Positions 1 to 48,031 of a stretch of 48,031 bases of DNA are shown here, piece after piece. Every line of letters begins with the position of its first letter. Position 1 is the first letter of the stretch. The stretch covers positions 1 to 48,031 of the forward strand of contig JAGVVY010000002.1 of NCBI GenBank assembly GCA_018304585.1, written 5' to 3'. A model generated the notes under the pieces. The model did no database searches. It saw nothing but the letters and a program-made list of their open reading frames with translations, and was not told where the DNA came from. A program made the translations under genes and the position numbers. The DNA comes from Candidatus Aenigmatarchaeota archaeon (GTDB lineage Archaea > Aenigmatarchaeota > Aenigmatarchaeia > GW2011-AR5).

Positions 1-36
1 CAACGCACCTCCTGTATAGTAGGGCACTTGCCCCAT
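1..36 (-). CDS. possible 5' end of a gene running off the left edge
   Basis: An ATG on the minus strand at 36 opens a frame that stays open for 12 codons to the window edge (MGQVPYYTGGAL). A T/A-rich stretch that could be a TATA box lies about 25 bases upstream on the same strand, near 55-65, which would fit a leaderless transcript. Too little is visible to name a product, and a 12-codon open frame can occur by chance. Confidence 0.2.
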   Translation of the reverse strand, partial: MGQVPYYTGGAL

Positions 37-268
37 GAATATAATTTAGGCAACGCTTAAAAATCCACTGCTTGAGCACTTAAAAAACCGCGGGAATAGA
101 GGAAATATGATAATAGCTTTCGACGGGCTGTCGCTCGCAGGGAGCCTGCTTTGGTGGTCATGCTTGAGTTACGGGATTCGGAAAGGATAAACAGGACAAT
201 CGCCCATCAGACGGGCTGATTTGGCTGTATTTTCCCGTACTTTTTGCATGGATTTAAGTTTTGCTAAT

Positions 269-318
269 TATAGTTCTCCAAGGAAACAAACAAGGCATTA
301 CTTCCTTGGGAGACTATA
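269..318. repeat. hairpin element with TATAGT/ACTATA ends
   Basis: The two 17-base arms at 269-285 and 302-318 are near-perfect inverted repeats that begin TATAGT and end ACTATA, with a short AT-rich loop. An arm-like sequence (a TATAG run, then CTCCAAGGAA) recurs inverted at 23169-23268, and a third element with the same ends is at 2714-2779. It lies 60 bases upstream of tRNA-Ile. The rest of 37-377 shows no convincing gene; a 27-codon frame at 105-188 has no support beyond being open. Confidence 0.6.
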
Positions 319-377
319 TGTGAACCCGGTAAATCATGCCCGGAACCTTTACAGGGTTTAACATAAGTACCAGGCAA

Positions 378-492
378 GGGCCGGTAGCTCAGTCGGTAGA
401 GCATCAAAGCGATGTGCACGTCTTATACGACGGCTGGGTATTATGCCATCTAGGCAAACTGAAGGTCGGGAGTTCGATTCTCCCCCGGCCCA
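378..492 (+). tRNA. tRNA-Ile, inferred anticodon UAU, two introns
   Basis: The acceptor stem pairs 378-384 with 485-491, with discriminator A492. The D arm is 387-402 and the T arm 468-484 with the TTCGATT loop. The gene is 115 bases, about 42 longer than a mature tRNA. A fully paired anticodon stem appears only if two introns are removed: 407-419 (13 nt, between positions 29 and 30) and 428-456 (29 nt, the canonical 37/38 site). The stem is then TCAGT/ACTGA and the loop CTTATAA, giving anticodon TAT. The GGGCCGG acceptor end suits archaeal tRNA-Ile. Intron boundaries and identity are inferred by hand folding; tRNA-Lys shares similar termini and is the main alternative. Confidence 0.75.
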
Positions 493-495
493 TTT

Positions 496-735
496 TCACG
501 CATTTCCGTGTTTTTTTGAAAGCGCGTCCCTGACTGCACTTGGCAGGTATCGGATAACGCCTTTTGAGTAATCCGCGATGTGCAGCATGCCGGCATCCTT
601 GATAGTTTGCGGACTATCCCCGTCTTTGACCGCAAACTTGCGCTTGCTTTTTTCGTAATTTTCTGTTCCGGGATAACTTTCAAATCTAATGTCGGCGAGA
701 ACCGTTTCATTGATGTCTATGACAGGGAAATCCAT
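496..735 (-). CDS. hypothetical protein, 79 aa
   Basis: An open frame of 79 codons ends four bases from the tRNA-Ile 3' end on the opposite strand. The product is mixed and soluble-looking (starts MDFPVIDINETV, ends ALSKKHGNA) with no membrane segment or recognised motif. It could be a small single-domain gene or the remains of a larger one. No strong ribosome binding site precedes the ATG. A second open frame on the same strand (450-710) overlaps it and looks less protein-like. Bases 736-904 show no gene. Confidence 0.35.
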   Translation of the reverse strand: MDFPVIDINETVLADIRFESYPGTENYEKSKRKFAVKDGDSPQTIKDAGMLHIADYSKGVIRYLPSAVRDALSKKHGNA

Positions 736-904
736 GCAGATATCCGTCCCCGTTGCGTGTAATTTGGCGGCGCATGATCCGTGGTCCGGGATTATTTGCG
801 GTAGATACCCCGGGATTCAAGATAATTTTTGACATCAATAACGGAGTATATTTCAAAATTATACCGTTTTATGCGGTTGCAAAAAAATTATATATGATTT
901 TCTT

Positions 905-1020
905 TTTGCAACCAGCTTTGCACGAAAAGTAGCCAATGAACACAAGATGTTGCGATTTTAGAAAGTCAAAATACAACCGGTTGACCGATTTTGGACTTTA
1001 GGTGCAAAGCCTTTGCAACC
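905..1020. mobile_element. 98-bp MITE with 9-bp target duplication
   Basis: The element spans 914-1011. Its ends are inverted repeats (AGCTTTGCAC at the left, GTGCAAAGCC at the right), matching at 14 of the outer 17 positions. It is flanked by an identical 9-base direct repeat, TTTGCAACC, at 905-913 and 1012-1020, the footprint expected of transposition. A nearly identical copy lies at 19194-19291, and the same termini bound the DISARM element at 34314-45201. It is too short to code for anything and must move in trans. Confidence 0.85.
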
Positions 1021-1025
1021 GCAAC

Positions 1026-1035
1026 TTATATATAT
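1026..1035 (+). promoter_or_regulatory. TATA box for the lysine-rich small gene
   Basis: An alternating TTATATATAT tract lies 44 bases before the ATG at 1079, which would place a transcript start near 1055 and leave a short leader holding the GGTG ribosome binding site. It begins six bases after the MITE's right-hand target duplication. Confidence 0.5.
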
Positions 1036-1078
1036 GGAGCATGGTCATAGCATTATTATAAAAAATGACAGGTGAAAA

Positions 1079-1153
1079 ATGATGGCAGCTAAGAAAAAGA
1101 AAGCAGCTAAGAAGACTGCAAAGAAAAGTACATCGAAGAAAAAAAGAAGATGA
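1079..1153 (+). CDS. 24-aa lysine-rich basic protein
   Basis: The frame starts with two ATG codons and reads 24 residues, almost entirely Lys, Ala, Arg, Ser and Thr: two AAKK/KKAAKK blocks followed by a KKKRR end. A good GGTGA site sits five bases before the first ATG, and a TATA box lies at 1026-1035, so expression signals are complete. The composition resembles the tails of eukaryotic linker histones and bacterial Hc1/AlgP-type DNA-compacting proteins. Binding to DNA or RNA through charge alone is a reasonable inference, but no fold can be assigned. It is below the size cut-off of most gene finders. Confidence 0.6.
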   Translation: MMAAKKKKAAKKTAKKSTSKKKRR

Positions 1154-1172
1154 ATAAAATATTTTTCTCTTT

Positions 1173-1243
1173 ATTTTCTTGATTCTCAAAAGTGCAAACT
1201 ATAAAAATATTTTCTTGATTCTCAAAAGTGCAAACTATAAAAA
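1173..1243. repeat. 36-bp tandem duplication
   Basis: Two adjacent direct copies with a 36-base period (1173-1208 and 1209-1243) are identical over 35 bases. Each contains a T-rich tract (ATTTTCTTGATTCTC), so the pair may act as the terminator of the small gene ending at 1153. There is no spacer between the copies, so this is not a CRISPR array. Confidence 0.85.
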
Positions 1244-1284
1244 GCAAGCAGCGTTCTCAAGCTCCGTTCCAAAGCCCGGCGGGC

Positions 1285-1752
1285 TTAGCCGTGGTAATTC
1301 GTGGGCTCGCTCTTGAACTTGAGGTCTGCCCATCCGGCGGAAAGCTTTTTGCACACGTGCTTCAGCTCCTTCTTCATGTCGTCGTTCCAGAACTGCCATG
1401 TCTCGCGTATCCACTGGGCAACATCTTCTTCTTCGGGGTCCATTAAAAGCATATTATTTTTCCATTTGAGCACCTGAAGCCTTTTGTACAGGCCGAAGAG
1501 CCTTTCCTTGTCTTCCTTCGTTATCATGTGCTGCTCGTAGAATCCGGACAGGGAATCGGCGTCCCCGATTATGGGCTCTATTATTCTTTCGGTGAAGGAA
1601 AACACGCGGTTGGAGATTTCCGTCCGTATCTGCTCAAATATTTCCCCCTCTTCCTCTATTTCAAAATTGAAAGTCTCTTTCAATTCGGTCAGATGCGGCA
1701 GGCTGAACTTGGTTTGGAATTTTTTATACTTCTCCAGAACGTCGGGTTGCAT
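1285..1752 (-). CDS. conserved-looking hypothetical protein, 155 aa
   Basis: The frame remains open much further upstream, but the ATG at 1752 is the sensible start. A TATA box (TTTATATAG on the minus strand, near 1771-1780) lies about 25 bases before it, typical of a leaderless archaeal gene, and the residues before it look like untranslated DNA. The product is acidic and helical, with many Glu, Lys and aromatic residues (for example WIRETWQFWNDDMKKEL). It has no signal peptide or membrane segment. I do not recognise the family. It is divergent from pyrH. Confidence 0.7.
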   Translation of the reverse strand: MQPDVLEKYKKFQTKFSLPHLTELKETFNFEIEEEGEIFEQIRTEISNRVFSFTERIIEPIIGDADSLSGFYEQHMITKEDKERLFGLYKRLQVLKWKNNMLLMDPEEEDVAQWIRETWQFWNDDMKKELKHVCKKLSAGWADLKFKSEPTNYHG

Positions 1753-1886
1753 CGTATAATAAATCCGGCAAACTATATAAATTATAGTTAACGAAAATAG
1801 AGAGGATGTTACAGCTTGGCTAACTGTATGTGGTCGGATTTTGTAATATCTTGTATTAAAATTAGTGTTGCAGGGGCGTGGAATGC

Positions 1887-2546
1887 ATGAAGGCAGTGAT
1901 AAAGATAGGCGGATCGGTTGCAATAAACGGAATGGGAATTGATTCCCACTACTTCTCCCGTTTCCTTCCAGTTCTAAAGGCGGTCGAGAAGGGCAACAAC
2001 GTCTCGTTGTGCATAGGCGGAGGACGCATAGTGAGGAATTACTTCGCATCCGCGCGTTCCCTCGGCATGGCGGAACGGGAGATGGAGCTTGTAGGCATAG
2101 ACATGATCAGGGCGCACGTCCGTTTCCTCGCGTTCCTCACGGGAAAGGCGCCGGTCTTTTCGCGAGAAGAAATAAAATCCAGGAACATGGTCATAGGGGG
2201 CCTTGAGCCGGGCAAAAGCACCGACCACAGCGCCGCGCTTCTCGCTTCAATGATAAAGGCGGACGTGCTTGTGAAGATGACGAACGTCGCAGGGATATAC
2301 GACAAGGATCCTGCAAAGCACGAAGGCGCGAAGATGATAAAATCCATGACGTTTTCGCAATTGAAAAGCTATGCAAAATCCGGCACGCCCGGGAATTACG
2401 GCATACTCGATGCCGCGGCCATAGGGATAATAGCAAGGGAAAAAATAACCACCGTCATAATGGACGGAAGAGCGCCGGAAAACCTTGGGAAAGCGCTGGA
2501 ATTGCAAACGGGAACCGTTGTCAGAGAAACATTACAAGGAAAATGA
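1887..2546 (+). CDS. pyrH: UMP kinase (PyrH, archaeal type)
   Basis: Phosphorylates UMP to UDP with ATP in pyrimidine nucleotide synthesis. Amino acid kinase fold: KIGGSV nucleotide-binding start (residues 6-11), GGGRIVRNY glycine loop near 44-52, the archaeal UMP-kinase pattern VGIDMIRAH, then KSTDHSAALLA and the MTNVAGIYDKDP nucleotide-site signature. The size (219 aa) is normal for archaeal PyrH. I chose ATG 1887; a GTG at 1878 would add three residues but sits too close to the GGGG tract. Of 19 isoleucine codons, 17 are ATA, one ATT and one ATC. Isopentenyl phosphate kinase, of the same fold, is the main alternative given the nearby mevalonate genes, but it normally carries a substrate His that is not apparent here. 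Confidence 0.85.
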   Translation: MKAVIKIGGSVAINGMGIDSHYFSRFLPVLKAVEKGNNVSLCIGGGRIVRNYFASARSLGMAEREMELVGIDMIRAHVRFLAFLTGKAPVFSREEIKSRNMVIGGLEPGKSTDHSAALLASMIKADVLVKMTNVAGIYDKDPAKHEGAKMIKSMTFSQLKSYAKSGTPGNYGILDAAAIGIIAREKITTVIMDGRAPENLGKALELQTGTVVRETLQGK

Positions 2547-2713
2547 TGAAGAGGGATAGTCCGAGTATTGTTCCAAGGGCGTCTTCTATTGTGAGTTTCA
2601 TAACATAGGTATGGTTTGGCCAGTTTATAAAACTTTCCCATTCCTTATTTCGGAAGATGGCGCCATGTTTGCCTGTTCGCGGCATTATATGGCTAAATAC
2701 TTATGTCCAGTCC

Positions 2714-2801
2714 TATAGTATACTCAAAGGCATTAATTTTCCTGCAAATAATGCCTTTGTATGTCCCGAAGGCACTATACATGGTTATTCGTGCCCTTCG
2801 G
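2714..2801. repeat. nested hairpins with TATAGT/ACTATA ends, upstream of tRNA-Val
   Basis: The core (2714-2779) starts TATAGT and ends ACTATA and encloses a perfect 10-bp stem (2726-2735 with 2749-2758). A second hairpin, 2766-2775 with 2791-2801, carries one bulge and overlaps the right end. It ends 11 bases before tRNA-Val. It may be a mobile palindromic element or a processing or regulatory structure for the tRNA; the sequence does not decide. Confidence 0.55.
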
Positions 2802-2812
2802 CATAATCGCAA

Positions 2813-2911
2813 GGGCTCGTGGTCTAGCGGCTATTTTCCCCGTTCGGGAAAAACGCAAATGACGCAACCTTCACATGGTTGAGGCCGGCGGTTCAAATCC
2901 GCCCGGGCCCA
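2813..2911 (+). tRNA. tRNA-Val (anticodon CAC) with a D-arm intron
   Basis: Acceptor stem 2813-2819 pairs with 2904-2910, discriminator A2911; T arm 2887-2903. The anticodon stem CAACC/GGTTG encloses loop TTCACAT, so the anticodon is CAC (2872-2874). The D stem GTC (2822-2824) pairs with GAC (2861-2863), but about 26 extra bases (roughly 2834-2859) lie in the D loop and contain a stem of T/C against G/A (TTTTCCCC with GGGAAAA). This is best read as a non-canonical intron; exact splice sites are uncertain by a few bases. The mature length would be 73. Confidence 0.85.
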
Positions 2912-2922
2912 TTGGGGATGGA

Positions 2923-3906
2923 ATGAAAGCTACGGCAAAGGCTAATGCGAACATAGCCCTGGTCAAATACTGGGGCAAGCGCGACGAGGCGTTAATATTG
3001 CCGCATAACTCATCCATATCTATGACGTGCGACGCCATGGAGACGGTCACTACGGTGGAATTCTCGGAGAATTATGACACAGACACCGCAATCATAAACG
3101 ACGAGGAACTCCATTCAGACCAAAAGCGCGTCTACGATCACATAAGCCTGATCAGAAAGATGGCAGGAATAAAGGAAAAAGCGAAGATAGTTTCCGAGAG
3201 CAACTTTCCCGTCGCCGCGGGCCTGGCATCTTCCGCCTCCGGCTTCGCGGCCCTTACCGTCGCCGCAGCTGCTGCGGCAGGCCTGAAGCTGTCAGAAAAG
3301 GAACTGTCCATCGTCGCGCGCCAGGGTTCCGGTTCCGCATGCCGCTCGATATTCGGAGGCTTTGTCGAATGGAAGAAAGGAACGAAGTCTTCCGACTCCT
3401 ATGCCGAACAGATAGCAGGCAAGGATCATTGGAAGGATTTCAGGATGATAGCTACCATAGTCAAGGAAGCGAGGAAGGCGGTTTCGTCCCGCTCCGGCAT
3501 GTCGCAGACGGTCAAAACGTCCCCTTATTACGGCGGCTGGCTGTCTTCAATAGAAGAGGACCTCAAAGGCATGAGGGAGGCGATACGCTCAAAGAATTTT
3601 ACGGCCGCAGGCAGCCTCGCCGAATACAACGCCCTGAAGATGCATTGCACCATGATGACATCGAAGCCCCCTATAATATATTGGACGCCTGCGACCGTGG
3701 AAATAATGAACGCAGTAAGGGAATGGCGGCAGGACCTGGAATCGTATTTCACGATGGATGCAGGTCCTAACGTCAAGGTCATGTGCCTGAAGAAGGACGA
3801 GAAAGAGCTCCGCCAGAGGCTTTCGGAACTGGACGGAGTGGTGAAAACCATAAGCTGCGCTCCGGGCGACGGTTCGTCGGTCAGTAAAAATCATTTGTTT
3901 GATTGA
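2923..3906 (+). CDS. mvaD: diphosphomevalonate decarboxylase
   Basis: ATP-dependent decarboxylation of mevalonate diphosphate to isopentenyl diphosphate. The 327-aa GHMP-fold protein shows the family signatures: NIALVKYWGKRD near residues 10-21, NSSISMTCD, the phosphate loop PVAAGLASSASGFAAL, RQGSGSACRSIFGGFVEW, and TMDAGPNV with the catalytic Asp. The frame is open upstream into tRNA-Val; ATG 2923, 12 bases after the tRNA, is the first plausible start. The Nudix gene follows at once. Phosphomevalonate decarboxylase and bisphosphomevalonate decarboxylase are paralogues; the phosphomevalonate kinase at 7648 argues for the diphosphate substrate. Confidence 0.92.
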   Translation: MKATAKANANIALVKYWGKRDEALILPHNSSISMTCDAMETVTTVEFSENYDTDTAIINDEELHSDQKRVYDHISLIRKMAGIKEKAKIVSESNFPVAAGLASSASGFAALTVAAAAAAGLKLSEKELSIVARQGSGSACRSIFGGFVEWKKGTKSSDSYAEQIAGKDHWKDFRMIATIVKEARKAVSSRSGMSQTVKTSPYYGGWLSSIEEDLKGMREAIRSKNFTAAGSLAEYNALKMHCTMMTSKPPIIYWTPATVEIMNAVREWRQDLESYFTMDAGPNVKVMCLKKDEKELRQRLSELDGVVKTISCAPGDGSSVSKNHLFD

Positions 3907-3907
3907 T

Positions 3908-4300
3908 ATGATATTGCATGATACGGCGTGCGTGGTAGTGAAAAGCCGGGGGAAAATCCTCCTTGTGAAGCGCAACTTCCGGCCCGAGAAGGGATACTGG
4001 GCGGTGCCCGGAGGCCACGTTGAACCGGGCGAAACGTTCAGGCAGGCCGCGCAGCGCGAGGCAGTTGAAGAAGTAGGCGGCGTGACGATAGAAGGCAGAC
4101 AGCTCATGTCTTTCATTCATGACGCAGACATAGGCCACAGGCACAGGGCGCACATCTTCATGGGGAAAGTCACGGGCAAGGTCGTTGCAGGAAGCGATGC
4201 TGCAGAGGCACGATGGTTCTCCTTGAACCGGATGAAGAGAATGGACATAACGCATTATACAAAAACCATCCTGAACAGGGTGCGCGGGGGGAAAGCATGA
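3908..4300 (+). CDS. Nudix hydrolase
   Basis: A 130-aa Nudix domain protein, probably hydrolysing a nucleoside diphosphate derivative. The full Nudix box runs from the GG of GGHVEPGETF to REAVEEVGG, with the metal-binding REXXEE. The start at ATG 3908 follows the decarboxylase stop by one base, and the stop overlaps the mevalonate kinase ATG, so the three genes look like one translationally coupled operon. Its position suggests a role near isoprenoid phosphate metabolism, but the sequence does not define the substrate; an ADP-ribose or MutT-like activity is equally possible. Confidence 0.85.
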   Translation: MILHDTACVVVKSRGKILLVKRNFRPEKGYWAVPGGHVEPGETFRQAAQREAVEEVGGVTIEGRQLMSFIHDADIGHRHRAHIFMGKVTGKVVAGSDAAEARWFSLNRMKRMDITHYTKTILNRVRGGKA

Positions 4301-5304
4301 AAGTTTCCGCCCCCGGCAAGATAATAATAATCGGCGAGCATGCCGTTGTCTACGGCAAGCCCGCGATAATAGCCGCGGTCAACAGGCGCTGCAGGGTAAG
4401 CGCGGAAAAATCCGGGGGCGTGACGGTTCGTTCTCCGATAATGAAGGATGCCATGCGTTTCACGGTTGCCGAGGCGAAGAGATTGTCGGAAAAGGCCGAT
4501 GCGCTGTGGAAAGAATGCGCGGAGGCCAGGGACTTCACGCCGTTGTTCGCTGCCACGAAGAAGGGCGGCAATGCGCTCAAAGCAGGCATTGGCAAAATAT
4601 TCCGTGAATTCCGGATAGGCGAAGGGGCAGACATAAGCATAACTTCGGAGATACCTGTCGGATATGGCATGGGATCTTCGGCCGCGCTTGCGGTGTCTTT
4701 GACAAAGGCGCTTGCGATTCTTTACAATAAGAACGCTTCGCTTGAGGAAATAAACGCGATCGCCTACAAGCTGGAGCAGTATGCGCACGGCACGCCTTCC
4801 GGCGGGGACAATACGGCGTCCTGCTTCGGGGGCATCATGCGATATATCAAGGAGCCCAAGTCCATGGAACAGCTGGACCTCGGCAAGCTTGAGAACTTTA
4901 TCCTTGTTTATTGCGCGCCGCCCGCGAAAACCACAGGCGAGCTCGTGCAGGGCGTGCGCAATCTTGGCGCCGCGTTCAGGACGGATAGAATGGATGCATT
5001 AGGGCTATTGGCAGAACGCATGCTTGCCGCTTTGCGCAAGAGGGATCATGCCGAAATAAAAAGCACAATCAGCGAGACGCAGAAAAATCTTCAGGAACTT
5101 GGCGTTTCTACGCCTGAAATAGACAAACTCTGCCGTGCAGTGAAGAAAGCAGGCGGGGCGGCAAAGCTCTGCGGAGCCGGCGGAGGCGGAGTCGTGATGT
5201 GCTATCACGAAGATGGCGCCATGCTTGAGAGTGTTGTGCGCGCCGCAGGTTACGAGCCGCAGCACGTCCAGCTTGGCGCGGAAGGCGTCAGGACGGAATC
5301 ATAG
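4297..5304 (+). CDS. mvk: mevalonate kinase
   Basis: Phosphorylates (R)-mevalonate to 5-phosphomevalonate. 335-aa GHMP kinase with SAPGKIIIIGEHAVVYGKP at the N-terminus, the ATP loop PVGYGMGSSAALAVSL, the YAHGTPSGGDNTASC motif carrying the catalytic Asp, and the C-terminal KLCGAGGGGVVMC glycine motif. ATG 4297 overlaps the Nudix TGA and has a GGGGG tract seven bases upstream. The last bases overlap the convergent PEP synthase gene. Confidence 0.94.
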   Translation: MKVSAPGKIIIIGEHAVVYGKPAIIAAVNRRCRVSAEKSGGVTVRSPIMKDAMRFTVAEAKRLSEKADALWKECAEARDFTPLFAATKKGGNALKAGIGKIFREFRIGEGADISITSEIPVGYGMGSSAALAVSLTKALAILYNKNASLEEINAIAYKLEQYAHGTPSGGDNTASCFGGIMRYIKEPKSMEQLDLGKLENFILVYCAPPAKTTGELVQGVRNLGAAFRTDRMDALGLLAERMLAALRKRDHAEIKSTISETQKNLQELGVSTPEIDKLCRAVKKAGGAAKLCGAGGGGVVMCYHEDGAMLESVVRAAGYEPQHVQLGAEGVRTES

Positions 5305-7512
5305 CAATTTCTCAGCCTGCGCCACTACGTGCCTTGTTTTGTCGATTGCGTCCGCGTTGACCGATATACTGGTGGTTCCCCACTGCACAAGCTTCTTCGC
5401 AAGGTCGGGATAATAGCTTGGAGCCTGGCCGCATATTGAGCATGTGATGCCTTTTTTCGCGCAGGCTTTTACAACCCTTTCAATGCACCAGAGCACGGCA
5501 GGATCAAGTTCGTTGAACCATCTTTCAGCCAGCATTGCCGAATCCCTGTCCACCCCCAGCGTAAGCTGCGTAAGGTCGTTGCTGCCTATCGAGACCCCGT
5601 CTATCCCTTCGCGTATAAAATCTTCGATCAATATGGCGGTCGACGGAACTTCCACCATTATCCAGAGCCTGAACTTCGGGCAGTCGTAGAGCCCTGAAGC
5701 CCTTATTATGCTCTTTATCTCCCTGAGTTCCCACGCGCTTCTGATGAAAGGAATCATCAGGCAGACGTTGTCAAGGCCTTCTTCGTATGCCTTCTTTATC
5801 GCGGCAAGCTCAAGCCTGAACTCCTGCGGTTCTACTATATACCGGGAAGCCCCCCTCCAGCCTATCATAGGATTGTTCTCCACGGGTTCCCTTTCCCCGC
5901 CCTCAAGATTGCCGTATTCGTTGGTCTTGAAGTCAAGCGAACGGTAGACCACGGGGCGCGGATGGAAAGCCCTGGCCACGCGCGCCACGCCTTCATATAT
6001 CTTTTCAACGAACTCGTTTTCCCTGCCTTCGGCTATGAGGAAGCCGGGATGCTTTCCCAGGTTGGCTGCGATGAACTCGGCTCTCATCAGGCCTATGCCG
6101 TCGCACGCGAGCTTTGAGTACTTTTCCGCGGCTTCGGGCTGGCCAAGATTGACGTATATTTTCGTCCTGGTAGGAGTGAAGTCGTATTTCTCCCCGCGCT
6201 TTTCTATCTTCACCGCCCCGGCGTAGACCCGCCCTGTATAGGCGTCGAGCGTAGCGGTTTGGTTTTCTTTCAGCGCGAGCGTCGCAGTGCCGGCTCCGAC
6301 AATGCACGGTATGCCAAGCTCTCTGGACACTATAGCAGCGTGGGACGTCATTCCGCCCTCGTCCGTCACTATTCCCGCGGCTATCTTCATCGCAGGCACA
6401 AAATCCGGCGACGTCATCTTCGCGACCAGTATGTCTCCGGGACTTATCCTGCCCATTTCCTTTGCGCTTGCAAGTATCCTGACCGTGCCGGTTGCCGCGC
6501 CCGGAGACGCAGGAAGCCCTTTGACCGCGTATTCGGTTTCTTCGGATACGGAACTTGCGCCTCCAGAACGGACCGCGGTGACGGGCCTTGCCTGCAAAAG
6601 GAAAATCGTGCCGTTCTCCATGGCCCATTCAAAGTCCTGCGGCCGGCCGTAATGCGATTCCAGCGTCAGCGCCATGCGCGCCAGCTCTTCCACGGATTTT
6701 TGCGGGAGGCAGAGAATGTCCTGCCTGCGCCCTTCTATCGCCGTTTCCTGAAGGCCGCCTGCGCTGTTCAAGGTTTTCATTCTTGTTTTGTTTCCGCTTC
6801 GCGTATCTATGATGTTCAGGGTTTTCTTGTCGATTATGTAAGTGTCAGGCGTCACCTCTCCCGAGACAACGGAATCTCCCTGGCCCCATGCGGCTTCGAT
6901 AACTATCCGATCCGTCTCGCCTGTCACCGGATTTACGGTAAACCCGACGCCTGCCTGCGAGGAATCAAGCTGCTTCTGCACGACTACCGACATAAGCACG
7001 TCGCGGTCGCTTATGCCTTTTGCCTTTCTGTAAGAAATCGCCCGGGCAGTAAACGCGGATGCCATGCATTTTTTGACGGCATCAAGCACATTTCTTTCTC
7101 CGCTGACGTTCAGCAGCGTGAGCTGCTGCCCCGCAAAGCTGGCGTCTTCAAGGTCCTCTGCAGTGGCAGAGCTTCTTACAGCAACAGGCAAATCGCGCCT
7201 CCCGTATTTTTCAGAAAGATCGCGATAGAATTCCGTTATTTCCTTTTCAATATGTTCAGGCATCTGCAATTCTTCTATTTGCCTGCGCACGGACGCCGAT
7301 GCTTCTTCGGCCCGTGATATGTCGCCGCCCTCTTCAAGGATGGAAAAGTAGTCCATGCCGTTTAGAAAATGCCTGTAGGCTTCGGTCGTGACGGCAAATC
7401 CGCGGGGCACGGGCATTCCGGCCCTGATGATTTCGCCAAGGTTGGCGGCCTTGCCGCCAACGGAAAGAATGTCGTTTTTGGAAATCTCGTCCAAGCCCTT
7501 TACAAATTTCAC
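5299..7512 (-). CDS. ppsA: phosphoenolpyruvate synthase
   Basis: Makes PEP from pyruvate and ATP (AMP and phosphate released) for gluconeogenesis. 737 aa, slightly short for the family. Order: N-terminal ATP-grasp domain (SVGGKAANLGE, AVRSSATAEDL, GFTVNPVTGE), a swivelling domain with phosphohistidine 391 in GGMTSHAAIVSRELGIP, and a PEP/pyruvate barrel ending in SICGQAPS with Cys 694. It starts at GTG 7512 preceded by a GGGGTGGT ribosome binding site. It is divergent from phosphomevalonate kinase and interrupts the isoprenoid genes. Its start overlaps nothing; its end overlaps mvk by 6 bases. Confidence 0.94.
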   Translation of the reverse strand: MKFVKGLDEISKNDILSVGGKAANLGEIIRAGMPVPRGFAVTTEAYRHFLNGMDYFSILEEGGDISRAEEASASVRRQIEELQMPEHIEKEITEFYRDLSEKYGRRDLPVAVRSSATAEDLEDASFAGQQLTLLNVSGERNVLDAVKKCMASAFTARAISYRKAKGISDRDVLMSVVVQKQLDSSQAGVGFTVNPVTGETDRIVIEAAWGQGDSVVSGEVTPDTYIIDKKTLNIIDTRSGNKTRMKTLNSAGGLQETAIEGRRQDILCLPQKSVEELARMALTLESHYGRPQDFEWAMENGTIFLLQARPVTAVRSGGASSVSEETEYAVKGLPASPGAATGTVRILASAKEMGRISPGDILVAKMTSPDFVPAMKIAAGIVTDEGGMTSHAAIVSRELGIPCIVGAGTATLALKENQTATLDAYTGRVYAGAVKIEKRGEKYDFTPTRTKIYVNLGQPEAAEKYSKLACDGIGLMRAEFIAANLGKHPGFLIAEGRENEFVEKIYEGVARVARAFHPRPVVYRSLDFKTNEYGNLEGGEREPVENNPMIGWRGASRYIVEPQEFRLELAAIKKAYEEGLDNVCLMIPFIRSAWELREIKSIIRASGLYDCPKFRLWIMVEVPSTAILIEDFIREGIDGVSIGSNDLTQLTLGVDRDSAMLAERWFNELDPAVLWCIERVVKACAKKGITCSICGQAPSYYPDLAKKLVQWGTTSISVNADAIDKTRHVVAQAEKLL

Positions 7513-7647
7513 GATACCACCCCCGCATTAAGGCGCAAGCAATTTTACGCCAGAATATTATATGCCCGACCGTTTAAATAGTTTCATACTTCTTCATACT
7601 TTTTCATCTGTTTCTATCTTAAAATATGCTGATGCAAAAGGCTACAC

Positions 7648-8721
7648 ATGACGCATGTCTCGGCGCCCGGCAAGTTAATGATGGCGGGCGAATGGTCGGT
7701 TCTTGAGCCCGGCAACCCCTGCATAGTTGCGGCAGTGGACAGGCGCGTTCACGCCGAAGTCCGAAAGAGCGCCGCGCTTACCGTGGAGTTGAAAGATTTC
7801 GGCATAAGGGCTTCGGGCTCCTTTGACGCCGGCAAAATCGCATGGGACTCGGACGACCCGAAACTTGCGTTTGCGAAATCAGCCGTCGAAACAGTGATAA
7901 AATACGCCGGAAGGCAGGAGCCTTTCCGGCTGATAACTTACGGTTCCGCCGACATGGAGGTGAAGGGGACAAAGCTCGGCTTCGGTTCGTCGTCTGCGGC
8001 GACCGTTGCTATGGTGGCTGCCATGTTGGGTTATTTTTCCGAGAAAGAAAAATTCGAGACTACGGTCTTCCGGCTTTCCGCCATAGCTAGTTATAACGCG
8101 CAGGGCAAGATGGGATCCTGCTTTGATATAGCGGCTGCAGTATACGGCGGGGTCATAACTTACGAACGGTTCGATCCCAGATGGCTCGAGGCAGAATTGC
8201 GCTCTTCGCAAATGCGTGACGTGGTGATAAAGAAATGGCCAGGGCTCAAAATCAAGCGTTTGGGCATCCCAAAAAATTTAAGGCTGCTCGTAGGTTACTC
8301 AGGCAATGCGGCTTCCACGGCTGAAATGATCCGGCGGATGAAAGAGTTCAAGCAGGGCGACCCTGAAAACTACGTAAGAATCATGGGCGAGATATCAATA
8401 ACGGTCCAGGACATGGTAAAGGTGTGGGAAGCTTCCGACGAGGCCGCCATAGTCTCGCTTGCCAACATGAACGAGAGCCTGCTGCGCGAACTCACAGGCC
8501 TTTCCGGCATAGGCATAGAAACAAAGGAGCTTATGCGCCTTTCCGGCCTGGCCGAGGACGAAGGCGCCGGAGGCAAGCTTTCCGGCGCAGGCGGCGGCGA
8601 CTGCGCAATAGCCGTCTGTTTCTCCGACGAAACGGCCCAACGGGTCAGGAAGGCATGGGAATCGAACGGTTTTCAGATAATGGATGTTGGCATAGACAAC
8701 GAAGGGATACGCGAAGAATAA
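7648..8721 (+). CDS. phosphomevalonate kinase
   Basis: Converts 5-phosphomevalonate to mevalonate diphosphate, the step between the neighbouring mevalonate kinase and decarboxylase. 357-aa GHMP kinase of the eukaryote/bacteria ERG8-MvaK2 group: SAPGKLMMAGEWSVLEPGNP (the EWSVL form is typical of this family), KLGFGSSSAATVAMVAA loop, SCFDIAAAVYGG, and GGKLSGAGGGDCAIAV. A TATA-like TTAAAATATG about 27 bases before the ATG suggests a leaderless transcript. Most archaea lack this enzyme and use modified pathways, so the call matters for the route assigned. Confidence 0.88.
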   Translation: MTHVSAPGKLMMAGEWSVLEPGNPCIVAAVDRRVHAEVRKSAALTVELKDFGIRASGSFDAGKIAWDSDDPKLAFAKSAVETVIKYAGRQEPFRLITYGSADMEVKGTKLGFGSSSAATVAMVAAMLGYFSEKEKFETTVFRLSAIASYNAQGKMGSCFDIAAAVYGGVITYERFDPRWLEAELRSSQMRDVVIKKWPGLKIKRLGIPKNLRLLVGYSGNAASTAEMIRRMKEFKQGDPENYVRIMGEISITVQDMVKVWEASDEAAIVSLANMNESLLRELTGLSGIGIETKELMRLSGLAEDEGAGGKLSGAGGGDCAIAVCFSDETAQRVRKAWESNGFQIMDVGIDNEGIREE

Positions 8722-8751
8722 GTTTTTATCATTTCACCCCAATGGGTTTGA

Positions 8752-9276
8752 ATGGAAAACGATGCCCTCATTCTTGTGGATGACAATGACAACGAGATCG
8801 GGAACGACAGCAAAACAAATTGCCATTACCGCGAACCGAAGCTTCATCGGGCATTTTCGGTTTTTATCTTCAATTCCAAAGGCGACATGCTCATAACCCG
8901 GCGAAGCGGGTCGAAAAAGACATGGCCGCTTCACTGGAGCAATGCGTGCTGCAGCCATCCGAGGAAGGGCGAAATCACGGACGCCGCTGCAGTGCGCAGG
9001 ACAAAGGAAGAGCTGGGCATAAGCTGCAGCCTGAAGTTTCTTTTCAAGTTCCAGTACGCCGCAAGATATAACGAGGAATGGGGCGAGAAAGAGCTCGACT
9101 GGGTTTATCTTGGCAGGCATGAAGGCCCGATCAACCCTGACCCCGGGGAGATATCCGGATGGAAATTCGTTTCAGTGCAGGAACTGAAGAACGACATGGA
9201 GAAAAGCCCCGGCAATTACACGCCGTGGTTCAAGCTTTGCGCCGAAAAAGTCATTGGGCGCATGGGAGGCATCTGA
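8752..9276 (+). CDS. idi: isopentenyl-diphosphate isomerase, type I
   Basis: Interconverts IPP and DMAPP. 174-aa Nudix-fold protein with the type I hallmarks: TWPLHWSNACCSHPRKGE carrying the catalytic Cys and metal His, the degenerate Nudix helix RTKEELGI, and WGEKELDWVY. It starts 30 bases after phosphomevalonate kinase, probably in one transcript. Many archaea use the unrelated flavin-dependent type II enzyme, so type I here agrees with the classical pathway set. Confidence 0.92.
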   Translation: MENDALILVDDNDNEIGNDSKTNCHYREPKLHRAFSVFIFNSKGDMLITRRSGSKKTWPLHWSNACCSHPRKGEITDAAAVRRTKEELGISCSLKFLFKFQYAARYNEEWGEKELDWVYLGRHEGPINPDPGEISGWKFVSVQELKNDMEKSPGNYTPWFKLCAEKVIGRMGGI

Positions 9277-9937
9277 ATGCAGGAAGATGTATTCTTCGGC
9301 AACGGCCGGGGCGAAAAAATGGCCGGCGTCGTCCATTATCCGAAGGAAACTTCCAAAGCCGTAATATTATGCCACGGCTTCAGAAGCTCGAAAGAAAACA
9401 AAGCCGCATGGGCCGAAAGGCTTTCCGATAATTTCGCAGTCCTGCGTTTTGATTTCAGCGGCCACGGCGAAAGCGGCGGCGACCTGAAGGACGTGACCCT
9501 GACGCGCCTCCTTGCCGACATGAATGCCGCAATAGATTTCATGATTGCCCGGGGCAAAGGGCATAGGTCTTGCCGGCCACAGCCTGGGAGGGTCGGTTTC
9601 GATCCTTGCTTCGCAGCGGGCGAAGGCAATATGCTCATTGGCGGGCGCAACGGACTTCGGCATGCGCAGCCTGAACAGGTTCGGACTGCTGCGCTTCGAC
9701 CAGGACGCAAAAAATCATGATTTTTACAAGGCGCTGAAAAAAAGCGGGACGCCCGCGCTTTTCGTGCACGGCGACCGCGACGAAGTCGTTCCGTTATGGC
9801 ATTCGGAAAAAGGCATGGAAGCCGCTGCGCCGGGCAGCAGGCTGGAAATAATAAGGGGAATGGAGCATTCTTACGGCGAGCATTATGACAAGATAATTTC
9901 GCTGAGCGAATCGTGGTTCAAAGAACGTTTAGGCTGA
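9277..9937 (+). pseudogene. alpha/beta hydrolase split by one frameshift
   Basis: Frame 1 from ATG 9277 gives the N-terminal half (oxyanion region ILCHGFRSSKEN, then RFDFSGHGESGGD). Frame 2 continues with the rest (GIGLAGHSLGGSVSILAS nucleophile elbow with Ser, HGDRDEVVP with the acid, MEHSYGEH with the His). Removing one G from the four-G run at 9551-9554 rejoins DFMIAR to GAKGIGLAGHSLGG, giving a complete triad hydrolase of about 219 aa of the serine aminopeptidase/YqiA-like sort. The ATG abuts the idi stop. A single extra base in a homopolymer could be real decay or a sequencing error. Confidence 0.85.
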
Positions 9938-10135
9938 AGCGGCGCGCCTTGTGATTATCTTTTTCATCGTGGTCACTTCGCCCGCCAGCTTGTTCATGGT
10001 TTCCTTGCTTATTTCTATCTTCAGTTCCTTGAGGGCAGCCTTGTTGGCTGTAAAATCAGGACCAAACTTTTCGCCGTGCTTCTCCATGAGAAGGTGCGCG
10101 GCCCTCTTTATGTCAGTAGTCTTTATGCTGCCCAT
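9929..10135 (-). CDS. rps17e: ribosomal protein S17e
   Basis: 68-aa small-subunit protein found only in Archaea and Eukarya. The sequence follows family layout: MGSIKTTDIKRAAHLLMEKH, then KFGPDFTANKAAL, then the IAG-like LAGEVTTMKK segment, with a slightly diverged C-terminus. I start at ATG 10135 rather than the upstream ATG at 10162, because MGSI matches the conserved MGxIR/K start. It is convergent with the hydrolase (9-base overlap) and divergent from nop5. Confidence 0.85.
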   Translation of the reverse strand: MGSIKTTDIKRAAHLLMEKHGEKFGPDFTANKAALKELKIEISKETMNKLAGEVTTMKKIITRRAASA

Positions 10136-10194
10136 GTAGTCACCTTCATAGATTTTTCGCAAAGGGTTAAATAGCTTGTGAAAGCGTAAATATC

Positions 10195-11136
10195 ATGAAA
10201 AAAGCGCTTTTATCCCGCGCGCCTGCGGGGATTTTCATATTTGACGAGGCCCAAACGCTCCTGGAAGCCCGCTTTTTCTCCAAAAATCCGGCTGAAGCGG
10301 CAGAAGAATACGAAAAGCCTGCAGGCGTCGCAGGCTATGAAACAAGGCAGGACGACGCCCCTGTAAGGGTGCTTGCCCGAAGAATATCGCTGGAGAAGGG
10401 CCGTTTTTCTTCGGATCGCGAGTATACGGAATTTATATCGGGCTTCGCTGCCGCGCTTTCTCTGAAAAAACTGGAAGGCTCCGTGGGGAAAGACAAGCTG
10501 CTTCAGCAGGGCATGAACGCCCTGCTTGAGCTGGAAGACATGGAAAGCATGCTGGGTACGCGATTGAAAGAATGGTTCACGCTTCATTATCCCGAAGAGC
10601 GTTCTCAGGGGAAAGAGCTTGGCAGGAAGGTCGCCGAGCACGGCAGGCGGGAAAATTTCCCGGGCTTTGTCGGGTCCACGGGAGTTGCAATGGACGCTAT
10701 TGACGAGGCCGCGGCAAGGAAATACGCATCGCTCTTTCTTGCAACTTGCGATTCGAGAAGGGATACAGAAGCTTATATCAGAAGCCTCGCCGAAAAAGTG
10801 ATGCCAACCACTTCCACTATAGTGAACCCCATGCTGGCGGCGCGGTTGCTCGCGCACGCAGGCTCGCTGGAGAAGCTTTCGAGAATGGCGGCATCCAGCA
10901 TCCAGCTGCTCGGCGCGGAAAAGGCGTTGTTCCGCCATATAAAGAACCATGGCAAGTCGCCAAAGTACGGCATAATATTCATGGATCCGAGGATACAGTC
11001 CGCCCCGCCGGAGGCAAGGGGGAAAGTCGCGCGCGCCATAGCTTCCAAGATAATGGTGGCCGTCAAGATAGACTTCTTTTCTCACAGAAAAGACGAGACT
11101 CTGGCAAAGCAGCTGGAAAAGGAGTTGGGAGCATGA
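10195..11136 (+). CDS. nop5: Nop5 (Nop56/58-like) C/D sRNP core protein
   Basis: Scaffold of archaeal box C/D ribonucleoproteins, bridging L7Ae-bound guide RNA and fibrillarin for rRNA 2'-O-methylation. 313 aa: diverged N-terminal domain (fibrillarin contact), coiled-coil centre, then the Nop domain with SSIQLLGAEKALFRHI and NHGKSPKYGIIF, and RGKVARAIASKI. It lacks the Lys-rich tail. The stop overlaps the HAD gene ATG and fibrillarin follows, so the operon supplies both partners. Confidence 0.93.
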   Translation: MKKALLSRAPAGIFIFDEAQTLLEARFFSKNPAEAAEEYEKPAGVAGYETRQDDAPVRVLARRISLEKGRFSSDREYTEFISGFAAALSLKKLEGSVGKDKLLQQGMNALLELEDMESMLGTRLKEWFTLHYPEERSQGKELGRKVAEHGRRENFPGFVGSTGVAMDAIDEAAARKYASLFLATCDSRRDTEAYIRSLAEKVMPTTSTIVNPMLAARLLAHAGSLEKLSRMAASSIQLLGAEKALFRHIKNHGKSPKYGIIFMDPRIQSAPPEARGKVARAIASKIMVAVKIDFFSHRKDETLAKQLEKELGA

Positions 11137-11828
11137 AAGCGGCGTTCTTTGACATGGACGGCGTTCTGAGCCGCGGGCATTACATGTTCAAGATATGGAG
11201 ATATTTCTACGGCCAGGGCTATATGTCGCGGGAGAACCTCAAATCATTGCTTTCTGTCGTTAATTCATATATACTAAGAAAGATAGATTACCGCGAGTTC
11301 ACGAAGAAAACCATAGAGATAGCGGCATTATGCGTTGCCGGCTGCGAAAGGGATCTGATAAAAAATTCGATAGACGATTTTCTGGAAAAGAAAGGCCTGT
11401 CGCTGTTCCCGTACAGCGTAGACCTTGTCAGGCTCTTCAAGAACAACGGGTACAGGACCATAATCATATCCGGTTCCACGGCAGAGCTTCTCGAGGCATA
11501 CAATAGGCGCATAGGCGCCGATGAAATACACGGCACGGTCTTTGAAACCAGGGACGGCATATTCACCGGCAAAGTTGACCTGAACATGTCGCTGAAAGAA
11601 TCGAAGCAGAGCGTCATGGATTCTCTCAAAGGCATGGACATGGAGAAATCTTTCGGCTTTGGCGACACGGATCAGGACGTAGCCATGCTCGAAAAAGTCG
11701 GGCATCCCGTGGCCCTTAATCCGACAAAGCCGCTCAAGAAGATCGCTGCTGTCCGCGACTGGACGATACTTACAAAGAAGGACGACGTCGTGACGCGGGT
11801 CGCGCAGATGATGGAGGGACATGCATGA
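11133..11828 (+). CDS. HAD-family phosphatase (SerB-like)
   Basis: 231 aa. HAD motif I FFDMDGVLS at residues 5-13 carries the nucleophile Asp; motif II IIISGST; motif III Lys within the region before GFGDTDQDVAML (motif IV with two Asp). The helical cap between motifs I and II and overall length suit subclass I, phosphoserine phosphatase-like. ATG 11133 overlaps the nop5 stop, and the 3' end overlaps the fibrillarin start by 4 bases, so it is translated within the C/D sRNP operon. The substrate is unknown; no link to RNA modification can be read from the protein itself. Confidence 0.88.
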   Translation: MKAAFFDMDGVLSRGHYMFKIWRYFYGQGYMSRENLKSLLSVVNSYILRKIDYREFTKKTIEIAALCVAGCERDLIKNSIDDFLEKKGLSLFPYSVDLVRLFKNNGYRTIIISGSTAELLEAYNRRIGADEIHGTVFETRDGIFTGKVDLNMSLKESKQSVMDSLKGMDMEKSFGFGDTDQDVAMLEKVGHPVALNPTKPLKKIAAVRDWTILTKKDDVVTRVAQMMEGHA

Positions 11829-12475
11829 ACGAAATATTTCCGGGGGTCTTCCGCGACGGGAAGAAACTGTACACAGTGAACGCCGCTCCGGGCAGGAAAG
11901 TTTACGGGGAAAAGCTGGTGAAAAAAGAGGTCGAATACAGGGAATGGGCGCCCGAGAGAAGCAAGCTCGGCGCTGCAATAGCGAACCGCATGAAAGTCAT
12001 GCCAATAGGCATTCAGAGCTCAGTTTTATATCTTGGCGCGTCCACGGGCACGACGGTTTCGCACGTCAGCGACATAGCGCGCAACGGCATCGTTTATGCC
12101 CTTGAATTCGCCGAGCGGGTGTTCAGGCCGCTGCTTGATTTGCAGAAAGTGAGGAAGAACATAGCGCCGCTGCTCGCGGACGCGCGCAAGCCCGAGACTT
12201 ACGGGTGGGTCGAGCTGTGCGACGTAGTTTTCGCGGACGTGGCCCAGCCGGACGAAACGGAAATAGCGATACGAAATGCGAAGACGTTCCTCAAGAAAGG
12301 CGGTTACATCATGGTTTCAATCAAGTCCCAGAGCATAGACGTGACGAAGAACCCGAAGGATGTATATCGGGAAGAGGCGGCGAAGCTTGAAAAAGCGGGG
12401 TTCTCAGTCGTGGAAACCGTCAACCTCGAGCCCTACGAAGACAAGCACGCGCTTATTGTAGCGAAGTATTTATGA
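11825..12475 (+). CDS. flpA: fibrillarin-like rRNA 2'-O-methyltransferase
   Basis: SAM-dependent 2'-O-methyltransferase guided by C/D RNAs. 216 aa: archaeal fibrillarin N-terminus (PGVFRDGKKLYT, YREWAPERSKLGAAI), SAM-binding YLGASTGTTVSHVSDI near residues 69-84, YALEFAERVFRPL, and the catalytic-region VFADVAQPDETEIA followed by FLKKGGYIMVSIKSQSID. It lies directly downstream of nop5 and the HAD gene with overlapping ends. Confidence 0.96.
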   Translation: MNEIFPGVFRDGKKLYTVNAAPGRKVYGEKLVKKEVEYREWAPERSKLGAAIANRMKVMPIGIQSSVLYLGASTGTTVSHVSDIARNGIVYALEFAERVFRPLLDLQKVRKNIAPLLADARKPETYGWVELCDVVFADVAQPDETEIAIRNAKTFLKKGGYIMVSIKSQSIDVTKNPKDVYREEAAKLEKAGFSVVETVNLEPYEDKHALIVAKYL

Positions 12476-12495
12476 TTTGAAACGCATAATCAACT

Positions 12496-13803
12496 ATGCG
12501 GCGCAAAGTAATAATCATGGGCGCAGCGGGCCGTGACTTTCACAATTTCAACGTATTCTTCCGCAATAACCGCGGATATGACGTTGTCGCTTTCACTGCG
12601 GCGCAGATTCCCGGAATCGCAGGAAGAAAATATCCGCCGTTGCTTGCCGGCCGCCTTTATCCTCGCGGCATACCCATATTCCCGGAAGAGAGGCTTGCGG
12701 ATCTGATCAGGCGGTTCCGTGCAGACGAAGTCGTCTTCGCCTATTCGGACGTTTCGCACGAAGAGGTCATGCACAAGGCGTCGCTTGCGATTGCAGGCGG
12801 CGCGGACTTCGTTCTTCTCGGGCCGAACTCCACGATGCTGCGTTCTGCAAAGCCGGTGATCAGCATCTGCGCCGTGCGCACGGGCTCCGGGAAAAGCCAG
12901 ACGACGAGAGCCGTAGCCAAAATCCTGCGTTCCCAAGGCAGGCGCGTTGCCGTGATGCGCCATCCCATGCCTTATGGCGACCTCGCGAAGCAGGCAATGC
13001 AGAGATTCTCGTCGTATGACGACCTGAAACGCGGGAATGCGACCATAGAGGAGAGGGAGGAATACGAGCCGCACATAGAAGCCGGGACGGTCGTTTATGC
13101 GGGCGTTGACTATGAAAAGATACTCCGCGCAGCCGAGAAAGAAGCCGATATAATTATATGGGACGGCGGCAACAACGATTTCTCCTTCATACGCCCGGAC
13201 TTCGGCATAGTGATGGCGGATCCTCATCGGGCCGGCCACGAAATGCAGTATCATCCGGGCGAGGCAAACCTGCGCATGGCTGACGTGATTATAATAAACA
13301 AGGTTGATTCTGCAAGGAAAGAAGACGTCGCGGCAGTGGAACGGAACGCAAAAGCCGTGAACCCGAAGGCGAAGATAATACTCGCGAAGTCCGGCGTTAC
13401 CATAGGCGATCCTTCTTCAGTGAACGGAAAAACCGTGCTCGTCGTGGGTGACGGCCCCACGCTTACGCACGGCGGCATGGCGTTCGGCGCAGGCAGCATA
13501 GCGGCGAAGAAATACGGCTGCCGCATCATTGACGGAAGAAAATACGCAAAAGGCTCGCTGAAAGAAGTATATGCAAAATATCCAAGCTTAACAGAACTTC
13601 CTGCGATGGGCTACGGCAAAAAGCAGACTGCAGAACTTCAGGCAACGATAAACGCCGTGCCTTGCGACGCCGTGTTGGACGCGTCGCCGGCCGACCTTTC
13701 GCGGCTCATGAAGATAAACAAGCCGGTCGTGCGCGTGAGATACGAGCTTGCAGGCGACGCGGTGCAAAAGCTGAAGGCCGCCCTCAGAAAAGCCGGGTTT
13801 TGA
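12496..13803 (+). CDS. cyclic 2,3-diphosphoglycerate synthetase-like P-loop NTPase
   Basis: 435 aa. N-terminal Rossmann segment (KVIIMGAAGRDFHNFNV), a P-loop CAVRTGSGKSQTTRAV near residues 127-142, then IIIWDGGNNDFSF and VIIINKVD, matching the archaeal and bacterial family annotated as cDPG synthetase or predicted GTPase. In methanogens the founding member makes the thermoprotectant cyclic diphosphoglycerate; in other organisms the role is unproven. It starts 20 bases after fibrillarin on the same strand and ends one base from the convergent DHH gene. Confidence 0.85.
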   Translation: MRRKVIIMGAAGRDFHNFNVFFRNNRGYDVVAFTAAQIPGIAGRKYPPLLAGRLYPRGIPIFPEERLADLIRRFRADEVVFAYSDVSHEEVMHKASLAIAGGADFVLLGPNSTMLRSAKPVISICAVRTGSGKSQTTRAVAKILRSQGRRVAVMRHPMPYGDLAKQAMQRFSSYDDLKRGNATIEEREEYEPHIEAGTVVYAGVDYEKILRAAEKEADIIIWDGGNNDFSFIRPDFGIVMADPHRAGHEMQYHPGEANLRMADVIIINKVDSARKEDVAAVERNAKAVNPKAKIILAKSGVTIGDPSSVNGKTVLVVGDGPTLTHGGMAFGAGSIAAKKYGCRIIDGRKYAKGSLKEVYAKYPSLTELPAMGYGKKQTAELQATINAVPCDAVLDASPADLSRLMKINKPVVRVRYELAGDAVQKLKAALRKAGF

Positions 13804-14871
13804 TCACTTCTTCATCGCTGCGACGAGCCGCTCCTTGAACTGCGCCCAGTCCTTCTCGGCCACGGTCGCACCCGCGGCTGCAGGATGGCCGCCGGCAGCA
13901 GCCTTCAGTCCGATGGCGGCTTTCTTCATGACTGCTGCCACGTCAAACTTCTTCCCCTGATTCCTCGCCGAGGCGTGGACCTTGCCCGTGGATGTCTGGT
14001 ATATTACAAGCATCTTGTCCATGAACTTCTCGCTGAACCGCGTGGATACAGGGGAACACAGGTTGTAGCGGGTCTTGAGGTTGTAAAGCATGAGGTTGCC
14101 GTGCGTTTCCGCATTCTTGTCAAAGTCCTGCTCTATGGAAATCATCTCGTTCTCTATCGTCTTGTAAGACTCTATCATTTTCTCGCTGCCCGGGGTCTCC
14201 TTGAAGCTTTCAAATGCCTCGGCTTTCTCGAATATCGCGACCATCTCTTCGCAGGAAAGGGCGTTTGTCGCCCTCGTCGAGGCTATCATGTCGGCTATTC
14301 TGCCGAGGAAAGACTCGTAAAGGGGCTTCTTGCCCGTGACGTCCGGATAGGCTTTCCTTACCTCGTCAACCACATCGGCGCTGTAATCAAGATTGTAGTC
14401 GCCTATCATGCCGACTGCCGCGATCCACAGGTGCTTCTTCATGTCATTGATCTCGGAGGTCATCTTGTAGGCTATGTAAGTGGTGGACTGGTATATGTCC
14501 TTGCCGTCGAACCTTGGGTTATAATGCACTACTCCGGAGTTATTCAGGTCGCTATGGATGCTGTGGTGGTCGACTATCAGTATTTCCGAGATTCCTGCCA
14601 GCTTCTTTATTACGGTTTCCTGCTGGTCCATGGCCAGATCCAGGAATATCAGCTTGGTCGGTATAGTTGTCTGTATTTTTCTGATCAGGTTTTTCTCCGT
14701 CGGCATGGGCTGGGATATGATGTACGGCTTGACGCCTTTTTCTTTCAGCACCACGTCAATGAGTGCGCAGGACGATATGCCGTCCGCGTCATTGTTGAAT
14801 ATGACGACGACGCTGTCGGTCTTTTTAACGTCCTTCAGGAATTTCACGGCGTTTGAAAAGTAACGGGCCAT
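13804..14871 (-). CDS. DHH-family phosphoesterase (RecJ-like)
   Basis: 355 aa. Metal-binding DHH domain: FNNDADGISSC near residues 25-35, IFLDLAMDQ, and IVDHHSIHSD with the DHH triad. The C-terminal DHHA1 domain ends in the GGHPAAAGATV substrate-binding motif. Archaeal members include RecJ/GAN-type nucleases associated with the replisome and oligonucleotide or dinucleotide phosphodiesterases; the sequence does not choose. A TATA box (TTTAAAA on the minus strand near 14895-14901) lies about 25 bases upstream of the ATG, so the transcript is probably leaderless. Confidence 0.9.
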   Translation of the reverse strand: MARYFSNAVKFLKDVKKTDSVVVIFNNDADGISSCALIDVVLKEKGVKPYIISQPMPTEKNLIRKIQTTIPTKLIFLDLAMDQQETVIKKLAGISEILIVDHHSIHSDLNNSGVVHYNPRFDGKDIYQSTTYIAYKMTSEINDMKKHLWIAAVGMIGDYNLDYSADVVDEVRKAYPDVTGKKPLYESFLGRIADMIASTRATNALSCEEMVAIFEKAEAFESFKETPGSEKMIESYKTIENEMISIEQDFDKNAETHGNLMLYNLKTRYNLCSPVSTRFSEKFMDKMLVIYQTSTGKVHASARNQGKKFDVAAVMKKAAIGLKAAAGGHPAAAGATVAEKDWAQFKERLVAAMKK

Positions 14872-14940
14872 GGATTTAACTGAAAATGAAGGCTTTTAAA
14901 TCGGACAACACTGTCACTACGAAGTGGCGAAGCTCTAAAC

Positions 14941-15062
14941 TTTAAATACGTAACGAAAAGCTTCACAGATGCTTCATCCGAACCGAGAGAGTATTGTAAG
15001 AGATATAGCTCTTATAATCGGGTCCGGAAGGCCTGATTGGTGGCAGGAAAATCGCGGCCGCC
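14941..15062. ncRNA. candidate structured RNA with three hairpins
   Basis: The 213 bases between ileS and the DHH gene hold three consecutive stems: 14993-15002 with 15009-15018 (10 bp), 15016-15025 with 15030-15038 (one bulge, GGAA tetraloop), and 15039-15044 with 15057-15062 (6 bp). On the plus strand a TTTAAATA box at 14941-14948 is about 25 bases before a likely start near 14970. The CCGGAAGG loop resembles the SRP RNA tip, but the rest of SRP domain S is absent. Both neighbours are on the minus strand, so an ileS 3' UTR structure is the alternative. Strand is unresolved. Confidence 0.4.
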
Positions 15063-15084
15063 AAAGAACAGCGCGTAATTCCCG

Positions 15085-17883
15085 TTAAACCTTCTTCGCT
15101 GAAAATAGAATCTTCTTCCCCTCGAATTCCAGTTCTTCCCCTTCCTTTGCGTCGTACGAGACGGACTTGGCCCCGACCTGTTTTTTTAGCTGCCCCTCAA
15201 ACGCCTTGAGGGCGGGCTCGGACACGGAAAGAATTATATAGTCTTCGACCTTCATGCCCGCATTCTTGCGCATCTGCTGTATCTTTCTTACGGCCTCGCG
15301 GTAAAGCGCCTCGGCCTTCAGCTCTTCGGTGAGGTTGACGTCAAGGCTTACGAAGCCCGCTCCAAGCGGCTTCTTCGGCCCGCCGGCAGGCTTGTGCGAA
15401 ACGGCCTTCACGTTGCACATGCTTTCTATGACGGGATGCAGGTCTTTTGATAATTCTATATTCTCCAGCGTTATCCCGGCCAGCGGCCATCTGAGCTTGA
15501 CTTTATGCTCTTGCCGTATGAAGCTCGCGGTTTCGACTATGCCTTTCACGGTTTCCATGTCGCGTTCAAGCTTTTCGTCTATCAGTTCTTCATCTGCATT
15601 GGGCATGTCTTCGTGATGGACGGATTCCTTCGTGGAGCCAAGGGGCTTCAGCACGTCCTGATAGACTTTCTCCGCCATGAACGGGCATAGCGGCGCCAAA
15701 AGCACGGCGCTCTTTTGTGCAACTTCATATAGCGCGTAAAATGCCTCTTTCTTGTCGGCGCCTTCGTACGCGGGCCACGTCCTTTCGCGGACCAGCTTTA
15801 TATACCATCTTGAAAAGTCGTTAAGCAGGAAATCGTACAGGGCCTGCGCAGCCTCGTGGCCTTCGTATGCCGAGAACGCGCGGTTGTATTCCCTGATTAC
15901 GGTATTGAGGCGCGATATTATCCAGCGGTCTTCCGCTCTTTTCAGCGCCGCAGGCTTGGCCTCCGGCGCGTAAGTCTTGAGGAAGTTAAACGTGTTCTCT
16001 ATGACCACGAAGGACTTGGCTATCTCGTCAACATCAAGCCACTTGAAGTAGAAGTCGTCCCAGGGCGCGGAGCAGAGAAGATAGTAGCGCAGAACGTCCC
16101 TGCCGTGCTTCTTGACGACGTCAAACGGATCAACAACATTTCCCCTGCTCTTGGACATCTTTATCCCGTGCGCATCAAGCACGAACCCGTGAAAAAGTAT
16201 GTTCCTGAACGGCCGCTCGTTGAACGTTATGACAGAGGTAATAAGCTGCGAGTTCCACCAGCCGCGTATCTGGTCAGGCCCTTCCGTCTGGAAATCGCAC
16301 GGCCACCACCTCTTGAATTCGCCCTTGCTCAGGGACGCCCATGCCGCGAGGCCGGAATCGAACCAGACATCCAGAACGTCAGGTATCCTGTGCATGGCTT
16401 TTCCGCACTTGCACGGAAGAAGTATTTCATCCACGTAAGGCCTGTGCAGGTCGTTTATTGCCGAAGGCAATTCGTCGGCCGAGCCTATAACCCTTATTTC
16501 GCCGCATTCGCACATCCATATCGGCAGGGGTATGCCCCAATAACGCTGGCGCGAAATCGGCCAGTCGCCAAGGCTCTCCAGCCAGTTCGCAAAGCGCTTC
16601 TTGGCCCATGCCGGCTGCCAGTTGACCTGCTCGTTCTCCTTCATCAGCTTGTCGCGTATCTCCGTGACGCGGAAGAACCACTGCTTCACCGCCATTTCAA
16701 GAAGCGGCGACGAGCAGCGCCAGCATTTCGGGTAATCATGCGTGTAATTCTCCTCCGCCAGCAGCGCGCCTTTCTTCATGAGGTCCTCTATTATTATCTT
16801 GTTTGCTTTCTTCACGAACAATCCCTTGTAGTCGCCTGCCTCTTCATTGTAAGTTCCGTCCATGTTGACGGGCGATATTATCGGAAGCCCGGCTTCCTTG
16901 CCTACCTTGTAGTCCTCTTCTCCGTGGCCTGGCGCGGTATGGACGAGGCCTGTGCCGTCTTCCATAGTGACGTAATGCGCGGATAATATGACCCTGCCCT
17001 GTATTTTCTGCTGGGCTCTGACCTTGTCTTTGAGCGGATGCTCGTACTGCAGGTCTTCGAGTTTCTTTCCCTTGAACGTTTCGAGTATTTTCCAGCCCTT
17101 GATATTGGCCTTTTCCATGGTCTTCTCTACGAGGGGCTTCGCTATTATGAGCGTCTCAGTGCCTGCGCGAACGCGCGCGTATTCCTCGTCGGGATGGACC
17201 ATGATGCCTGCATTGGCCGGCAGGGTCCACGGCGTCGTGGTCCAGATGACCATGTATTCGTCTTTGCCCCTGACCTTCAATTTCACGTATACCGAAGGGT
17301 CTGTCGCCTTCATGTATTCTATTTCATTATAGGCAACTGCCGTCTGGCAGTGCGGGCAGACGTGAACAGGATAGAATCCCTGATAAAGCAGGCCCTTTTC
17401 AAAGCCCGTTTTGAACGTGGCCCAGCCACCTTCTATGTATTCCTTGTCCAGCGTAAGATAAGGCCTGGAAAAGTCCATCCATACGCCAAGGTCAAGGAAC
17501 TGCGAATTCATTATCCCGATGTACTTCGTCGCGAATTCGCGGCACTTCTTTATGAACGCCTCAACGCCGAGCTTCTCTATGTCAGGTTTTGATGCAAGCC
17601 CCAGCTCCTTCTCTACCTTGTTTTCTATCGGCATTCCATGCGTGTCGTAGCCTGGCTGGTCGCGGACATTGAAGCCGCGCATCCGAAAGTAGCGTATGTA
17701 AGCGTCCTTAAGGACCTTGTTCCATGCCGTGCCCATGTGTATCGCGCCTGTGGCATAGGGAGGCCCGTCAAGAAAATAGAATTTCTTGCCTTTGCTTCGC
17801 AAAGCCTTGGCCTTCTGATAGCTAGCGTTCTTGTTCCAGAACTCCTGTATTTCCTGTTCTTTCTGCGGGTTCATCTCTGTCAC
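15085..17883 (-). CDS. ileS: isoleucyl-tRNA synthetase
   Basis: Class I synthetase, 932 aa, shorter than the roughly 1,040 of many archaeal and eukaryal-type enzymes. Signature HIGH region is HMGT within PPYATGAIHMGTAWNK (near residues 41-56); the editing domain has WTTTPWTLPAN and the Asp-containing GTGLVHTAPGHGEEDY; paired CxxC zinc ligands (CRCSS, CECGE, CKCGK); KMSKS is intact in KMSKSRGNVVDPFD. The C-terminal part carries the anticodon-binding helices. It serves tRNA-Ile, one species of which is at 378. Confidence 0.96.
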   Translation of the reverse strand: MTEMNPQKEQEIQEFWNKNASYQKAKALRSKGKKFYFLDGPPYATGAIHMGTAWNKVLKDAYIRYFRMRGFNVRDQPGYDTHGMPIENKVEKELGLASKPDIEKLGVEAFIKKCREFATKYIGIMNSQFLDLGVWMDFSRPYLTLDKEYIEGGWATFKTGFEKGLLYQGFYPVHVCPHCQTAVAYNEIEYMKATDPSVYVKLKVRGKDEYMVIWTTTPWTLPANAGIMVHPDEEYARVRAGTETLIIAKPLVEKTMEKANIKGWKILETFKGKKLEDLQYEHPLKDKVRAQQKIQGRVILSAHYVTMEDGTGLVHTAPGHGEEDYKVGKEAGLPIISPVNMDGTYNEEAGDYKGLFVKKANKIIIEDLMKKGALLAEENYTHDYPKCWRCSSPLLEMAVKQWFFRVTEIRDKLMKENEQVNWQPAWAKKRFANWLESLGDWPISRQRYWGIPLPIWMCECGEIRVIGSADELPSAINDLHRPYVDEILLPCKCGKAMHRIPDVLDVWFDSGLAAWASLSKGEFKRWWPCDFQTEGPDQIRGWWNSQLITSVITFNERPFRNILFHGFVLDAHGIKMSKSRGNVVDPFDVVKKHGRDVLRYYLLCSAPWDDFYFKWLDVDEIAKSFVVIENTFNFLKTYAPEAKPAALKRAEDRWIISRLNTVIREYNRAFSAYEGHEAAQALYDFLLNDFSRWYIKLVRERTWPAYEGADKKEAFYALYEVAQKSAVLLAPLCPFMAEKVYQDVLKPLGSTKESVHHEDMPNADEELIDEKLERDMETVKGIVETASFIRQEHKVKLRWPLAGITLENIELSKDLHPVIESMCNVKAVSHKPAGGPKKPLGAGFVSLDVNLTEELKAEALYREAVRKIQQMRKNAGMKVEDYIILSVSEPALKAFEGQLKKQVGAKSVSYDAKEGEELEFEGKKILFSAKKV

Positions 17884-17922
17884 TATTAGCTTATATGAAA
17901 AATTTAAAAGCGGAGTTCACGC

Positions 17923-18195
17923 CTAAACCATTGATTTCTGGAATCTTCTCATATAGTTGTATAATCCCGGATCCTGATCAAGCTGGCTTCTGAGAACATA
18001 TGCTGCCTTAGAAGGGCCTATATTTACACAAGCGATAAGTTCCGGGAGCTCAACGCCCTCCCGAGTCAGAATATATGTTCTTCCGCCTGCGTTCCATCCG
18101 GCATAAGGCGTCGTCTTATTCGTATCGAGATCCAAGACAGGCACGGGTTCTTTTACGCTTCTTCTATTCCCGCGCCTTTCACAATATTCTACCAT
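17923..18195 (-). CDS. hypothetical protein, 90 aa
   Basis: The ATG at 18195 has a clean GGTGA ribosome binding site five bases upstream, like other starts in this window, which supports a real gene. The 90-residue product is basic at the N-terminus (CERRGNRR) and mixed after that (TPYAGWNAGGRTYIL, LPELIACVNIGPSKAAYVLR). I see no recognised domain, signal peptide or membrane segment. It lies downstream of nothing on its strand and is divergent from MBF1, 240 bases away. An ordinary single-domain archaeal protein is likely; no function is proposed. Confidence 0.6.
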   Translation of the reverse strand: MVEYCERRGNRRSVKEPVPVLDLDTNKTTPYAGWNAGGRTYILTREGVELPELIACVNIGPSKAAYVLRSQLDQDPGLYNYMRRFQKSMV

Positions 18196-18434
18196 TTTTT
18201 CACCTTCATTCCAGTGTCATTTTGCAATCTCTCCTCTCCGTGTCGTTTTTCTTCAAATTTTACAATGGTTGCAAGTTTTTGACGGAGAGAAGGGCATCGA
18301 AAGGCCTTAAATAATCAGGCCAATAATCGTGATAATCTGGCGTATGCCAAACATGCCATGTGGGGACAGTTCAGCTTCCATGAAATTAACATTTCAAAAA
18401 ATTATATAAAATAAAAATGGGAAATGGTGGGAAA

Positions 18435-18851
18435 ATGCAGTGCGAAATTTGCGGTGGCAAGGCGGTAACTAAAGCGGTGGTTGAAGGGGTACCGCTTGAT
18501 GTGTGCGCCAATTGTGCGGGCCACGGAACCGAGATAAAACAGCCTCATGCCAGGCATGTGCCGGAAATATCAGAGAGCACGATAAATCCGGACTTTTCGG
18601 CCATGATAAAGCAGGCGCGGGGCAAAGCCGGGATCGAGAGGAAAGCACTGGCGGAAAAGCTGGCGGTCAAGGAGAGCGTTCTCGCCCGCATAGAGAACGG
18701 CATGCGGCCTGACAACGCCACTGCCCGGAAGCTGGAAAAGGCGCTGGGCATCAGGCTGCTCGGCTTCTCCGGCGACGCGGTCGTGCAAAAGCAGGTCTTG
18801 GCGGAAATAACTCTTGGGGACGTTGTGGTAATAAAAAAGAAACGGAAATAG
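18435..18851 (+). CDS. MBF1-like transcription factor
   Basis: 138 aa. N-terminal zinc ribbon with CEIC near residues 3-6 and CANC about 20 residues on, then a Cro/C1-type helix-turn-helix (IKQARGKAGIERKALAEKL through RPDNATARKLEKALGI) and a basic tail ending KKKRK. This is the archaeal form of multiprotein bridging factor 1, which links regulators to TBP. Start chosen at ATG 18435, which has GGTGGG just before it; an ATG at 18417 would add six residues. A TATA box ATTATATAAAATA lies about 20-35 bases upstream. Confidence 0.9.
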   Translation: MQCEICGGKAVTKAVVEGVPLDVCANCAGHGTEIKQPHARHVPEISESTINPDFSAMIKQARGKAGIERKALAEKLAVKESVLARIENGMRPDNATARKLEKALGIRLLGFSGDAVVQKQVLAEITLGDVVVIKKKRK

Positions 18852-18983
18852 TGCGTATCCGTTTAATTTTTCGCATGGAACAGCTTGTTATAAAACTGTT
18901 TTTGCGCTATGGGCACGCTTAACCGATGCAACGCAATCGGCTGTATTATATGCGCATTTATGCAACAAAGCCTCACAGCGCGG

Positions 18984-19028
18984 GTTTGCACAAAAAGCAG
19001 AAGCGGACACAAGATGCTGTGATTGCAT
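18984..19028. repeat. diverged partial copy of the small element family
   Basis: The stretch GGTTTGCACAAAAAGC through ACACAAGATGCTGTGAT aligns with the left half of the 98-bp MITE (914-1011), sharing the terminal TTTGCAC and the ACACAAGATG core with several substitutions. No right end is visible, so it looks like an old truncated copy. It is one of three related segments packed into 18984-19291. Confidence 0.5.
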
Positions 19029-19086
19029 TGTCATAGGATACGCCCGTTGGGCTCCCCGGACTTATAATCGGGCAAACTTCCGCACA

Positions 19087-19183
19087 GCTTTGTTTAATAA
19101 ATGGTTTTCTCACACAAGATGTTGCGTTTTGATAAACCTATGGCACAGCCTGTTGTGGCTGTAAGGGATTATTTAAACAAAGC
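19087..19183. mobile_element. 97-bp inverted-repeat element, second family (copy A)
   Basis: Ends are inverted repeats, GCTTTGTTTAATAA at the left and TTATTTAAACAAAGC at the right. A near-identical copy occurs at 47544-47636. The interior shares ACACAAGATGTTGCG with the 98-bp MITE, suggesting common descent. No coding potential and no clear target duplication. Its right end is ten bases from the next element. Confidence 0.75.
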
Positions 19184-19193
19184 CTGGGTCTTG

Positions 19194-19291
19194 GGCTTTG
19201 CACGAAAAGTAGCCAATGAACACAAGATGTTGTGATTTTAGAAGGTCAAAATACAACCGGTTGACCGATTTTGGACTTTAGGTGCAAAGCC
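19194..19291. mobile_element. 98-bp MITE, copy 2
   Basis: Same length and nearly the same sequence as 914-1011, differing at only a few positions, with the same GCTTTGCAC/GTGCAAAGC inverted ends. The flanking 9-mers do not match, so the original target duplication has been lost or the copy arose by recombination. It ends seven bases before the ATG of the secreted protein, so the element supplies that gene's immediate upstream sequence. Confidence 0.85.
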
Positions 19292-19298
19292 AGTTTCT

Positions 19299-22200
19299 AT
19301 GGCAAAAATGCAGAGGTTTTCCTTTTTTTTAACGGCATTCGTGATTTCAGCTTCTTTTGCGGCAGCAGGGTCTTCCTCAGGTTTGCTCGGCTACTGGAAT
19401 TTTGACAACGACGTCGGCAGCATTGCCGTCGATTCTTCCGGCAATGGCGCGGATGGCGTGAAGTACGGCCTGGTCAATGCATCCGGTTTTGCAGGCAGTG
19501 CTGCCGATTGGAACGACGACGGCGATAGAATAATTGTTTTAAATCCCACATTGTTTGATAGCGCAAGGAATTTGTCTATTGCTTTCTGGATGAAGCCGGA
19601 TTCTGCCGGGCCGGTTAATTTCGGCAGGGTTATGAATCTTGTCCTCGGCAGCAGTGAAAGGAATGGAATGGGCATAAGTTTTGCCGGCTCTGCCAATGTA
19701 TTGCAGTTTGTTGACAACCGGTGGGATAACATCGGCGTCTGGAGATATGACAAGGGCAGTTCTTTTATCGGCGGATGGACACATATTGTCGTGGTTTATG
19801 ACGGTTACTCGGCCAATAACGACCCGGTAATTTACATCAATGGCACGAAGATGCCGATGGTTGAATTGGCTGCTCCAGGCGGCGCGTGGGCAGGGGACAA
19901 CGACAGGCTTGTTATCGGGAACAGGGACGATGCTGCCGTCTCCGACAGGCAGTTTGACGGCGTGCTGGACGAAGTCATGATATATAATAGGTCGTTGAGC
20001 GATGCCGAGGCAGATGCGATTTTTCACGGGCAGGGAATAAGCCAAGAACAGGTGAACAAAGCTCCGGCGGTGAATGCCGGCGCAGACCAGACCGTCGGTT
20101 TCCCCGCAGCCGCTAATTTAGAAGGTACCGTCGCTGATGACGGCCTGCCCCCGAACGGCTCTTTGATGACGAAGTGGTCCAAAGTGAGCGGGCCGGGAAC
20201 TGTTGCGTTTCAGGATGAAACTACCGTAGACACCGTGGCGAATTTTTCCGTCAACGGCACTTACGTATTGCGATTGGATGCGAATGATTCCGAGCTTGCG
20301 GCAGGCGATGATATCATCATTACCGTAATAATGCCCGATACCGCCGCCCCTTCTGTTCCTCAAAACGTTGCGGCAACAGCTGTAAAGTCCGATGGAATGA
20401 ATCTTTCATGGTCGGCGTCGGCCGACAACGTCGGAGTTGCAGGGTACAACGTATTCCGTGACGGGGTATTGATCGGAACTTCGCCGGTCACGGACTATAT
20501 TGATGCCGGCCTGCAGCCATCCACGGCATATGCGTATGAAGTCAGTGCGTTTGACGGGGCCGGGTTCGAGTCCGCCAGGAGCTCTCAGGCTCAGGCGGTA
20601 ACAGGATCAGCACCCGTTTTGACTGCCATTGGGGTCAGTCCCAATGCCGTGACTGTGGCCATAGGGGACACGCGGCAGTTTTCAGCCGCCGGCGCGGATC
20701 AGTACGATGACTTTATCGCAGCCAACTATTCATGGTCTGTTAGCGGAGGGGGAATTATAAGCGGTAATGGGCTATTCACCGCCGAGGCGGCCGGAGGCCC
20801 TTTTATCGTTACGGCGCAGAGCGGCACGGTTCATAACGGCTCCTTCATAACCGTGATCAACGCATCCCTGCCCGATGAAGGGCTTTTGTCTTATCTGCGC
20901 TTTGATGACGGTTCCGGCAGAGACTCCTCGCCTAACGGCCTTGATGGAATTGCATACGGCCTTGTCAACGTGAGCGGCCACTCCGGTTCTGCGTTAGAAT
21001 GGAACGACGACGGCGACAGGCTGAGTATTATCGACAACGGTGCGTTTGACAACCTTACGAAGCTTACGGTCGCTTTCTGGATGAAGCCGGATTCGGCAGG
21101 TCCTGTCAATGCCGGAAGAATCTGGCGAACCTTGTCAGGGCCTGCTGGCGAATCCCGCGTGATAAGCTTCGACTGGCGGGCTCCCGATACCGCAGTATTA
21201 TTCGACGGAAGATGGGGCACCGGCGGCGTGTGGAAAATAAATGGGAGTTTCATCGGAAAATGGACGCACGTTGCCGTTGTGTATGACGCAAGCTTGCCGC
21301 TTAATGACCCCGTCATATACCTTAATGGCATTCCTGCGCAATTGACAGAAACAAGCGCCCCTTCCGGAGGATTTTCGTTTGATGTTGACAGGTTTATTAT
21401 AGGAAACCGATACGATGCCGCCGGCTCCGACAGGCAGTTTGACGGCGTTATTGACGAGTTTAGGATATACAATCGCACCCTGAGCGAAGGCGAAGTTGCA
21501 GTGCTTGCCGGAATCGCATCGCAAACGGGAGCAAACAATTCCACGAATAGAACTTCTATTGCCGACTACCTTGACGACAGAAAAGCGGCTATGACCCTTG
21601 TGTTCGATACCGAGTTATATCTTGCAAAAATCCATAGCAAGAGCGGCTACCTTCCTATTAATGCGCAGGCGGAAGCAAATAACGACAAAACAGGGGTTAT
21701 GACAATTCTTCAGGACACTGCAACATACGGCATCCCGGTGACGTTTGCCATGACCGGCCACTGGCCTTTATTTGAGGATTACGGCGAGCACAACGGCATA
21801 GACACAGTTCATCCGTGGGCCGGCACTTCAAACGGATGGGCAGATGATCACTGGCTCTCCAATTCATGGTACTCGGACGAAATAGAAGGCGGAGGCAACT
21901 ACCAAACATACCCGTACATATACGGCGGCAATATCAATGAGTACATACTGAACGCCTCCCTGATGCACGAAATAGGGACCCATACCTTCGGCCACATGCA
22001 GCTTGATTTGATAAATGAGTCGGCGTTGTCCGCAGAGCTTTCAGAAGCCGTTTCGGCGTGGAAGCCGTTTGCAATAAAGCCGACCTCATTGGCGCCTCCA
22101 TGGAATGCCAACCCGCAGCTGTCCAAATACGATGAAATTATATCCAATGGCGTATTTACATACAACAAGGCAGGGCCGTACGCCCAACCGGCTGAAATCG

Positions 22201-23048
22201 CCGGGGACTTGTGGTCCGTGCCCAGAAGCCTTGAAAATTTTGCAAATAACGATTTAACGGCCGAGATAAACTACATCATCGAAAACGGGCTTGTCATGGC
22301 AGACTATTCCCATCCGGTTGATGTAGGCGGCGGCAATGGCCGTATGAATCTGCAGAATAACCTTGCTTACATGAAATCAAAAGTCGACTCCGGGGAGTTA
22401 TGGGCAACGACACAGAGCGAGATTGCAAGATATTGGGAAGCTAAAAGTGATGCGATAATTGAAACTTACGTCATAAACGGCACGTCAAAGCAGGTTAATG
22501 TAACGCTCCCGGGATACAATCAGACAAAGTTCGGCATCCCCGGCCTTACGCTCAAGACGCCGGTTTCAAACAGTTCAGGCATTTACAAGATTTCGGTCAG
22601 TTATCCTTCAGGCGTCATATTGAACACAAATTCGTCTCTGGTGCGCAACGAGAACGGCGTCCTTGTGTATACGGTTTACGTTAATCCCCAAGGGACTACC
22701 ACGATTACGATTGAAGAGGTCTCGTCGGCCTTCACGTCGGGATCGGACACCAATTTCCCCTACCTGCAGGTTTCCTCCGCGTCCCACTCGGTCAATGCAT
22801 CCGGGGCGATCACGATAACGTCGGCAATCAACAGCACCGATGAATTGTACAATGTAGGGGTTATTTACTGGACGGCAAATTCCACAAAACACGCCGTGAG
22901 CATGTCCCCTGCCATGCAGCTGGGCATTTGGGCCGCGGATATAGGGCCGTTCAGCAGCGGCGACGTTGTCACATACTATATAATCGCCGCGGACAACAGC
23001 GGCCGCCGTACGCTCTCTCCGCACCGGACGTTCGTTGTTTATAGTTAA
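19299..23048 (+). CDS. secreted multidomain LamG/Fn3/polysaccharide deacetylase-like protein
   Basis: 1,249 aa with an N-terminal signal peptide (FFLTAFVISASFAAAG). In order: LamG-type lectin domain (about 28-245, ends in FDGVLDEVMIYNRSLSDAE), a PKD/Ig-like domain, fibronectin type III (about 350-435), a Big2-like Ig domain, a second LamG (about 525-740, FDGVIDEFRIYNRTLSE), a NodB-like polysaccharide deacetylase domain (about 760-1060) with TLVFDTEL, HEIGTHTFGH and LAPPWN as metal and catalytic motifs, and a C-terminal beta domain. Probably binds and de-N-acetylates an extracellular glycan. No C-terminal anchor is visible. MAKMQ offers two starts, 19299 or 19308. Confidence 0.88.
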   Translation: MAKMQRFSFFLTAFVISASFAAAGSSSGLLGYWNFDNDVGSIAVDSSGNGADGVKYGLVNASGFAGSAADWNDDGDRIIVLNPTLFDSARNLSIAFWMKPDSAGPVNFGRVMNLVLGSSERNGMGISFAGSANVLQFVDNRWDNIGVWRYDKGSSFIGGWTHIVVVYDGYSANNDPVIYINGTKMPMVELAAPGGAWAGDNDRLVIGNRDDAAVSDRQFDGVLDEVMIYNRSLSDAEADAIFHGQGISQEQVNKAPAVNAGADQTVGFPAAANLEGTVADDGLPPNGSLMTKWSKVSGPGTVAFQDETTVDTVANFSVNGTYVLRLDANDSELAAGDDIIITVIMPDTAAPSVPQNVAATAVKSDGMNLSWSASADNVGVAGYNVFRDGVLIGTSPVTDYIDAGLQPSTAYAYEVSAFDGAGFESARSSQAQAVTGSAPVLTAIGVSPNAVTVAIGDTRQFSAAGADQYDDFIAANYSWSVSGGGIISGNGLFTAEAAGGPFIVTAQSGTVHNGSFITVINASLPDEGLLSYLRFDDGSGRDSSPNGLDGIAYGLVNVSGHSGSALEWNDDGDRLSIIDNGAFDNLTKLTVAFWMKPDSAGPVNAGRIWRTLSGPAGESRVISFDWRAPDTAVLFDGRWGTGGVWKINGSFIGKWTHVAVVYDASLPLNDPVIYLNGIPAQLTETSAPSGGFSFDVDRFIIGNRYDAAGSDRQFDGVIDEFRIYNRTLSEGEVAVLAGIASQTGANNSTNRTSIADYLDDRKAAMTLVFDTELYLAKIHSKSGYLPINAQAEANNDKTGVMTILQDTATYGIPVTFAMTGHWPLFEDYGEHNGIDTVHPWAGTSNGWADDHWLSNSWYSDEIEGGGNYQTYPYIYGGNINEYILNASLMHEIGTHTFGHMQLDLINESALSAELSEAVSAWKPFAIKPTSLAPPWNANPQLSKYDEIISNGVFTYNKAGPYAQPAEIAGDLWSVPRSLENFANNDLTAEINYIIENGLVMADYSHPVDVGGGNGRMNLQNNLAYMKSKVDSGELWATTQSEIARYWEAKSDAIIETYVINGTSKQVNVTLPGYNQTKFGIPGLTLKTPVSNSSGIYKISVSYPSGVILNTNSSLVRNENGVLVYTVYVNPQGTTTITIEEVSSAFTSGSDTNFPYLQVSSASHSVNASGAITITSAINSTDELYNVGVIYWTANSTKHAVSMSPAMQLGIWAADIGPFSSGDVVTYYIIAADNSGRRTLSPHRTFVVYS

Positions 23049-23168
23049 CCCAGTAAAGATTCCGGATATGATTTACTGGATTCGCATATATAGTAGATGA
23101 CATTAGTTCTCAGGCATCCTCTACATACAGCAAAGACAAGATTTTGCCCGAATACCTTTGTCATTTGA

Positions 23169-23268
23169 TATAGTCCCCAAGGAACTAATACATGGTCAAG
23201 CAACGCTTGACCTGTACAGGAGAACCATGGTTCTCCAAGTACCTTGCTTGTTTCCTTGGAGAACTATA
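23169..23268. repeat. 100-bp nested hairpin element with TATAGT/ACTATA ends
   Basis: Outer arms TATAGTCCCCAAGGAA and TTCCTTGGAGAACTATA are inverted repeats. Inside are two perfect small hairpins, GGTCAAGC/GCTTGACC and the palindrome GGAGAACCATGGTTCTCC. The right arm plus adjoining bases match the element at 269-318 in inverted orientation. The surrounding intergenic DNA (23049-23401) has no other feature apart from a T/A-rich promoter-like stretch near 23310. Confidence 0.6.
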
Positions 23269-23401
23269 ACGGGTTTTCAAGCCCGATCTTACGGCCCACA
23301 TTAAGGCGGCTTTTTAAATCCTGACGGTTTAAGTTAAGATTAGCCATTATGAGCAGTGCGGTAACGTGCGGCGATGACTTGGTTATGGCTGTGGTGGTGC
23401 A

Positions 23402-23862
23402 GTGGCAGCATTGGAGCCTGTGGAAAGCGCTTTGGCGCTTACGGAAAGCTCCCGACCCGAGTTCGAAATTTCGTTTATTGAAGAAATGAAACACGCGAAG
23501 GCCGTTCTTGAAAAGAAAGGCCACGCTGTTCTTCTGCCGGAATCCGCGGAGAAAGGGCAGACGAAGGAATGGTGGGAAGTACTGAAGGCAGATGCCGCTG
23601 GATTTTCGCGCGTGAAAGGAGAGAGGATAAAGGGGCATTTCAATAAAATCAAAGAATCGGATGCGGTTCTTGTCCTCAACCACGACAAGAACGGAAAGAA
23701 GGCTCACATCGGCCCGAACACCTCATGGAGATGGCGATAGCCTTTGAGCACGGGAAGAAGATTTTCATTCTAAACGCCGTGGATGAGAGTGCACCGTATT
23801 ACGAGGAAATCGTTGCCACGAACCCCGCGATATTGGAAGGTGCGTTGGAGAAACTATCTTAG
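23402..23862 (+). pseudogene. nucleoside 2-deoxyribosyltransferase-like gene, frameshifted
   Basis: Frame 2 gives EISFIEEMKHAKAVLEKKGH, AVLLPESAE, IKGHFNKIKESDAVLVLN and HIGPNT. The continuation LMEMAIAFEHGKKIFILNAV is in the next frame up to a stop at 23862. Adding one C at 23721-23722 joins GPNT to LMEMAIAFEH. The layout (Rossmann-like start, GHxV-LLPE, SDA-L-LN, GGNT-EM) matches small archaeal proteins related to nucleoside 2-deoxyribosyltransferase. The N-terminus looks abnormal: the expected CGS-type glycine motif before SFIEEM is missing. Decay is likely; a sequencing error would explain only the frameshift. Confidence 0.65.
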
Positions 23863-24218
23863 ATCGCTGCCTTATCAAAATCTTCCAGCTCTTTGTTGAG
23901 ATTTGCATTCTTTCCGTTTTTCATGTCGGCAAACGACTTGGAAATGAGGAAGTCCGTCTTGACAAGAATCCTTGCGATGGGGCTTTCCTCGTTAAGCTTG
24001 TACATCTTCGCTCTGCCCACTTCCCTTGTTTTCGTCACGATGCCGAGTTCCTCGATTTTGGGCCATATGGAATGCAGCGTCACCCACGCGACGTTCGAGC
24101 GCCTTGATATGTCGCTCAGCGTGTAATCCAGTATGCGGCCCTCGGCCAGCAGGAAATCAAGAACGCGAACGTAAGGAGTGTCGCCCATTACCCTTATCAG
24201 CGCGGATTTGTTTGCCAT
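23859..24218 (-). CDS. winged helix-turn-helix transcriptional regulator
   Basis: 119 aa. A winged-helix domain fills the first 75 residues (RVLDFLLAEGRILDYTLSDI, then the recognition region NVAWVTLHSIWPKIEELGIV and a wing with REVGRAKMYKLN). The C-terminal part is a helical LVKTDFLISKSFADM segment. Similar archaeal ArsR/MarR-like regulators often autoregulate; a TATA-like ACTATAAATAGTTAAG lies about 15-30 bases before the ATG on its strand. It is divergent from the next small gene. Confidence 0.8.
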   Translation of the reverse strand: MANKSALIRVMGDTPYVRVLDFLLAEGRILDYTLSDISRRSNVAWVTLHSIWPKIEELGIVTKTREVGRAKMYKLNEESPIARILVKTDFLISKSFADMKNGKNANLNKELEDFDKAAI

Positions 24219-24321
24219 GATATCACTTTATCCCAAACTATAAATAGTTAAGTACCTATATGAAAATTTAGTATATTGATATATAAAAATTAAATAATTA
24301 TATAATAACGAAGACGATGCG

Positions 24322-24591
24322 ATGGCGAAAGAAGAGACGGCCAGAATGGAGATGCATATATTGAACAAGCTCTACAGGCAAACGAACATAGGAGAGGACT
24401 ATATTCCGTTCCATGACATATTGCAGGGTCTCAAGCCTCACGAACGGAGCATGAAAACAGCGAAGGATGCCGTGAAAAATCTTCACAAGAAAGCGCTGGT
24501 GGAGTTCCACAAGAACAGCGACTGCATTTCACTGCACCGGAAGAACGTTCAGGAAATCGAGAGAATTCTGAGAGAGTATAACGGGTTATGA
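24322..24591 (+). CDS. small winged-helix-like protein, 89 aa
   Basis: A compact charged protein (MEMHILNKLYRQTNIGEDYI, then KTAKDAVKNLHKKALVEFHK and ISLHRKNVQEIERIL) with the helix spacing of a minimal winged-helix domain. It is divergent from the regulator at 23859-24218 across a 103-base AT-rich promoter region, so the pair may be co-regulated. No catalytic motif is visible. The function is not known. Confidence 0.65.
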   Translation: MAKEETARMEMHILNKLYRQTNIGEDYIPFHDILQGLKPHERSMKTAKDAVKNLHKKALVEFHKNSDCISLHRKNVQEIERILREYNGL

Positions 24592-24694
24592 CAGGAGAAT
24601 CCGGTACATTGCGAAGAGGATAACGGTTATGAAAGCGGCAAGGACATTCAAAGATCCCGGAAATTTCTTACTTCCCGGCTAAATATATATACAG

Positions 24695-24781
24695 ATGCGG
24701 CGGAACTCGTTAGAAAAAGCAGAAACGATTTTGAATGATAAAGGTATGAGGGCATTTGTGTTATTGACACTTCCAACATGA
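24695..24781 (+). CDS. 28-codon ORF coupled to the next gene
   Basis: ATG 24695 has a TATA-like AAATATATATA nine bases upstream and reads 28 residues (starts MRRNSLEKAETILNDKG). Its TGA overlaps the ATG of the next gene in an ATGA arrangement. It is either a short translated leader or the true N-terminus of the following protein after a frameshift. Confidence 0.35.
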   Translation: MRRNSLEKAETILNDKGMRAFVLLTLPT

Positions 24782-25299
24782 CGGTTTCTGAACACAACCC
24801 CTTTGCCCACGGCTTTGTGTATCCTCAGCCTTTTCTGGTTAAGCGTGTTGACCTTAGGCGATATTTACCTTTCAAGGAAGAAGACGTTTTTCTTGTGGAC
24901 ATTTTTAACGATTTCAGATTTCGAAAGGAAACGTCTAGACTGTCGGAAGGAAATTATGACTTTGGTGAGGCGGGATTCGACTACTATCTCAAGAATAATG
25001 AAAAGTGGTCTGTAAGATGTAATGTAAGAGTCGATTTTACAAATCACGGAGGTTCCCCGCCTCATGTTAACTTTTATGGTTGGTTAATCGACCCTATAGA
25101 GAGAAGGCAGGAGATAGAACTACCTAAAAATATGCATTTCTTACCTTCCGAAAAACCTGTCTATCTTGGAATTTCCATAAATAAACCATTCGTACAAACC
25201 AAATTTCATGGCGAGCTTATAGAGGCCAGTGGCACATATACTATGGGAACTTTAGCACACTCCTCTATAGAGCTTTTGAAAACGCTGCCTAAACGGTGA
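24778..25299 (+). CDS. hypothetical protein, 173 aa
   Basis: Soluble mixed alpha/beta protein with many aromatic residues (FVYPQPFLVKRVDLRRYLPF, VNFYGWLIDPIERRQEIELP). No signal peptide or known motif. The lower GC content than the flanking backbone suggests recent acquisition. The last 11 bases overlap the 3' end of the convergent transposase remnant, so the insertion may have replaced the original C-terminus. Product unknown. Confidence 0.6.
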   Translation: MTVSEHNPFAHGFVYPQPFLVKRVDLRRYLPFKEEDVFLVDIFNDFRFRKETSRLSEGNYDFGEAGFDYYLKNNEKWSVRCNVRVDFTNHGGSPPHVNFYGWLIDPIERRQEIELPKNMHFLPSEKPVYLGISINKPFVQTKFHGELIEASGTYTMGTLAHSSIELLKTLPKR

Positions 25300-26468
25300 T
25301 TTTTAACTCTTCTACTTCCTGATTCACCACGCAGATATTATGGCAAAGTATCTTCAACAGAACCTCGTTCAATTGCGCTGTTTCCGTTTTGCTTCGCAGG
25401 CTGCCACCGAACTTGCTCTTTATCATGTGGAATGTCGTTTCCACGTTGCTTCGTTTGTGGTAGTGCTGGGAAAACTCCTCGTGCCTGTACAGGAAGTAGT
25501 GGTATAGCCTCTTCCATATCCTCGGCTTGAAGCCATCCGCGTTGTTGTTCTTCTTGAAGGGTATGAACGGCACGGCGCCGAGTTCCTCCGCCAGCCTCAG
25601 GTTCTTCAGCGACAGGTAAGCCTTGTCTGCCGACTTCCATCAGTTCAGGAAAATGTTTTCCGTCATTGCCATAACCGTCCGACATCACAAGGCTCGTCAC
25701 CACGTTGGTCTTGACGCCGACCATCACGTGCGCCTTGAACCATACGCGCTTTGTCTTGTCGCTCCCATGCCTGAAGTCATACCATCGCCCGAACCGGCTC
25801 GTGGAAAAGCCGGAGGAGTCCATGGCGAACTGCGTCTCCACGCTCCTGAGCGGGAGCGATGATTTCTCCACGAGTTCCATGAGAACGGGCGTCACGTCCT
25901 TTCTCTGCATGAAATGACCCACGGAAGCGAAGGACGGGGCTTTCCCGATGTGTCCATCCTCTTTCGCTTCCCGCAGGTATGTCATGAACCTTCTGAGGGA
26001 GAACGTGGAATAAACCTTCAGGGCGGACGCAAAGGTCATGTCCCGCATGGACAGCATTGGCCTGCCGGAGGCTTGTTCTGGCTCTGGAATATAACCGCAA
26101 AGATCGCCGAGAAGGTTCATGAAGTTCTCCTTCTCGTTCGCCTGCGCCTTGTCGTAAGCCGGCCAATTCTGCGGATATGAAAGCCTGATGCTTTTAGTCA
26201 CCGTCAGGTTGCCGTCCTTGTCGACTTCCCGCCGGAGCGTGAACTCGACGGCATAAATATGCTTGCACTTTTCCTTGAAGAATTCGTAGTCCGGACACGT
26301 GCATTTTGGCTCGCTCCTGAAGCCCTCGAAGACCACCCTATAGTAGATGTGCCTTGTCTGGGACGGCACGTGCCAGCCGTCCAGAGCCTTCTTCAGCCTG
26401 CTCTTCTGGGCTATTATCGCCCCTCTCATTACCCTTCTTTCCATCTGATATTTTTCCATACTGTACAC
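25289..26468 (-). pseudogene. SWIM-DDE transposase, frameshifted (copy 1)
   Basis: N-terminal two thirds in one frame: a SWIM zinc motif (CTCPDYEFFKEKCKH), then the first DDE Asp in FAMDSSGFSTSRFGRW. After about 25640 the frame shifts; the remainder (FIPFKKNNNADGF, then YHKRSNVETTFHMIKSKF) carries the IS4-superfamily Y(2)R(3)E(6)K signature. Together they cover roughly 390 aa. The related remnant at 34337-35581 shares the whole architecture. I see no terminal inverted repeats at either side, so the element's limits are unknown. Confidence 0.82.
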
Positions 26469-26544
26469 CTCTTTTCTGTATCCATTTTTGTATACATATT
26501 GAACATAGAAATCTACTTAAATCCATGTATTCATAATTGTATAC

Positions 26545-26700
26545 ATGAGTCTGGACAAACCCAAATCCGTTACCGTACAGGTGAAGGACAGGAAGGCAAA
26601 CAAGTCCGAAAGCTTTGTTATTTACGGTATGACGCTTAAGGAGGCCGTGACCAGGATAAAGAAGGCGCTCGGCAAAGCCAGCCAAGACCGGAAAGAATAA
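26545..26700 (+). CDS. small basic protein, 51 aa
   Basis: Reads 51 residues (starts MSLDKPKSVTVQVKDRKANK, ends ASQDRKE) with a central YGMTLKEAVTRIKKAL that would form an amphipathic helix after a beta strand. The promoter region between it and the divergent transposase contains repeated GTATAC palindromes (26495-26500 and 26539-26544), possible operator sites. It ends 25 bases before the Vsr-methyltransferase start and could be a regulator of that module; this is inference. Confidence 0.5.
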   Translation: MSLDKPKSVTVQVKDRKANKSESFVIYGMTLKEAVTRIKKALGKASQDRKE

Positions 26701-26725
26701 AAGTTCCATATGTCATATCATATTT

Positions 26726-28258
26726 ATGACGGACAGGCTCACTCCATTACAGAGAAGTTACTGTATGTCAAAAATAAAGGGTAAAGATACGGGACTTGAA
26801 CTCAGATTCAGGCAATATCTTCTCTCAAGGGGTATGAAGGGGTTTGTTACAAATGCATGCCTTCCCGGGAAACCAGACATATTTTTTCGCGGCAGGAAAA
26901 CCGCGGTTTTTATAGACGGCTGTTATTGGCACAAATGCCCGGAATGTTTCAAACTCCCGAAAACCAACGGGACTTTCTGGAAATCGAAACTAGACAAGAA
27001 CACACGCAGGGACAAAAAGATAACTTTTCTATTGAAAAAAAAAGGCTTCTCGGTTGTCCGGTTATGGGAACATCAGATAGAAAACGACAGAAAGGCATGC
27101 ATGGAGAAAATAAAAGAAGCGCTGGAGAAAGCGAACGCCAGAAAACCGCAAATGGAGAATAAAAAAGGCATAATAGCGGCAGACATATTTTGCGGGGCTG
27201 GAGGCCTGACGCGCGGGCTTCTTGATGCCGATATAAGAGTCATGAAAGGATACGACACGGACGTGCGTGTAAAGGATACATACGAGAAAAACAACGGGGG
27301 TGTCATGTTTTATCCGCATGATGTGAGAAAAATAACAAAGAAAAGTATCCTAAAAAATATGGACAGGGAAAATTATCATTTTCTTCTTGCTGGATGCGCC
27401 CCATGCCAGCCGTTTTCAAACATAAACAGACAGGAAAAAAAGAGGGACGGAAGGAAGCCGTTACTTTTGGAATTCGGGAGACTTGTGAAGGAGACGTATC
27501 CAGATTTTGTTTTCATAGAGAACGTTCCTGGACTTATGAGCCGGAAAGGCGAGAGGTTTTTCACGGAATTTCTGAACATTCTTGACAATGAAGGGTATTA
27601 CTATGATTACGAAACAGTCAACATGAAGGACTACGGGATTCCGCAGAACCGGCAACGGCTTGTTCTTCTCGCGTCAAAATACGGAAGAATAGACGTGCCT
27701 GAAAGGACGCACGGTCTCCCGGGGTCGGGAAGGAAACCGTATGTGCCTATAGACGGTATAATAAAAAAATACCCGAGGATTGCCGCCGGTGAAAAACACC
27801 CGAAAATACCGAACCATGAAACACGGTCACTTTCGGAAATAAATCTCGAGCGCCTAAGATTCACGAAAAGAAACGGCGGGTCTAGAACGGATCTGCCTGA
27901 GCATCTCAGACTCAAATGCCATGAGAAACACGGCGGACATAGTGATGTTTACGGCAGAATGAAATTCGGCACAGTCTCACCGGCACTTACATGCAAATGT
28001 ACAAGCATATCCAACGGACGATTCGGGCATCCCACGCAACTGAGAGGGATATCAGTCAGGGAAGCCGCAGCTTTACAGACGTTTAAAGATACATATATAT
28101 TTTATGGATTACTTACAGAAACGACGAAATGGGTGGGAAATTCTGTTCCCGTGAAATTTGGTAGAATTATGGGAAACGGTTTCGGAGCCCATATAAAGAA
28201 AATAGAGGGTAATCTGAATGAAATACACAACAGAGCAACAGGAAGCCATAAATCATAG
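26726..28258 (+). CDS. Vsr endonuclease fused to DNA cytosine-5 methyltransferase
   Basis: 510 aa, two enzymes in one chain. Residues 1-120 are a Vsr-type mismatch nicking domain: MSKIKGKDTGLELRFRQYL, LPGKPDIFF with the metal Asp, AVFIDGCYWHKCPECFKLP with zinc ligands, FWKSKLDKNTRRD, and VVRLWEHQI. Residues 147-500 are a C5 methyltransferase: motif I ADIFCGAGGLTRG, motif IV AGCAPCQPFSN with the catalytic Cys, motif VI FIENVPGL, motif VIII QNRQRLVLLA, motif X WVGNSVPVKFG. Vsr normally is a separate protein repairing T:G mismatches made by 5mC deamination; the fusion links modification and repair. The 3' end overlaps the helicase gene by 41 bases. Confidence 0.93.
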   Translation: MTDRLTPLQRSYCMSKIKGKDTGLELRFRQYLLSRGMKGFVTNACLPGKPDIFFRGRKTAVFIDGCYWHKCPECFKLPKTNGTFWKSKLDKNTRRDKKITFLLKKKGFSVVRLWEHQIENDRKACMEKIKEALEKANARKPQMENKKGIIAADIFCGAGGLTRGLLDADIRVMKGYDTDVRVKDTYEKNNGGVMFYPHDVRKITKKSILKNMDRENYHFLLAGCAPCQPFSNINRQEKKRDGRKPLLLEFGRLVKETYPDFVFIENVPGLMSRKGERFFTEFLNILDNEGYYYDYETVNMKDYGIPQNRQRLVLLASKYGRIDVPERTHGLPGSGRKPYVPIDGIIKKYPRIAAGEKHPKIPNHETRSLSEINLERLRFTKRNGGSRTDLPEHLRLKCHEKHGGHSDVYGRMKFGTVSPALTCKCTSISNGRFGHPTQLRGISVREAAALQTFKDTYIFYGLLTETTKWVGNSVPVKFGRIMGNGFGAHIKKIEGNLNEIHNRATGSHKS

Positions 28259-30968
28259 AAACGGCAATCTGAAAATAATAGCTTGTGCTGGTTCTGGAAA
28301 GACTACTGTCATGTCGGAAATGATAGCAAACCTCGTGGCAAATGGCGAAGACAGAAATAAGATCGTGGCATTTACCTTCACAGAGAAGGCCGCACATTCA
28401 CTTAAACTCAGGATAAGGGAAGCGCTAAACGTCAAGTGTCCTGACGCACCATATCTCGGCGGCATGTATATAGGTACAATACACGCTTTTGCGCTTCAGA
28501 AGCTGAAAGATCTTGTCCCACGGTTCAGAAATTATGAGGTGCTGAATGAAGTTACAAGAGTCATATGGCTGTCAAAAAAATATATGGAACTTAATATTGA
28601 AAGTCTAGGAGGGGACAGACGTTATTTCGATCGTGTACAACAGTTTCTTAACACGGCTGACATAGTCAGGGACAATGAAATATCCGACGAATCTCTGGAC
28701 AAAATACCTACCTTTAAAGAAGTCTATTACGACTATCTCAAGCTTCTTAGCGAAGACAGGTATCTGGACTACTCTGGTATATTATTCGAGTTCGTAAAAC
28801 TTCTTGACACGAATCTGCAAATCCAGAAAGACGTCCAGAAAAATGTGAAACATCTGGTCGTGGACGAGTATCAGGATGTAAACCACATACAGGAAAAACT
28901 CATAAGCCTGATAGCGAATCCTGGAACAAACGTGTGTGTAGTCGGAGACGACGACCAGTCAATATTTGAATTTCAGGGGGCGGAAGTAAGAAATATAATC
29001 GACTTCGAGAAAAAATACCCCGAAGTAAAAATAATAAAACTGGAAAAAAACTACAGATGCCCAGCCGAGATAATAGAAGCGGCTGGCAACCTGATACGGA
29101 GGAACAGAGGCAGGATTGAAAAGAGTATTCTACCTGGAGATAAAGACGGTAAAATTATACGTTCGGAGAAAGGAGATGTATATAAAGTCGAATTTGACGA
29201 TATTCAAAATGAGGTTAATTTTGTAATCGGAAAAATAAAGGAATTGAGAGGATGCTTGTTCGAGGAGGATGGTGAAAAGCGCGGTTTAGATTACGGTGAT
29301 ATGGCTATAATTGTCCGGACACGTAAGTCCGCACAGCGTTTCATAGAACTCTTCAGACAGGCGAGCATACCCTTTACGCTTAAGGGCACAGGAGGGCTTT
29401 TCCAGCGACTGGAAATAGAGTTTGTCAGATACATTTTTTGCTACCTGGCGGATAGAGCTGCAGAGTGGAGCCAGCCTGATGTTTCACTTGCCGATATAGA
29501 GAAGCTTTTCAATGGACTTGGTTGGTCGCATATAGATTGGGTGGTTCTTGAACAGGAGATAGATGATCTAAAGCGTGAAATATTATCAATCGGATCTCAG
29601 AACCCCGATCCAGGTAAACGAAGAATATTCCTCCAAGACTATTTTTACAAGCTGGCGGAAATGCTCGGTTTGGAGGGAACAAATTTTCCTAATGAAGTTA
29701 TGTATGATTTTGGAAGGTTGAGCACCCTTGTTTCAGAATTTGAAACGATACACGGCTGGATAAATCATTACTATTTTCAACGGTTTGTGGACTTTATGAA
29801 CGGATATGCACAAGACCGGACAGATGAGGGCGGGTTAGAAGACCCTACGCATCAAAACTCCATAAATATACTTACTGTTCATCAGGCGAAGGGTCTGGAA
29901 TTTCCAGTAGTCTTCATACCAGATCTTTCGAAAAGAAGATTTCCATCTCAAAGACGGAATATGAAACCAAGAACACATATAACAGATACAGTATTCGACC
30001 TCCAGTCTTACTGTTCTGGAGACGAGGGCGAGAGACGTCTTTTTTATGTAGCTTCCACACGGACAAAAAAATTTCTTTTCATAACGAGATCAAGAGTAAG
30101 CGACACTGGTACGGAGGCTGCAATGTCGAATTATTTTATAGAATTCGATCATGACATAATCCAAAGAAGAAATGTTCCTGACCCCACAGAAAGGGAAAAG
30201 GGTGTGCCACAAGCCAAACCTGATATGGATCTTCTCCCCACGTCATTCACAGACTTGAGGCAATACATCGTATGCCCTTACAGATATCAATTACAACAAC
30301 TAATGGGGTTCAAACCCATTCTAAATCCGGCATACGGTTACGGACTTCAGGTTCATAATCTACTCAATCACCTGCATAAACGTTATGGTAATGAAATACC
30401 TCCTTTGGAAGAGGTGGAGGCACTTGTGGAAAATGACTTCTTTCTCCGATTCACACGGGACAAACCATTTGAGAACATGAAAAACAAAGCCAAGGAAATC
30501 CTAAGCACATACATCAAACAATATGGCGGCGAGTTTCCTTTAAATTTGGAGACTGAAAAACCATTTGAAATGGTTATGGGAGGTGCGCTCATATCAGGCC
30601 AAATAGACCTTATCCAGAAGATCGACCCAGAATCGAAGGAAGTGAAGGAAGTAAGCATACTTGATTATAAAACGGAAAAGGAAAAACGGGAGGATCCGGA
30701 TGCCAAGGATCTTATGCGTCTGCAGCTACGTCTGTATGCAATAGCAGGGGGTAAAGCGCTTGGTTTGGATCCAAAAACAGCAAAAATCCACTATTTAACA
30801 GAAGACGTCAGGGATGAAGTGGACGTGTCCAAAGAGAAGCTAGACGAAACAAAGGAAAAGCTTTTTCGGACAGTGGAAGGAATAAAGCAAGGAAACTTCA
30901 CACCATGTCCAGGCCAGCAATGCGCCAGTTGTGACATAAAAAGAGTATGCCATGCAAAAAGAGCCTGA
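28218..30968 (+). CDS. UvrD-family helicase with C-terminal PD-(D/E)XK nuclease
   Basis: 916 aa. SF1 helicase motifs: Q-motif TTEQQEAINH, Walker A ACAGSGKTTVMSEM, GTIHAFALQKL, LVVDEYQDVNHIQEKL (Walker B), VVGDDDQSIFEFQGA, NYRCPAEI, TVHQAKGLEFPVVFIP, and RRLFYVASTRTKK. The last 250 residues form a RecB/AddB/Cas4-like nuclease: GLQVHNLLNHLH, GQIDLIQ (Asp), SILDYKTEK (Asp and Lys), with Cys in YIVCPYRYQL and a final CPGQQCASCDIKRVC cluster likely holding Fe-S. It overlaps the Vsr-methyltransferase gene, so the two are co-translated; a role as the restriction arm is inferred. Confidence 0.9.
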   Translation: MKYTTEQQEAINHRNGNLKIIACAGSGKTTVMSEMIANLVANGEDRNKIVAFTFTEKAAHSLKLRIREALNVKCPDAPYLGGMYIGTIHAFALQKLKDLVPRFRNYEVLNEVTRVIWLSKKYMELNIESLGGDRRYFDRVQQFLNTADIVRDNEISDESLDKIPTFKEVYYDYLKLLSEDRYLDYSGILFEFVKLLDTNLQIQKDVQKNVKHLVVDEYQDVNHIQEKLISLIANPGTNVCVVGDDDQSIFEFQGAEVRNIIDFEKKYPEVKIIKLEKNYRCPAEIIEAAGNLIRRNRGRIEKSILPGDKDGKIIRSEKGDVYKVEFDDIQNEVNFVIGKIKELRGCLFEEDGEKRGLDYGDMAIIVRTRKSAQRFIELFRQASIPFTLKGTGGLFQRLEIEFVRYIFCYLADRAAEWSQPDVSLADIEKLFNGLGWSHIDWVVLEQEIDDLKREILSIGSQNPDPGKRRIFLQDYFYKLAEMLGLEGTNFPNEVMYDFGRLSTLVSEFETIHGWINHYYFQRFVDFMNGYAQDRTDEGGLEDPTHQNSINILTVHQAKGLEFPVVFIPDLSKRRFPSQRRNMKPRTHITDTVFDLQSYCSGDEGERRLFYVASTRTKKFLFITRSRVSDTGTEAAMSNYFIEFDHDIIQRRNVPDPTEREKGVPQAKPDMDLLPTSFTDLRQYIVCPYRYQLQQLMGFKPILNPAYGYGLQVHNLLNHLHKRYGNEIPPLEEVEALVENDFFLRFTRDKPFENMKNKAKEILSTYIKQYGGEFPLNLETEKPFEMVMGGALISGQIDLIQKIDPESKEVKEVSILDYKTEKEKREDPDAKDLMRLQLRLYAIAGGKALGLDPKTAKIHYLTEDVRDEVDVSKEKLDETKEKLFRTVEGIKQGNFTPCPGQQCASCDIKRVCHAKRA

Positions 30969-31081
30969 AGATAGTTTTTACACATTTCCTGCTATTTTAA
31001 CACAAAAAGGCTTTTCTACACAAAGCCTTTGCCCACAAAACGCTTAAGTAGTATTTTTTCAATCAAAGAAAGGTGGAAAAG

Positions 31082-31389
31082 ATGGGTGAATATCTTCACG
31101 GGCGAGTGCCTTCATATGCAGTAAGAATAATACGTTAACGGCAGATTCATCCAGATTTTTCTATGCAAAGCTTGATGACAGGGGGCGCATCCGCCTCCCG
31201 AGAGTCTTTGTTTCAGGCGAAACGATCCGATTTTCCGCTGACGTGAAGAAGCGCACGGTTTGCATTTTCCGCGGCGGCCGCTATCGTGTGGATTCAAGGC
31301 GCCGCGTTTTCGTGCCTTCTGACATACGGCGCAGCTTGGGGCTTGCCAAAGGTATATATGTCAAAATCGTGGAGCGTGGGAACGCATGA
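31082..31389 (+). pseudogene. AbrB/SpoVT-like gene with a frameshift near the start
   Basis: ATG 31082 has a GGTGG site and gives 18 residues before a stop at 31136-31138. In the next frame a longer peptide follows: YAKLDDRGRIRLPRVFV, then VDSRRRVFVPSDIRRSLGLA and GIYVKIVE, the beta-hairpin/LGL pattern of AbrB-type DNA-binding domains, and this frame has no start codon of its own. One indel between about 31100 and 31138 would join them. The stop overlaps the racemase ATG, so the gene was once the first of an operon. AbrB-like proteins are often antitoxins or regulators. Confidence 0.55.
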
Positions 31390-31956
31390 AAACCAACAGC
31401 GTTCTTTGGAAACCCATAGGGATATTGGGCGGCATGGGGCCGGAGGCCACGGCGGAACTTTACAAGCGCATAGTAAATGTGTGCCAGTTCAAATACGGCG
31501 CCATAAAGGACTCAGATTTTCCAGAAATGTTCATATACCATAGACCCGTCAAGCACAAAATTACCGGTTGTGAACATAATTGAAGAGGCTCTTCGTGAAT
31601 GCAAGCGCCTGGGAGTTAAAACGGCAGGCCTTATTTCCACGGGCAGAACCGCAAGGAGAGGATTATATTCGGCTTTTGAAAATGGGATAGAAATACGTCT
31701 GCTTTCGGAGCAGCGGCAGGAAAGGGCGGATAACGTAATTCTCAACGTGCTGGCAGGCCGAAAAGTAATCGAAGATCGGGAATACCTGAAAGCGTTATCA
31801 ACACAGTTCGCAAAAGAGGGATGCGATGCAGTCATTCTGGGATGCACGGAGCTTCCGCTGCTCGTGTCGCAAGAAGACATGGAATTGCGCACGATAGACA
31901 CGCTTCAGGTGCTTGCAGAAAGATGCGTTTTGAAATCAAGGGGCGACATATCATGA
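31386..31956 (+). pseudogene. aspartate/glutamate racemase with internal deletion
   Basis: The N-terminus (KPIGILGGMGPEATAELYKR, FPEMFIYHRPV) and the C-terminal half (NIIEEALRECKRLGVKTAGL, then ILGCTELPLLVSQED with the second catalytic Cys) are both present and family-like. In intact enzymes about 60 residues including the first catalytic Cys (CNTA motif) lie between them; here HRPV is followed after a few bases by a frame-shifted KLPVVNIIEE. The gene therefore has a deletion near 31550-31557 and cannot be active as a racemase. The ATG overlaps the stop of the AbrB-like gene. Confidence 0.85.
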
Positions 31957-32037
31957 AAGAAGGCGGATTTCTTCATAATAGAAGAAACAAGGGAACCGAG
32001 AGAATATTCGGGCAATAATCTCTACTACGGACTGAAC

Positions 32038-32862
32038 GTGAGCGCCAATGCCAGCCTTGAACCGATAGACCAATTGGATGGTTTCCTCGCAGCCGCACAT
32101 GTCCAGCGGAATACCGGCGCACTTTTTTATCCATACATAGCCGGCGTCTACAATTGTCTGAACGCGAGATCGCCAAAGGAAGCGGCAAAGCAAGCCGAAC
32201 GGAGGGCGGTCCTTGACGCTGGCAAACAGGCACTTCTTTCCAGTGTGATGATAAATCTTGCGATATCCGGTACTGTGCTGACAACCTATGATTTTTGGAA
32301 CGAGACAAGATATTGGGAGATTGTAAGATGCCTTCTGGAGGATGGAATTGTGGGTCGCCTGCCTGAGGATCTTCGCGAAAGAGGCATTAGATTAGGGGAT
32401 TTTCCGCGAGAAATTGCCGGCAATATGGGAAAATCGTTGGGTCGTAGTTTTGATAACCTGTATACTGGAAGCCTATACGTGCCCGTAGAGGTGGCGGAAG
32501 CGTTGTGGTTGAGGAAAAGATATGGCGTAGACTGGAAAATCGGTCCGCCTTCCGAAGAATTGTACGACAGATTCATAGAAGAATCCGGCATTGGCATAAT
32601 CCGCACGCCGCAGCCAAGCGCAACTGAAGACGGGGAAGTGAAAATAGCAATGCCTTACATAGGCAAAGCCGCGCAAACAGGAAGGATACTATTTTCAGAT
32701 GATATGTCGTCATTGCAAAGAAAGGCATTTGATGGCAATCCGTCTTTCGGTTATGCCTTTAAGCTGTCGGATGCATATGAGAAATTATTCGGGAATGATG
32801 GGTATTCCCGCCGCCCGGCAGAAAGAATTTATAATCTGATAGAGTTAGCTAAAAAGAAGTGA
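32038..32862 (+). CDS. hypothetical protein, 274 aa or more
   Basis: From GTG 32038 the product has no domain I recognise (features: MINLAISGTVLTTYDFWNE, YTGSLYVPVEVAEALWLRKR, KIAMPYIGKAAQTGRILFSD). The same frame stays open back to 31957 and encodes protein-like sequence (KADFFIIEETREPREYSG) with no start codon. ATG 31953, overlapping the racemase stop, would fit after removal of one base near 31959. So the gene probably has a lost start through frameshift, or uses GTG 32038. It ends six bases before hisS. Confidence 0.55.
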   Translation: MSANASLEPIDQLDGFLAAAHVQRNTGALFYPYIAGVYNCLNARSPKEAAKQAERRAVLDAGKQALLSSVMINLAISGTVLTTYDFWNETRYWEIVRCLLEDGIVGRLPEDLRERGIRLGDFPREIAGNMGKSLGRSFDNLYTGSLYVPVEVAEALWLRKRYGVDWKIGPPSEELYDRFIEESGIGIIRTPQPSATEDGEVKIAMPYIGKAAQTGRILFSDDMSSLQRKAFDGNPSFGYAFKLSDAYEKLFGNDGYSRRPAERIYNLIELAKKK

Positions 32863-32868
32863 TACATC

Positions 32869-34083
32869 ATGACATTCCAGCCGCCGAAAGGCACGAGGGA
32901 TTTCCTGCCGGATGAGATGGCAAAGAGAAGGAAAGCTTTTGATACGTGCCGCGCTGTCTTTGAAAAATACGGATTTGGGGAAGTGGATACCCCTGTTTTT
33001 GAAAGTCTGGAAATGCTTACGGCCAAAGGCTCGTTAGGCGAAGAGGCCGTCAAGGACATATACCGCTTTGAAGACAAATCGAAGCGCAAGCTTGGGCTTC
33101 GTTATGATCTTACTGTTCCTATAGTTCGGCTTTTCCTTTCTCAGAAATTCTCAAAGCCCGTCAAATGGTACTATATTAATAAAGTCTGGCGTTACGAGGA
33201 TATTTCCAAAGGGAGATGGCGTGAATTCTCTCAATGCGATGCCGAGATTATAGGCTCGCCTTCGGCTGAAGCAGATTCTGAAATCCTTGGCGTTGCGATA
33301 GATTGCCTGCTTTCGCTGGGGGTAAAGGATATAGATGTCCGGATAAACAGCCGCAAAATCATGGATTCTATGGCTGAGAAAGCCGGCATCAAAGAGAAGG
33401 ACGCCTTATTCAGGGCAATAGACAAGCTTGAAAAGAAAGGCGAATCTGAGGTAAGAAAAGAGCTTTCTTCTTTTGCCAATGCAAAGCAGATCGATATCGT
33501 CATGAAGGCCGTGCGCTCTTCTTCAGGAGAGCCTGAATTAGATGGCATAATAGCATTGTTGCCGCAGGCATACCGCAAATTCGTGAAACAGGATTTTTCA
33601 ATAGCACGTGGTCTTGATTATTATACGGGCTTCATATTCGAAATACGCATAAAGGGCGCGGAGTCTCTTGGCTCTGTGCTTGGAGGCGGCCGGTATGATC
33701 GTCTCATAGAAAAATACGGAGGCGAGCCTACGCCTGCGACAGGTTTTGGACTTGGCATCGACCGCGTGATAGCAGGAATGAGTAATACTGCACTCAGTGA
33801 GCCGAAAGGACTTTTCATAATTTCTCTAAGCGAACCTGCTAAAGAAAAGGCTCGCGAATTAGCGCAGCAGCTTCGTGCATTAGGCATCAGTGTTGAAACA
33901 GATCTTATGGGAAGGGCGCTTTCCAAACAACTTGATTATGCCGGCAAAAAAGGCGTAAAATACAGCCTTGTCATAGGCGACAAAGAGCTTTCTTCCGGCA
34001 GGGCCATGCTTCGTGACATGAAGAATGGAAAGGAGAAAAATATACTTTTAGTTTCCGAAGTAATCAAAAGTTCTATGGAATGA
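32869..34083 (+). CDS. hisS: histidyl-tRNA synthetase
   Basis: Class II synthetase, 404 aa. Motif 1 region FQPPKGTRDFLPDEM and TPVFESLEML; LGLRYDLTVPIVR; motif 2 INKVWRYEDISKGRWREFSQ; the HisA motif ARGLDYYTGFIFE; motif 3 region GFGLGIDRVIAGM; and a C-terminal anticodon-binding domain. It is complete and intact, marking 32.9-34.1 kb as backbone between two accessory blocks. Confidence 0.95.
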   Translation: MTFQPPKGTRDFLPDEMAKRRKAFDTCRAVFEKYGFGEVDTPVFESLEMLTAKGSLGEEAVKDIYRFEDKSKRKLGLRYDLTVPIVRLFLSQKFSKPVKWYYINKVWRYEDISKGRWREFSQCDAEIIGSPSAEADSEILGVAIDCLLSLGVKDIDVRINSRKIMDSMAEKAGIKEKDALFRAIDKLEKKGESEVRKELSSFANAKQIDIVMKAVRSSSGEPELDGIIALLPQAYRKFVKQDFSIARGLDYYTGFIFEIRIKGAESLGSVLGGGRYDRLIEKYGGEPTPATGFGLGIDRVIAGMSNTALSEPKGLFIISLSEPAKEKARELAQQLRALGISVETDLMGRALSKQLDYAGKKGVKYSLVIGDKELSSGRAMLRDMKNGKEKNILLVSEVIKSSME

Positions 34084-34134
34084 ATGTGCACTCTACCGTC
34101 TATAGGCATCATTTTTCTGTGGCGCAGTAAAGCA

Positions 34135-34245
34135 TCAATATGCTGGTATGGGCTTTCCTTCCTCAAGGACGATACCACATTTCATGCAGTATGCTTCAAA
34201 ACTGCTGTAAATCACTTTTCCGGACTTGCAGTTGGAACACTTCAT
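34135..34245 (-). CDS. 36-aa zinc-ribbon protein resembling the TFB N-terminus
   Basis: ATG at 34245 to TGA at 34135 gives 36 residues with two CxxC pairs, C3/C6 in CSNCKSGKVIYSS and C20/C23 in YCMKCGIVLEEG, spaced as in the zinc ribbon of TFB/TFIIB. The cyclin-like core of TFB is absent. It may be a stand-alone zinc-ribbon protein or the stub of a truncated TFB. It is convergent with hisS and lies outside the DISARM element, whose left flank duplication starts at 34305. Confidence 0.5.
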   Translation of the reverse strand: MKCSNCKSGKVIYSSFEAYCMKCGIVLEEGKPIPAY

Positions 34246-34304
34246 AATTTAATTATGATAGGTTATCTCAATTGCCATGGGTTTCTCATGAGTATGGCCT
34301 ATGC

Positions 34305-34330
34305 CGGCATTCAAGCTTTGCACTTAAAGT
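34305..34330. repeat. left target duplication and terminal inverted repeat of the DISARM element
   Basis: The 9-mer CGGCATTCA (34305-34313) is followed by AGCTTTGCACTTAAAGT (34314-34330). The 17-base terminus matches the inverted right end of the 98-bp MITE at 15 of 17 positions and the inverted right end at 45201 at 14 of 17. Confidence 0.85.
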
Positions 34331-34336
34331 GAATAT

Positions 34337-35581
34337 TCACCCAACTTTAGGTTCAGTTTCTTTACTTTCGGTGCAGAAATCAGGCTTGATTCCGAGTTCA
34401 TGCATTTCCTGAATAACGACACAGATGTTATGGCAAAGGACTTTTAACAGAACTTCGTTAACCTGTGCCGTATGGTTCTTGCTTCTCACCGAGTCTCCGA
34501 ATTTAGACTTAATCATGTGGAATACAGTTTCCACGTTTGAACGCTTATGGTATTGCTGTAGGAATTCTTCACGGTTGAACATGAAGTAGTGATACATTTT
34601 GCCCCAAAGATTCGAGCCTCTTTGTTTTCCTGTGGCATTGCTCTTGAAAGGTATGAATGCCGTGCCGCCACAGTTGGCTACAGCTTCTATATTTTCTCTT
34701 GACGAATAAGCTTTGTCGGCAGAGACTTCATTTATTGTGAAGTTCTGTGCAGTCTTCTCAACAAGCTCACCGAATTCTTTACTGTCATGAGAGTATGCTT
34801 GTGTTATCTTAACGCCTGTGACGATATGAGTTTTAACGCCGTTCATTAGATGGCACTTCACCCATACTCTGCTGTCAACTTCTTTGCCATACTTGAATGA
34901 AAACCATCTGTCAAAACGTGACGTTCCGAATCCAGAACTGTCTACGGCGAAATCTGTCTCTATAGATTTCAAAGGCAAAGCGGAAACTTCTATCAGTTCA
35001 AGAAGAACGGATGTTGTCTCTTCTTTGTTAAGTATTTTGATACGGCATTGAAATGAGGCTTATGTGCGATGTGGTCTCTCTCCTTTGCTATTTGATAGTT
35101 CATTGCTGTTCTTCTGCTTGACAGAGTAGAATAGACTTTCAGAGCCGAGCAGAATATAACATCACATAGAGGCAGTGACGGTCTGCCGAATTCATAAGGC
35201 TTGTAAATGTCGTCTGTGAGATTGTAAAGAAGCTTCATGAAAAGTTCTGTTTCCTTGGTCGGTGCTTTGTTGTAGGCTGTCCAGTTCTGTGGATAGGTCT
35301 TCTTTACGATATATTCCACAGCGCCATCTGATGAATTTTCTTGTTTATCGTAAATTCAACAGCCCATATATGCTTGCATTTTATTCCGAGTAGCCCTTTG
35401 TTTCAAAGTCTGGGCATTCACAAATCGCTTTGTAGTTTTGATATGTAACAAGGTAAGCACCTGTACATGTCTGCGAAGGCACAACATAACCGCCTTTCTC
35501 TCTTTTCATTATTCGGCATGTCAGTCCTATCTGCATTCCTTTCTTCTGACGGATTTCGTTTGCCTCGTTTTGTGCCCGCAT
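34337..35581 (-). pseudogene. SWIM-DDE transposase, multiply frameshifted (copy 2)
   Basis: Three frame fragments give a protein colinear with copy 1 at 25289: MRAQNEANEIRQKKGM with CECPDFETKG, then (after a shift at about 35383) CKHIWAVEF, then VKKTYPQNWTAYNKAP to about 35000, then FAVDSSGFGTSRFDRWF with the first DDE Asp, VSADKAYSSRENIEAV, and YHKRSNVETVFHMIKSKF with the Y(2)R(3)E(6)K signature. Its C-terminal end lies just inside the left terminal repeat, as expected of an insertion sequence end. At least two frameshifts make it inactive. Sequence is clearly diverged from copy 1, so they are not recent duplicates. Confidence 0.85.
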
Positions 35582-35714
35582 ATCATCACCTAGTATGTTA
35601 TTAGTTAATAATATATTAGTTAGTAAAGTATTCAAGCTTATTAGTTGATATGTTATTTTGAAATAATGATTTACAAATAAATACCTGGATAATCAATAAG
35701 TTAAAGGTGACGAT

Positions 35715-35867
35715 GTGGGGAAAATAAAAATTAGCGTAGATGGTTTTGAATGTGAACGCTGCGGTCATAAATGGATCTCAAGGATAAAAGAATCCCCGCG
35801 CGTTTGTCCTAAGTGTCATTCTCCTTATTGGGATAAGCCAAAGCGCGGGAAAAAACAGGTGCTATAA
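35715..35867 (+). CDS. 50-aa zinc-ribbon protein preceding the DISARM methyltransferase
   Basis: GTG 35715 follows an AGGTGA ribosome binding site; the ATG two bases earlier leads to an immediate stop. The product has CERCGHKW and CPKCHSPYWDKP, two CxxC pairs forming a zinc ribbon, and a basic tail. The last base overlaps the ATG of the methyltransferase, so it is translationally coupled as the first gene of the DISARM operon. Small ribbons of this type occur in many archaea; a regulatory role for the operon is inference. Confidence 0.75.
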   Translation: MGKIKISVDGFECERCGHKWISRIKESPRVCPKCHSPYWDKPKRGKKQVL

Positions 35868-36781
35868 TGAAAGCAGTATCATTATTTTCTGGTTGCGGTG
35901 GTACGGATCTTGGTTTGAAAAATGCTGGGATAGATGTCATATTTGCAAATGATATTAGTAGTTGGGCATGTAAAACTTATGAAGAAAATCTGGGAGCAAT
36001 AGTTCATTCAGACATTAAAAAAATAGAATCTTTCCCAAGAGCTGACTTGTTAGTTGGGTGTTTCCCGTGTCAAGGCTTCAGTTTAGCACGAAGAAAAACT
36101 GGACCTGATCCTAGAAATCTTTTGTATTTGGAATTCGAACGCGCGCTTTCTCAAGTCAAGCCAGATTTCTTTGTAACTGAGAATGTGAAAGGACTGATTA
36201 GTCAGAATGGTATAGCGACATTTCAGGACATGCTGCTGAAATTTGGCAGAAGATATGACGTTTCATGGAAAGTTATTAACGCAAAGGATTATGGAGTTCC
36301 TCAGGATAGGGAAAGGGTTTTCATTGTAGGTGTAAAAAAATCTTTGAAGGAAAAATTTGTCTTCCCAGAACCAACACATGGTCCAGGAAAAAAGAAATAC
36401 GTTAACCTCAGAAAATCTATAGGTAACATGCCAAAACCAAAAGAAGACGAAATTTACAATAAAGGCTTCTCATGGCATTATCTTTCAAGAAATAGGAAAA
36501 GAAAATGGGATGATGTGAGTTTTACGATACAAGCTAGCGGTAGGCATGCACCACTTCATCCAAGTGGACCCCAGCCTGTGCATGTCGGAAAAGACAAATT
36601 CATTCTTCCATCTCCGGAAGAGAAGCATAGAAGACTTTCATATAAAGAGTGTGCTGTGATTCAAAGCTTTCCTAGAAGGTTCAAGTTTTATGGGCATTTA
36701 GAAGCAAAATACATGCAAATAGGAAATGCAGTACCACCCAAGATTTCTGAAATGATTGTTAGCGCCATTAAAGAATTATAA
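35867..36781 (+). CDS. drmMII: DNA cytosine-5 methyltransferase (DISARM DrmMII)
   Basis: 304 aa, complete: motif I SLFSGCGGTDLGLKNAG, motif IV VGCFPCQGFSLARRK with the catalytic Cys, motif VI VTENVKGLI, motif VIII PQDRERVFIVGV, motif IX/X SYKECAVIQSFP and MQIGNAVPPK. In class 2 DISARM the host-marking enzyme is a 5mC methyltransferase, and the next four genes are the other members, which assigns this role. The recognition sequence cannot be read from the protein. It is unrelated in detail to the methyltransferase half of the Vsr fusion at 26726. Confidence 0.9.
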   Translation: MKAVSLFSGCGGTDLGLKNAGIDVIFANDISSWACKTYEENLGAIVHSDIKKIESFPRADLLVGCFPCQGFSLARRKTGPDPRNLLYLEFERALSQVKPDFFVTENVKGLISQNGIATFQDMLLKFGRRYDVSWKVINAKDYGVPQDRERVFIVGVKKSLKEKFVFPEPTHGPGKKKYVNLRKSIGNMPKPKEDEIYNKGFSWHYLSRNRKRKWDDVSFTIQASGRHAPLHPSGPQPVHVGKDKFILPSPEEKHRRLSYKECAVIQSFPRRFKFYGHLEAKYMQIGNAVPPKISEMIVSAIKEL

Positions 36782-36804
36782 AGGTAAGTTTTACTATATT
36801 GAAC

Positions 36805-39138
36805 ATGCTAGTGGCACCAAAACTGACTCAAGTAGATTTTCGTTTCGATGGTCGCAAAATAGAGTTTCATAGTATTGAAAAAGATGCGTTAGAATTGGCA
36901 ACACTAACTGCCAATAAAGGATCTAAAATCGCTATTTTTTACCCTAGTGAGACATATGATTGCTTGTTGCCTTTTTGTCTAGAATTACTTTACCAAGGCA
37001 GATTTATGCGTAAAGAAAAGAGATCCGTCATCCTTTTTGCTGGGCGACTCGCTCCGAAACTAAGAGATTTGTACCTGTACCTGAACTATGGACCAGAAAG
37101 TATCGCATCTTCTTTATTCGGAATGTCTTACTTAACAAGACATGGCATCAGCAGTATAAAGCCTGTAGGTCTGAAAAAATTAGTTCCTGATAGATTCATA
37201 ATTTCAAACAACTATTCAGTATTGCCACAACAAAGTCTTGCAAAAGACTTGAATAGCGCAATAATAATTTCACCGTCTCATGGAATGACTTTCAGGATCC
37301 TAAAGGATATAAAATGGTGTGACGAAAATGGCATTGGAAACATAGTTCTGTTTGATAATTTCCCTACCTATAGAAAACTAAAGCTTTACACAAGTCTTGG
37401 TTTTGCAATTTACGGCTGGGAAACATGTGACATAGAATCGCGAACTGACGAAAACAGCAACACCACACCTGTTTCTAATTCTAAGTCATTGAGCACATTT
37501 GGACATTCTTCTCAAATAACTGTAATAGATGCTATTGACCATGAAACAGATAAGCAACTTGAGGGGCTTTCACAAGCAATTGAAAAACTAAGAAAATTCT
37601 CAGATGACGCTGATAATAACCCCACCGAATATATAATTTTCCGGGAGGCTTCATACATACTTCGAAGATTAGAATCCTTAACCGTACCGTTGTATGACTA
37701 CGATCAGTCTGATATTCAAACATTTAGACTAGGGCTAATTGAGAGAATAAACTCAATCATAGAGCTTTGTGATAACATTGGTACGAAGGCTCCTGCTGAA
37801 ATTAATGAAATTAAGGTATATTTGTCTGAAGCAAGATCGCACCTTACGAGCCGAAATCCTAAATTCAGTTGTCTACTCAACGAAATCGGAGAATGTATTA
37901 ACAGAAACGAGAAAGCCATATTATTCCTTGGATCTGATCAAGATAAGTTTGCTTTTCTGAAAGTTTTGGAGAAGAGAAATAGACATATAGCACAGCAAAT
38001 TCCAAATAGCAATATTGTTTTTGAGACGTTGTATTGTAACTATAAAAAATATGTTGGCAAAGATTTTGATAGGGCAATATTTTGCACTTACTTACCGCTA
38101 TCAAGAAATAGACTGATTGATAAAATCCAGGCCAAAGAAAAAAAGATGATTCTCTATACAATAGAAAAAAGGACCTTTAATTTTTTCAATAAATTACGTA
38201 CAAAATTTGAACAGGTTTTTTTCACCGCAGCAGCAAGAGAGGATTTAAGACAATTCTTGATGTCGCCCGATGAATCATACAAACAAAAATCAATAAAATT
38301 TATAGGTGAACTTGAAAAGGATGTTGATGAGTTGAAACATGTTAGTGAGGAGAAACCAACAAGTATAATTTCATTATTTACTGATACGGAAGATTTAGTT
38401 GAACCTGAACCTGTTTTTTATGACAAAGTACATTTAGAGGGCGAAGAAAGTGGGAAAAAATTATTCATAGACGGTATGGCTATTGGATTATATGAAGCTG
38501 GTACACTCTTAACAAAATCTGAAAGAACTGTACAGGTTGTAACAGAATCTGATGAAGTAAGATACAAAAAAGCTGCTGAATTGAAGATCGGTGATCAACT
38601 TTTACTCATTAACAGACAGACAAAAAAGACGCTTAATGAATTAATACTTGAAAAGGCTAACGAATATCCAAAACTTCAGATTATTAAGATGCTTGTCGAC
38701 ATTTGGGTGTCGGAATTAAGAAAAGGTATGAGGACCAATAATGACAGCGATTTAAGCCTTCTTAGAAAACTCCAAGAGTCTGGGTCCAGAATAAAGCATG
38801 ACGGGACGATAAAGCTCTGGTGTGAAGGTTATGTAATTGGTCCCAGAGATCGTGATGATGTTATTAGGATTGCAGATGCGTACAGCAGTGCTTCAATAAG
38901 AGCCAACTATAAAGGAATAAACACATCAATTAAAAATCTTAGAGGTCTTAGACGAAGTATAGTAAGAAGATTGAAAAATGCCCTTGTCGAAGGGGAAATA
39001 GATGAAATTGAAAAACTTGGAGTTAATATTGATGACTTTGAACAGTACGTGGAAATGTTTGAAGTTGCATCTATAGAAAAACGCAATAACATTTCAGTTG
39101 CTAGACTAGATACAGTTGATGGTACTTATGAATTATAA
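36805..39138 (+). CDS. drmE: DISARM protein DrmE (by context)
   Basis: 777 aa from ATG 36805 (a TTG at 36799 would add two). No classic enzymatic motif is obvious; segments such as SKIAIFYPSETYDCLLPFCL, SAIIISPSHGMTF and RAIFCTYLPLSRNRLIDKIQ suggest RecA-like alpha/beta domains in which helicase motifs have decayed. Position between the 5mC methyltransferase and DrmA, and size near 780 aa, match DrmE, the class 2-specific DISARM component of unknown biochemistry. The end overlaps DrmA. The name rests mainly on context. Confidence 0.72.
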   Translation: MLVAPKLTQVDFRFDGRKIEFHSIEKDALELATLTANKGSKIAIFYPSETYDCLLPFCLELLYQGRFMRKEKRSVILFAGRLAPKLRDLYLYLNYGPESIASSLFGMSYLTRHGISSIKPVGLKKLVPDRFIISNNYSVLPQQSLAKDLNSAIIISPSHGMTFRILKDIKWCDENGIGNIVLFDNFPTYRKLKLYTSLGFAIYGWETCDIESRTDENSNTTPVSNSKSLSTFGHSSQITVIDAIDHETDKQLEGLSQAIEKLRKFSDDADNNPTEYIIFREASYILRRLESLTVPLYDYDQSDIQTFRLGLIERINSIIELCDNIGTKAPAEINEIKVYLSEARSHLTSRNPKFSCLLNEIGECINRNEKAILFLGSDQDKFAFLKVLEKRNRHIAQQIPNSNIVFETLYCNYKKYVGKDFDRAIFCTYLPLSRNRLIDKIQAKEKKMILYTIEKRTFNFFNKLRTKFEQVFFTAAAREDLRQFLMSPDESYKQKSIKFIGELEKDVDELKHVSEEKPTSIISLFTDTEDLVEPEPVFYDKVHLEGEESGKKLFIDGMAIGLYEAGTLLTKSERTVQVVTESDEVRYKKAAELKIGDQLLLINRQTKKTLNELILEKANEYPKLQIIKMLVDIWVSELRKGMRTNNDSDLSLLRKLQESGSRIKHDGTIKLWCEGYVIGPRDRDDVIRIADAYSSASIRANYKGINTSIKNLRGLRRSIVRRLKNALVEGEIDEIEKLGVNIDDFEQYVEMFEVASIEKRNNISVARLDTVDGTYEL

Positions 39139-42100
39139 CAGGCAAAAACTTAGAGAAAAGATGATAGATCTGATAATGCAGTCAGTCATATCAGATGCAT
39201 CTGGAGAAGGCAAGCACGTTGTCGATATAAGACCCTCACAAATATTTTTTGTAGGGAATCTTAGTACCAAACCAAGGCTAGGAGAATTACAAAAAGTTGC
39301 GACAAAACTTTCTCCAAACTCCATTGGAATTGAAATATTACTCCCTCTTGATGTGCCAGAAGGCTCTACATTGACAATCTCTCCAAGCGGAGCATTTTAT
39401 TATAGAGTTTTTCCTGACTACAAATCTCAAAAATCATATTCTGACAGACTTTCATCTAAAAAGAGAAAATCTGTGGACTTCATTGAAAGATTCAAGAAAA
39501 GGACCTTCAGCAAAAGTTTCTCTATAGACGTTCAAGATACAATAAGAAAATGCGAAACTGATACAGAAGTTAACTTTCCATTTAATGATTTTTGTAGTGA
39601 CATTTGGAATGAAATAAAACAAGAAAAGGACTTATTTTCACCAATATCAATTGGTAACAAACCACCATCCATCAATATTCCAATTGATGTTATGAAAACT
39701 GAAGCTGATTTCGAAAGTTTTATCAACGGAAGAAAACAAGAATTGGATTGTAACTGGGGGTTTGAAATTAATATAAAGTGTTTCAAAACTGTATCCGGCT
39801 ATAGAATGGTAATTCTGTTTGTAAATAATAAGGATTATATAGAAGACCAAAAGATCAAAAAAAGCATTGAAAATTACATTTTTGAATCAAAAATAAATAT
39901 AAAATCTGTTGTGCCGCTAAAGGCATTCATTTTGGACCAGTTAGAAAAGAACTATAAACATGATAGGACTGTCGAAGCAGCCGGTATAAATTGTAGCTTT
40001 ACAAAACTGTCGACGCATGAAATAGAGACAAACCACGTCCCAATTTTTAGACAACCAAGGCGAGTAGCCCGAAATATGGGTGGAATTAAGTTTAAAGATT
40101 TAAATGAAAGACCTATTCAAGTCTTGAATTCTCTGAAAGCTTCTATGAAATCAAGCTACAACATATTTAGTCAAAAATTTGCGATGAGAGCGAAAACGCA
40201 TGAAGAAAAAGAAGAGTTCGAAAAAGACATGAATCTAATAAAAAATGAAATTGAAAGATTTGAAAATGGCATAGAACATATTAACAAATACAAAGATTCT
40301 TTTCGTGCATTTCAACTAATGAATCAAACTTTTGAAATGTCGGTAAAAGAAAAGTATGACTCATGGTACCCGTTCCAAATAGTTTTCATAACGTCGCTTG
40401 TGCCAGATGTCATAGCAGAACGGCACCCTGAAGCTAAAAATTTCAGAAATCATGCTGATCTTTTATATTTTCCAACTGGTGGCGGTAAGACAGAAGCATT
40501 TTTAGGGTTAGCCATATTTCAGGCCTTTTATGATAGGATATCTGGAAAGAAGTTTGGAGTCTCAGTGATTACAAAATTTCCTCTCAGAATGCTTTCACTA
40601 GACCAAATGCGCAGGATAGCAGAAATTTTTGCCAAGGCTGAAACCATAAGAAAATCCGAGCCGGACATAGGCAAAGAAGAATATCATCCATTCAGTGTTG
40701 GGTATTTCGTAGGTGCAAAAGTTACTCCTAACAAACTTATCGAATGGGATTATACACAAGGTCCTCGCGGCGGCTACAAAAATATACTTGAAGATTTGGA
40801 ATCCGATAAGGAAAAACTCTCAAAATTTCAATTGATTTCTAAATGCCCCTTTTGCGAAAGCAACGTAGACATGGTAGCCGATAAAGCGAGAATTAGACTT
40901 GCTCATGTATGCATAAATAAAAATTGCGTTGGAGAGCTTCCAATTTACATAACCGATACTGAGATATTCAGATATGTACCTACGTTTATTGTTGGTACAC
41001 TTGACAAAATGGCGTCGATTGGCCAACAAATAAACTTTAGAAATATACTTGGTGCAATAAGCCATGAGTGTGAGTTACATGGCTTCAGTAGCTCAATTGT
41101 TTGTACTGAAGATAAATCGGGATGCAAATCTGAACTAAAACCGGTTCCTAAATACGACTACTCACCCTCATTACTAATTCAAGATGAAATGCATCTTGTT
41201 AGAGAAACATTAGGGTCATTTGACTCTCATTATGAGACTGCAATAGCACACCTAATAAGTGTGTTTTCGGACAAAAACAAAAGAATTAAAATTGTATGTG
41301 CAACTGCTACATTGTCTGACAAAACTTATAATGACCATGTAAATCACTTGTATCTTCGAGATGCCATAAAATTTCCTGCTGCACTAGAAATTTTTACGGA
41401 TGAAAGCAATGACACGGCAAGAATGATAGTTGGGTTGATGCCTCATTCAAAAACTCTGATCAATAGCATGGAAGAAATCATAATTAGTATGTCAAACACA
41501 GTCCAGACTTGGGTAAATGACACGTCTACATTAAAATCACTTTTAAGCGAAGATTATCCAGATGAAACCATTCAAAAAGAGCTGAGAGATTTTTGGACTA
41601 TACTTACTTATCATATTAAGAAAAACGATGCTTACCAACTTTCTAGGTCTGTGTCAACAAGAATAAACGAAACTCTCCAGAATGAACTGCAATTAAAGAC
41701 CCTTCGACGCAAGACACTAACTGGCGACGTGAATTTTAAAGAAATAAAACAAGTAATGAATAAAGTCAAAGAAGAAAAAAACTATGAGAACGCCTTGGAT
41801 TTGATAATTGCAACTAGCATAATATCCCACGGCGTGGATATAGACGCACTTAATCTAATGACTTTTATGGGCATGCCAGGAAACAATGCAGAATATATTC
41901 AAGCTTTAAGCAGAGTTGGCAGACAGCGCACAGGTTTGGTCTTCGCTGTTTTTAATCCAACACGAGAAAAAGATAGAAGCTATTTTAAACACTTCGAAAA
42001 GTTCCATCAACTGTCAGATTTACTTATAGAACCAACACCTATACAGCGATGGTCAAAGAAAGTAGTTGAGAAAACCTGCCCTGGAATTTTTTGTGGGGCG

Positions 42101-42505
42101 ATATACAGTTACTTTGATTTTATTGTTAATAGTGCACAAAAATTAATTAAGCCAAATAAGCTTAATTTTCCAAGAAACTTTAAAGAAGTTTTAAGATCTG
42201 GAGTAATAAAAGATGAAGAGATAATAGAATTTATCAAGAAATGCTATACTGATGGGACGGTGAATTCACCACCTGATTTTATAGAAAAAGTTAAAAGTAC
42301 AGCATCCGAATGTGTAAATTCTATAATAAGACTTGACATTAGCACAATACCACCACACCATATTATTGGAACATTCCTTTCTCCTCAGCCTCTGCAAAAT
42401 TTGAGAGACGTTGAAGAAGGTGTTTTTGTAGCACTTACAGAAAAGTCTATCAGTATTCTTAGAAAAGGCATAATAAAGGAAACTGACTTTACGGAGGAAG
42501 ACTAA
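39128..42505 (+). CDS. drmA: DISARM helicase DrmA
   Basis: 1,125 aa from ATG 39128; ATG 39119 and TTG 39116 are alternative starts. SF2 helicase: Walker A YFPTGGGKTEAFLGLA (about residue 455), Ib VITKFPLRMLSLDQMRR, Walker B SLLIQDEMHLVRETLGSF (DEMH box), motif III CATATLS, and the C-terminal domain IIATSIISHGVDIDALNL plus YIQALSRVGRQRTGLVF. A zinc-like CPFCESN...CINKNCVG insertion lies between. DrmA with DrmB forms the core DNA-sensing and translocating complex of DISARM. Ends immediately before the DrmB ATG. Confidence 0.92.
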   Translation: MNYNRQKLREKMIDLIMQSVISDASGEGKHVVDIRPSQIFFVGNLSTKPRLGELQKVATKLSPNSIGIEILLPLDVPEGSTLTISPSGAFYYRVFPDYKSQKSYSDRLSSKKRKSVDFIERFKKRTFSKSFSIDVQDTIRKCETDTEVNFPFNDFCSDIWNEIKQEKDLFSPISIGNKPPSINIPIDVMKTEADFESFINGRKQELDCNWGFEINIKCFKTVSGYRMVILFVNNKDYIEDQKIKKSIENYIFESKINIKSVVPLKAFILDQLEKNYKHDRTVEAAGINCSFTKLSTHEIETNHVPIFRQPRRVARNMGGIKFKDLNERPIQVLNSLKASMKSSYNIFSQKFAMRAKTHEEKEEFEKDMNLIKNEIERFENGIEHINKYKDSFRAFQLMNQTFEMSVKEKYDSWYPFQIVFITSLVPDVIAERHPEAKNFRNHADLLYFPTGGGKTEAFLGLAIFQAFYDRISGKKFGVSVITKFPLRMLSLDQMRRIAEIFAKAETIRKSEPDIGKEEYHPFSVGYFVGAKVTPNKLIEWDYTQGPRGGYKNILEDLESDKEKLSKFQLISKCPFCESNVDMVADKARIRLAHVCINKNCVGELPIYITDTEIFRYVPTFIVGTLDKMASIGQQINFRNILGAISHECELHGFSSSIVCTEDKSGCKSELKPVPKYDYSPSLLIQDEMHLVRETLGSFDSHYETAIAHLISVFSDKNKRIKIVCATATLSDKTYNDHVNHLYLRDAIKFPAALEIFTDESNDTARMIVGLMPHSKTLINSMEEIIISMSNTVQTWVNDTSTLKSLLSEDYPDETIQKELRDFWTILTYHIKKNDAYQLSRSVSTRINETLQNELQLKTLRRKTLTGDVNFKEIKQVMNKVKEEKNYENALDLIIATSIISHGVDIDALNLMTFMGMPGNNAEYIQALSRVGRQRTGLVFAVFNPTREKDRSYFKHFEKFHQLSDLLIEPTPIQRWSKKVVEKTCPGIFCGAIYSYFDFIVNSAQKLIKPNKLNFPRNFKEVLRSGVIKDEEIIEFIKKCYTDGTVNSPPDFIEKVKSTASECVNSIIRLDISTIPPHHIIGTFLSPQPLQNLRDVEEGVFVALTEKSISILRKGIIKETDFTEED

Positions 42506-44338
42506 ATGAAATTCGAGGATCGAGTACCACGCGGTAAAAGCCAAGTGCTTTTTAATTTTCTGCCAGGGGCTTTGATTGACTTCCCAACGACTAATATTGT
42601 TGCAAAAGTTGCTGCGTGGCAATCAGATAAAATAGAATCAAAATCCAACAAACGTATACTAGACAAGATTTATTCGCTTATGACGGAAAAATACATGGCC
42701 GTGGACGATAGATTCCCAAAAAAGCCCGACGTAAGTCAATTTAGATTTGGCGAGCCGATATTAGTCGAGTCTGAAATATTTCCACTGGTTTTCAAATCGC
42801 AAACTACGAAAAAGGTTTATTTTTTCTATAATTTAGATGATCTTGATAGATTTTTGGCTAGCTGGAACAAATCTGAACAACTTGTACAAATTGACCTAAT
42901 TTTTATCGACACCCATGGAGATGTGGACAGATTACATCCAACACAAGATGCTAGAAAAAAGAACATAAAGCTAGAGAAGATCGGTAAAAGCCAAGCAGGG
43001 CTTCATTGGATTGATATGGACACCGATGAGGACCTTGGCCAAATATGGCACTTTATGAACGGAAAAAGAATAAGTGTCGCAACACCAGTAAGAGCTAAGA
43101 TAACTTATTTGCCTCAAATAATTACCCTTGTTAATATTCGAGATTATCTTGATTTTGAACAAAGAGAAAAAGAAATATTGATGATCGCAATTATATCGAA
43201 ATACTTAGATCATTTGAATGAATTTTCTGACATGACATTTGACAAAATAGTAAGAGAGGTAAGATATACCAGGGAAATGGGAAGTAATGATATAGAAAAG
43301 CTACTGGCTAAGCTTGGAGTTGATAAAAATAATTTACCTGATGATAAGAAAAAAGAAATTGTAAAGTTTTCTCAGTCTTCAGGAAATATAGGCAGCAGAA
43401 TAAAAGCTGTGTTGGACCAAGACAAAGAATTTATCCGCGGTTTGGACGTTGCAAATATTTACGACAGAGTTTATGAGTACCTTACAACTATAGAATCTCG
43501 TGGAAGAGAAAATTTAGATGAAGCAATAGATTCAGCATTGCAAGACAAAAGCAAATTCATACAGTTTAAAAAACGCATGGATTTAATAGGCGTTAAAAAA
43601 ATTACATATGTTGAAGACATACCAATTCAAAATGTTGCATATGGTTACGTAAGAGGTAGCTTCAATACAAAAGAGACAATACTACGTGCATTTCCTTTTG
43701 ACAGATTCGATAACAAGCGCATTCCTATTTATCTTACTAATACAACAACCGAGGGACTTGTATTAGAACTTGACAGAACGAAAATACTGAAGTGGCTTAA
43801 TAATAATGGCATCGTAGAAACTAAAAACATGAGTGATGAAGAGGAGAAGTTGTGGTTCCTCAATAATATCGACAGTTCAAAAATATCAACCTTCTCAGGA
43901 ACTAAAGAAGCTGGCGTTACAAGAGAAGTATTTCATTTAATACACAGTATTTCTCATGCATTGATCAAAAAAATCCCTGAACAGGCTGGAATAGGTCTAG
44001 ACTCTATTGGCGAAATCATATTCCCCAACATACCTGCAATACTTATTTTTTCGAGAGAGAGCGGAGACTTTCGTATTGGTGCATTGCATGACTTATTCCG
44101 TAATCGATTATATCCATGGGTCGATGTTACAATAAAAGACATAGGTAAATGTGTTTATGACCCTGTCTGCTATCACGACATTGGTTCATGTCATAGCTGC
44201 TTATACTTAAATGAGATTTCTTGTAGTAATTTCAATCAAGACTTATCAAGGCACTACCTAATTGGAAAAGCTTTCAATGGTAACTTATCAGCTTTTTGGA
44301 AAGATGCCATAAATCAAATAGATAGGGGTGTTTTATGA
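42506..44338 (+). CDS. drmB: DISARM protein DrmB (DUF1998)
   Basis: 610 aa. The C-terminal DUF1998 pattern is clear: FHLIHSISHALIKKIPEQAG, GEIIFPNIPAILIFSRESG, and the Cys cluster KCVYDPVCYHDIGSCHSCLY, followed by CSNF. The N-terminal half carries no named domain. Starts one base after the DrmA stop with a GGAGG ribosome binding site; its end overlaps DrmC by 4 bases. DrmB partners DrmA. Confidence 0.92.
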   Translation: MKFEDRVPRGKSQVLFNFLPGALIDFPTTNIVAKVAAWQSDKIESKSNKRILDKIYSLMTEKYMAVDDRFPKKPDVSQFRFGEPILVESEIFPLVFKSQTTKKVYFFYNLDDLDRFLASWNKSEQLVQIDLIFIDTHGDVDRLHPTQDARKKNIKLEKIGKSQAGLHWIDMDTDEDLGQIWHFMNGKRISVATPVRAKITYLPQIITLVNIRDYLDFEQREKEILMIAIISKYLDHLNEFSDMTFDKIVREVRYTREMGSNDIEKLLAKLGVDKNNLPDDKKKEIVKFSQSSGNIGSRIKAVLDQDKEFIRGLDVANIYDRVYEYLTTIESRGRENLDEAIDSALQDKSKFIQFKKRMDLIGVKKITYVEDIPIQNVAYGYVRGSFNTKETILRAFPFDRFDNKRIPIYLTNTTTEGLVLELDRTKILKWLNNNGIVETKNMSDEEEKLWFLNNIDSSKISTFSGTKEAGVTREVFHLIHSISHALIKKIPEQAGIGLDSIGEIIFPNIPAILIFSRESGDFRIGALHDLFRNRLYPWVDVTIKDIGKCVYDPVCYHDIGSCHSCLYLNEISCSNFNQDLSRHYLIGKAFNGNLSAFWKDAINQIDRGVL

Positions 44339-45090
44339 TGAAGCAATCAAGGATAGATGTGATAGTTAATGCTCTAAAAGTTCTTGATAAAAAGGGCGAA
44401 GTTTCTGGAAGGGATATACTGCGAACACTGGAAAAATTGTGTGATGTGAATGAGCTTCATCTTTATGCAATGTTGAATGAACAGATAATAAAATCTATAA
44501 AAGTTTCCAGAGACATAAAGGACTATAAATTCAAAATCCTAAAGGATGGACTTTCTAACAAGCAAAAAATTTCAAATATTTTTGAAGATCTAATAGCTGA
44601 TGATTTCGTGCTTATTGCTAGTTACCCACCCGGAAAGATCGAAGAAAAATATAAGGTTGAACAATTATATCCTAGATTATGCAGACTAATTTTATCAGCA
44701 AAAAGAAGTCTCGTACTTATCAACCCTTATTTTGATAAAAAGGGTCTTGATAAATTATTACCCTACATAGATGGTGCTGCTAAAAATGGCGTAAAAATAA
44801 GATTAATTTGTAGAAAAGGGAAGGAACCTGACGCCTTAATAGGAGCAATAAAAAGCAGAATTGGAGATAATTTAGAGTTGAAAGAGTTTGGAGGGTTGGG
44901 ATATTTTCTTCATGCAAAGTGCATAATTGCAGATGATAAGTTGGCTTACATAGGCAGCGCCAATATAACTGGAACTTCTTTGGGCTCAAATCTTGAACTT
45001 GGAGTTCTTTTCACTGGCAGCAAAGTAAAACAGTTATCACAATTCCTAGACAGGGTACTAAGCTTCGAGGGCGACGATGAAGATGGTTGA
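44335..45090 (+). CDS. drmC: DISARM phospholipase D-like protein DrmC
   Basis: 251 aa. One PLD-type HxK(x4)D motif, LHAKCIIADDKLAYIGSANI, near residues 196-215 with the following GS/N residues, as in single-motif PLD nucleases that dimerise. The N-terminal 90 residues are helical (ILRTLEKLCDVNELHLYAML). ATG 44335 overlaps the DrmB stop, preceded by GGGGTG. DrmC is the PLD member of the DISARM core and is dispensable in some studied systems. Between its stop and the element's right end (45091-45201) I see no gene. Confidence 0.92.
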   Translation: MMKQSRIDVIVNALKVLDKKGEVSGRDILRTLEKLCDVNELHLYAMLNEQIIKSIKVSRDIKDYKFKILKDGLSNKQKISNIFEDLIADDFVLIASYPPGKIEEKYKVEQLYPRLCRLILSAKRSLVLINPYFDKKGLDKLLPYIDGAAKNGVKIRLICRKGKEPDALIGAIKSRIGDNLELKEFGGLGYFLHAKCIIADDKLAYIGSANITGTSLGSNLELGVLFTGSKVKQLSQFLDRVLSFEGDDEDG

Positions 45091-45184
45091 TAAGGTTAGT
45101 AAGATCAAAGAAAGCTACATAATGTCAAGAAGGACCCTCGTTATTGTGTAGAGAAGCTAAGGATACGATACAAAGCAGGTCTAT

Positions 45185-45210
45185 AGTTTAGGTGCAAAGC
45201 CCGGTATTCA
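45185..45210. repeat. right terminal inverted repeat and target duplication of the DISARM element
   Basis: AGTTTAGGTGCAAAGCC (45185-45201) is the inverted counterpart of the left end, and the following CGGTATTCA (45202-45210) matches the left-flank 9-mer at 8 of 9 positions. TTTAGGTGCAAAGCC is identical to the right end of the 98-bp MITEs over 15 bases. Confidence 0.85.
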
Positions 45211-45343
45211 ATAAGCTTTATAAGAATTTCGATAGTAATCAGTCATAGGCTCTTACTTCTGCCGGCGAAAGCCGGTTAGGTTAGAACACAAAATAAAACA
45301 TAGAGTTAGAATATAAAACAAAAGCATAGAATAGGTGAAATAA

Positions 45344-47167
45344 ATGAAAGAAAAGAATGCGCACAGCGCGCAGAACGTACAGAAGATTGTACCCGATACC
45401 AGCGTGATAATATCCGGCATACTGTCGGATCTGGTGAAGAAAGGCGAATTGAAAGGGATAGAGATTATAATTCCAGAATTCGTTGTAGAGGAGCTCCGCT
45501 CCCAGGCATCCCGCGGCCGCGAGATCGGCTTCAAGGGTCTGAGGGAACTGAAGGAAATCCGCGCCCTTGAGGAAGAAAAGAAGCTTACTGTCATAAGAAC
45601 AGGCAGACGCCAGACAATGGAAGAAATCCAGCTTGCCAAGTACGGCAGGATAGACGGACTCATAGTTGACGTCGCCAAACAGGAAAAAGCGGTTCTTTAC
45701 ACTTCTGATCGTGTCCAGCATCTGGTCGCTGAAGCCGAAGGTGTAGTTTCGGTATTCTTTGAGCCTTACCAGAAAAAGGAGACGGTTCTTGCAAAGATGC
45801 TCACAGACGATACAATGAGCTTGCATCTCAAGGAAAAATGCGCGCCTATGGCCAAGCGGGGAAGACCTGGCGAAATGAAGCTTGTGAAAATATCAGACGA
45901 TCTTCTTACAGAAGAGCAAATGGAATCTATAATAAAAGAGGTCATGGATGCATGCCGGTACGAGGAGGATTCGTTCCTTGAAGTGGACGGTCATACAGCC
46001 AGCGTAGTTCAGATGGGCAATATGCGTATTGCAATAGCAAGGCCGCCGTATTCTGACGGCATAGAAATCTCGGTTGTAAGGCCAACAGCGAAGCTTACGC
46101 TTGACGATTACAAGCTTTCTGAGAAACTGAAGAAGCGTCTCGAAGGCAAAGCCGAAGGTATACTGCTCTCCGGCCCCCCAGGATCGGGAAAAAGCACTTT
46201 CGCCGCGTCATTGGCGGAGTTCTACGAAAGCAAAGGCAAGATAGTAAAGACCATGGAATCGCCGCGTGATCTTCAGGTGAGACCGGAAATAACGCAGTAC
46301 ACAAAATTGAAAGGAAGCTTTGAGAATACGGCAGACATGCTTCTGCTTGTTCGTCCGGATTATGTAATCTTTGATGAAGTCCGCAAGACCAACGACTTCC
46401 ATGTTTTTTCGGACATGCGCCTTGCAGGCATAGGCATGATAGGCGTTGTGCATGCAACAGATCCGGTAAGCTCGGTTCAGCGTTTCATTGGCAGAGTTGA
46501 AATGGGCATGATACCGCATATCGTAGATACGGTCGTGTATATCAAGGACGGCAAGGTAGGCAAGATATATACCCTCTCACTCATAGTCAGGACGCCTACC
46601 GGCATGACGGAAGCCGATTTGGCAAGGCCGATAGTGGAAGTACGCGACTTTGAAAGCAATGCCCTTGAATATGAAATATACAGTTACGGTGAAGAGAACG
46701 TCATAATACCTGTCAAGGAAGAGGCAACTTCTGCAGTGCAAGAATTGGCTAAGAAACAAATTCTTGCAGAATTGCGCAAATACGACAGGAACGCAGAAGT
46801 CGAATTCCTTTCTGACAACAGCATAACGGCATACGTAGAGAACGATGTGATGGCAAGAATAATCGGCAAAGAAGGCCGCAACATCAAGGAACTTGAAGAA
46901 AAACTTGGCTTGAGGATAGACGTTTCTCCAAGAGTCGCCACTATGGGCAAGGAAGCCAAGTTTGTCTACGATGAATCGGGCGGATACATACTCTTTAACT
47001 TTAACGAGCGGCTTCAGGGCCATGTAGCGAATTTTCACGTTGACGGCGAGTATCTGTTCTCGGCGACCATAGGGAAAGGAGGAAGCGTCCGGGTTTCAAA
47101 AACAAGCGACACGGGCAAGGAACTAATGAAGGCATTGGTCAAGGGAAGCCTCACTACATTCGTGTAG
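45344..47167 (+). CDS. PIN domain and ATPase protein (PINA-like, with KH domain)
   Basis: 607 aa. PIN nuclease-like domain first (VPDTSVIISGIL, IIPEFVVEELRSQ, YGRIDGLIVDVA with acidic residues), then a VirB11/PilT-like ATPase (Walker A LLSGPPGSGKSTFAASLA at about 270, IFDEVRK Walker B, GVVHATDPVSSVQRFIGR), and a KH domain (MARIIGKEGRNIKELEEKLG). This is the layout of archaeal PINA, a hexameric ATPase reported to drive Holliday junction branch migration. It starts 134 bases right of the DISARM element with a GGTGA ribosome binding site five bases upstream. Confidence 0.92.
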   Translation: MKEKNAHSAQNVQKIVPDTSVIISGILSDLVKKGELKGIEIIIPEFVVEELRSQASRGREIGFKGLRELKEIRALEEEKKLTVIRTGRRQTMEEIQLAKYGRIDGLIVDVAKQEKAVLYTSDRVQHLVAEAEGVVSVFFEPYQKKETVLAKMLTDDTMSLHLKEKCAPMAKRGRPGEMKLVKISDDLLTEEQMESIIKEVMDACRYEEDSFLEVDGHTASVVQMGNMRIAIARPPYSDGIEISVVRPTAKLTLDDYKLSEKLKKRLEGKAEGILLSGPPGSGKSTFAASLAEFYESKGKIVKTMESPRDLQVRPEITQYTKLKGSFENTADMLLLVRPDYVIFDEVRKTNDFHVFSDMRLAGIGMIGVVHATDPVSSVQRFIGRVEMGMIPHIVDTVVYIKDGKVGKIYTLSLIVRTPTGMTEADLARPIVEVRDFESNALEYEIYSYGEENVIIPVKEEATSAVQELAKKQILAELRKYDRNAEVEFLSDNSITAYVENDVMARIIGKEGRNIKELEEKLGLRIDVSPRVATMGKEAKFVYDESGGYILFNFNERLQGHVANFHVDGEYLFSATIGKGGSVRVSKTSDTGKELMKALVKGSLTTFV

Positions 47168-47246
47168 CTCTTTAAAAACTTTACCTTCAAATATGAAATA
47201 CAGAAAATAAATGAAACTCACTACATTCGTGTAGCTCTTTAAAAAC
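47150..47246. repeat. 30-bp direct repeat of the PINA gene end
   Basis: The last coding bases and stop of the PINA gene plus 12 bases beyond (47150-47179) recur exactly at 47217-47246, 67 bases downstream. The spacing sequence is AT-rich and non-coding. A local duplication at the border of the hairpin-rich region is the simplest explanation. Confidence 0.85.
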
Positions 47247-47270
47247 CCACCGCTTTCAAGCGGTGGGTTT
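47243..47270. terminator. strong hairpin after the PINA gene
   Basis: AAACCCACCGCT pairs with AGCGGTGGGTTT around a four-base TTCA loop. The stem is 12 bp and ends in a short T run. It may be a transcript end for PINA or a subterminal hairpin of an IS200/IS605-like element. It follows directly on the second 30-bp repeat. Confidence 0.5.
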
Positions 47271-47273
47271 GCA

Positions 47274-47324
47274 CATCGAATTCCCGTTGTTTCATCCGCC
47301 GTATTAATACGGCGGAATTCGATG
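47274..47324. repeat. nested palindrome upstream of tRNA-Arg
   Basis: Outer arms CATCGAATT and AATTCGATG enclose a perfect 22-bp palindrome (47295-47316, TCCGCCGTAT/ATACGGCGGA). The tRNA-Arg promoter (TTTAAAGG, 47325-47332) begins at its right edge. Together with the elements before tRNA-Ile and tRNA-Val, each of the three tRNAs in the window has a hairpin element within about 60 bases upstream. Confidence 0.6.
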
Positions 47325-47356
47325 TTTAAAGGTTTCTTTGAGATTTATTTCAGCAA

Positions 47357-47472
47357 GCTCGCGTAGCTCAGCTTGGACAGAGCACTTCCCTCCTAGAGGT
47401 GACCTGAGCCGCAAGGCGATGAAGATTCCTGGAGTGAGGAAGGGGTCGCGCGTTCAAATCGCGTCGCGGGCG
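47357..47472 (+). tRNA. tRNA-Arg (anticodon CCT) with a 41-nt intron
   Basis: Acceptor 47357-47363 (GCTCGCG) pairs with 47465-47471 (CGCGGGC, one G-T pair); discriminator G47472. D arm 47366-47383; T arm 47448-47464 with TTCAAAT. Anticodon stem CTTCC (47385-47389) with GGAAG (47438-47442). The loop begins CTCCTA (47390-47395), so the anticodon is CCT. Intron 47396-47436 lies at the canonical 37/38 site. A TATA-like TTTAAAGG is about 25 bases upstream. Confidence 0.9.
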
Positions 47473-47543
47473 TTTCAGTATTTGCCGAAAAAAGACCGTG
47501 TGTTGTGTCGGAGATTGATTATCCCCGCAAATCCGCTATTCAC

Positions 47544-47636
47544 GCTTTGTTTAATAAATGGTTTTCTCACACAAGATGTTGCGTTTTGATAAATCTATGG
47601 CACAGCCTGTTGTGGCCATAAGGGATTATTTAAAGC
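47544..47636. mobile_element. inverted-repeat element, second family (copy B)
   Basis: Nearly identical to 19087-19183 throughout, but the right end lacks four bases of the inverted repeat. Flanking ATTCAC and GTGAAT extend the inverted repeat outward so that ATTCACGCTTT pairs with AAAGCGTGAAT. No target duplication is seen. It is followed by two hairpins (47644-47664 and 47671-47687) of unknown role. Confidence 0.75.
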
Positions 47637-47724
47637 GTGAATTCCACCGGTCTCGGACCGGTGGTGGGGTACGGGGTGGAACCCCGTCGTTCTAATTCAT
47701 TGAAGAACAAAAAGGATGGGGAGC

Positions 47725-47775
47725 GAAACCGCCCTGCCATCGTTAATGCCAATTAGATGTAGGCAGGGCGGTTTC
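47725..47775. repeat. 14-bp perfect stem before a transposase-like frame
   Basis: GAAACCGCCCTGCC (47725-47738) pairs exactly with GGCAGGGCGGTTTC (47762-47775) around a 23-base loop. Left-end hairpins of this kind, just inside the end and before tnpA, are the recognition sites of IS200/IS605 elements, which would fit the frame that follows. Confidence 0.55.
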
Positions 47776-48031
47776 TTAAAGGCTTCCCAAGGCAAAGAGT
47801 TTGTTAGAGGTAGCTCTAGTTTTGCAAGGTTGAAAGTGCACGTGACTTTCAAGGTTAAGTACTGCCATCGTATCTTTGGATGGGACACGCTTCGCGAGGA
47901 GTGCAGTAGACTTTTCTATGAAGTTGCAGAAAAGCAAGGAGTCGTTATAGAATGTGAAATTAGCCGCGTTCCATTCATAATTGAGTTCCGAGAGGTTGCC
48001 TTCCATGACGGATATGTTTATTCCGACAGAG
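47746..48031 (+). CDS. possible IS200/IS605-like TnpA, cut by the window end
   Basis: An open frame from ATG 47746 (the true start may be later, after the hairpin) runs off the end. Residues SSSFARLKVHVTFKVKYCH and DTLREECSRLFYEVAEKQGV resemble the N-terminal strand and first helix of Y1 HUH transposases (HHxVFxxKYRxK...LRExxxxIxxEvaexxg). The HUH motif itself should come next, but the following residues (CEISRVPFIIEFREV) do not show it, so the gene is either diverged, damaged or something else. Bases 47473-47745 hold no other gene. Confidence 0.45.
   Translation, partial: MPIRCRQGGFLKASQGKEFVRGSSSFARLKVHVTFKVKYCHRIFGWDTLREECSRLFYEVAEKQGVVIECEISRVPFIIEFREVAFHDGYVYSDR

Follow-up and report, generated by a model that had tools for sequence, protein, structure and literature searches.

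IS903, a member of the IS5 family on bacterial plasmids, makes a 9-bp target duplication. Its end GGCTTTGTTGAATAAATC, which adjoins the annotated IS903 transposase, shares GGCTTTG with the elements described here and has GCTTTGTTNAATAAAT in common with one of their MITE subfamilies, M2. Both systems have a DDE transposase; in contrast to IS903, the present transposase bears a SWIM zinc-finger signature at its N terminus, and its elements carry cargo and in several cases iterated end motifs. Prokaryotic MITEs, as described for Sulfolobus and haloarchaea in the part of the review PMC10969869 considered here, are likewise short, multicopy and geneless, with inverted ends and a target duplication, and are presumed to be moved in trans. 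The same part names no DPANN archaeon among the archaeal hosts, adding "several other archaeal genomes", and makes no mention of MITEs in which two kinds of ends enclose a conserved double dyad. It describes the Correia elements of Neisseria as MITEs that contain a binding site for the host protein IHF, whereas the dyads reported below have no known binder and form a symmetric pair. Passenger-carrying DNA transposons likewise hold a transposase and cargo between inverted ends, although in the present family a single transposase lies near one end and the cargo often consists of defence genes. Composite DNA transposons with passenger genes were undetected in archaea in a 2019 survey (PMC6563490), and the present family offers a concrete vehicle for defence-gene mobility there. 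Searches of the literature for transposons of DPANN archaea and for SWIM transposases gave no relevant paper.

We analysed a window of 48,031 nucleotides, contig C29 of an incomplete draft assembly (825,503 bases, 33 contigs, 82.5% complete) of a Candidatus Aenigmatarchaeota archaeon. A preliminary description had read a 98-bp repeat in this window as a MITE, present in two nearly identical copies. The two copies, here called M1, differ at 3 of 98 positions, and the 9-bp duplication claimed for copy 1 is exact (Table 1). The inverted right end GGCTTTGCACCTAAAGT was confirmed to match the left end AGCTTTGCACTTAAAGT of a cargo transposon with DISARM genes (34314-34330) at 15 of 17 positions.

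Table 1. Positions of repeats, dyads and transposon features in the window, and defence cargo of the transposon family
Feature	Position or element	Strand
Left target duplication TTTGCAACC of M1 copy 1	905-913	.
MITE M1 copy 1, 98 bp; left end AGCTTTGCACGAAAAGT, inverted right end GGCTTTGCACCTAAAGT	914-1011	+
Dyad box 1, CACAAGATGTTGCG, element position 28 of M1 copy 1	941-954	+
Dyad box 2, degenerate in M1, TACAACCGGTTGAC, element position 59	972-985	+
Right target duplication TTTGCAACC of M1 copy 1	1012-1020	.
Possible MITE remnant, weak; inverted right end GGCTTTGTTGCATAAAT	18882-18972	+
Diverged MITE-like unit, CACAAGATGCTGTG at element position 29	18980-19076	+
MITE M2, 99 bp, ends GCTTTGTTTAATAAAT / GCTTTGTTTAAATAAT; core as in M1; without target duplication	19086-19184	+
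MITE M1 copy 2; without target duplication; end 7 bp 5' of the ATG of a LamG-domain gene	19194-19291	+
Second decayed SWIM-DDE transposase; ends not found	25295-26513	-
10.9-kb cargo transposon with DISARM; ends AGCTTTGCACTTAAAGT and inverted GGCTTTGCACCTAAACT	34314-45201	.
SWIM-DDE transposase of the DISARM element; several frameshifts; PF01609 part readable	34337-35640	-
DISARM cargo: C5 methylase, DrmE, helicase, MZB-domain protein, PLD protein	35867-45090	+
MITE M2, right end damaged	47543-47637	+
Type IIG/I-like cargo	G015 (twice), G182, L133, L140, L201	
Type III cargo	L161	
Methylase and Mrr cargo	G137	
D12 methylase and ParB-like protein cargo	L136	
HerA/NurA-like and DruA (Druantia/HerA-NurA-like) cargo	L185	
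DISARM cargo	window element 34314-45201	

A genome-wide search with the 98-mer returned ten copies on eight contigs (E<=3.2e-23), nine of them at 97-100% identity. The mean pairwise difference among eight 98-bp copies is 2.7 bases, a comparison that leaves out the diverged copy on C4 and the damaged copy on C24, the right end of which is 1-2 bases short. A perfect 9-bp duplication in register flanks five of the ten (C29:914, C2, C21a, C16 and C24), and C21b and C4 match at 8 of 9 positions, so that seven copies have a duplication with 0-1 mismatch. In a fixed register such a duplication is expected by chance in about 1e-4 per copy. No 9-bp duplication was found at C14, C3 and C29:19194, the last being flanked by TGGGTCTTG and AGTTTCTAT.

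The orthologous site of the C21b copy is empty in the congener G002, showing a single target ATGGCTTAA, and the filled site in the source genome reads ATGGGTTAA-MITE-GTGGGTTAA. At the C2, C16 and C23 insertion points, the G002 regions that align on both sides leave no space to fit 98 bp, and an insert-free alignment crosses the junction of C24. In the other relatives searched (E<=0.001) the 98-mer was not found, save for one lone 20-bp end. The preliminary description had made its reading depend on duplications at other copies and on the absence of conserved orthologous positions in distant relatives, and both points were borne out. The repeat is shorter than ~500 bp, contains no transposase gene, has inverted terminal repeats whose outermost 9-10 bp are paired, with further pairing inward, and is multicopy, and it shares its type of ends, not their exact sequence, with autonomous elements of 6.75 kb in archaeon GW2011_AR5 (G015) and 3.7 kb in G002. 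Ends, duplications of fixed length, copy number, spread, the empty site and full transposons with like ends show that M1 was recently mobile, a documented case of recent DNA transposition in a tiny-genome archaeon of the DPANN group. We also considered whether the C21b copy breaks a coding gene and rejected this: the rejoined 310-codon frame fuses unrelated frames, and the gene start is apparently downstream of the site.

M1 is accompanied by a second subfamily, M2 (99 bp, eight copies). Four M2 copies have a perfect 9-bp duplication and four have none, giving perfect duplications at 9 of 18 copies for both subfamilies together. Leaving aside the common GCTTTG, the two subfamilies agree at 5 of 17 left-end positions; their cores agree at 34 of 49, above all 20,000 shuffles. 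M1 and M2 represent a testable MITE case of one core enclosed by ends that would differ in specificity. A single M2 copy, which is damaged, occurs in the congener G002. Further diverged units were located at C4:9027, C32:13460 and C16:24854, and two units on C3 and C19 have GCTTTGTTGAAAAACT ends, the C19 unit with a perfect duplication TCAGCGTAA. In G110, which belongs to another family of the class, two identical 88-bp copies have perfect duplications CCAAGTAGA and AGCTAAAAG. The four MITE-like units at 18882-19291 form a row in one orientation directly 5' of the LamG-domain gene, and the gap between M2 and M1 in this row is exactly 9 bp (TGGGTCTTG), neither unit having a target duplication. 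A 99-bp unit in G013 (L205, C60:15018-15116) has GGCTTTGTTTAAAAAGT ends around two long unrelated hairpins, alike in layout and different in sequence.

The common core contains a 14-bp dyad, CRCAAN4TTGYG or a form with 1-2 changes, at element position ~28 in most boxed copies. A second dyad lies at position 59 in M2 and in the C4:9027 type, with a weaker counterpart there in M1. The spacing from dyad to dyad is 31 bp in nearly all units, and the pair is symmetrically placed. A dyad at the first place with one mismatch occurred in <=0.2% of shuffled interiors, and both dyads together in none of 2000. In the window the exact motif is found solely within MITEs, and in the source genome the CACAAGATGYTGYG form occurs outside MITEs at two places, which we took as chance matches in coding sequence. 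The 88-bp copies of G110 contain CACACAAGATGTTGTTG, corresponding to the first dyad.

There is one match to the dyad motif in 126 kb of transposon sequence, in which some elements are counted twice, and the MITE core was not found in the end regions of eight full-length elements. The core is therefore conserved within the MITEs and not parental, and a simple internal deletion of a known parent, with the interior coming from the transposon ends, does not explain it. We infer that the core is ancestral MITE cargo, in which the two dyads would most likely be bound by a dimeric DNA-binding protein of the host. A 46-bp unit (G000 C1:8167-8212, L244) consists of two ends only and has a perfect duplication CATTATTTC, suggesting that ends alone are enough for movement. 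The box is missing from this unit and from the 66-bp units of two further genomes, so movement seemingly does not require it. A role for the core after insertion is possible. More speculatively, and in our estimate rather doubtful, the double dyad may be a functional module that outlives changes of the ends: the lineage would switch host transposase by acquiring new terminal repeats, and the two fixed dyads, about three helical turns apart, would attract a protein of the host or of the element, which would help the transposition complex to assemble or protect nearby genes.

The preliminary description had expected an active SWIM-DDE transposase as parent, now or formerly in this genome. Such a transposase is present in decayed form in the window and intact in relatives, and no intact copy was found in the assembled 82.5% of the source genome. 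Matches to DDE_Tnp_1 in the source genome are the two SWIM-DDE remnants of the window and one fragment on C26, below the cut-off and set aside as a parent. An end scan of the assembly for the M1 type returned no full element besides the DISARM element, whose flanking 9-mers CGGCATTCA and CGGTATTCA differ by one base; in its cargo the helicase has the place of DrmA, the weak MZB-domain protein that of DrmB and the PLD protein that of DrmC. At C12:3194 there is a decayed left end that belongs to the M2-parent type and has its iterated motif. The lone end at C6:2339-2355 was dismissed as an intact parent, being a remnant beside a fragment that resembles MvaI/BcnI by eye. This fragment (L107:1897-2364, on G000 C6) terminates in the lone end ACTTTACGTGCAAAGCC.

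In relatives, intact transposases of ~400-430 aa lie near the right end of cargo-carrying elements that have RGCTTTG ends and are flanked by perfect 9-bp duplications. The transposase was matched in 30 of 195 genomes, and a wider genome scan gave 147 loci; the nearest publicly named relatives of the source genome, recovered by way of the transposase, are Candidatus Aenigmatarchaeota, among them archaeon GW2011_AR5 of the same family as the source. No match was found on plasmids. Six elements of 3.7-6.8 kb with perfect duplications were delimited in relatives. In the wider scan, which did not demand GCTTTG, 16 of 80 kept loci (15 distinct, including three already in the set of six) have perfect duplications and RGCTTTG ends at a length of 2.3-8.2 kb. 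Their hosts are Aenigmatarchaeota, other archaea, Chloroflexota, Acidobacteriota and others. The 6.75-kb element of GW2011_AR5 has ends AGCTTTGCACGTAAAGTCC / GGCTTTGCATTTAAAGTAGCC of the M1 type and the 3.7-kb element of G002 has ends GGCTTTGTTTAAATAA of the M2 type, both with a perfect 9-bp duplication. In several elements the left end contains iterations of the terminal motif at intervals of about 20 bp. A simple cargo-free IS, which the scan would have reported, was not among the elements found.

Recognisable restriction or defence genes, called with PADLOC among other means, are present in 11 of 19 distinct elements including the DISARM element, and the others carry DUFs or genes with no match; our impression is that defence genes are enriched in the cargo. 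The MITE ends match those of a little-known transposon family that carries restriction-modification and DISARM genes in archaea and bacteria. The DISARM element belongs to this family, and the family is broader than was guessed. Six intact transposases reached 94.8-134.9 bits against NF033579 (NCBIfam IS5), below its cut-off of 140, and intact transposases gave 64.6-85.5 bits against DDE_Tnp_1, above the Pfam cut-off of 23. SWIM (PF04434) exceeded its cut-off, before the DDE domain, in P0001 and in three of the six intact relatives, and the C, C, C, H motif is invariant in nine aligned transposases. We call the group IS5-like SWIM-DDE and not IS5, to which it is nearest.

We regard it as very probable that the 98-bp repeat is a MITE moved by the SWIM-DDE transposase of a full-length relative. 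Judging from the terminal sequences, this transposase would recognise the RGCTTTGCACNNAAAGT ends in trans and insert the MITE at a staggered cut, leaving the 9-bp duplication. The ends would decide which transposase acts, M1 and M2 having homologous cores behind what would be two end specificities. The repeat could instead be a structural or regulatory RNA or DNA element, such as a REP-like palindrome or an attC-like site, that is copied in another way, with the 9-bp repeats arising by chance. The repeat indeed folds better than its shuffled versions, both as DNA and as RNA, copies look intergenic, and several sit in palindromes. Against such an origin stand the perfect duplications at half of the M1 and M2 copies, the single target at the empty site, and full transposons that share these ends and this length of duplication; on these grounds we exclude it as highly improbable. 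A preference for insertion into palindromes was also rejected, fold z-scores at 17 sites not differing from those of nearby controls (p = 0.19), with several sites in hairpins. Inverted copies of TTATAGTTCTCCAAGGAAACAAACAAGG at 268-295 and 23242-23269, together with a similar palindrome on contig C17, suggest a separate hairpin repeat family.

Another DDE transposase, for example that of a plain IS5/IS903-type IS, might share the GGCTTTG ends and 9-bp duplications and move the MITEs. The IS903 end of enterobacterial plasmids means that the motif is not unique to SWIM-DDE elements. However, the DDE_Tnp_1 matches of the genome are the two SWIM-DDE remnants and a fragment below the cut-off, and SWIM-DDE elements from the same archaeal family agree with the MITEs in the inner end bases TGCACNNAAAGT and TGTTTAA, making this reading improbable. 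Compatible with movement as MITEs, copies without duplications may derive from MITE-MITE recombination or erosion, the row at 18882-19291 being a recombination product. C14 and C29:19194 are near-identical to other copies yet have no duplications, but no flanks common to the copies point to recombination partners, and we consider the chances of this origin even.

Elsewhere in the window, positions 378-492 hold a tRNA gene detected by Rfam and missed by ARAGORN; it spans 115 bases against a 71-position model and therefore probably has an intron. A 36-bp tandem duplication is present at 1172-1243 and a 30-bp direct repeat at 47150-47246.

What the first reader, a model, noticed from the sequence alone, without database searches (positions are those of the whole stretch)
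26726..30968. Vsr-methyltransferase fusion overlapping a UvrD-Cas4-like helicase-nuclease: possible restriction module
Seen: one 510-aa chain holds a complete Vsr domain (GKPDIFF, DGCYWHKCPEC, WEHQI) and a complete C5 methyltransferase, with the stop 41 bases inside a helicase gene that ends in a PD-(D/E)XK nuclease with a Cys cluster. Vsr and Dcm are usually separate genes. The fusion marks a self-repairing methylator; the co-translated helicase-nuclease could be the anti-phage effector sparing methylated DNA. No conventional restriction endonuclease gene is nearby. The functional pairing is inference.
Basis: partly seen in the sequence, partly recalled or inferred. Interest (0 to 1): 0.78.

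Follow-up and report, generated by a model that had tools for sequence, protein, structure and literature searches.

The report
Fused methylase-repair enzyme beside helicase-nuclease
A small archaeon carries an acquired gene pair that probably marks its own DNA, repairs the damage this marking causes and helps destroy foreign DNA; the gene trio is a published type of predicted defence module, and the unusual part is that two of its enzymes are joined into one protein.

Summary
Window 26726-28258 (+) encodes one 510-aa chain: a complete Vsr mismatch endonuclease followed by a complete C5-cytosine methyltransferase. Its stop lies inside a 916-aa UvrD helicase fused to a Cas4-like PD-(D/E)XK nuclease with four cysteines (28218-30968; 41-nt overlap).

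The pairing is real and already known. Hudaiberdiev et al. 2017 (PMC5704561) described UvrD-Cas4 genes beside dcm, several with vsr, and predicted defence. Here 9 of 38 sampled UvrD-Cas4 loci carry a C5 methyltransferase and 5 of those a Vsr. The closest relative (L174, 47-58% identity) has the same three genes in the same order, with Vsr and methyltransferase separate. So the fusion is a derived joining of neighbouring genes.

The fusion is rare. Among 80 genomic methyltransferase loci there was one other, in reverse order, inside a DISARM locus. The junction also rests on a single reading-frame state that only reads can confirm.

Most likely the fusion marks self DNA and repairs 5mC-deamination mismatches, while UvrD-Cas4 digests DNA. 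Whether UvrD-Cas4 is the methylation-sensitive effector or an aid to restriction enzymes is open.

The parts
26726..27130 (+). Vsr mismatch endonuclease domain (aa 1-135) of the fused protein; active-site set E25, D51, D64, H69, D96
27131..27175 (+). linker (aa 136-150) holding internal Met143 (ATG 27152-27154); in relative L174 this is where Vsr stops and the methyltransferase starts
   Evidence: pLDDT about 75
27176..28258 (+). C5-cytosine DNA methyltransferase domain (aa 151-510)
   Evidence: PF00145 179.5 bits, TIGR00675 132.6 bits, M.HaeIII match
28218..30968 (+). UvrD-Cas4 type helicase-nuclease, 916 aa; helicase aa 4-625, PD-(D/E)XK nuclease aa 675-912, Cys 686/902/905/911; start ATG preceded by GAGGG, 41-nt overlap with the fusion gene
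25338..26468 (-). frame-broken IS transposase (SWIM + DDE) directly upstream; left edge of the acquired segment
35867..45090 (+). separate DISARM system: DrmMII 35867-36781, DrmE 36799-39138, DrmA 39116-42505, DrmB 42506-44338, DrmC 44335-45090
   Evidence: not part of the fusion/helicase pair

Best explanation
This is a horizontally acquired Dcm-Vsr-UvrD-Cas4 module of the kind predicted in 2017 to be a defence system, in which the vsr and methyltransferase genes have become one gene. The methyltransferase domain marks a short sequence with 5mC on host DNA. The attached Vsr domain nicks T:G mismatches left by deamination of those 5mC, so that recognition sites are repaired and stay methylatable. 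The co-translated UvrD-Cas4 protein is an AdnAB/AddAB-like motor-nuclease that unwinds and degrades DNA and is used against unmarked foreign DNA. Shown by sequence: domain content, intact catalytic residues, overlapping-gene geometry, recurrence of the trio in other lineages, foreign composition and absence from relatives. Inferred: 5mC marking (about 0.85), mismatch repair by Vsr (about 0.8), UvrD-Cas4 acting on foreign DNA (about 0.6), and UvrD-Cas4 acting as the effector without a cognate REase (about 0.3).
For: Domains and active sites. Both halves of the fusion fold with confidence (mean pLDDT 87.8). UvrD-Cas4 resembles AddA, AdnA/AdnB and RecB in fold, and AdnAB in sequence including the nuclease. 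Same gene order Vsr-MTase-UvrD-Cas4 in archaeon L174 (47%, 58%, 56% identity) and in Bacillota L193; MTase-Vsr-UvrD-Cas4 in L184; divergent in Bacteroidota L197 and L200; MTase directly upstream of UvrD-Cas4 in L198, L199, L201, L226, L228, L229. In the UvrD-Cas4 tree the C5-linked members cluster apart from the type III-linked ones (2 changes, 0 of 500 shuffles as low). Absent from 155 other genomes of the phylum. GC 41-44% against 50-56% over most of the left half of the window, with an IS fragment next to it. Prior description: PMC5704561.
Against: No activity data. MTases linked to UvrD-Cas4 do not form one clade (at least 4 changes forced), so the MTase-helicase pairing is not strict coevolution. 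Several C5-linked loci have additional REase candidates: MspI and MvaI/BcnI families, HNH, GHKL/MORC-like and nicking-type REase_II. UvrD-Cas4 is also found beside type III Mod/Res. Both fit a general ancillary helicase-nuclease equally well. The fusion occurs in one assembly only.
Confidence: 0.66

Rival explanations
1. UvrD-Cas4 is an ancillary end-processing enzyme, not the effector. Cutting is done by other restriction enzymes, and UvrD-Cas4 degrades the cut foreign DNA or processes ends; in this locus the cognate REase has been lost and the MTase-Vsr remains as an orphan.
For: UvrD-Cas4 sits next to complete RM systems of several types: C5 MTase with MspI (L036) or MvaI/BcnI (L037, L227), type III Mod/Res (L038, L177, L179, L180, L182, L185), HNH or other REase candidates (L192, L197, L200). 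An IS fragment abuts the 5' side of the operon and could mark a deletion. An ancillary role is the suggestion of PMC5704561.
Against: L174 and the two-gene MTase-UvrD-Cas4 loci (L198, L201, L226, L228, L229) show no recognisable cognate REase either, so absence is recurrent rather than a local loss. Unknown ORFs nearby could still be unrecognised REases.
Confidence: 0.4
2. A self-contained very-short-patch repair cassette: Vsr nicks T:G mismatches at the methylated motif, and UvrD-Cas4 unwinds and trims the nicked strand so that a polymerase can resynthesise it, replacing MutL/UvrD help in a host without MutL.
For: Vsr, its MTase and a UvrD-type helicase are co-encoded in the same order in two archaeal genomes. 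No MutL homologue was found in this genome (82% complete). In E. coli MutL works with UvrD at nicks (PMC2292703).
Against: Many MTase-UvrD-Cas4 pairs lack Vsr (L198, L199, L201, L226, L228, L229), and type III-linked UvrD-Cas4 loci mostly have none. The genomes of L174, L193, L184 and L197 do have MutL.
Confidence: 0.15
3. The fused frame is a sequencing or assembly error or a recent frameshift; the true genes are separate overlapping vsr and methyltransferase genes as in L174.
For: In L174 Vsr ends one base before the MTase ATG, in a different frame. In the window the ATG (27152) is kept and a TAA lies at 27160 in the frame one base off, so a single missing base between about 27126 and 27160 would create the fusion. 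Same-order fusions were not found elsewhere.
Against: The Vsr frame is right up to its last conserved helix and the MTase frame from motif I; long ORFs of the window (1249, 1129, 932, 916 aa) are intact, so indel errors are not common here. The linker has only short homopolymers (4 and 6 A).
Confidence: 0.2
4. Addiction role: the Vsr domain damages DNA lacking the cognate 5mC, so loss of the module is punished, and fusing it to the MTase guarantees balanced expression.
For: In Caulobacter, VsrA causes an SOS response and fitness loss when the 5mC MTase ScmA is deleted (PMC12907096).
Against: A fused Vsr is lost together with its MTase, so it cannot punish loss of the MTase gene alone; no data for this protein.
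Confidence: 0.08

Closest known systems
UvrD-Cas4 / Dcm / Vsr predicted defence loci (Hudaiberdiev et al. 2017, PMC5704561)
   Same: UvrD helicase fused to a pfam12705 Cas4-like nuclease, encoded next to a C5 methyltransferase and a Vsr
   Different: Described there as separate dcm and vsr genes; here Vsr and MTase are one chain
Vsr-MTase-UvrD-Cas4 operon in archaeal genome G654 (locus L174)
   Same: Same three genes in the same order, 47/58/56% identity; MTase and UvrD-Cas4 also overlap (4 nt)
   Different: Vsr ends 1 nt before the MTase start; not fused
E. coli Dcm-Vsr and Neisseria Vsr (1cw0, V.NgoAXIII)
   Same: Vsr fold and catalytic set; functional link of Vsr with a 5mC MTase
   Different: Separate proteins, no helicase-nuclease in the unit; this Vsr has D at position 64 as in the Neisseria enzymes
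MTase-Vsr fusion in a DISARM locus (L119, Peptococcaceae BRH_c4b)
   Same: Vsr joined to the C5 MTase of a defence locus
   Different: Reverse domain order (MTase then Vsr); partners are DrmE, DrmA and DrmB, and no UvrD-Cas4 was found in that genome
AdnAB / AddAB helicase-nucleases
   Same: UvrD-type motor with a C-terminal RecB/Cas4-like nuclease
   Different: Heterodimeric housekeeping end-resection enzymes; here a single gene in a defence-type context

Membership tests
Vsr endonuclease (TIGR00632) | score above the family cut-off over the full model | tested here: met
   113.7 bits against 97.85, model 1-118 of 119
Vsr endonuclease (TIGR00632) | active-site residues E25, D51, H/D64, H69, D97 | tested here: met
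   E25, D51, D64, H69, D96 by alignment to 1cw0; residue list and H64D precedent in PMC12907096
Vsr endonuclease (TIGR00632) | nicks T:G mismatches in a methylated motif | not testable with these tools
   needs purified protein
C5-cytosine DNA methyltransferase | SAM-binding motif I, PCQ, ENV, QxRxR and C-terminal motifs | tested here: met
UvrD-Cas4 fusion family (PMC5704561) | SF1 UvrD helicase fused to a pfam12705 nuclease with a Cys cluster | tested here: met
   PF00580, PF13361, PF12705; C686/C902/C905/C911 invariant in A2
UvrD-Cas4 fusion family (PMC5704561) | monophyly with the family of that paper | tested here: inconclusive
   groups with other UvrD-Cas4 proteins gathered here (40-row tree); the paper's own tree was not rebuilt
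Dcm-Vsr-UvrD-Cas4 predicted defence module | C5 MTase (and Vsr) encoded beside UvrD-Cas4 | tested here: met
Dcm-Vsr-UvrD-Cas4 predicted defence module | protection against phage or foreign DNA | not testable with these tools
Type II restriction-modification | cognate restriction endonuclease next to the MTase | tested here: not met
   no REase match among the ORFs tested beside the pair; short unknown ORFs remain
DISARM | DrmA and DrmB encoded with the MTase | tested here: not met
   the fusion/helicase pair has neither; a separate DISARM with its own DrmMII lies at 35867-45090
Gabija | GajA OLD-type nuclease next to a GajB UvrD helicase | tested here: not met
   the helicase part scores on GajB models (221 bits) but there is no GajA neighbour, and a C-terminal nuclease not covered by GajB is present

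The most novel reading that the evidence does not exclude
C5 methyltransferase plus UvrD-Cas4, with or without Vsr, is a self-sufficient restriction system without a conventional endonuclease: the helicase-nuclease itself destroys DNA lacking the 5mC mark, and in this archaeon the marking and repair enzymes have been joined into one self-maintaining methylator.
Probability: 0.27. Interest if true: 0.72.

Novelty: new variant of a known kind. Interest (0 to 1): 0.42.

Why it matters
If the C5-MTase/UvrD-Cas4 pair restricts DNA without a classical endonuclease, it would add a helicase-nuclease type to RM systems and give a function to a family predicted in 2017 and, as far as the papers searched here show, not yet tested. 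The Vsr fusion would show repair of the methylator's own mutagenic by-product built into a defence enzyme; a second, independent fusion in a DISARM locus suggests that this coupling may be favoured. Even if the role is ancillary, the trio (window and L174) is a compact cassette for testing it.

Tried and rejected
Artefact of ORF calling: rejected, since both domains are full length, in one frame, and the helicase starts with a good ribosome-binding site. Fusion as a conserved family: rejected. In 80 genomic and 80 viral-contig MTase loci, and in the best 40 plasmid and 20 phage matches as listed, the only other fusion seen was L119 in reverse order. The plasmid hit that spans both domains in one aligned piece and has annotation (H50) proved to be two genes; H51 was separated by ORF calling. 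The fusion MTase as the DISARM methylase: rejected, since DISARM has its own DrmMII and its operon starts about 4.9 kb after the helicase ends, with HisS and an IS fragment between. Gabija: rejected. Composite transposon of the two IS fragments: unlikely, since HisS lies between them and they are only 46% identical. Viral-contig search for close relatives of the fusion: one weak hit. A search of the order of the L174 genome (140 genomes) for more members of its subclade found none close.
Full report
WHAT IS THERE. The window is contig C29 of an 825-kb archaeal genome bin, 82.5% complete (archaeal by its mevalonate-pathway genes, read from the ORFs). ORF 26726-28258 (+) encodes 510 aa with Vsr at aa 1-116 (TIGR00632, 113.7 bits, cut-off 97.85) and a C5 methyltransferase at aa 152-480 (PF00145, 179.5 bits). 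ORF 28218-30968 (+) encodes 916 aa with UvrD N- and C-terminal domains and a PDDEXK_1 nuclease at aa 675-912. The two genes overlap by 41 nt and the second has a GAGGG eight bases before its ATG, so coupled translation is likely (inference). The Vsr active-site set maps to E25, D51, D64, H69, D96; D in place of H64 is found in functional Neisseria Vsr enzymes (PMC12907096). All C5 MTase motifs checked are present. The helicase keeps its ATPase motifs, and the nuclease its D797, D816, K818 and Q836 positions and Cys 686/902/905/911, all invariant in an alignment with three distant relatives. AlphaFold models give both fusion domains as confident folds (mean pLDDT 87.8, linker about 75) and UvrD-Cas4 as a UvrD motor plus a RecB-like nuclease (mean 78), with AddA, AdnA/AdnB and RecB among the nearest solved structures. 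By sequence profile AdnAB is the nearest, including the nuclease region.

SURROUNDINGS. A frame-broken IS transposase lies directly upstream (25338-26468, -) and a second fragment, 46% identical, at 34337-35319 (-). GC is 41-44% over the pair against 50-56% over most of the left half of the window. No other genome among 155 of the phylum has the helicase-nuclease at E <= 1e-40, and none of those examined has a Vsr-MTase fusion; their Vsr and MTase genes are separate. The pair is therefore most likely acquired. Further right, at 35867-45090 in DNA of 33-38% GC, lies a DISARM system with its own C5 methylase: DrmMII, DrmE, DrmA, DrmB, DrmC. The HisS gene and the second IS fragment separate it from the pair, so I treat the two as neighbours, not one system.

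IS THE PAIRING MORE THAN CHANCE? UvrD-Cas4 was sought with a profile of the helicase C-terminus plus nuclease in four phyla: 8 of 399 genomes (Bacillota), 16 of 325 (phylum of Methanophagales archaeon L106), 2 of 329 (Pseudomonadota) and 18 of 327 (Bacteroidota). In 38 loci fetched with flanks, 9 have a C5 MTase beside UvrD-Cas4 (L174, L184, L192, L193, L197-L201) and 5 of these also a Vsr; 5 have type III Mod and Res. Of 8 full-length or near-full-length UvrD-Cas4 genes on IMG/VR contigs, 5 have a C5 MTase nearby; of 3 on plasmids, 2 do and the third has type III genes. In the tree of 40 UvrD-Cas4 proteins, ten C5-linked ones cluster (with two others) apart from the type III-linked clade; the label needs 2 changes, and 0 of 500 shuffles did as well. 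The counts are of related sequences, and the C5-linked loci amount to about five lineages. The MTases themselves are not one clade (5 changes), so partners have been exchanged.

HOW THE FUSION AROSE. The closest relative of both proteins is L174, an archaeal locus with Vsr (158 aa), MTase (350 aa) and UvrD-Cas4 (918 aa) in the same order, 47, 58 and 56% identical. There the Vsr TGA ends one base before the MTase ATG, in another frame. The nucleotide alignment shows that the window lacks 10 + 6 bases at this point, which removes stop and start and joins the frames. The joined state is fragile: ATG 27152 survives, and a TAA at 27160 lies in the frame one base off, so one missing base in about 35 would be enough to create it. 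Nothing suggests frequent indel errors (long ORFs are intact), but reads were not available. Elsewhere the fusion is rare. Among the 80 nearest MTase loci in genomes 33 have a Vsr gene and one is fused (L119; MTase first, Vsr last); among 80 viral-contig loci 10 have Vsr and none is fused. L119 is itself a DISARM locus (DrmE, DrmA, DrmB upstream) whose methylase carries Vsr, an independent joining of the same two activities.

HOW IT MOST LIKELY WORKS. The MTase domain marks DNA, Vsr repairs T:G mismatches from deaminated 5mC at those sites, and UvrD-Cas4 is a motor-nuclease deployed against foreign DNA. The first two steps follow from the known biochemistry of the families; the third rests on genomic context only. 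Two versions compete. In the ancillary version UvrD-Cas4 digests DNA opened by other restriction enzymes; it fits its presence beside MspI, MvaI/BcnI, HNH and type III enzymes. In the effector version it replaces the endonuclease; it fits the window, L174 and the MTase-UvrD-Cas4 pairs L198, L201, L226, L228 and L229, where no recognisable cognate REase was found (unknown ORFs remain, and L226 has a weak 32-bit match to a type IV enzyme model). A repair-cassette version (UvrD-Cas4 finishing Vsr repair in a host in which no MutL was found) is weaker, because many pairs lack Vsr and hosts of the other trios have MutL. These versions are not fully exclusive, so the confidences given to the best explanation and to the rivals do not add up to one.

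KNOWN OR NEW. The association UvrD-Cas4 with dcm and, in several loci, vsr was published as a predicted defence context by Hudaiberdiev et al. 2017 (PMC5704561), and Vsr with MTases and GHKL/MORC ATPases in RM-like operons by Iyer et al. 2008 (PMC2292703). Searches of the held literature found no experimental test of UvrD-Cas4 with Dcm/Vsr and no description of a Vsr-MTase fusion; that library lacks most subscription papers. The finding is thus a fused variant of a known, untested module. Its value lies in the compact, testable cassette and in the open effector question.

Noticed in passing
window 35867-45090: DISARM-type defence system (DrmMII, DrmE, DrmA, DrmB, DrmC) in a 33-38% GC block of an archaeal genome of about 0.8 Mb.
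   Followed up: partly
L119:3-9425 (Peptococcaceae bacterium BRH_c4b): DISARM locus (DrmE-DrmA-DrmB) whose C5 methylase carries a C-terminal Vsr domain: an independent MTase-Vsr fusion in reverse order.
   Followed up: partly
L178:8789-12892 and L181:9045-13043: UvrD-Cas4 proteins of 1332-1367 aa with an extra N-terminal region of about 310 aa ('VRYFRGRRGE..', looks NERD-like by eye), not beside an RM system recognised here.
   Followed up: no
L222-L229 (IMG/VR contigs): UvrD-Cas4 genes on contigs classed as viral, five of eight with a C5 methyltransferase nearby; the helicase-nuclease travels on mobile elements.
   Followed up: partly
L184:14200-16188, L114:6032-7975, L266:2639-4711, L319:2740-4746: GHKL/MORC-like ATPase genes next to Vsr/C5-MTase pairs (L184 and L114 match PADLOC REase_II models; L266 and L319 read by eye), in line with PMC2292703.
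   Followed up: partly
window 25338-26468 and 34337-35319 (- strand): Two degraded DDE transposases (46% identical to each other), both frame-broken, flanking 26.5-34.3 kb.
   Followed up: partly
L176:4334-7317 and L261: UvrD-Cas4 followed by two HsdM-like genes (by eye), suggesting a type I RM context as well.
   Followed up: no

Follow-up and report, generated by a model that had tools for sequence, protein, structure and literature searches.

Evidence that a DISARM operon of an Aenigmatarchaeota genome lies in a unit transposon of a cargo-bearing, IS903-related lineage

Defence systems move between genomes, often by a vehicle that escapes notice, particularly in uncultured archaea. A 48,031-nucleotide stretch of DNA from Candidatus Aenigmatarchaeota archaeon (here the window) raises the question of how a DISARM operon came to lie between hisS and a PIN-KH ATPase gene. 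An initial annotation had placed the operon inside a transposon with terminal repeats and a target-site duplication. Our data make it very probable that 34314-45201 is a unit transposon, inserted whole between these two genes with duplication of 9 bp, and that it belongs to a broad cargo-bearing SWIM/IS903-like lineage.

Re-reading of the window sequence bore out the proposed ends and flanks, which delimit an element of 10,888 bp (Table 1). As inverted repeats, the left and right ends agree at 14 of 17 positions, and the flanking 9-mers, CGGCATTCA and CGGTATTCA, are identical at 8 of 9, the one-base difference counting against a unit transposon. The annotated transposase remnant and intact DISARM set were recovered as well, the former by its DDE_Tnp_1 match and the latter as five intact genes. 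When the window was scanned with the terminal inverted repeat (TIR) pattern at up to 3 mismatches, 7 occurrences were found versus 1.7 expected, a number reached in 0 of 100 shuffles; no further TIR lay between the left and right ends, indicating that the structure is not an insertion sequence (IS) plus an unrelated repeat. The G+C content is 36.0% within the element and 49.5% outside.

Table 1. Features of the element, its DISARM cargo and the related MITEs in the window
Feature	Coordinates	Strand	Basis
MITE, 98 bp, same termini, perfect 9-bp duplication TTTGCAACC	914..1011	.	pattern scan
Second MITE copy, no visible target duplication	19194..19291	.	pattern scan
Left target-site duplication CGGCATTCA	34305..34313	.	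single copy CGGCATTCA at G002 empty site
Left TIR AGCTTTGCACTTAAAGT, transposase-proximal end	34314..34330	+	same ends on MITEs and sister elements
Transposase pseudogene, SWIM N-terminus and IS5/IS903-like DDE domain	34337..35590	-	DDE_Tnp_1 5e-22
Subterminal iteron 1, ACTTTAGGTTCAG, opposed to TIR	34344..34356	-	fits proximal-end architecture of sister elements
Subterminal iteron 2, ACTTTCGGTGCAG, 20 bp from iteron 1	34364..34376	-	read from end analysis
Small zinc-ribbon ORF, 50 aa, overlaps drmMII start	35715..35867	+	read from sequence
drmMII-type C5-cytosine DNA methyltransferase	35867..36781	+	PADLOC/Pfam; PCQ and ENV motifs
drmE	36799..39138	+	Pfam DrmE_C 2e-32; PADLOC DrmE
drmA helicase	39116..42505	+	PADLOC DrmA 2e-168; PTGGGKT, DEMH motifs
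drmB	42506..44338	+	PADLOC DrmB 4e-65
drmC, phospholipase-D-like nuclease	44335..45090	+	PADLOC DrmC; Pfam PLDc_2; HKD motif
Right TIR AGTTTAGGTGCAAAGCC, distal end, without recognisable iterons	45185..45201	-	read from sequence
Right target-site duplication CGGTATTCA, one C-to-T change	45202..45210	.	sequence and G002 comparison

The annotation had also proposed, as a test of insertion, a search of related genomes for an empty site with a single CGGYATTCA, and a congeneric Aenigmatarchaeota genome (G002) supplies it: CGGCATTCA is present once at the same locus, which reads ...GGCCTATGTCGGCATTCAATAAGC..., that is, left flank, single 9-mer and right flank with nothing between them. Window positions 45202-47177 are 99.7% identical to G002, the left flank is 99.0% (34158-34256) and 95.4% (34250-34314) identical, and 500-bp bins of the flanks range from 93 to 100%; the PIN-KH ATPase to the right shares ~100% protein identity with its G002 copy. 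The single 9-mer with contiguous flanks proves 34314-45201 to be a single unit of 10,888 bp, either inserted or precisely lost. A search of the G002 genome for DrmA and DISARM returned none, and DrmA was found in none of the other 155 genomes among the 156 surveyed in the class. DISARM genes with other boundaries in relatives, or the two 9-mers at the same spacing around no insert, had been named as refuting observations; they were looked for and not found. The locus thus combines TIR bounds, internal cargo, a target duplication and an empty site, as a unit transposon with cargo does, and from these features we infer its movement.

The empty site bears on several other readings. If DISARM were an ordinary chromosomal locus with a separate IS inserted on its left, the right repeat and the 9-mers would be coincidental. 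A transposase at one end only and a right end without iterons agree with this, but the whole 10,888 bp is missing in G002, where the 9-mer is single, neither end has a second TIR nearby that could delimit a separate IS, and DrmA is missing from the rest of the class. The G002 site rules this arrangement out, and we give it practically no credence. An assembly artefact, in which a mobile contig was misjoined to the host locus, might be suspected in a draft assembly of 33 contigs; such a join would produce neither inverted repeats nor a 9-bp duplication where the sister genome has the sequence once, and the artefact is likewise extremely improbable. An empty site alone cannot separate insertion from precise loss, and so the element could instead be ancestral at the site and G002 could have lost it by precise excision, one target copy included. 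The lack of DISARM elsewhere in the class, the foreign G+C content and the near identity of the flanks between the two genomes all argue against that, as does the rarity of precise loss for DDE elements of such kind. We therefore regard ancestral presence as very unlikely; even if it were right, the element would remain a transposon.

With a whole insertion as the preferred reading, the state of the transposase gene is informative. Three frameshifts, near 35400, 35340 and 35000-35060, interrupt it, and the DDE part with its residues is still an open frame (34337-34978). Identity of the remnant to intact homologues is 54-79%, varying with the copy and with the region that is compared. The copy in the window is non-autonomous because its transposase is frameshifted, although the three frameshifts may be sequencing or assembly errors. 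The broken gene counts against the unit-transposon reading, as does the failure to find an intact transposase copy in the assembly, which is 82.5% complete. Since the flanks have diverged by only ~0.3-3% over most of their length and yet the gene carries three inactivating indels, the element was probably already defective or was broken soon after landing; it would then have been moved in trans by a related transposase or have lost its own just after insertion. A second transposase remnant, at 25292-26468, is likewise broken, and no pair of TIRs and target duplications was found around it.

The ends of the element were compared with those of its sister elements, described below. Copies of the TIR core are present near the ends in 43 of 50 elements, at 8.0 per kb at the ends versus 0.46 per kb inside. 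At the distal end these iterons lie at offsets 21 and 41 in TIR orientation (exact in 25 and 23 elements), and at the transposase-proximal end at offsets 34 and 54 in the opposite orientation (exact in 15 and 15). The iteron sequence varies in step with the TIR between elements, as binding sites of a protein that co-evolves with them would; the iterons are probable transposase-binding sites. The window's element bears a pair of opposed iterons at its left end (34344, 34364); at its right end no iterons were recognisable, only the TIR of 16-17 bp, which again counts against a unit transposon; DISARM may have been captured via a TIR-like pseudo-end, or the end may have decayed. This short right TIR would also fit a composite transposon, with DISARM between two IS copies of which the right-hand one survives only as its outer end. 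At 45081-45215, however, nothing of an IS was detectable apart from the TIR, and the sister elements, with one transposase gene and asymmetric iteron ends, display the anatomy of unit transposons. A composite was rejected because a second flanking IS is lacking, and we judge it very improbable.

Sister elements were sought with a family query built from an alignment of intact transposase homologues, which returned 79 loci from named genomes. The scan for elements relied mainly on inverted repeats, whatever their sequence, immediately flanked by an exact 9-bp direct repeat; a second, looser branch took ends resembling the window's. This de novo scan yielded elements in ~50 loci, 49 of them distinct after duplicate removal; they measure 1.9-8.2 kb, have RGCTTTG-type termini and are flanked by exact 9-bp duplications. 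Together with the window's, the 50 elements span 1,860-10,888 bp (median, 4,945); the DISARM element is the largest, a further point against the unit-transposon reading. When 50 TIR pairs were picked blind to their flanks (some loci twice), 39 had an exact 9-bp repeat, 11 had none, and zero had a repeat of any other length. Reversed and complemented controls gave 2 and 1 matches versus 55; gap-shifted direct-repeat controls were set aside as uninformative because the inverted repeats extend inward. A pattern scan of relatives gave five cargo elements, all with 9/9 duplications. The same termini with other cargo and an intact SWIM-DDE transposase, for which the annotation had suggested a search, were found dozens of times. 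Archaeal hosts include Aenigmatarchaeota, Woesearchaeota, Micrarchaeota, Diapherotrites, Altiarchaeota, Nanohalarchaeota and Methanomicrobia, and bacterial hosts include Chloroflexi, Acidobacteria, Actinobacteria, Eremiobacterota and Fusobacteria, among others. In the transposase tree, Aenigmatarchaeota sequences are interspersed with other phyla at five positions, of which supported branches force at least four; this scatter suggests horizontal movement, with the proviso that bins can be contaminated.

The closest known relatives of this lineage are in the IS903 group of the IS5 family (IS903/IS903B and the ISAba12 group), with which it shares terminal GGCTTTGT... repeats and a homologous DDE transposase. 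The best NCBIfam model was IS5_2 in 8 of 8 transposases tested, 7 of which scored under its 140-bit cut-off; homology to IS903B extends over 266 columns at 98% probability, and the IS5-type Y-(2)-R-(3)-E-(6)-K motif is present as YHKRSNVETTFHMIK in the homologue alignment. The GGCTTTG-type terminal repeats of the IS903 group were found, matching the IS903B end, which was used for the comparison because no GGCTTTG ends were found at the ISRhba5 locus. A 9-bp target duplication is also typical of that group (Table 2 of PMC6382973). In contrast, its known members measure ~1.05 kb and hold the transposase gene alone, whereas the elements here measure 1.9-10.9 kb and have cargo, iteron arrays at their ends and an N-terminal SWIM domain. 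The SWIM assignment comes from a weak Pfam match (17.4 bits versus a cut-off of 19.6) and from CxC...CxH residues that are invariant in the alignment. On these sequence features the lineage is best classed as a distinct cargo-bearing relative of the IS903 group, not as a member of it.

The cargo is biased toward defence genes, a wider pattern that was out of sight of the initial annotation. In a homology search, 28 of the 50 elements carried DNA methyltransferase or restriction-modification (R-M) genes, and none of 355 flanking ORFs was of this kind (p ~4e-17). Often they encode a type IIG R-M enzyme, a methylase with a specificity subunit, or a C5 methylase with Vsr; a complete type III pair (locus L158) and DISARM also occur. 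In a Pfam tally of 138 cargo ORFs, N6_Mtase (17) and Eco57I (13) ranked on top, and no such families were among the top 25 of 138 flanking ORFs from the same loci. As the elements were located via the transposase and not the cargo, the R-M excess is no product of selection for R-M. Methylase genes are easy to recognise, and further defence genes may be present among the other cargo ORFs.

Judged from its sequence, the cargo in the window is an intact class 2 DISARM set, drmMII, drmE, drmA, drmB and drmC. The DrmA helicase, DrmB and DrmC gave PADLOC matches, DrmE and the C5 methyltransferase matched DrmE_C and DNA_methylase, and the catalytic motifs PCQ/ENV, PTGGGKT/DEMH and HKD are intact. The methyltransferase matches the DrmMII model at 9e-63, a model outscored by DruM2 and the MTase_II/general type II models, so that the name DrmMII rests on gene context. 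The gene order drmE-A-B-C is the same as that of the class 2 DISARM on a Halomicrobium urmianum plasmid, whereas the set here sits within a defined unit transposon and has diverged, its DrmA being ~31% identical to the nearest haloarchaeal-plasmid homologue. The nearest DrmA relatives are on haloarchaeal plasmids; a search of viral contigs returned none. DISARM is carried by only 1 of the 50 elements, which counts against the unit-transposon reading, and with these plasmid relatives it means that the vehicle does not explain the spread of DISARM generally. The initial suggestion that such an element accounts for that spread therefore stands for this case and fails as a rule.

Transposition of the element and defence activity of its cargo can both be framed as a sequence-based model. 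The transposase would bind the TIR and iterons and pair the ends, and the element would have been inserted by DDE chemistry with a 9-bp staggered cut. The DISARM genes are predicted to act in the manner described for class 2 systems, marking the host's own DNA by methylation and attacking incoming DNA that lacks the mark. R-M or DISARM cargo would guard the host against phage, a benefit that could pay for carrying the transposon; in the R-M cases, post-segregational killing, which is known for R-M (PMC3031569, PMC4176335), may favour the element's retention. We consider it reasonably probable that this previously undescribed IS903-related lineage, recognisable by its SWIM transposase and iteron-bearing ends, serves as a general vehicle by which R-M and DISARM systems are captured and spread among archaeal phyla, those of DPANN in particular, and bacterial ones, the cargo in turn stabilising the transposon.

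IS elements with passenger genes are known in general. R-M systems have been linked to IS and composite transposons, showing that defence genes travel with IS machinery (PMC3031569 and references therein); the examples there are composites flanked by IS copies, co-integrates or isolated cases, whereas here one lineage repeatedly bears different R-M systems between its own ends. Tn7-like and CRISPR-associated transposons also bear defence cargo (PMC12452197), with other transposition machinery than the single IS5-like DDE transposase here. A literature search, with subscription papers and preprints outside its scope, found no prior description of a DISARM unit transposon, in keeping with the annotation, which knew of none. 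Nor did it find one of a SWIM/IS903-like, iteron-ended, R-M-rich lineage (ISfinder also lying outside its scope), and both are likely new to the literature. A DISARM vehicle is hereby defined to the base, empty site included, and it leads to a transposon lineage biased to defence cargo. How large defence operons reach tiny symbiotic archaea becomes directly testable, and the end signature is usable to find new defence genes among cargo ORFs of no known function.

Small relatives of the element occur in the same host, whose draft assembly comprises 825 kb. The genome holds ~10 MITEs of 98 bp that have their termini in common with the DISARM element, several with perfect 9-bp duplications. The copy at 914-1011 had been reported in the initial annotation with the same termini and a perfect duplication, and both hold; at other sites in the genome, 98-bp copies show duplications of 9/9 (GCTACTATG, AGCTAACGA, TGTAATTCA) or 8/9. 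Both the MITEs and the DISARM element were probably mobilised in trans. MITEs with the same ends, mobilised in trans, are also known from the IS903 group; for MITEAba12, which has an IS903-type TIR and 9-bp duplications, mobilisation by a related transposase has been proposed (PMC6382973), and, unlike the DISARM element, it is without cargo.

Across a set of 50 elements (the window's DISARM transposon and 49 sister cargo transposons with a SWIM-bearing IS5/IS903-like transposase), iterons, repeats resembling the terminal inverted repeat (TIR), occur at fixed offsets from the ends: 21/41 at the transposase-distal end and, in opposed orientation, 34/54 at the proximal end. These iterons covary with the TIR, and we know of no such feature in IS903. 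At three loci retrieved by transposase homology, two transposons lie side by side with a common 9-bp sequence, in the layout TSD-E1-TSD-E2-TSD (TSD, target-site duplication), i.e., re-insertion at the edge of an element already present.

Features of the window and of transposase-homologous loci
Feature	Location	Strand
Iterons of the DISARM element	window 34344-34376	
Second transposase, same family as that of the DISARM element, diverged	window 25292-26468	-
Side-by-side transposon pair	L168 5780-16126	
Side-by-side transposon pair	L142 865-11458	
Side-by-side transposon pair	L162 1997-7134	

The second transposase of the window comprises a 376-aa ORF and a C-terminal part that is displaced from it and contains an in-frame TGA. 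A check of the surrounding sequence for ends gave no TIR/TSD pair. When compared with G002, the congeneric genome with an empty insertion site, the window is 93-100% (mostly 97-100%) identical at 31017-47482 versus only about 82% at 1210-18850. This mosaic similarity suggests a recent exchange between the two species around the insertion site.

Restriction-modification genes are also carried by this lineage. A single transposon (L158 3037-11245) holds a complete type III system (Mod and Res) with an additional 482-aa gene beside it, and an element in another bin (L159) matches it in size and ends. A C5 methyltransferase and a Vsr endonuclease form the cargo of L164 5472-12009 and L106 4559-10680, whose hosts belong to two distant archaeal phyla. 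In the L137 and L145 elements, methyltransferases adjoin uncharacterised proteins (e.g., 358-369 aa), possibly unrecognised restriction partners. Finally, L130 7889-11574 (G002) and L146 3999-8592 contain an apparently similar uncharacterised two-gene cargo, encoding proteins of about 470-478 and 162-166 aa with similar starts; it spans Aenigma- and Nanohalarchaeota and is a candidate new defence module.
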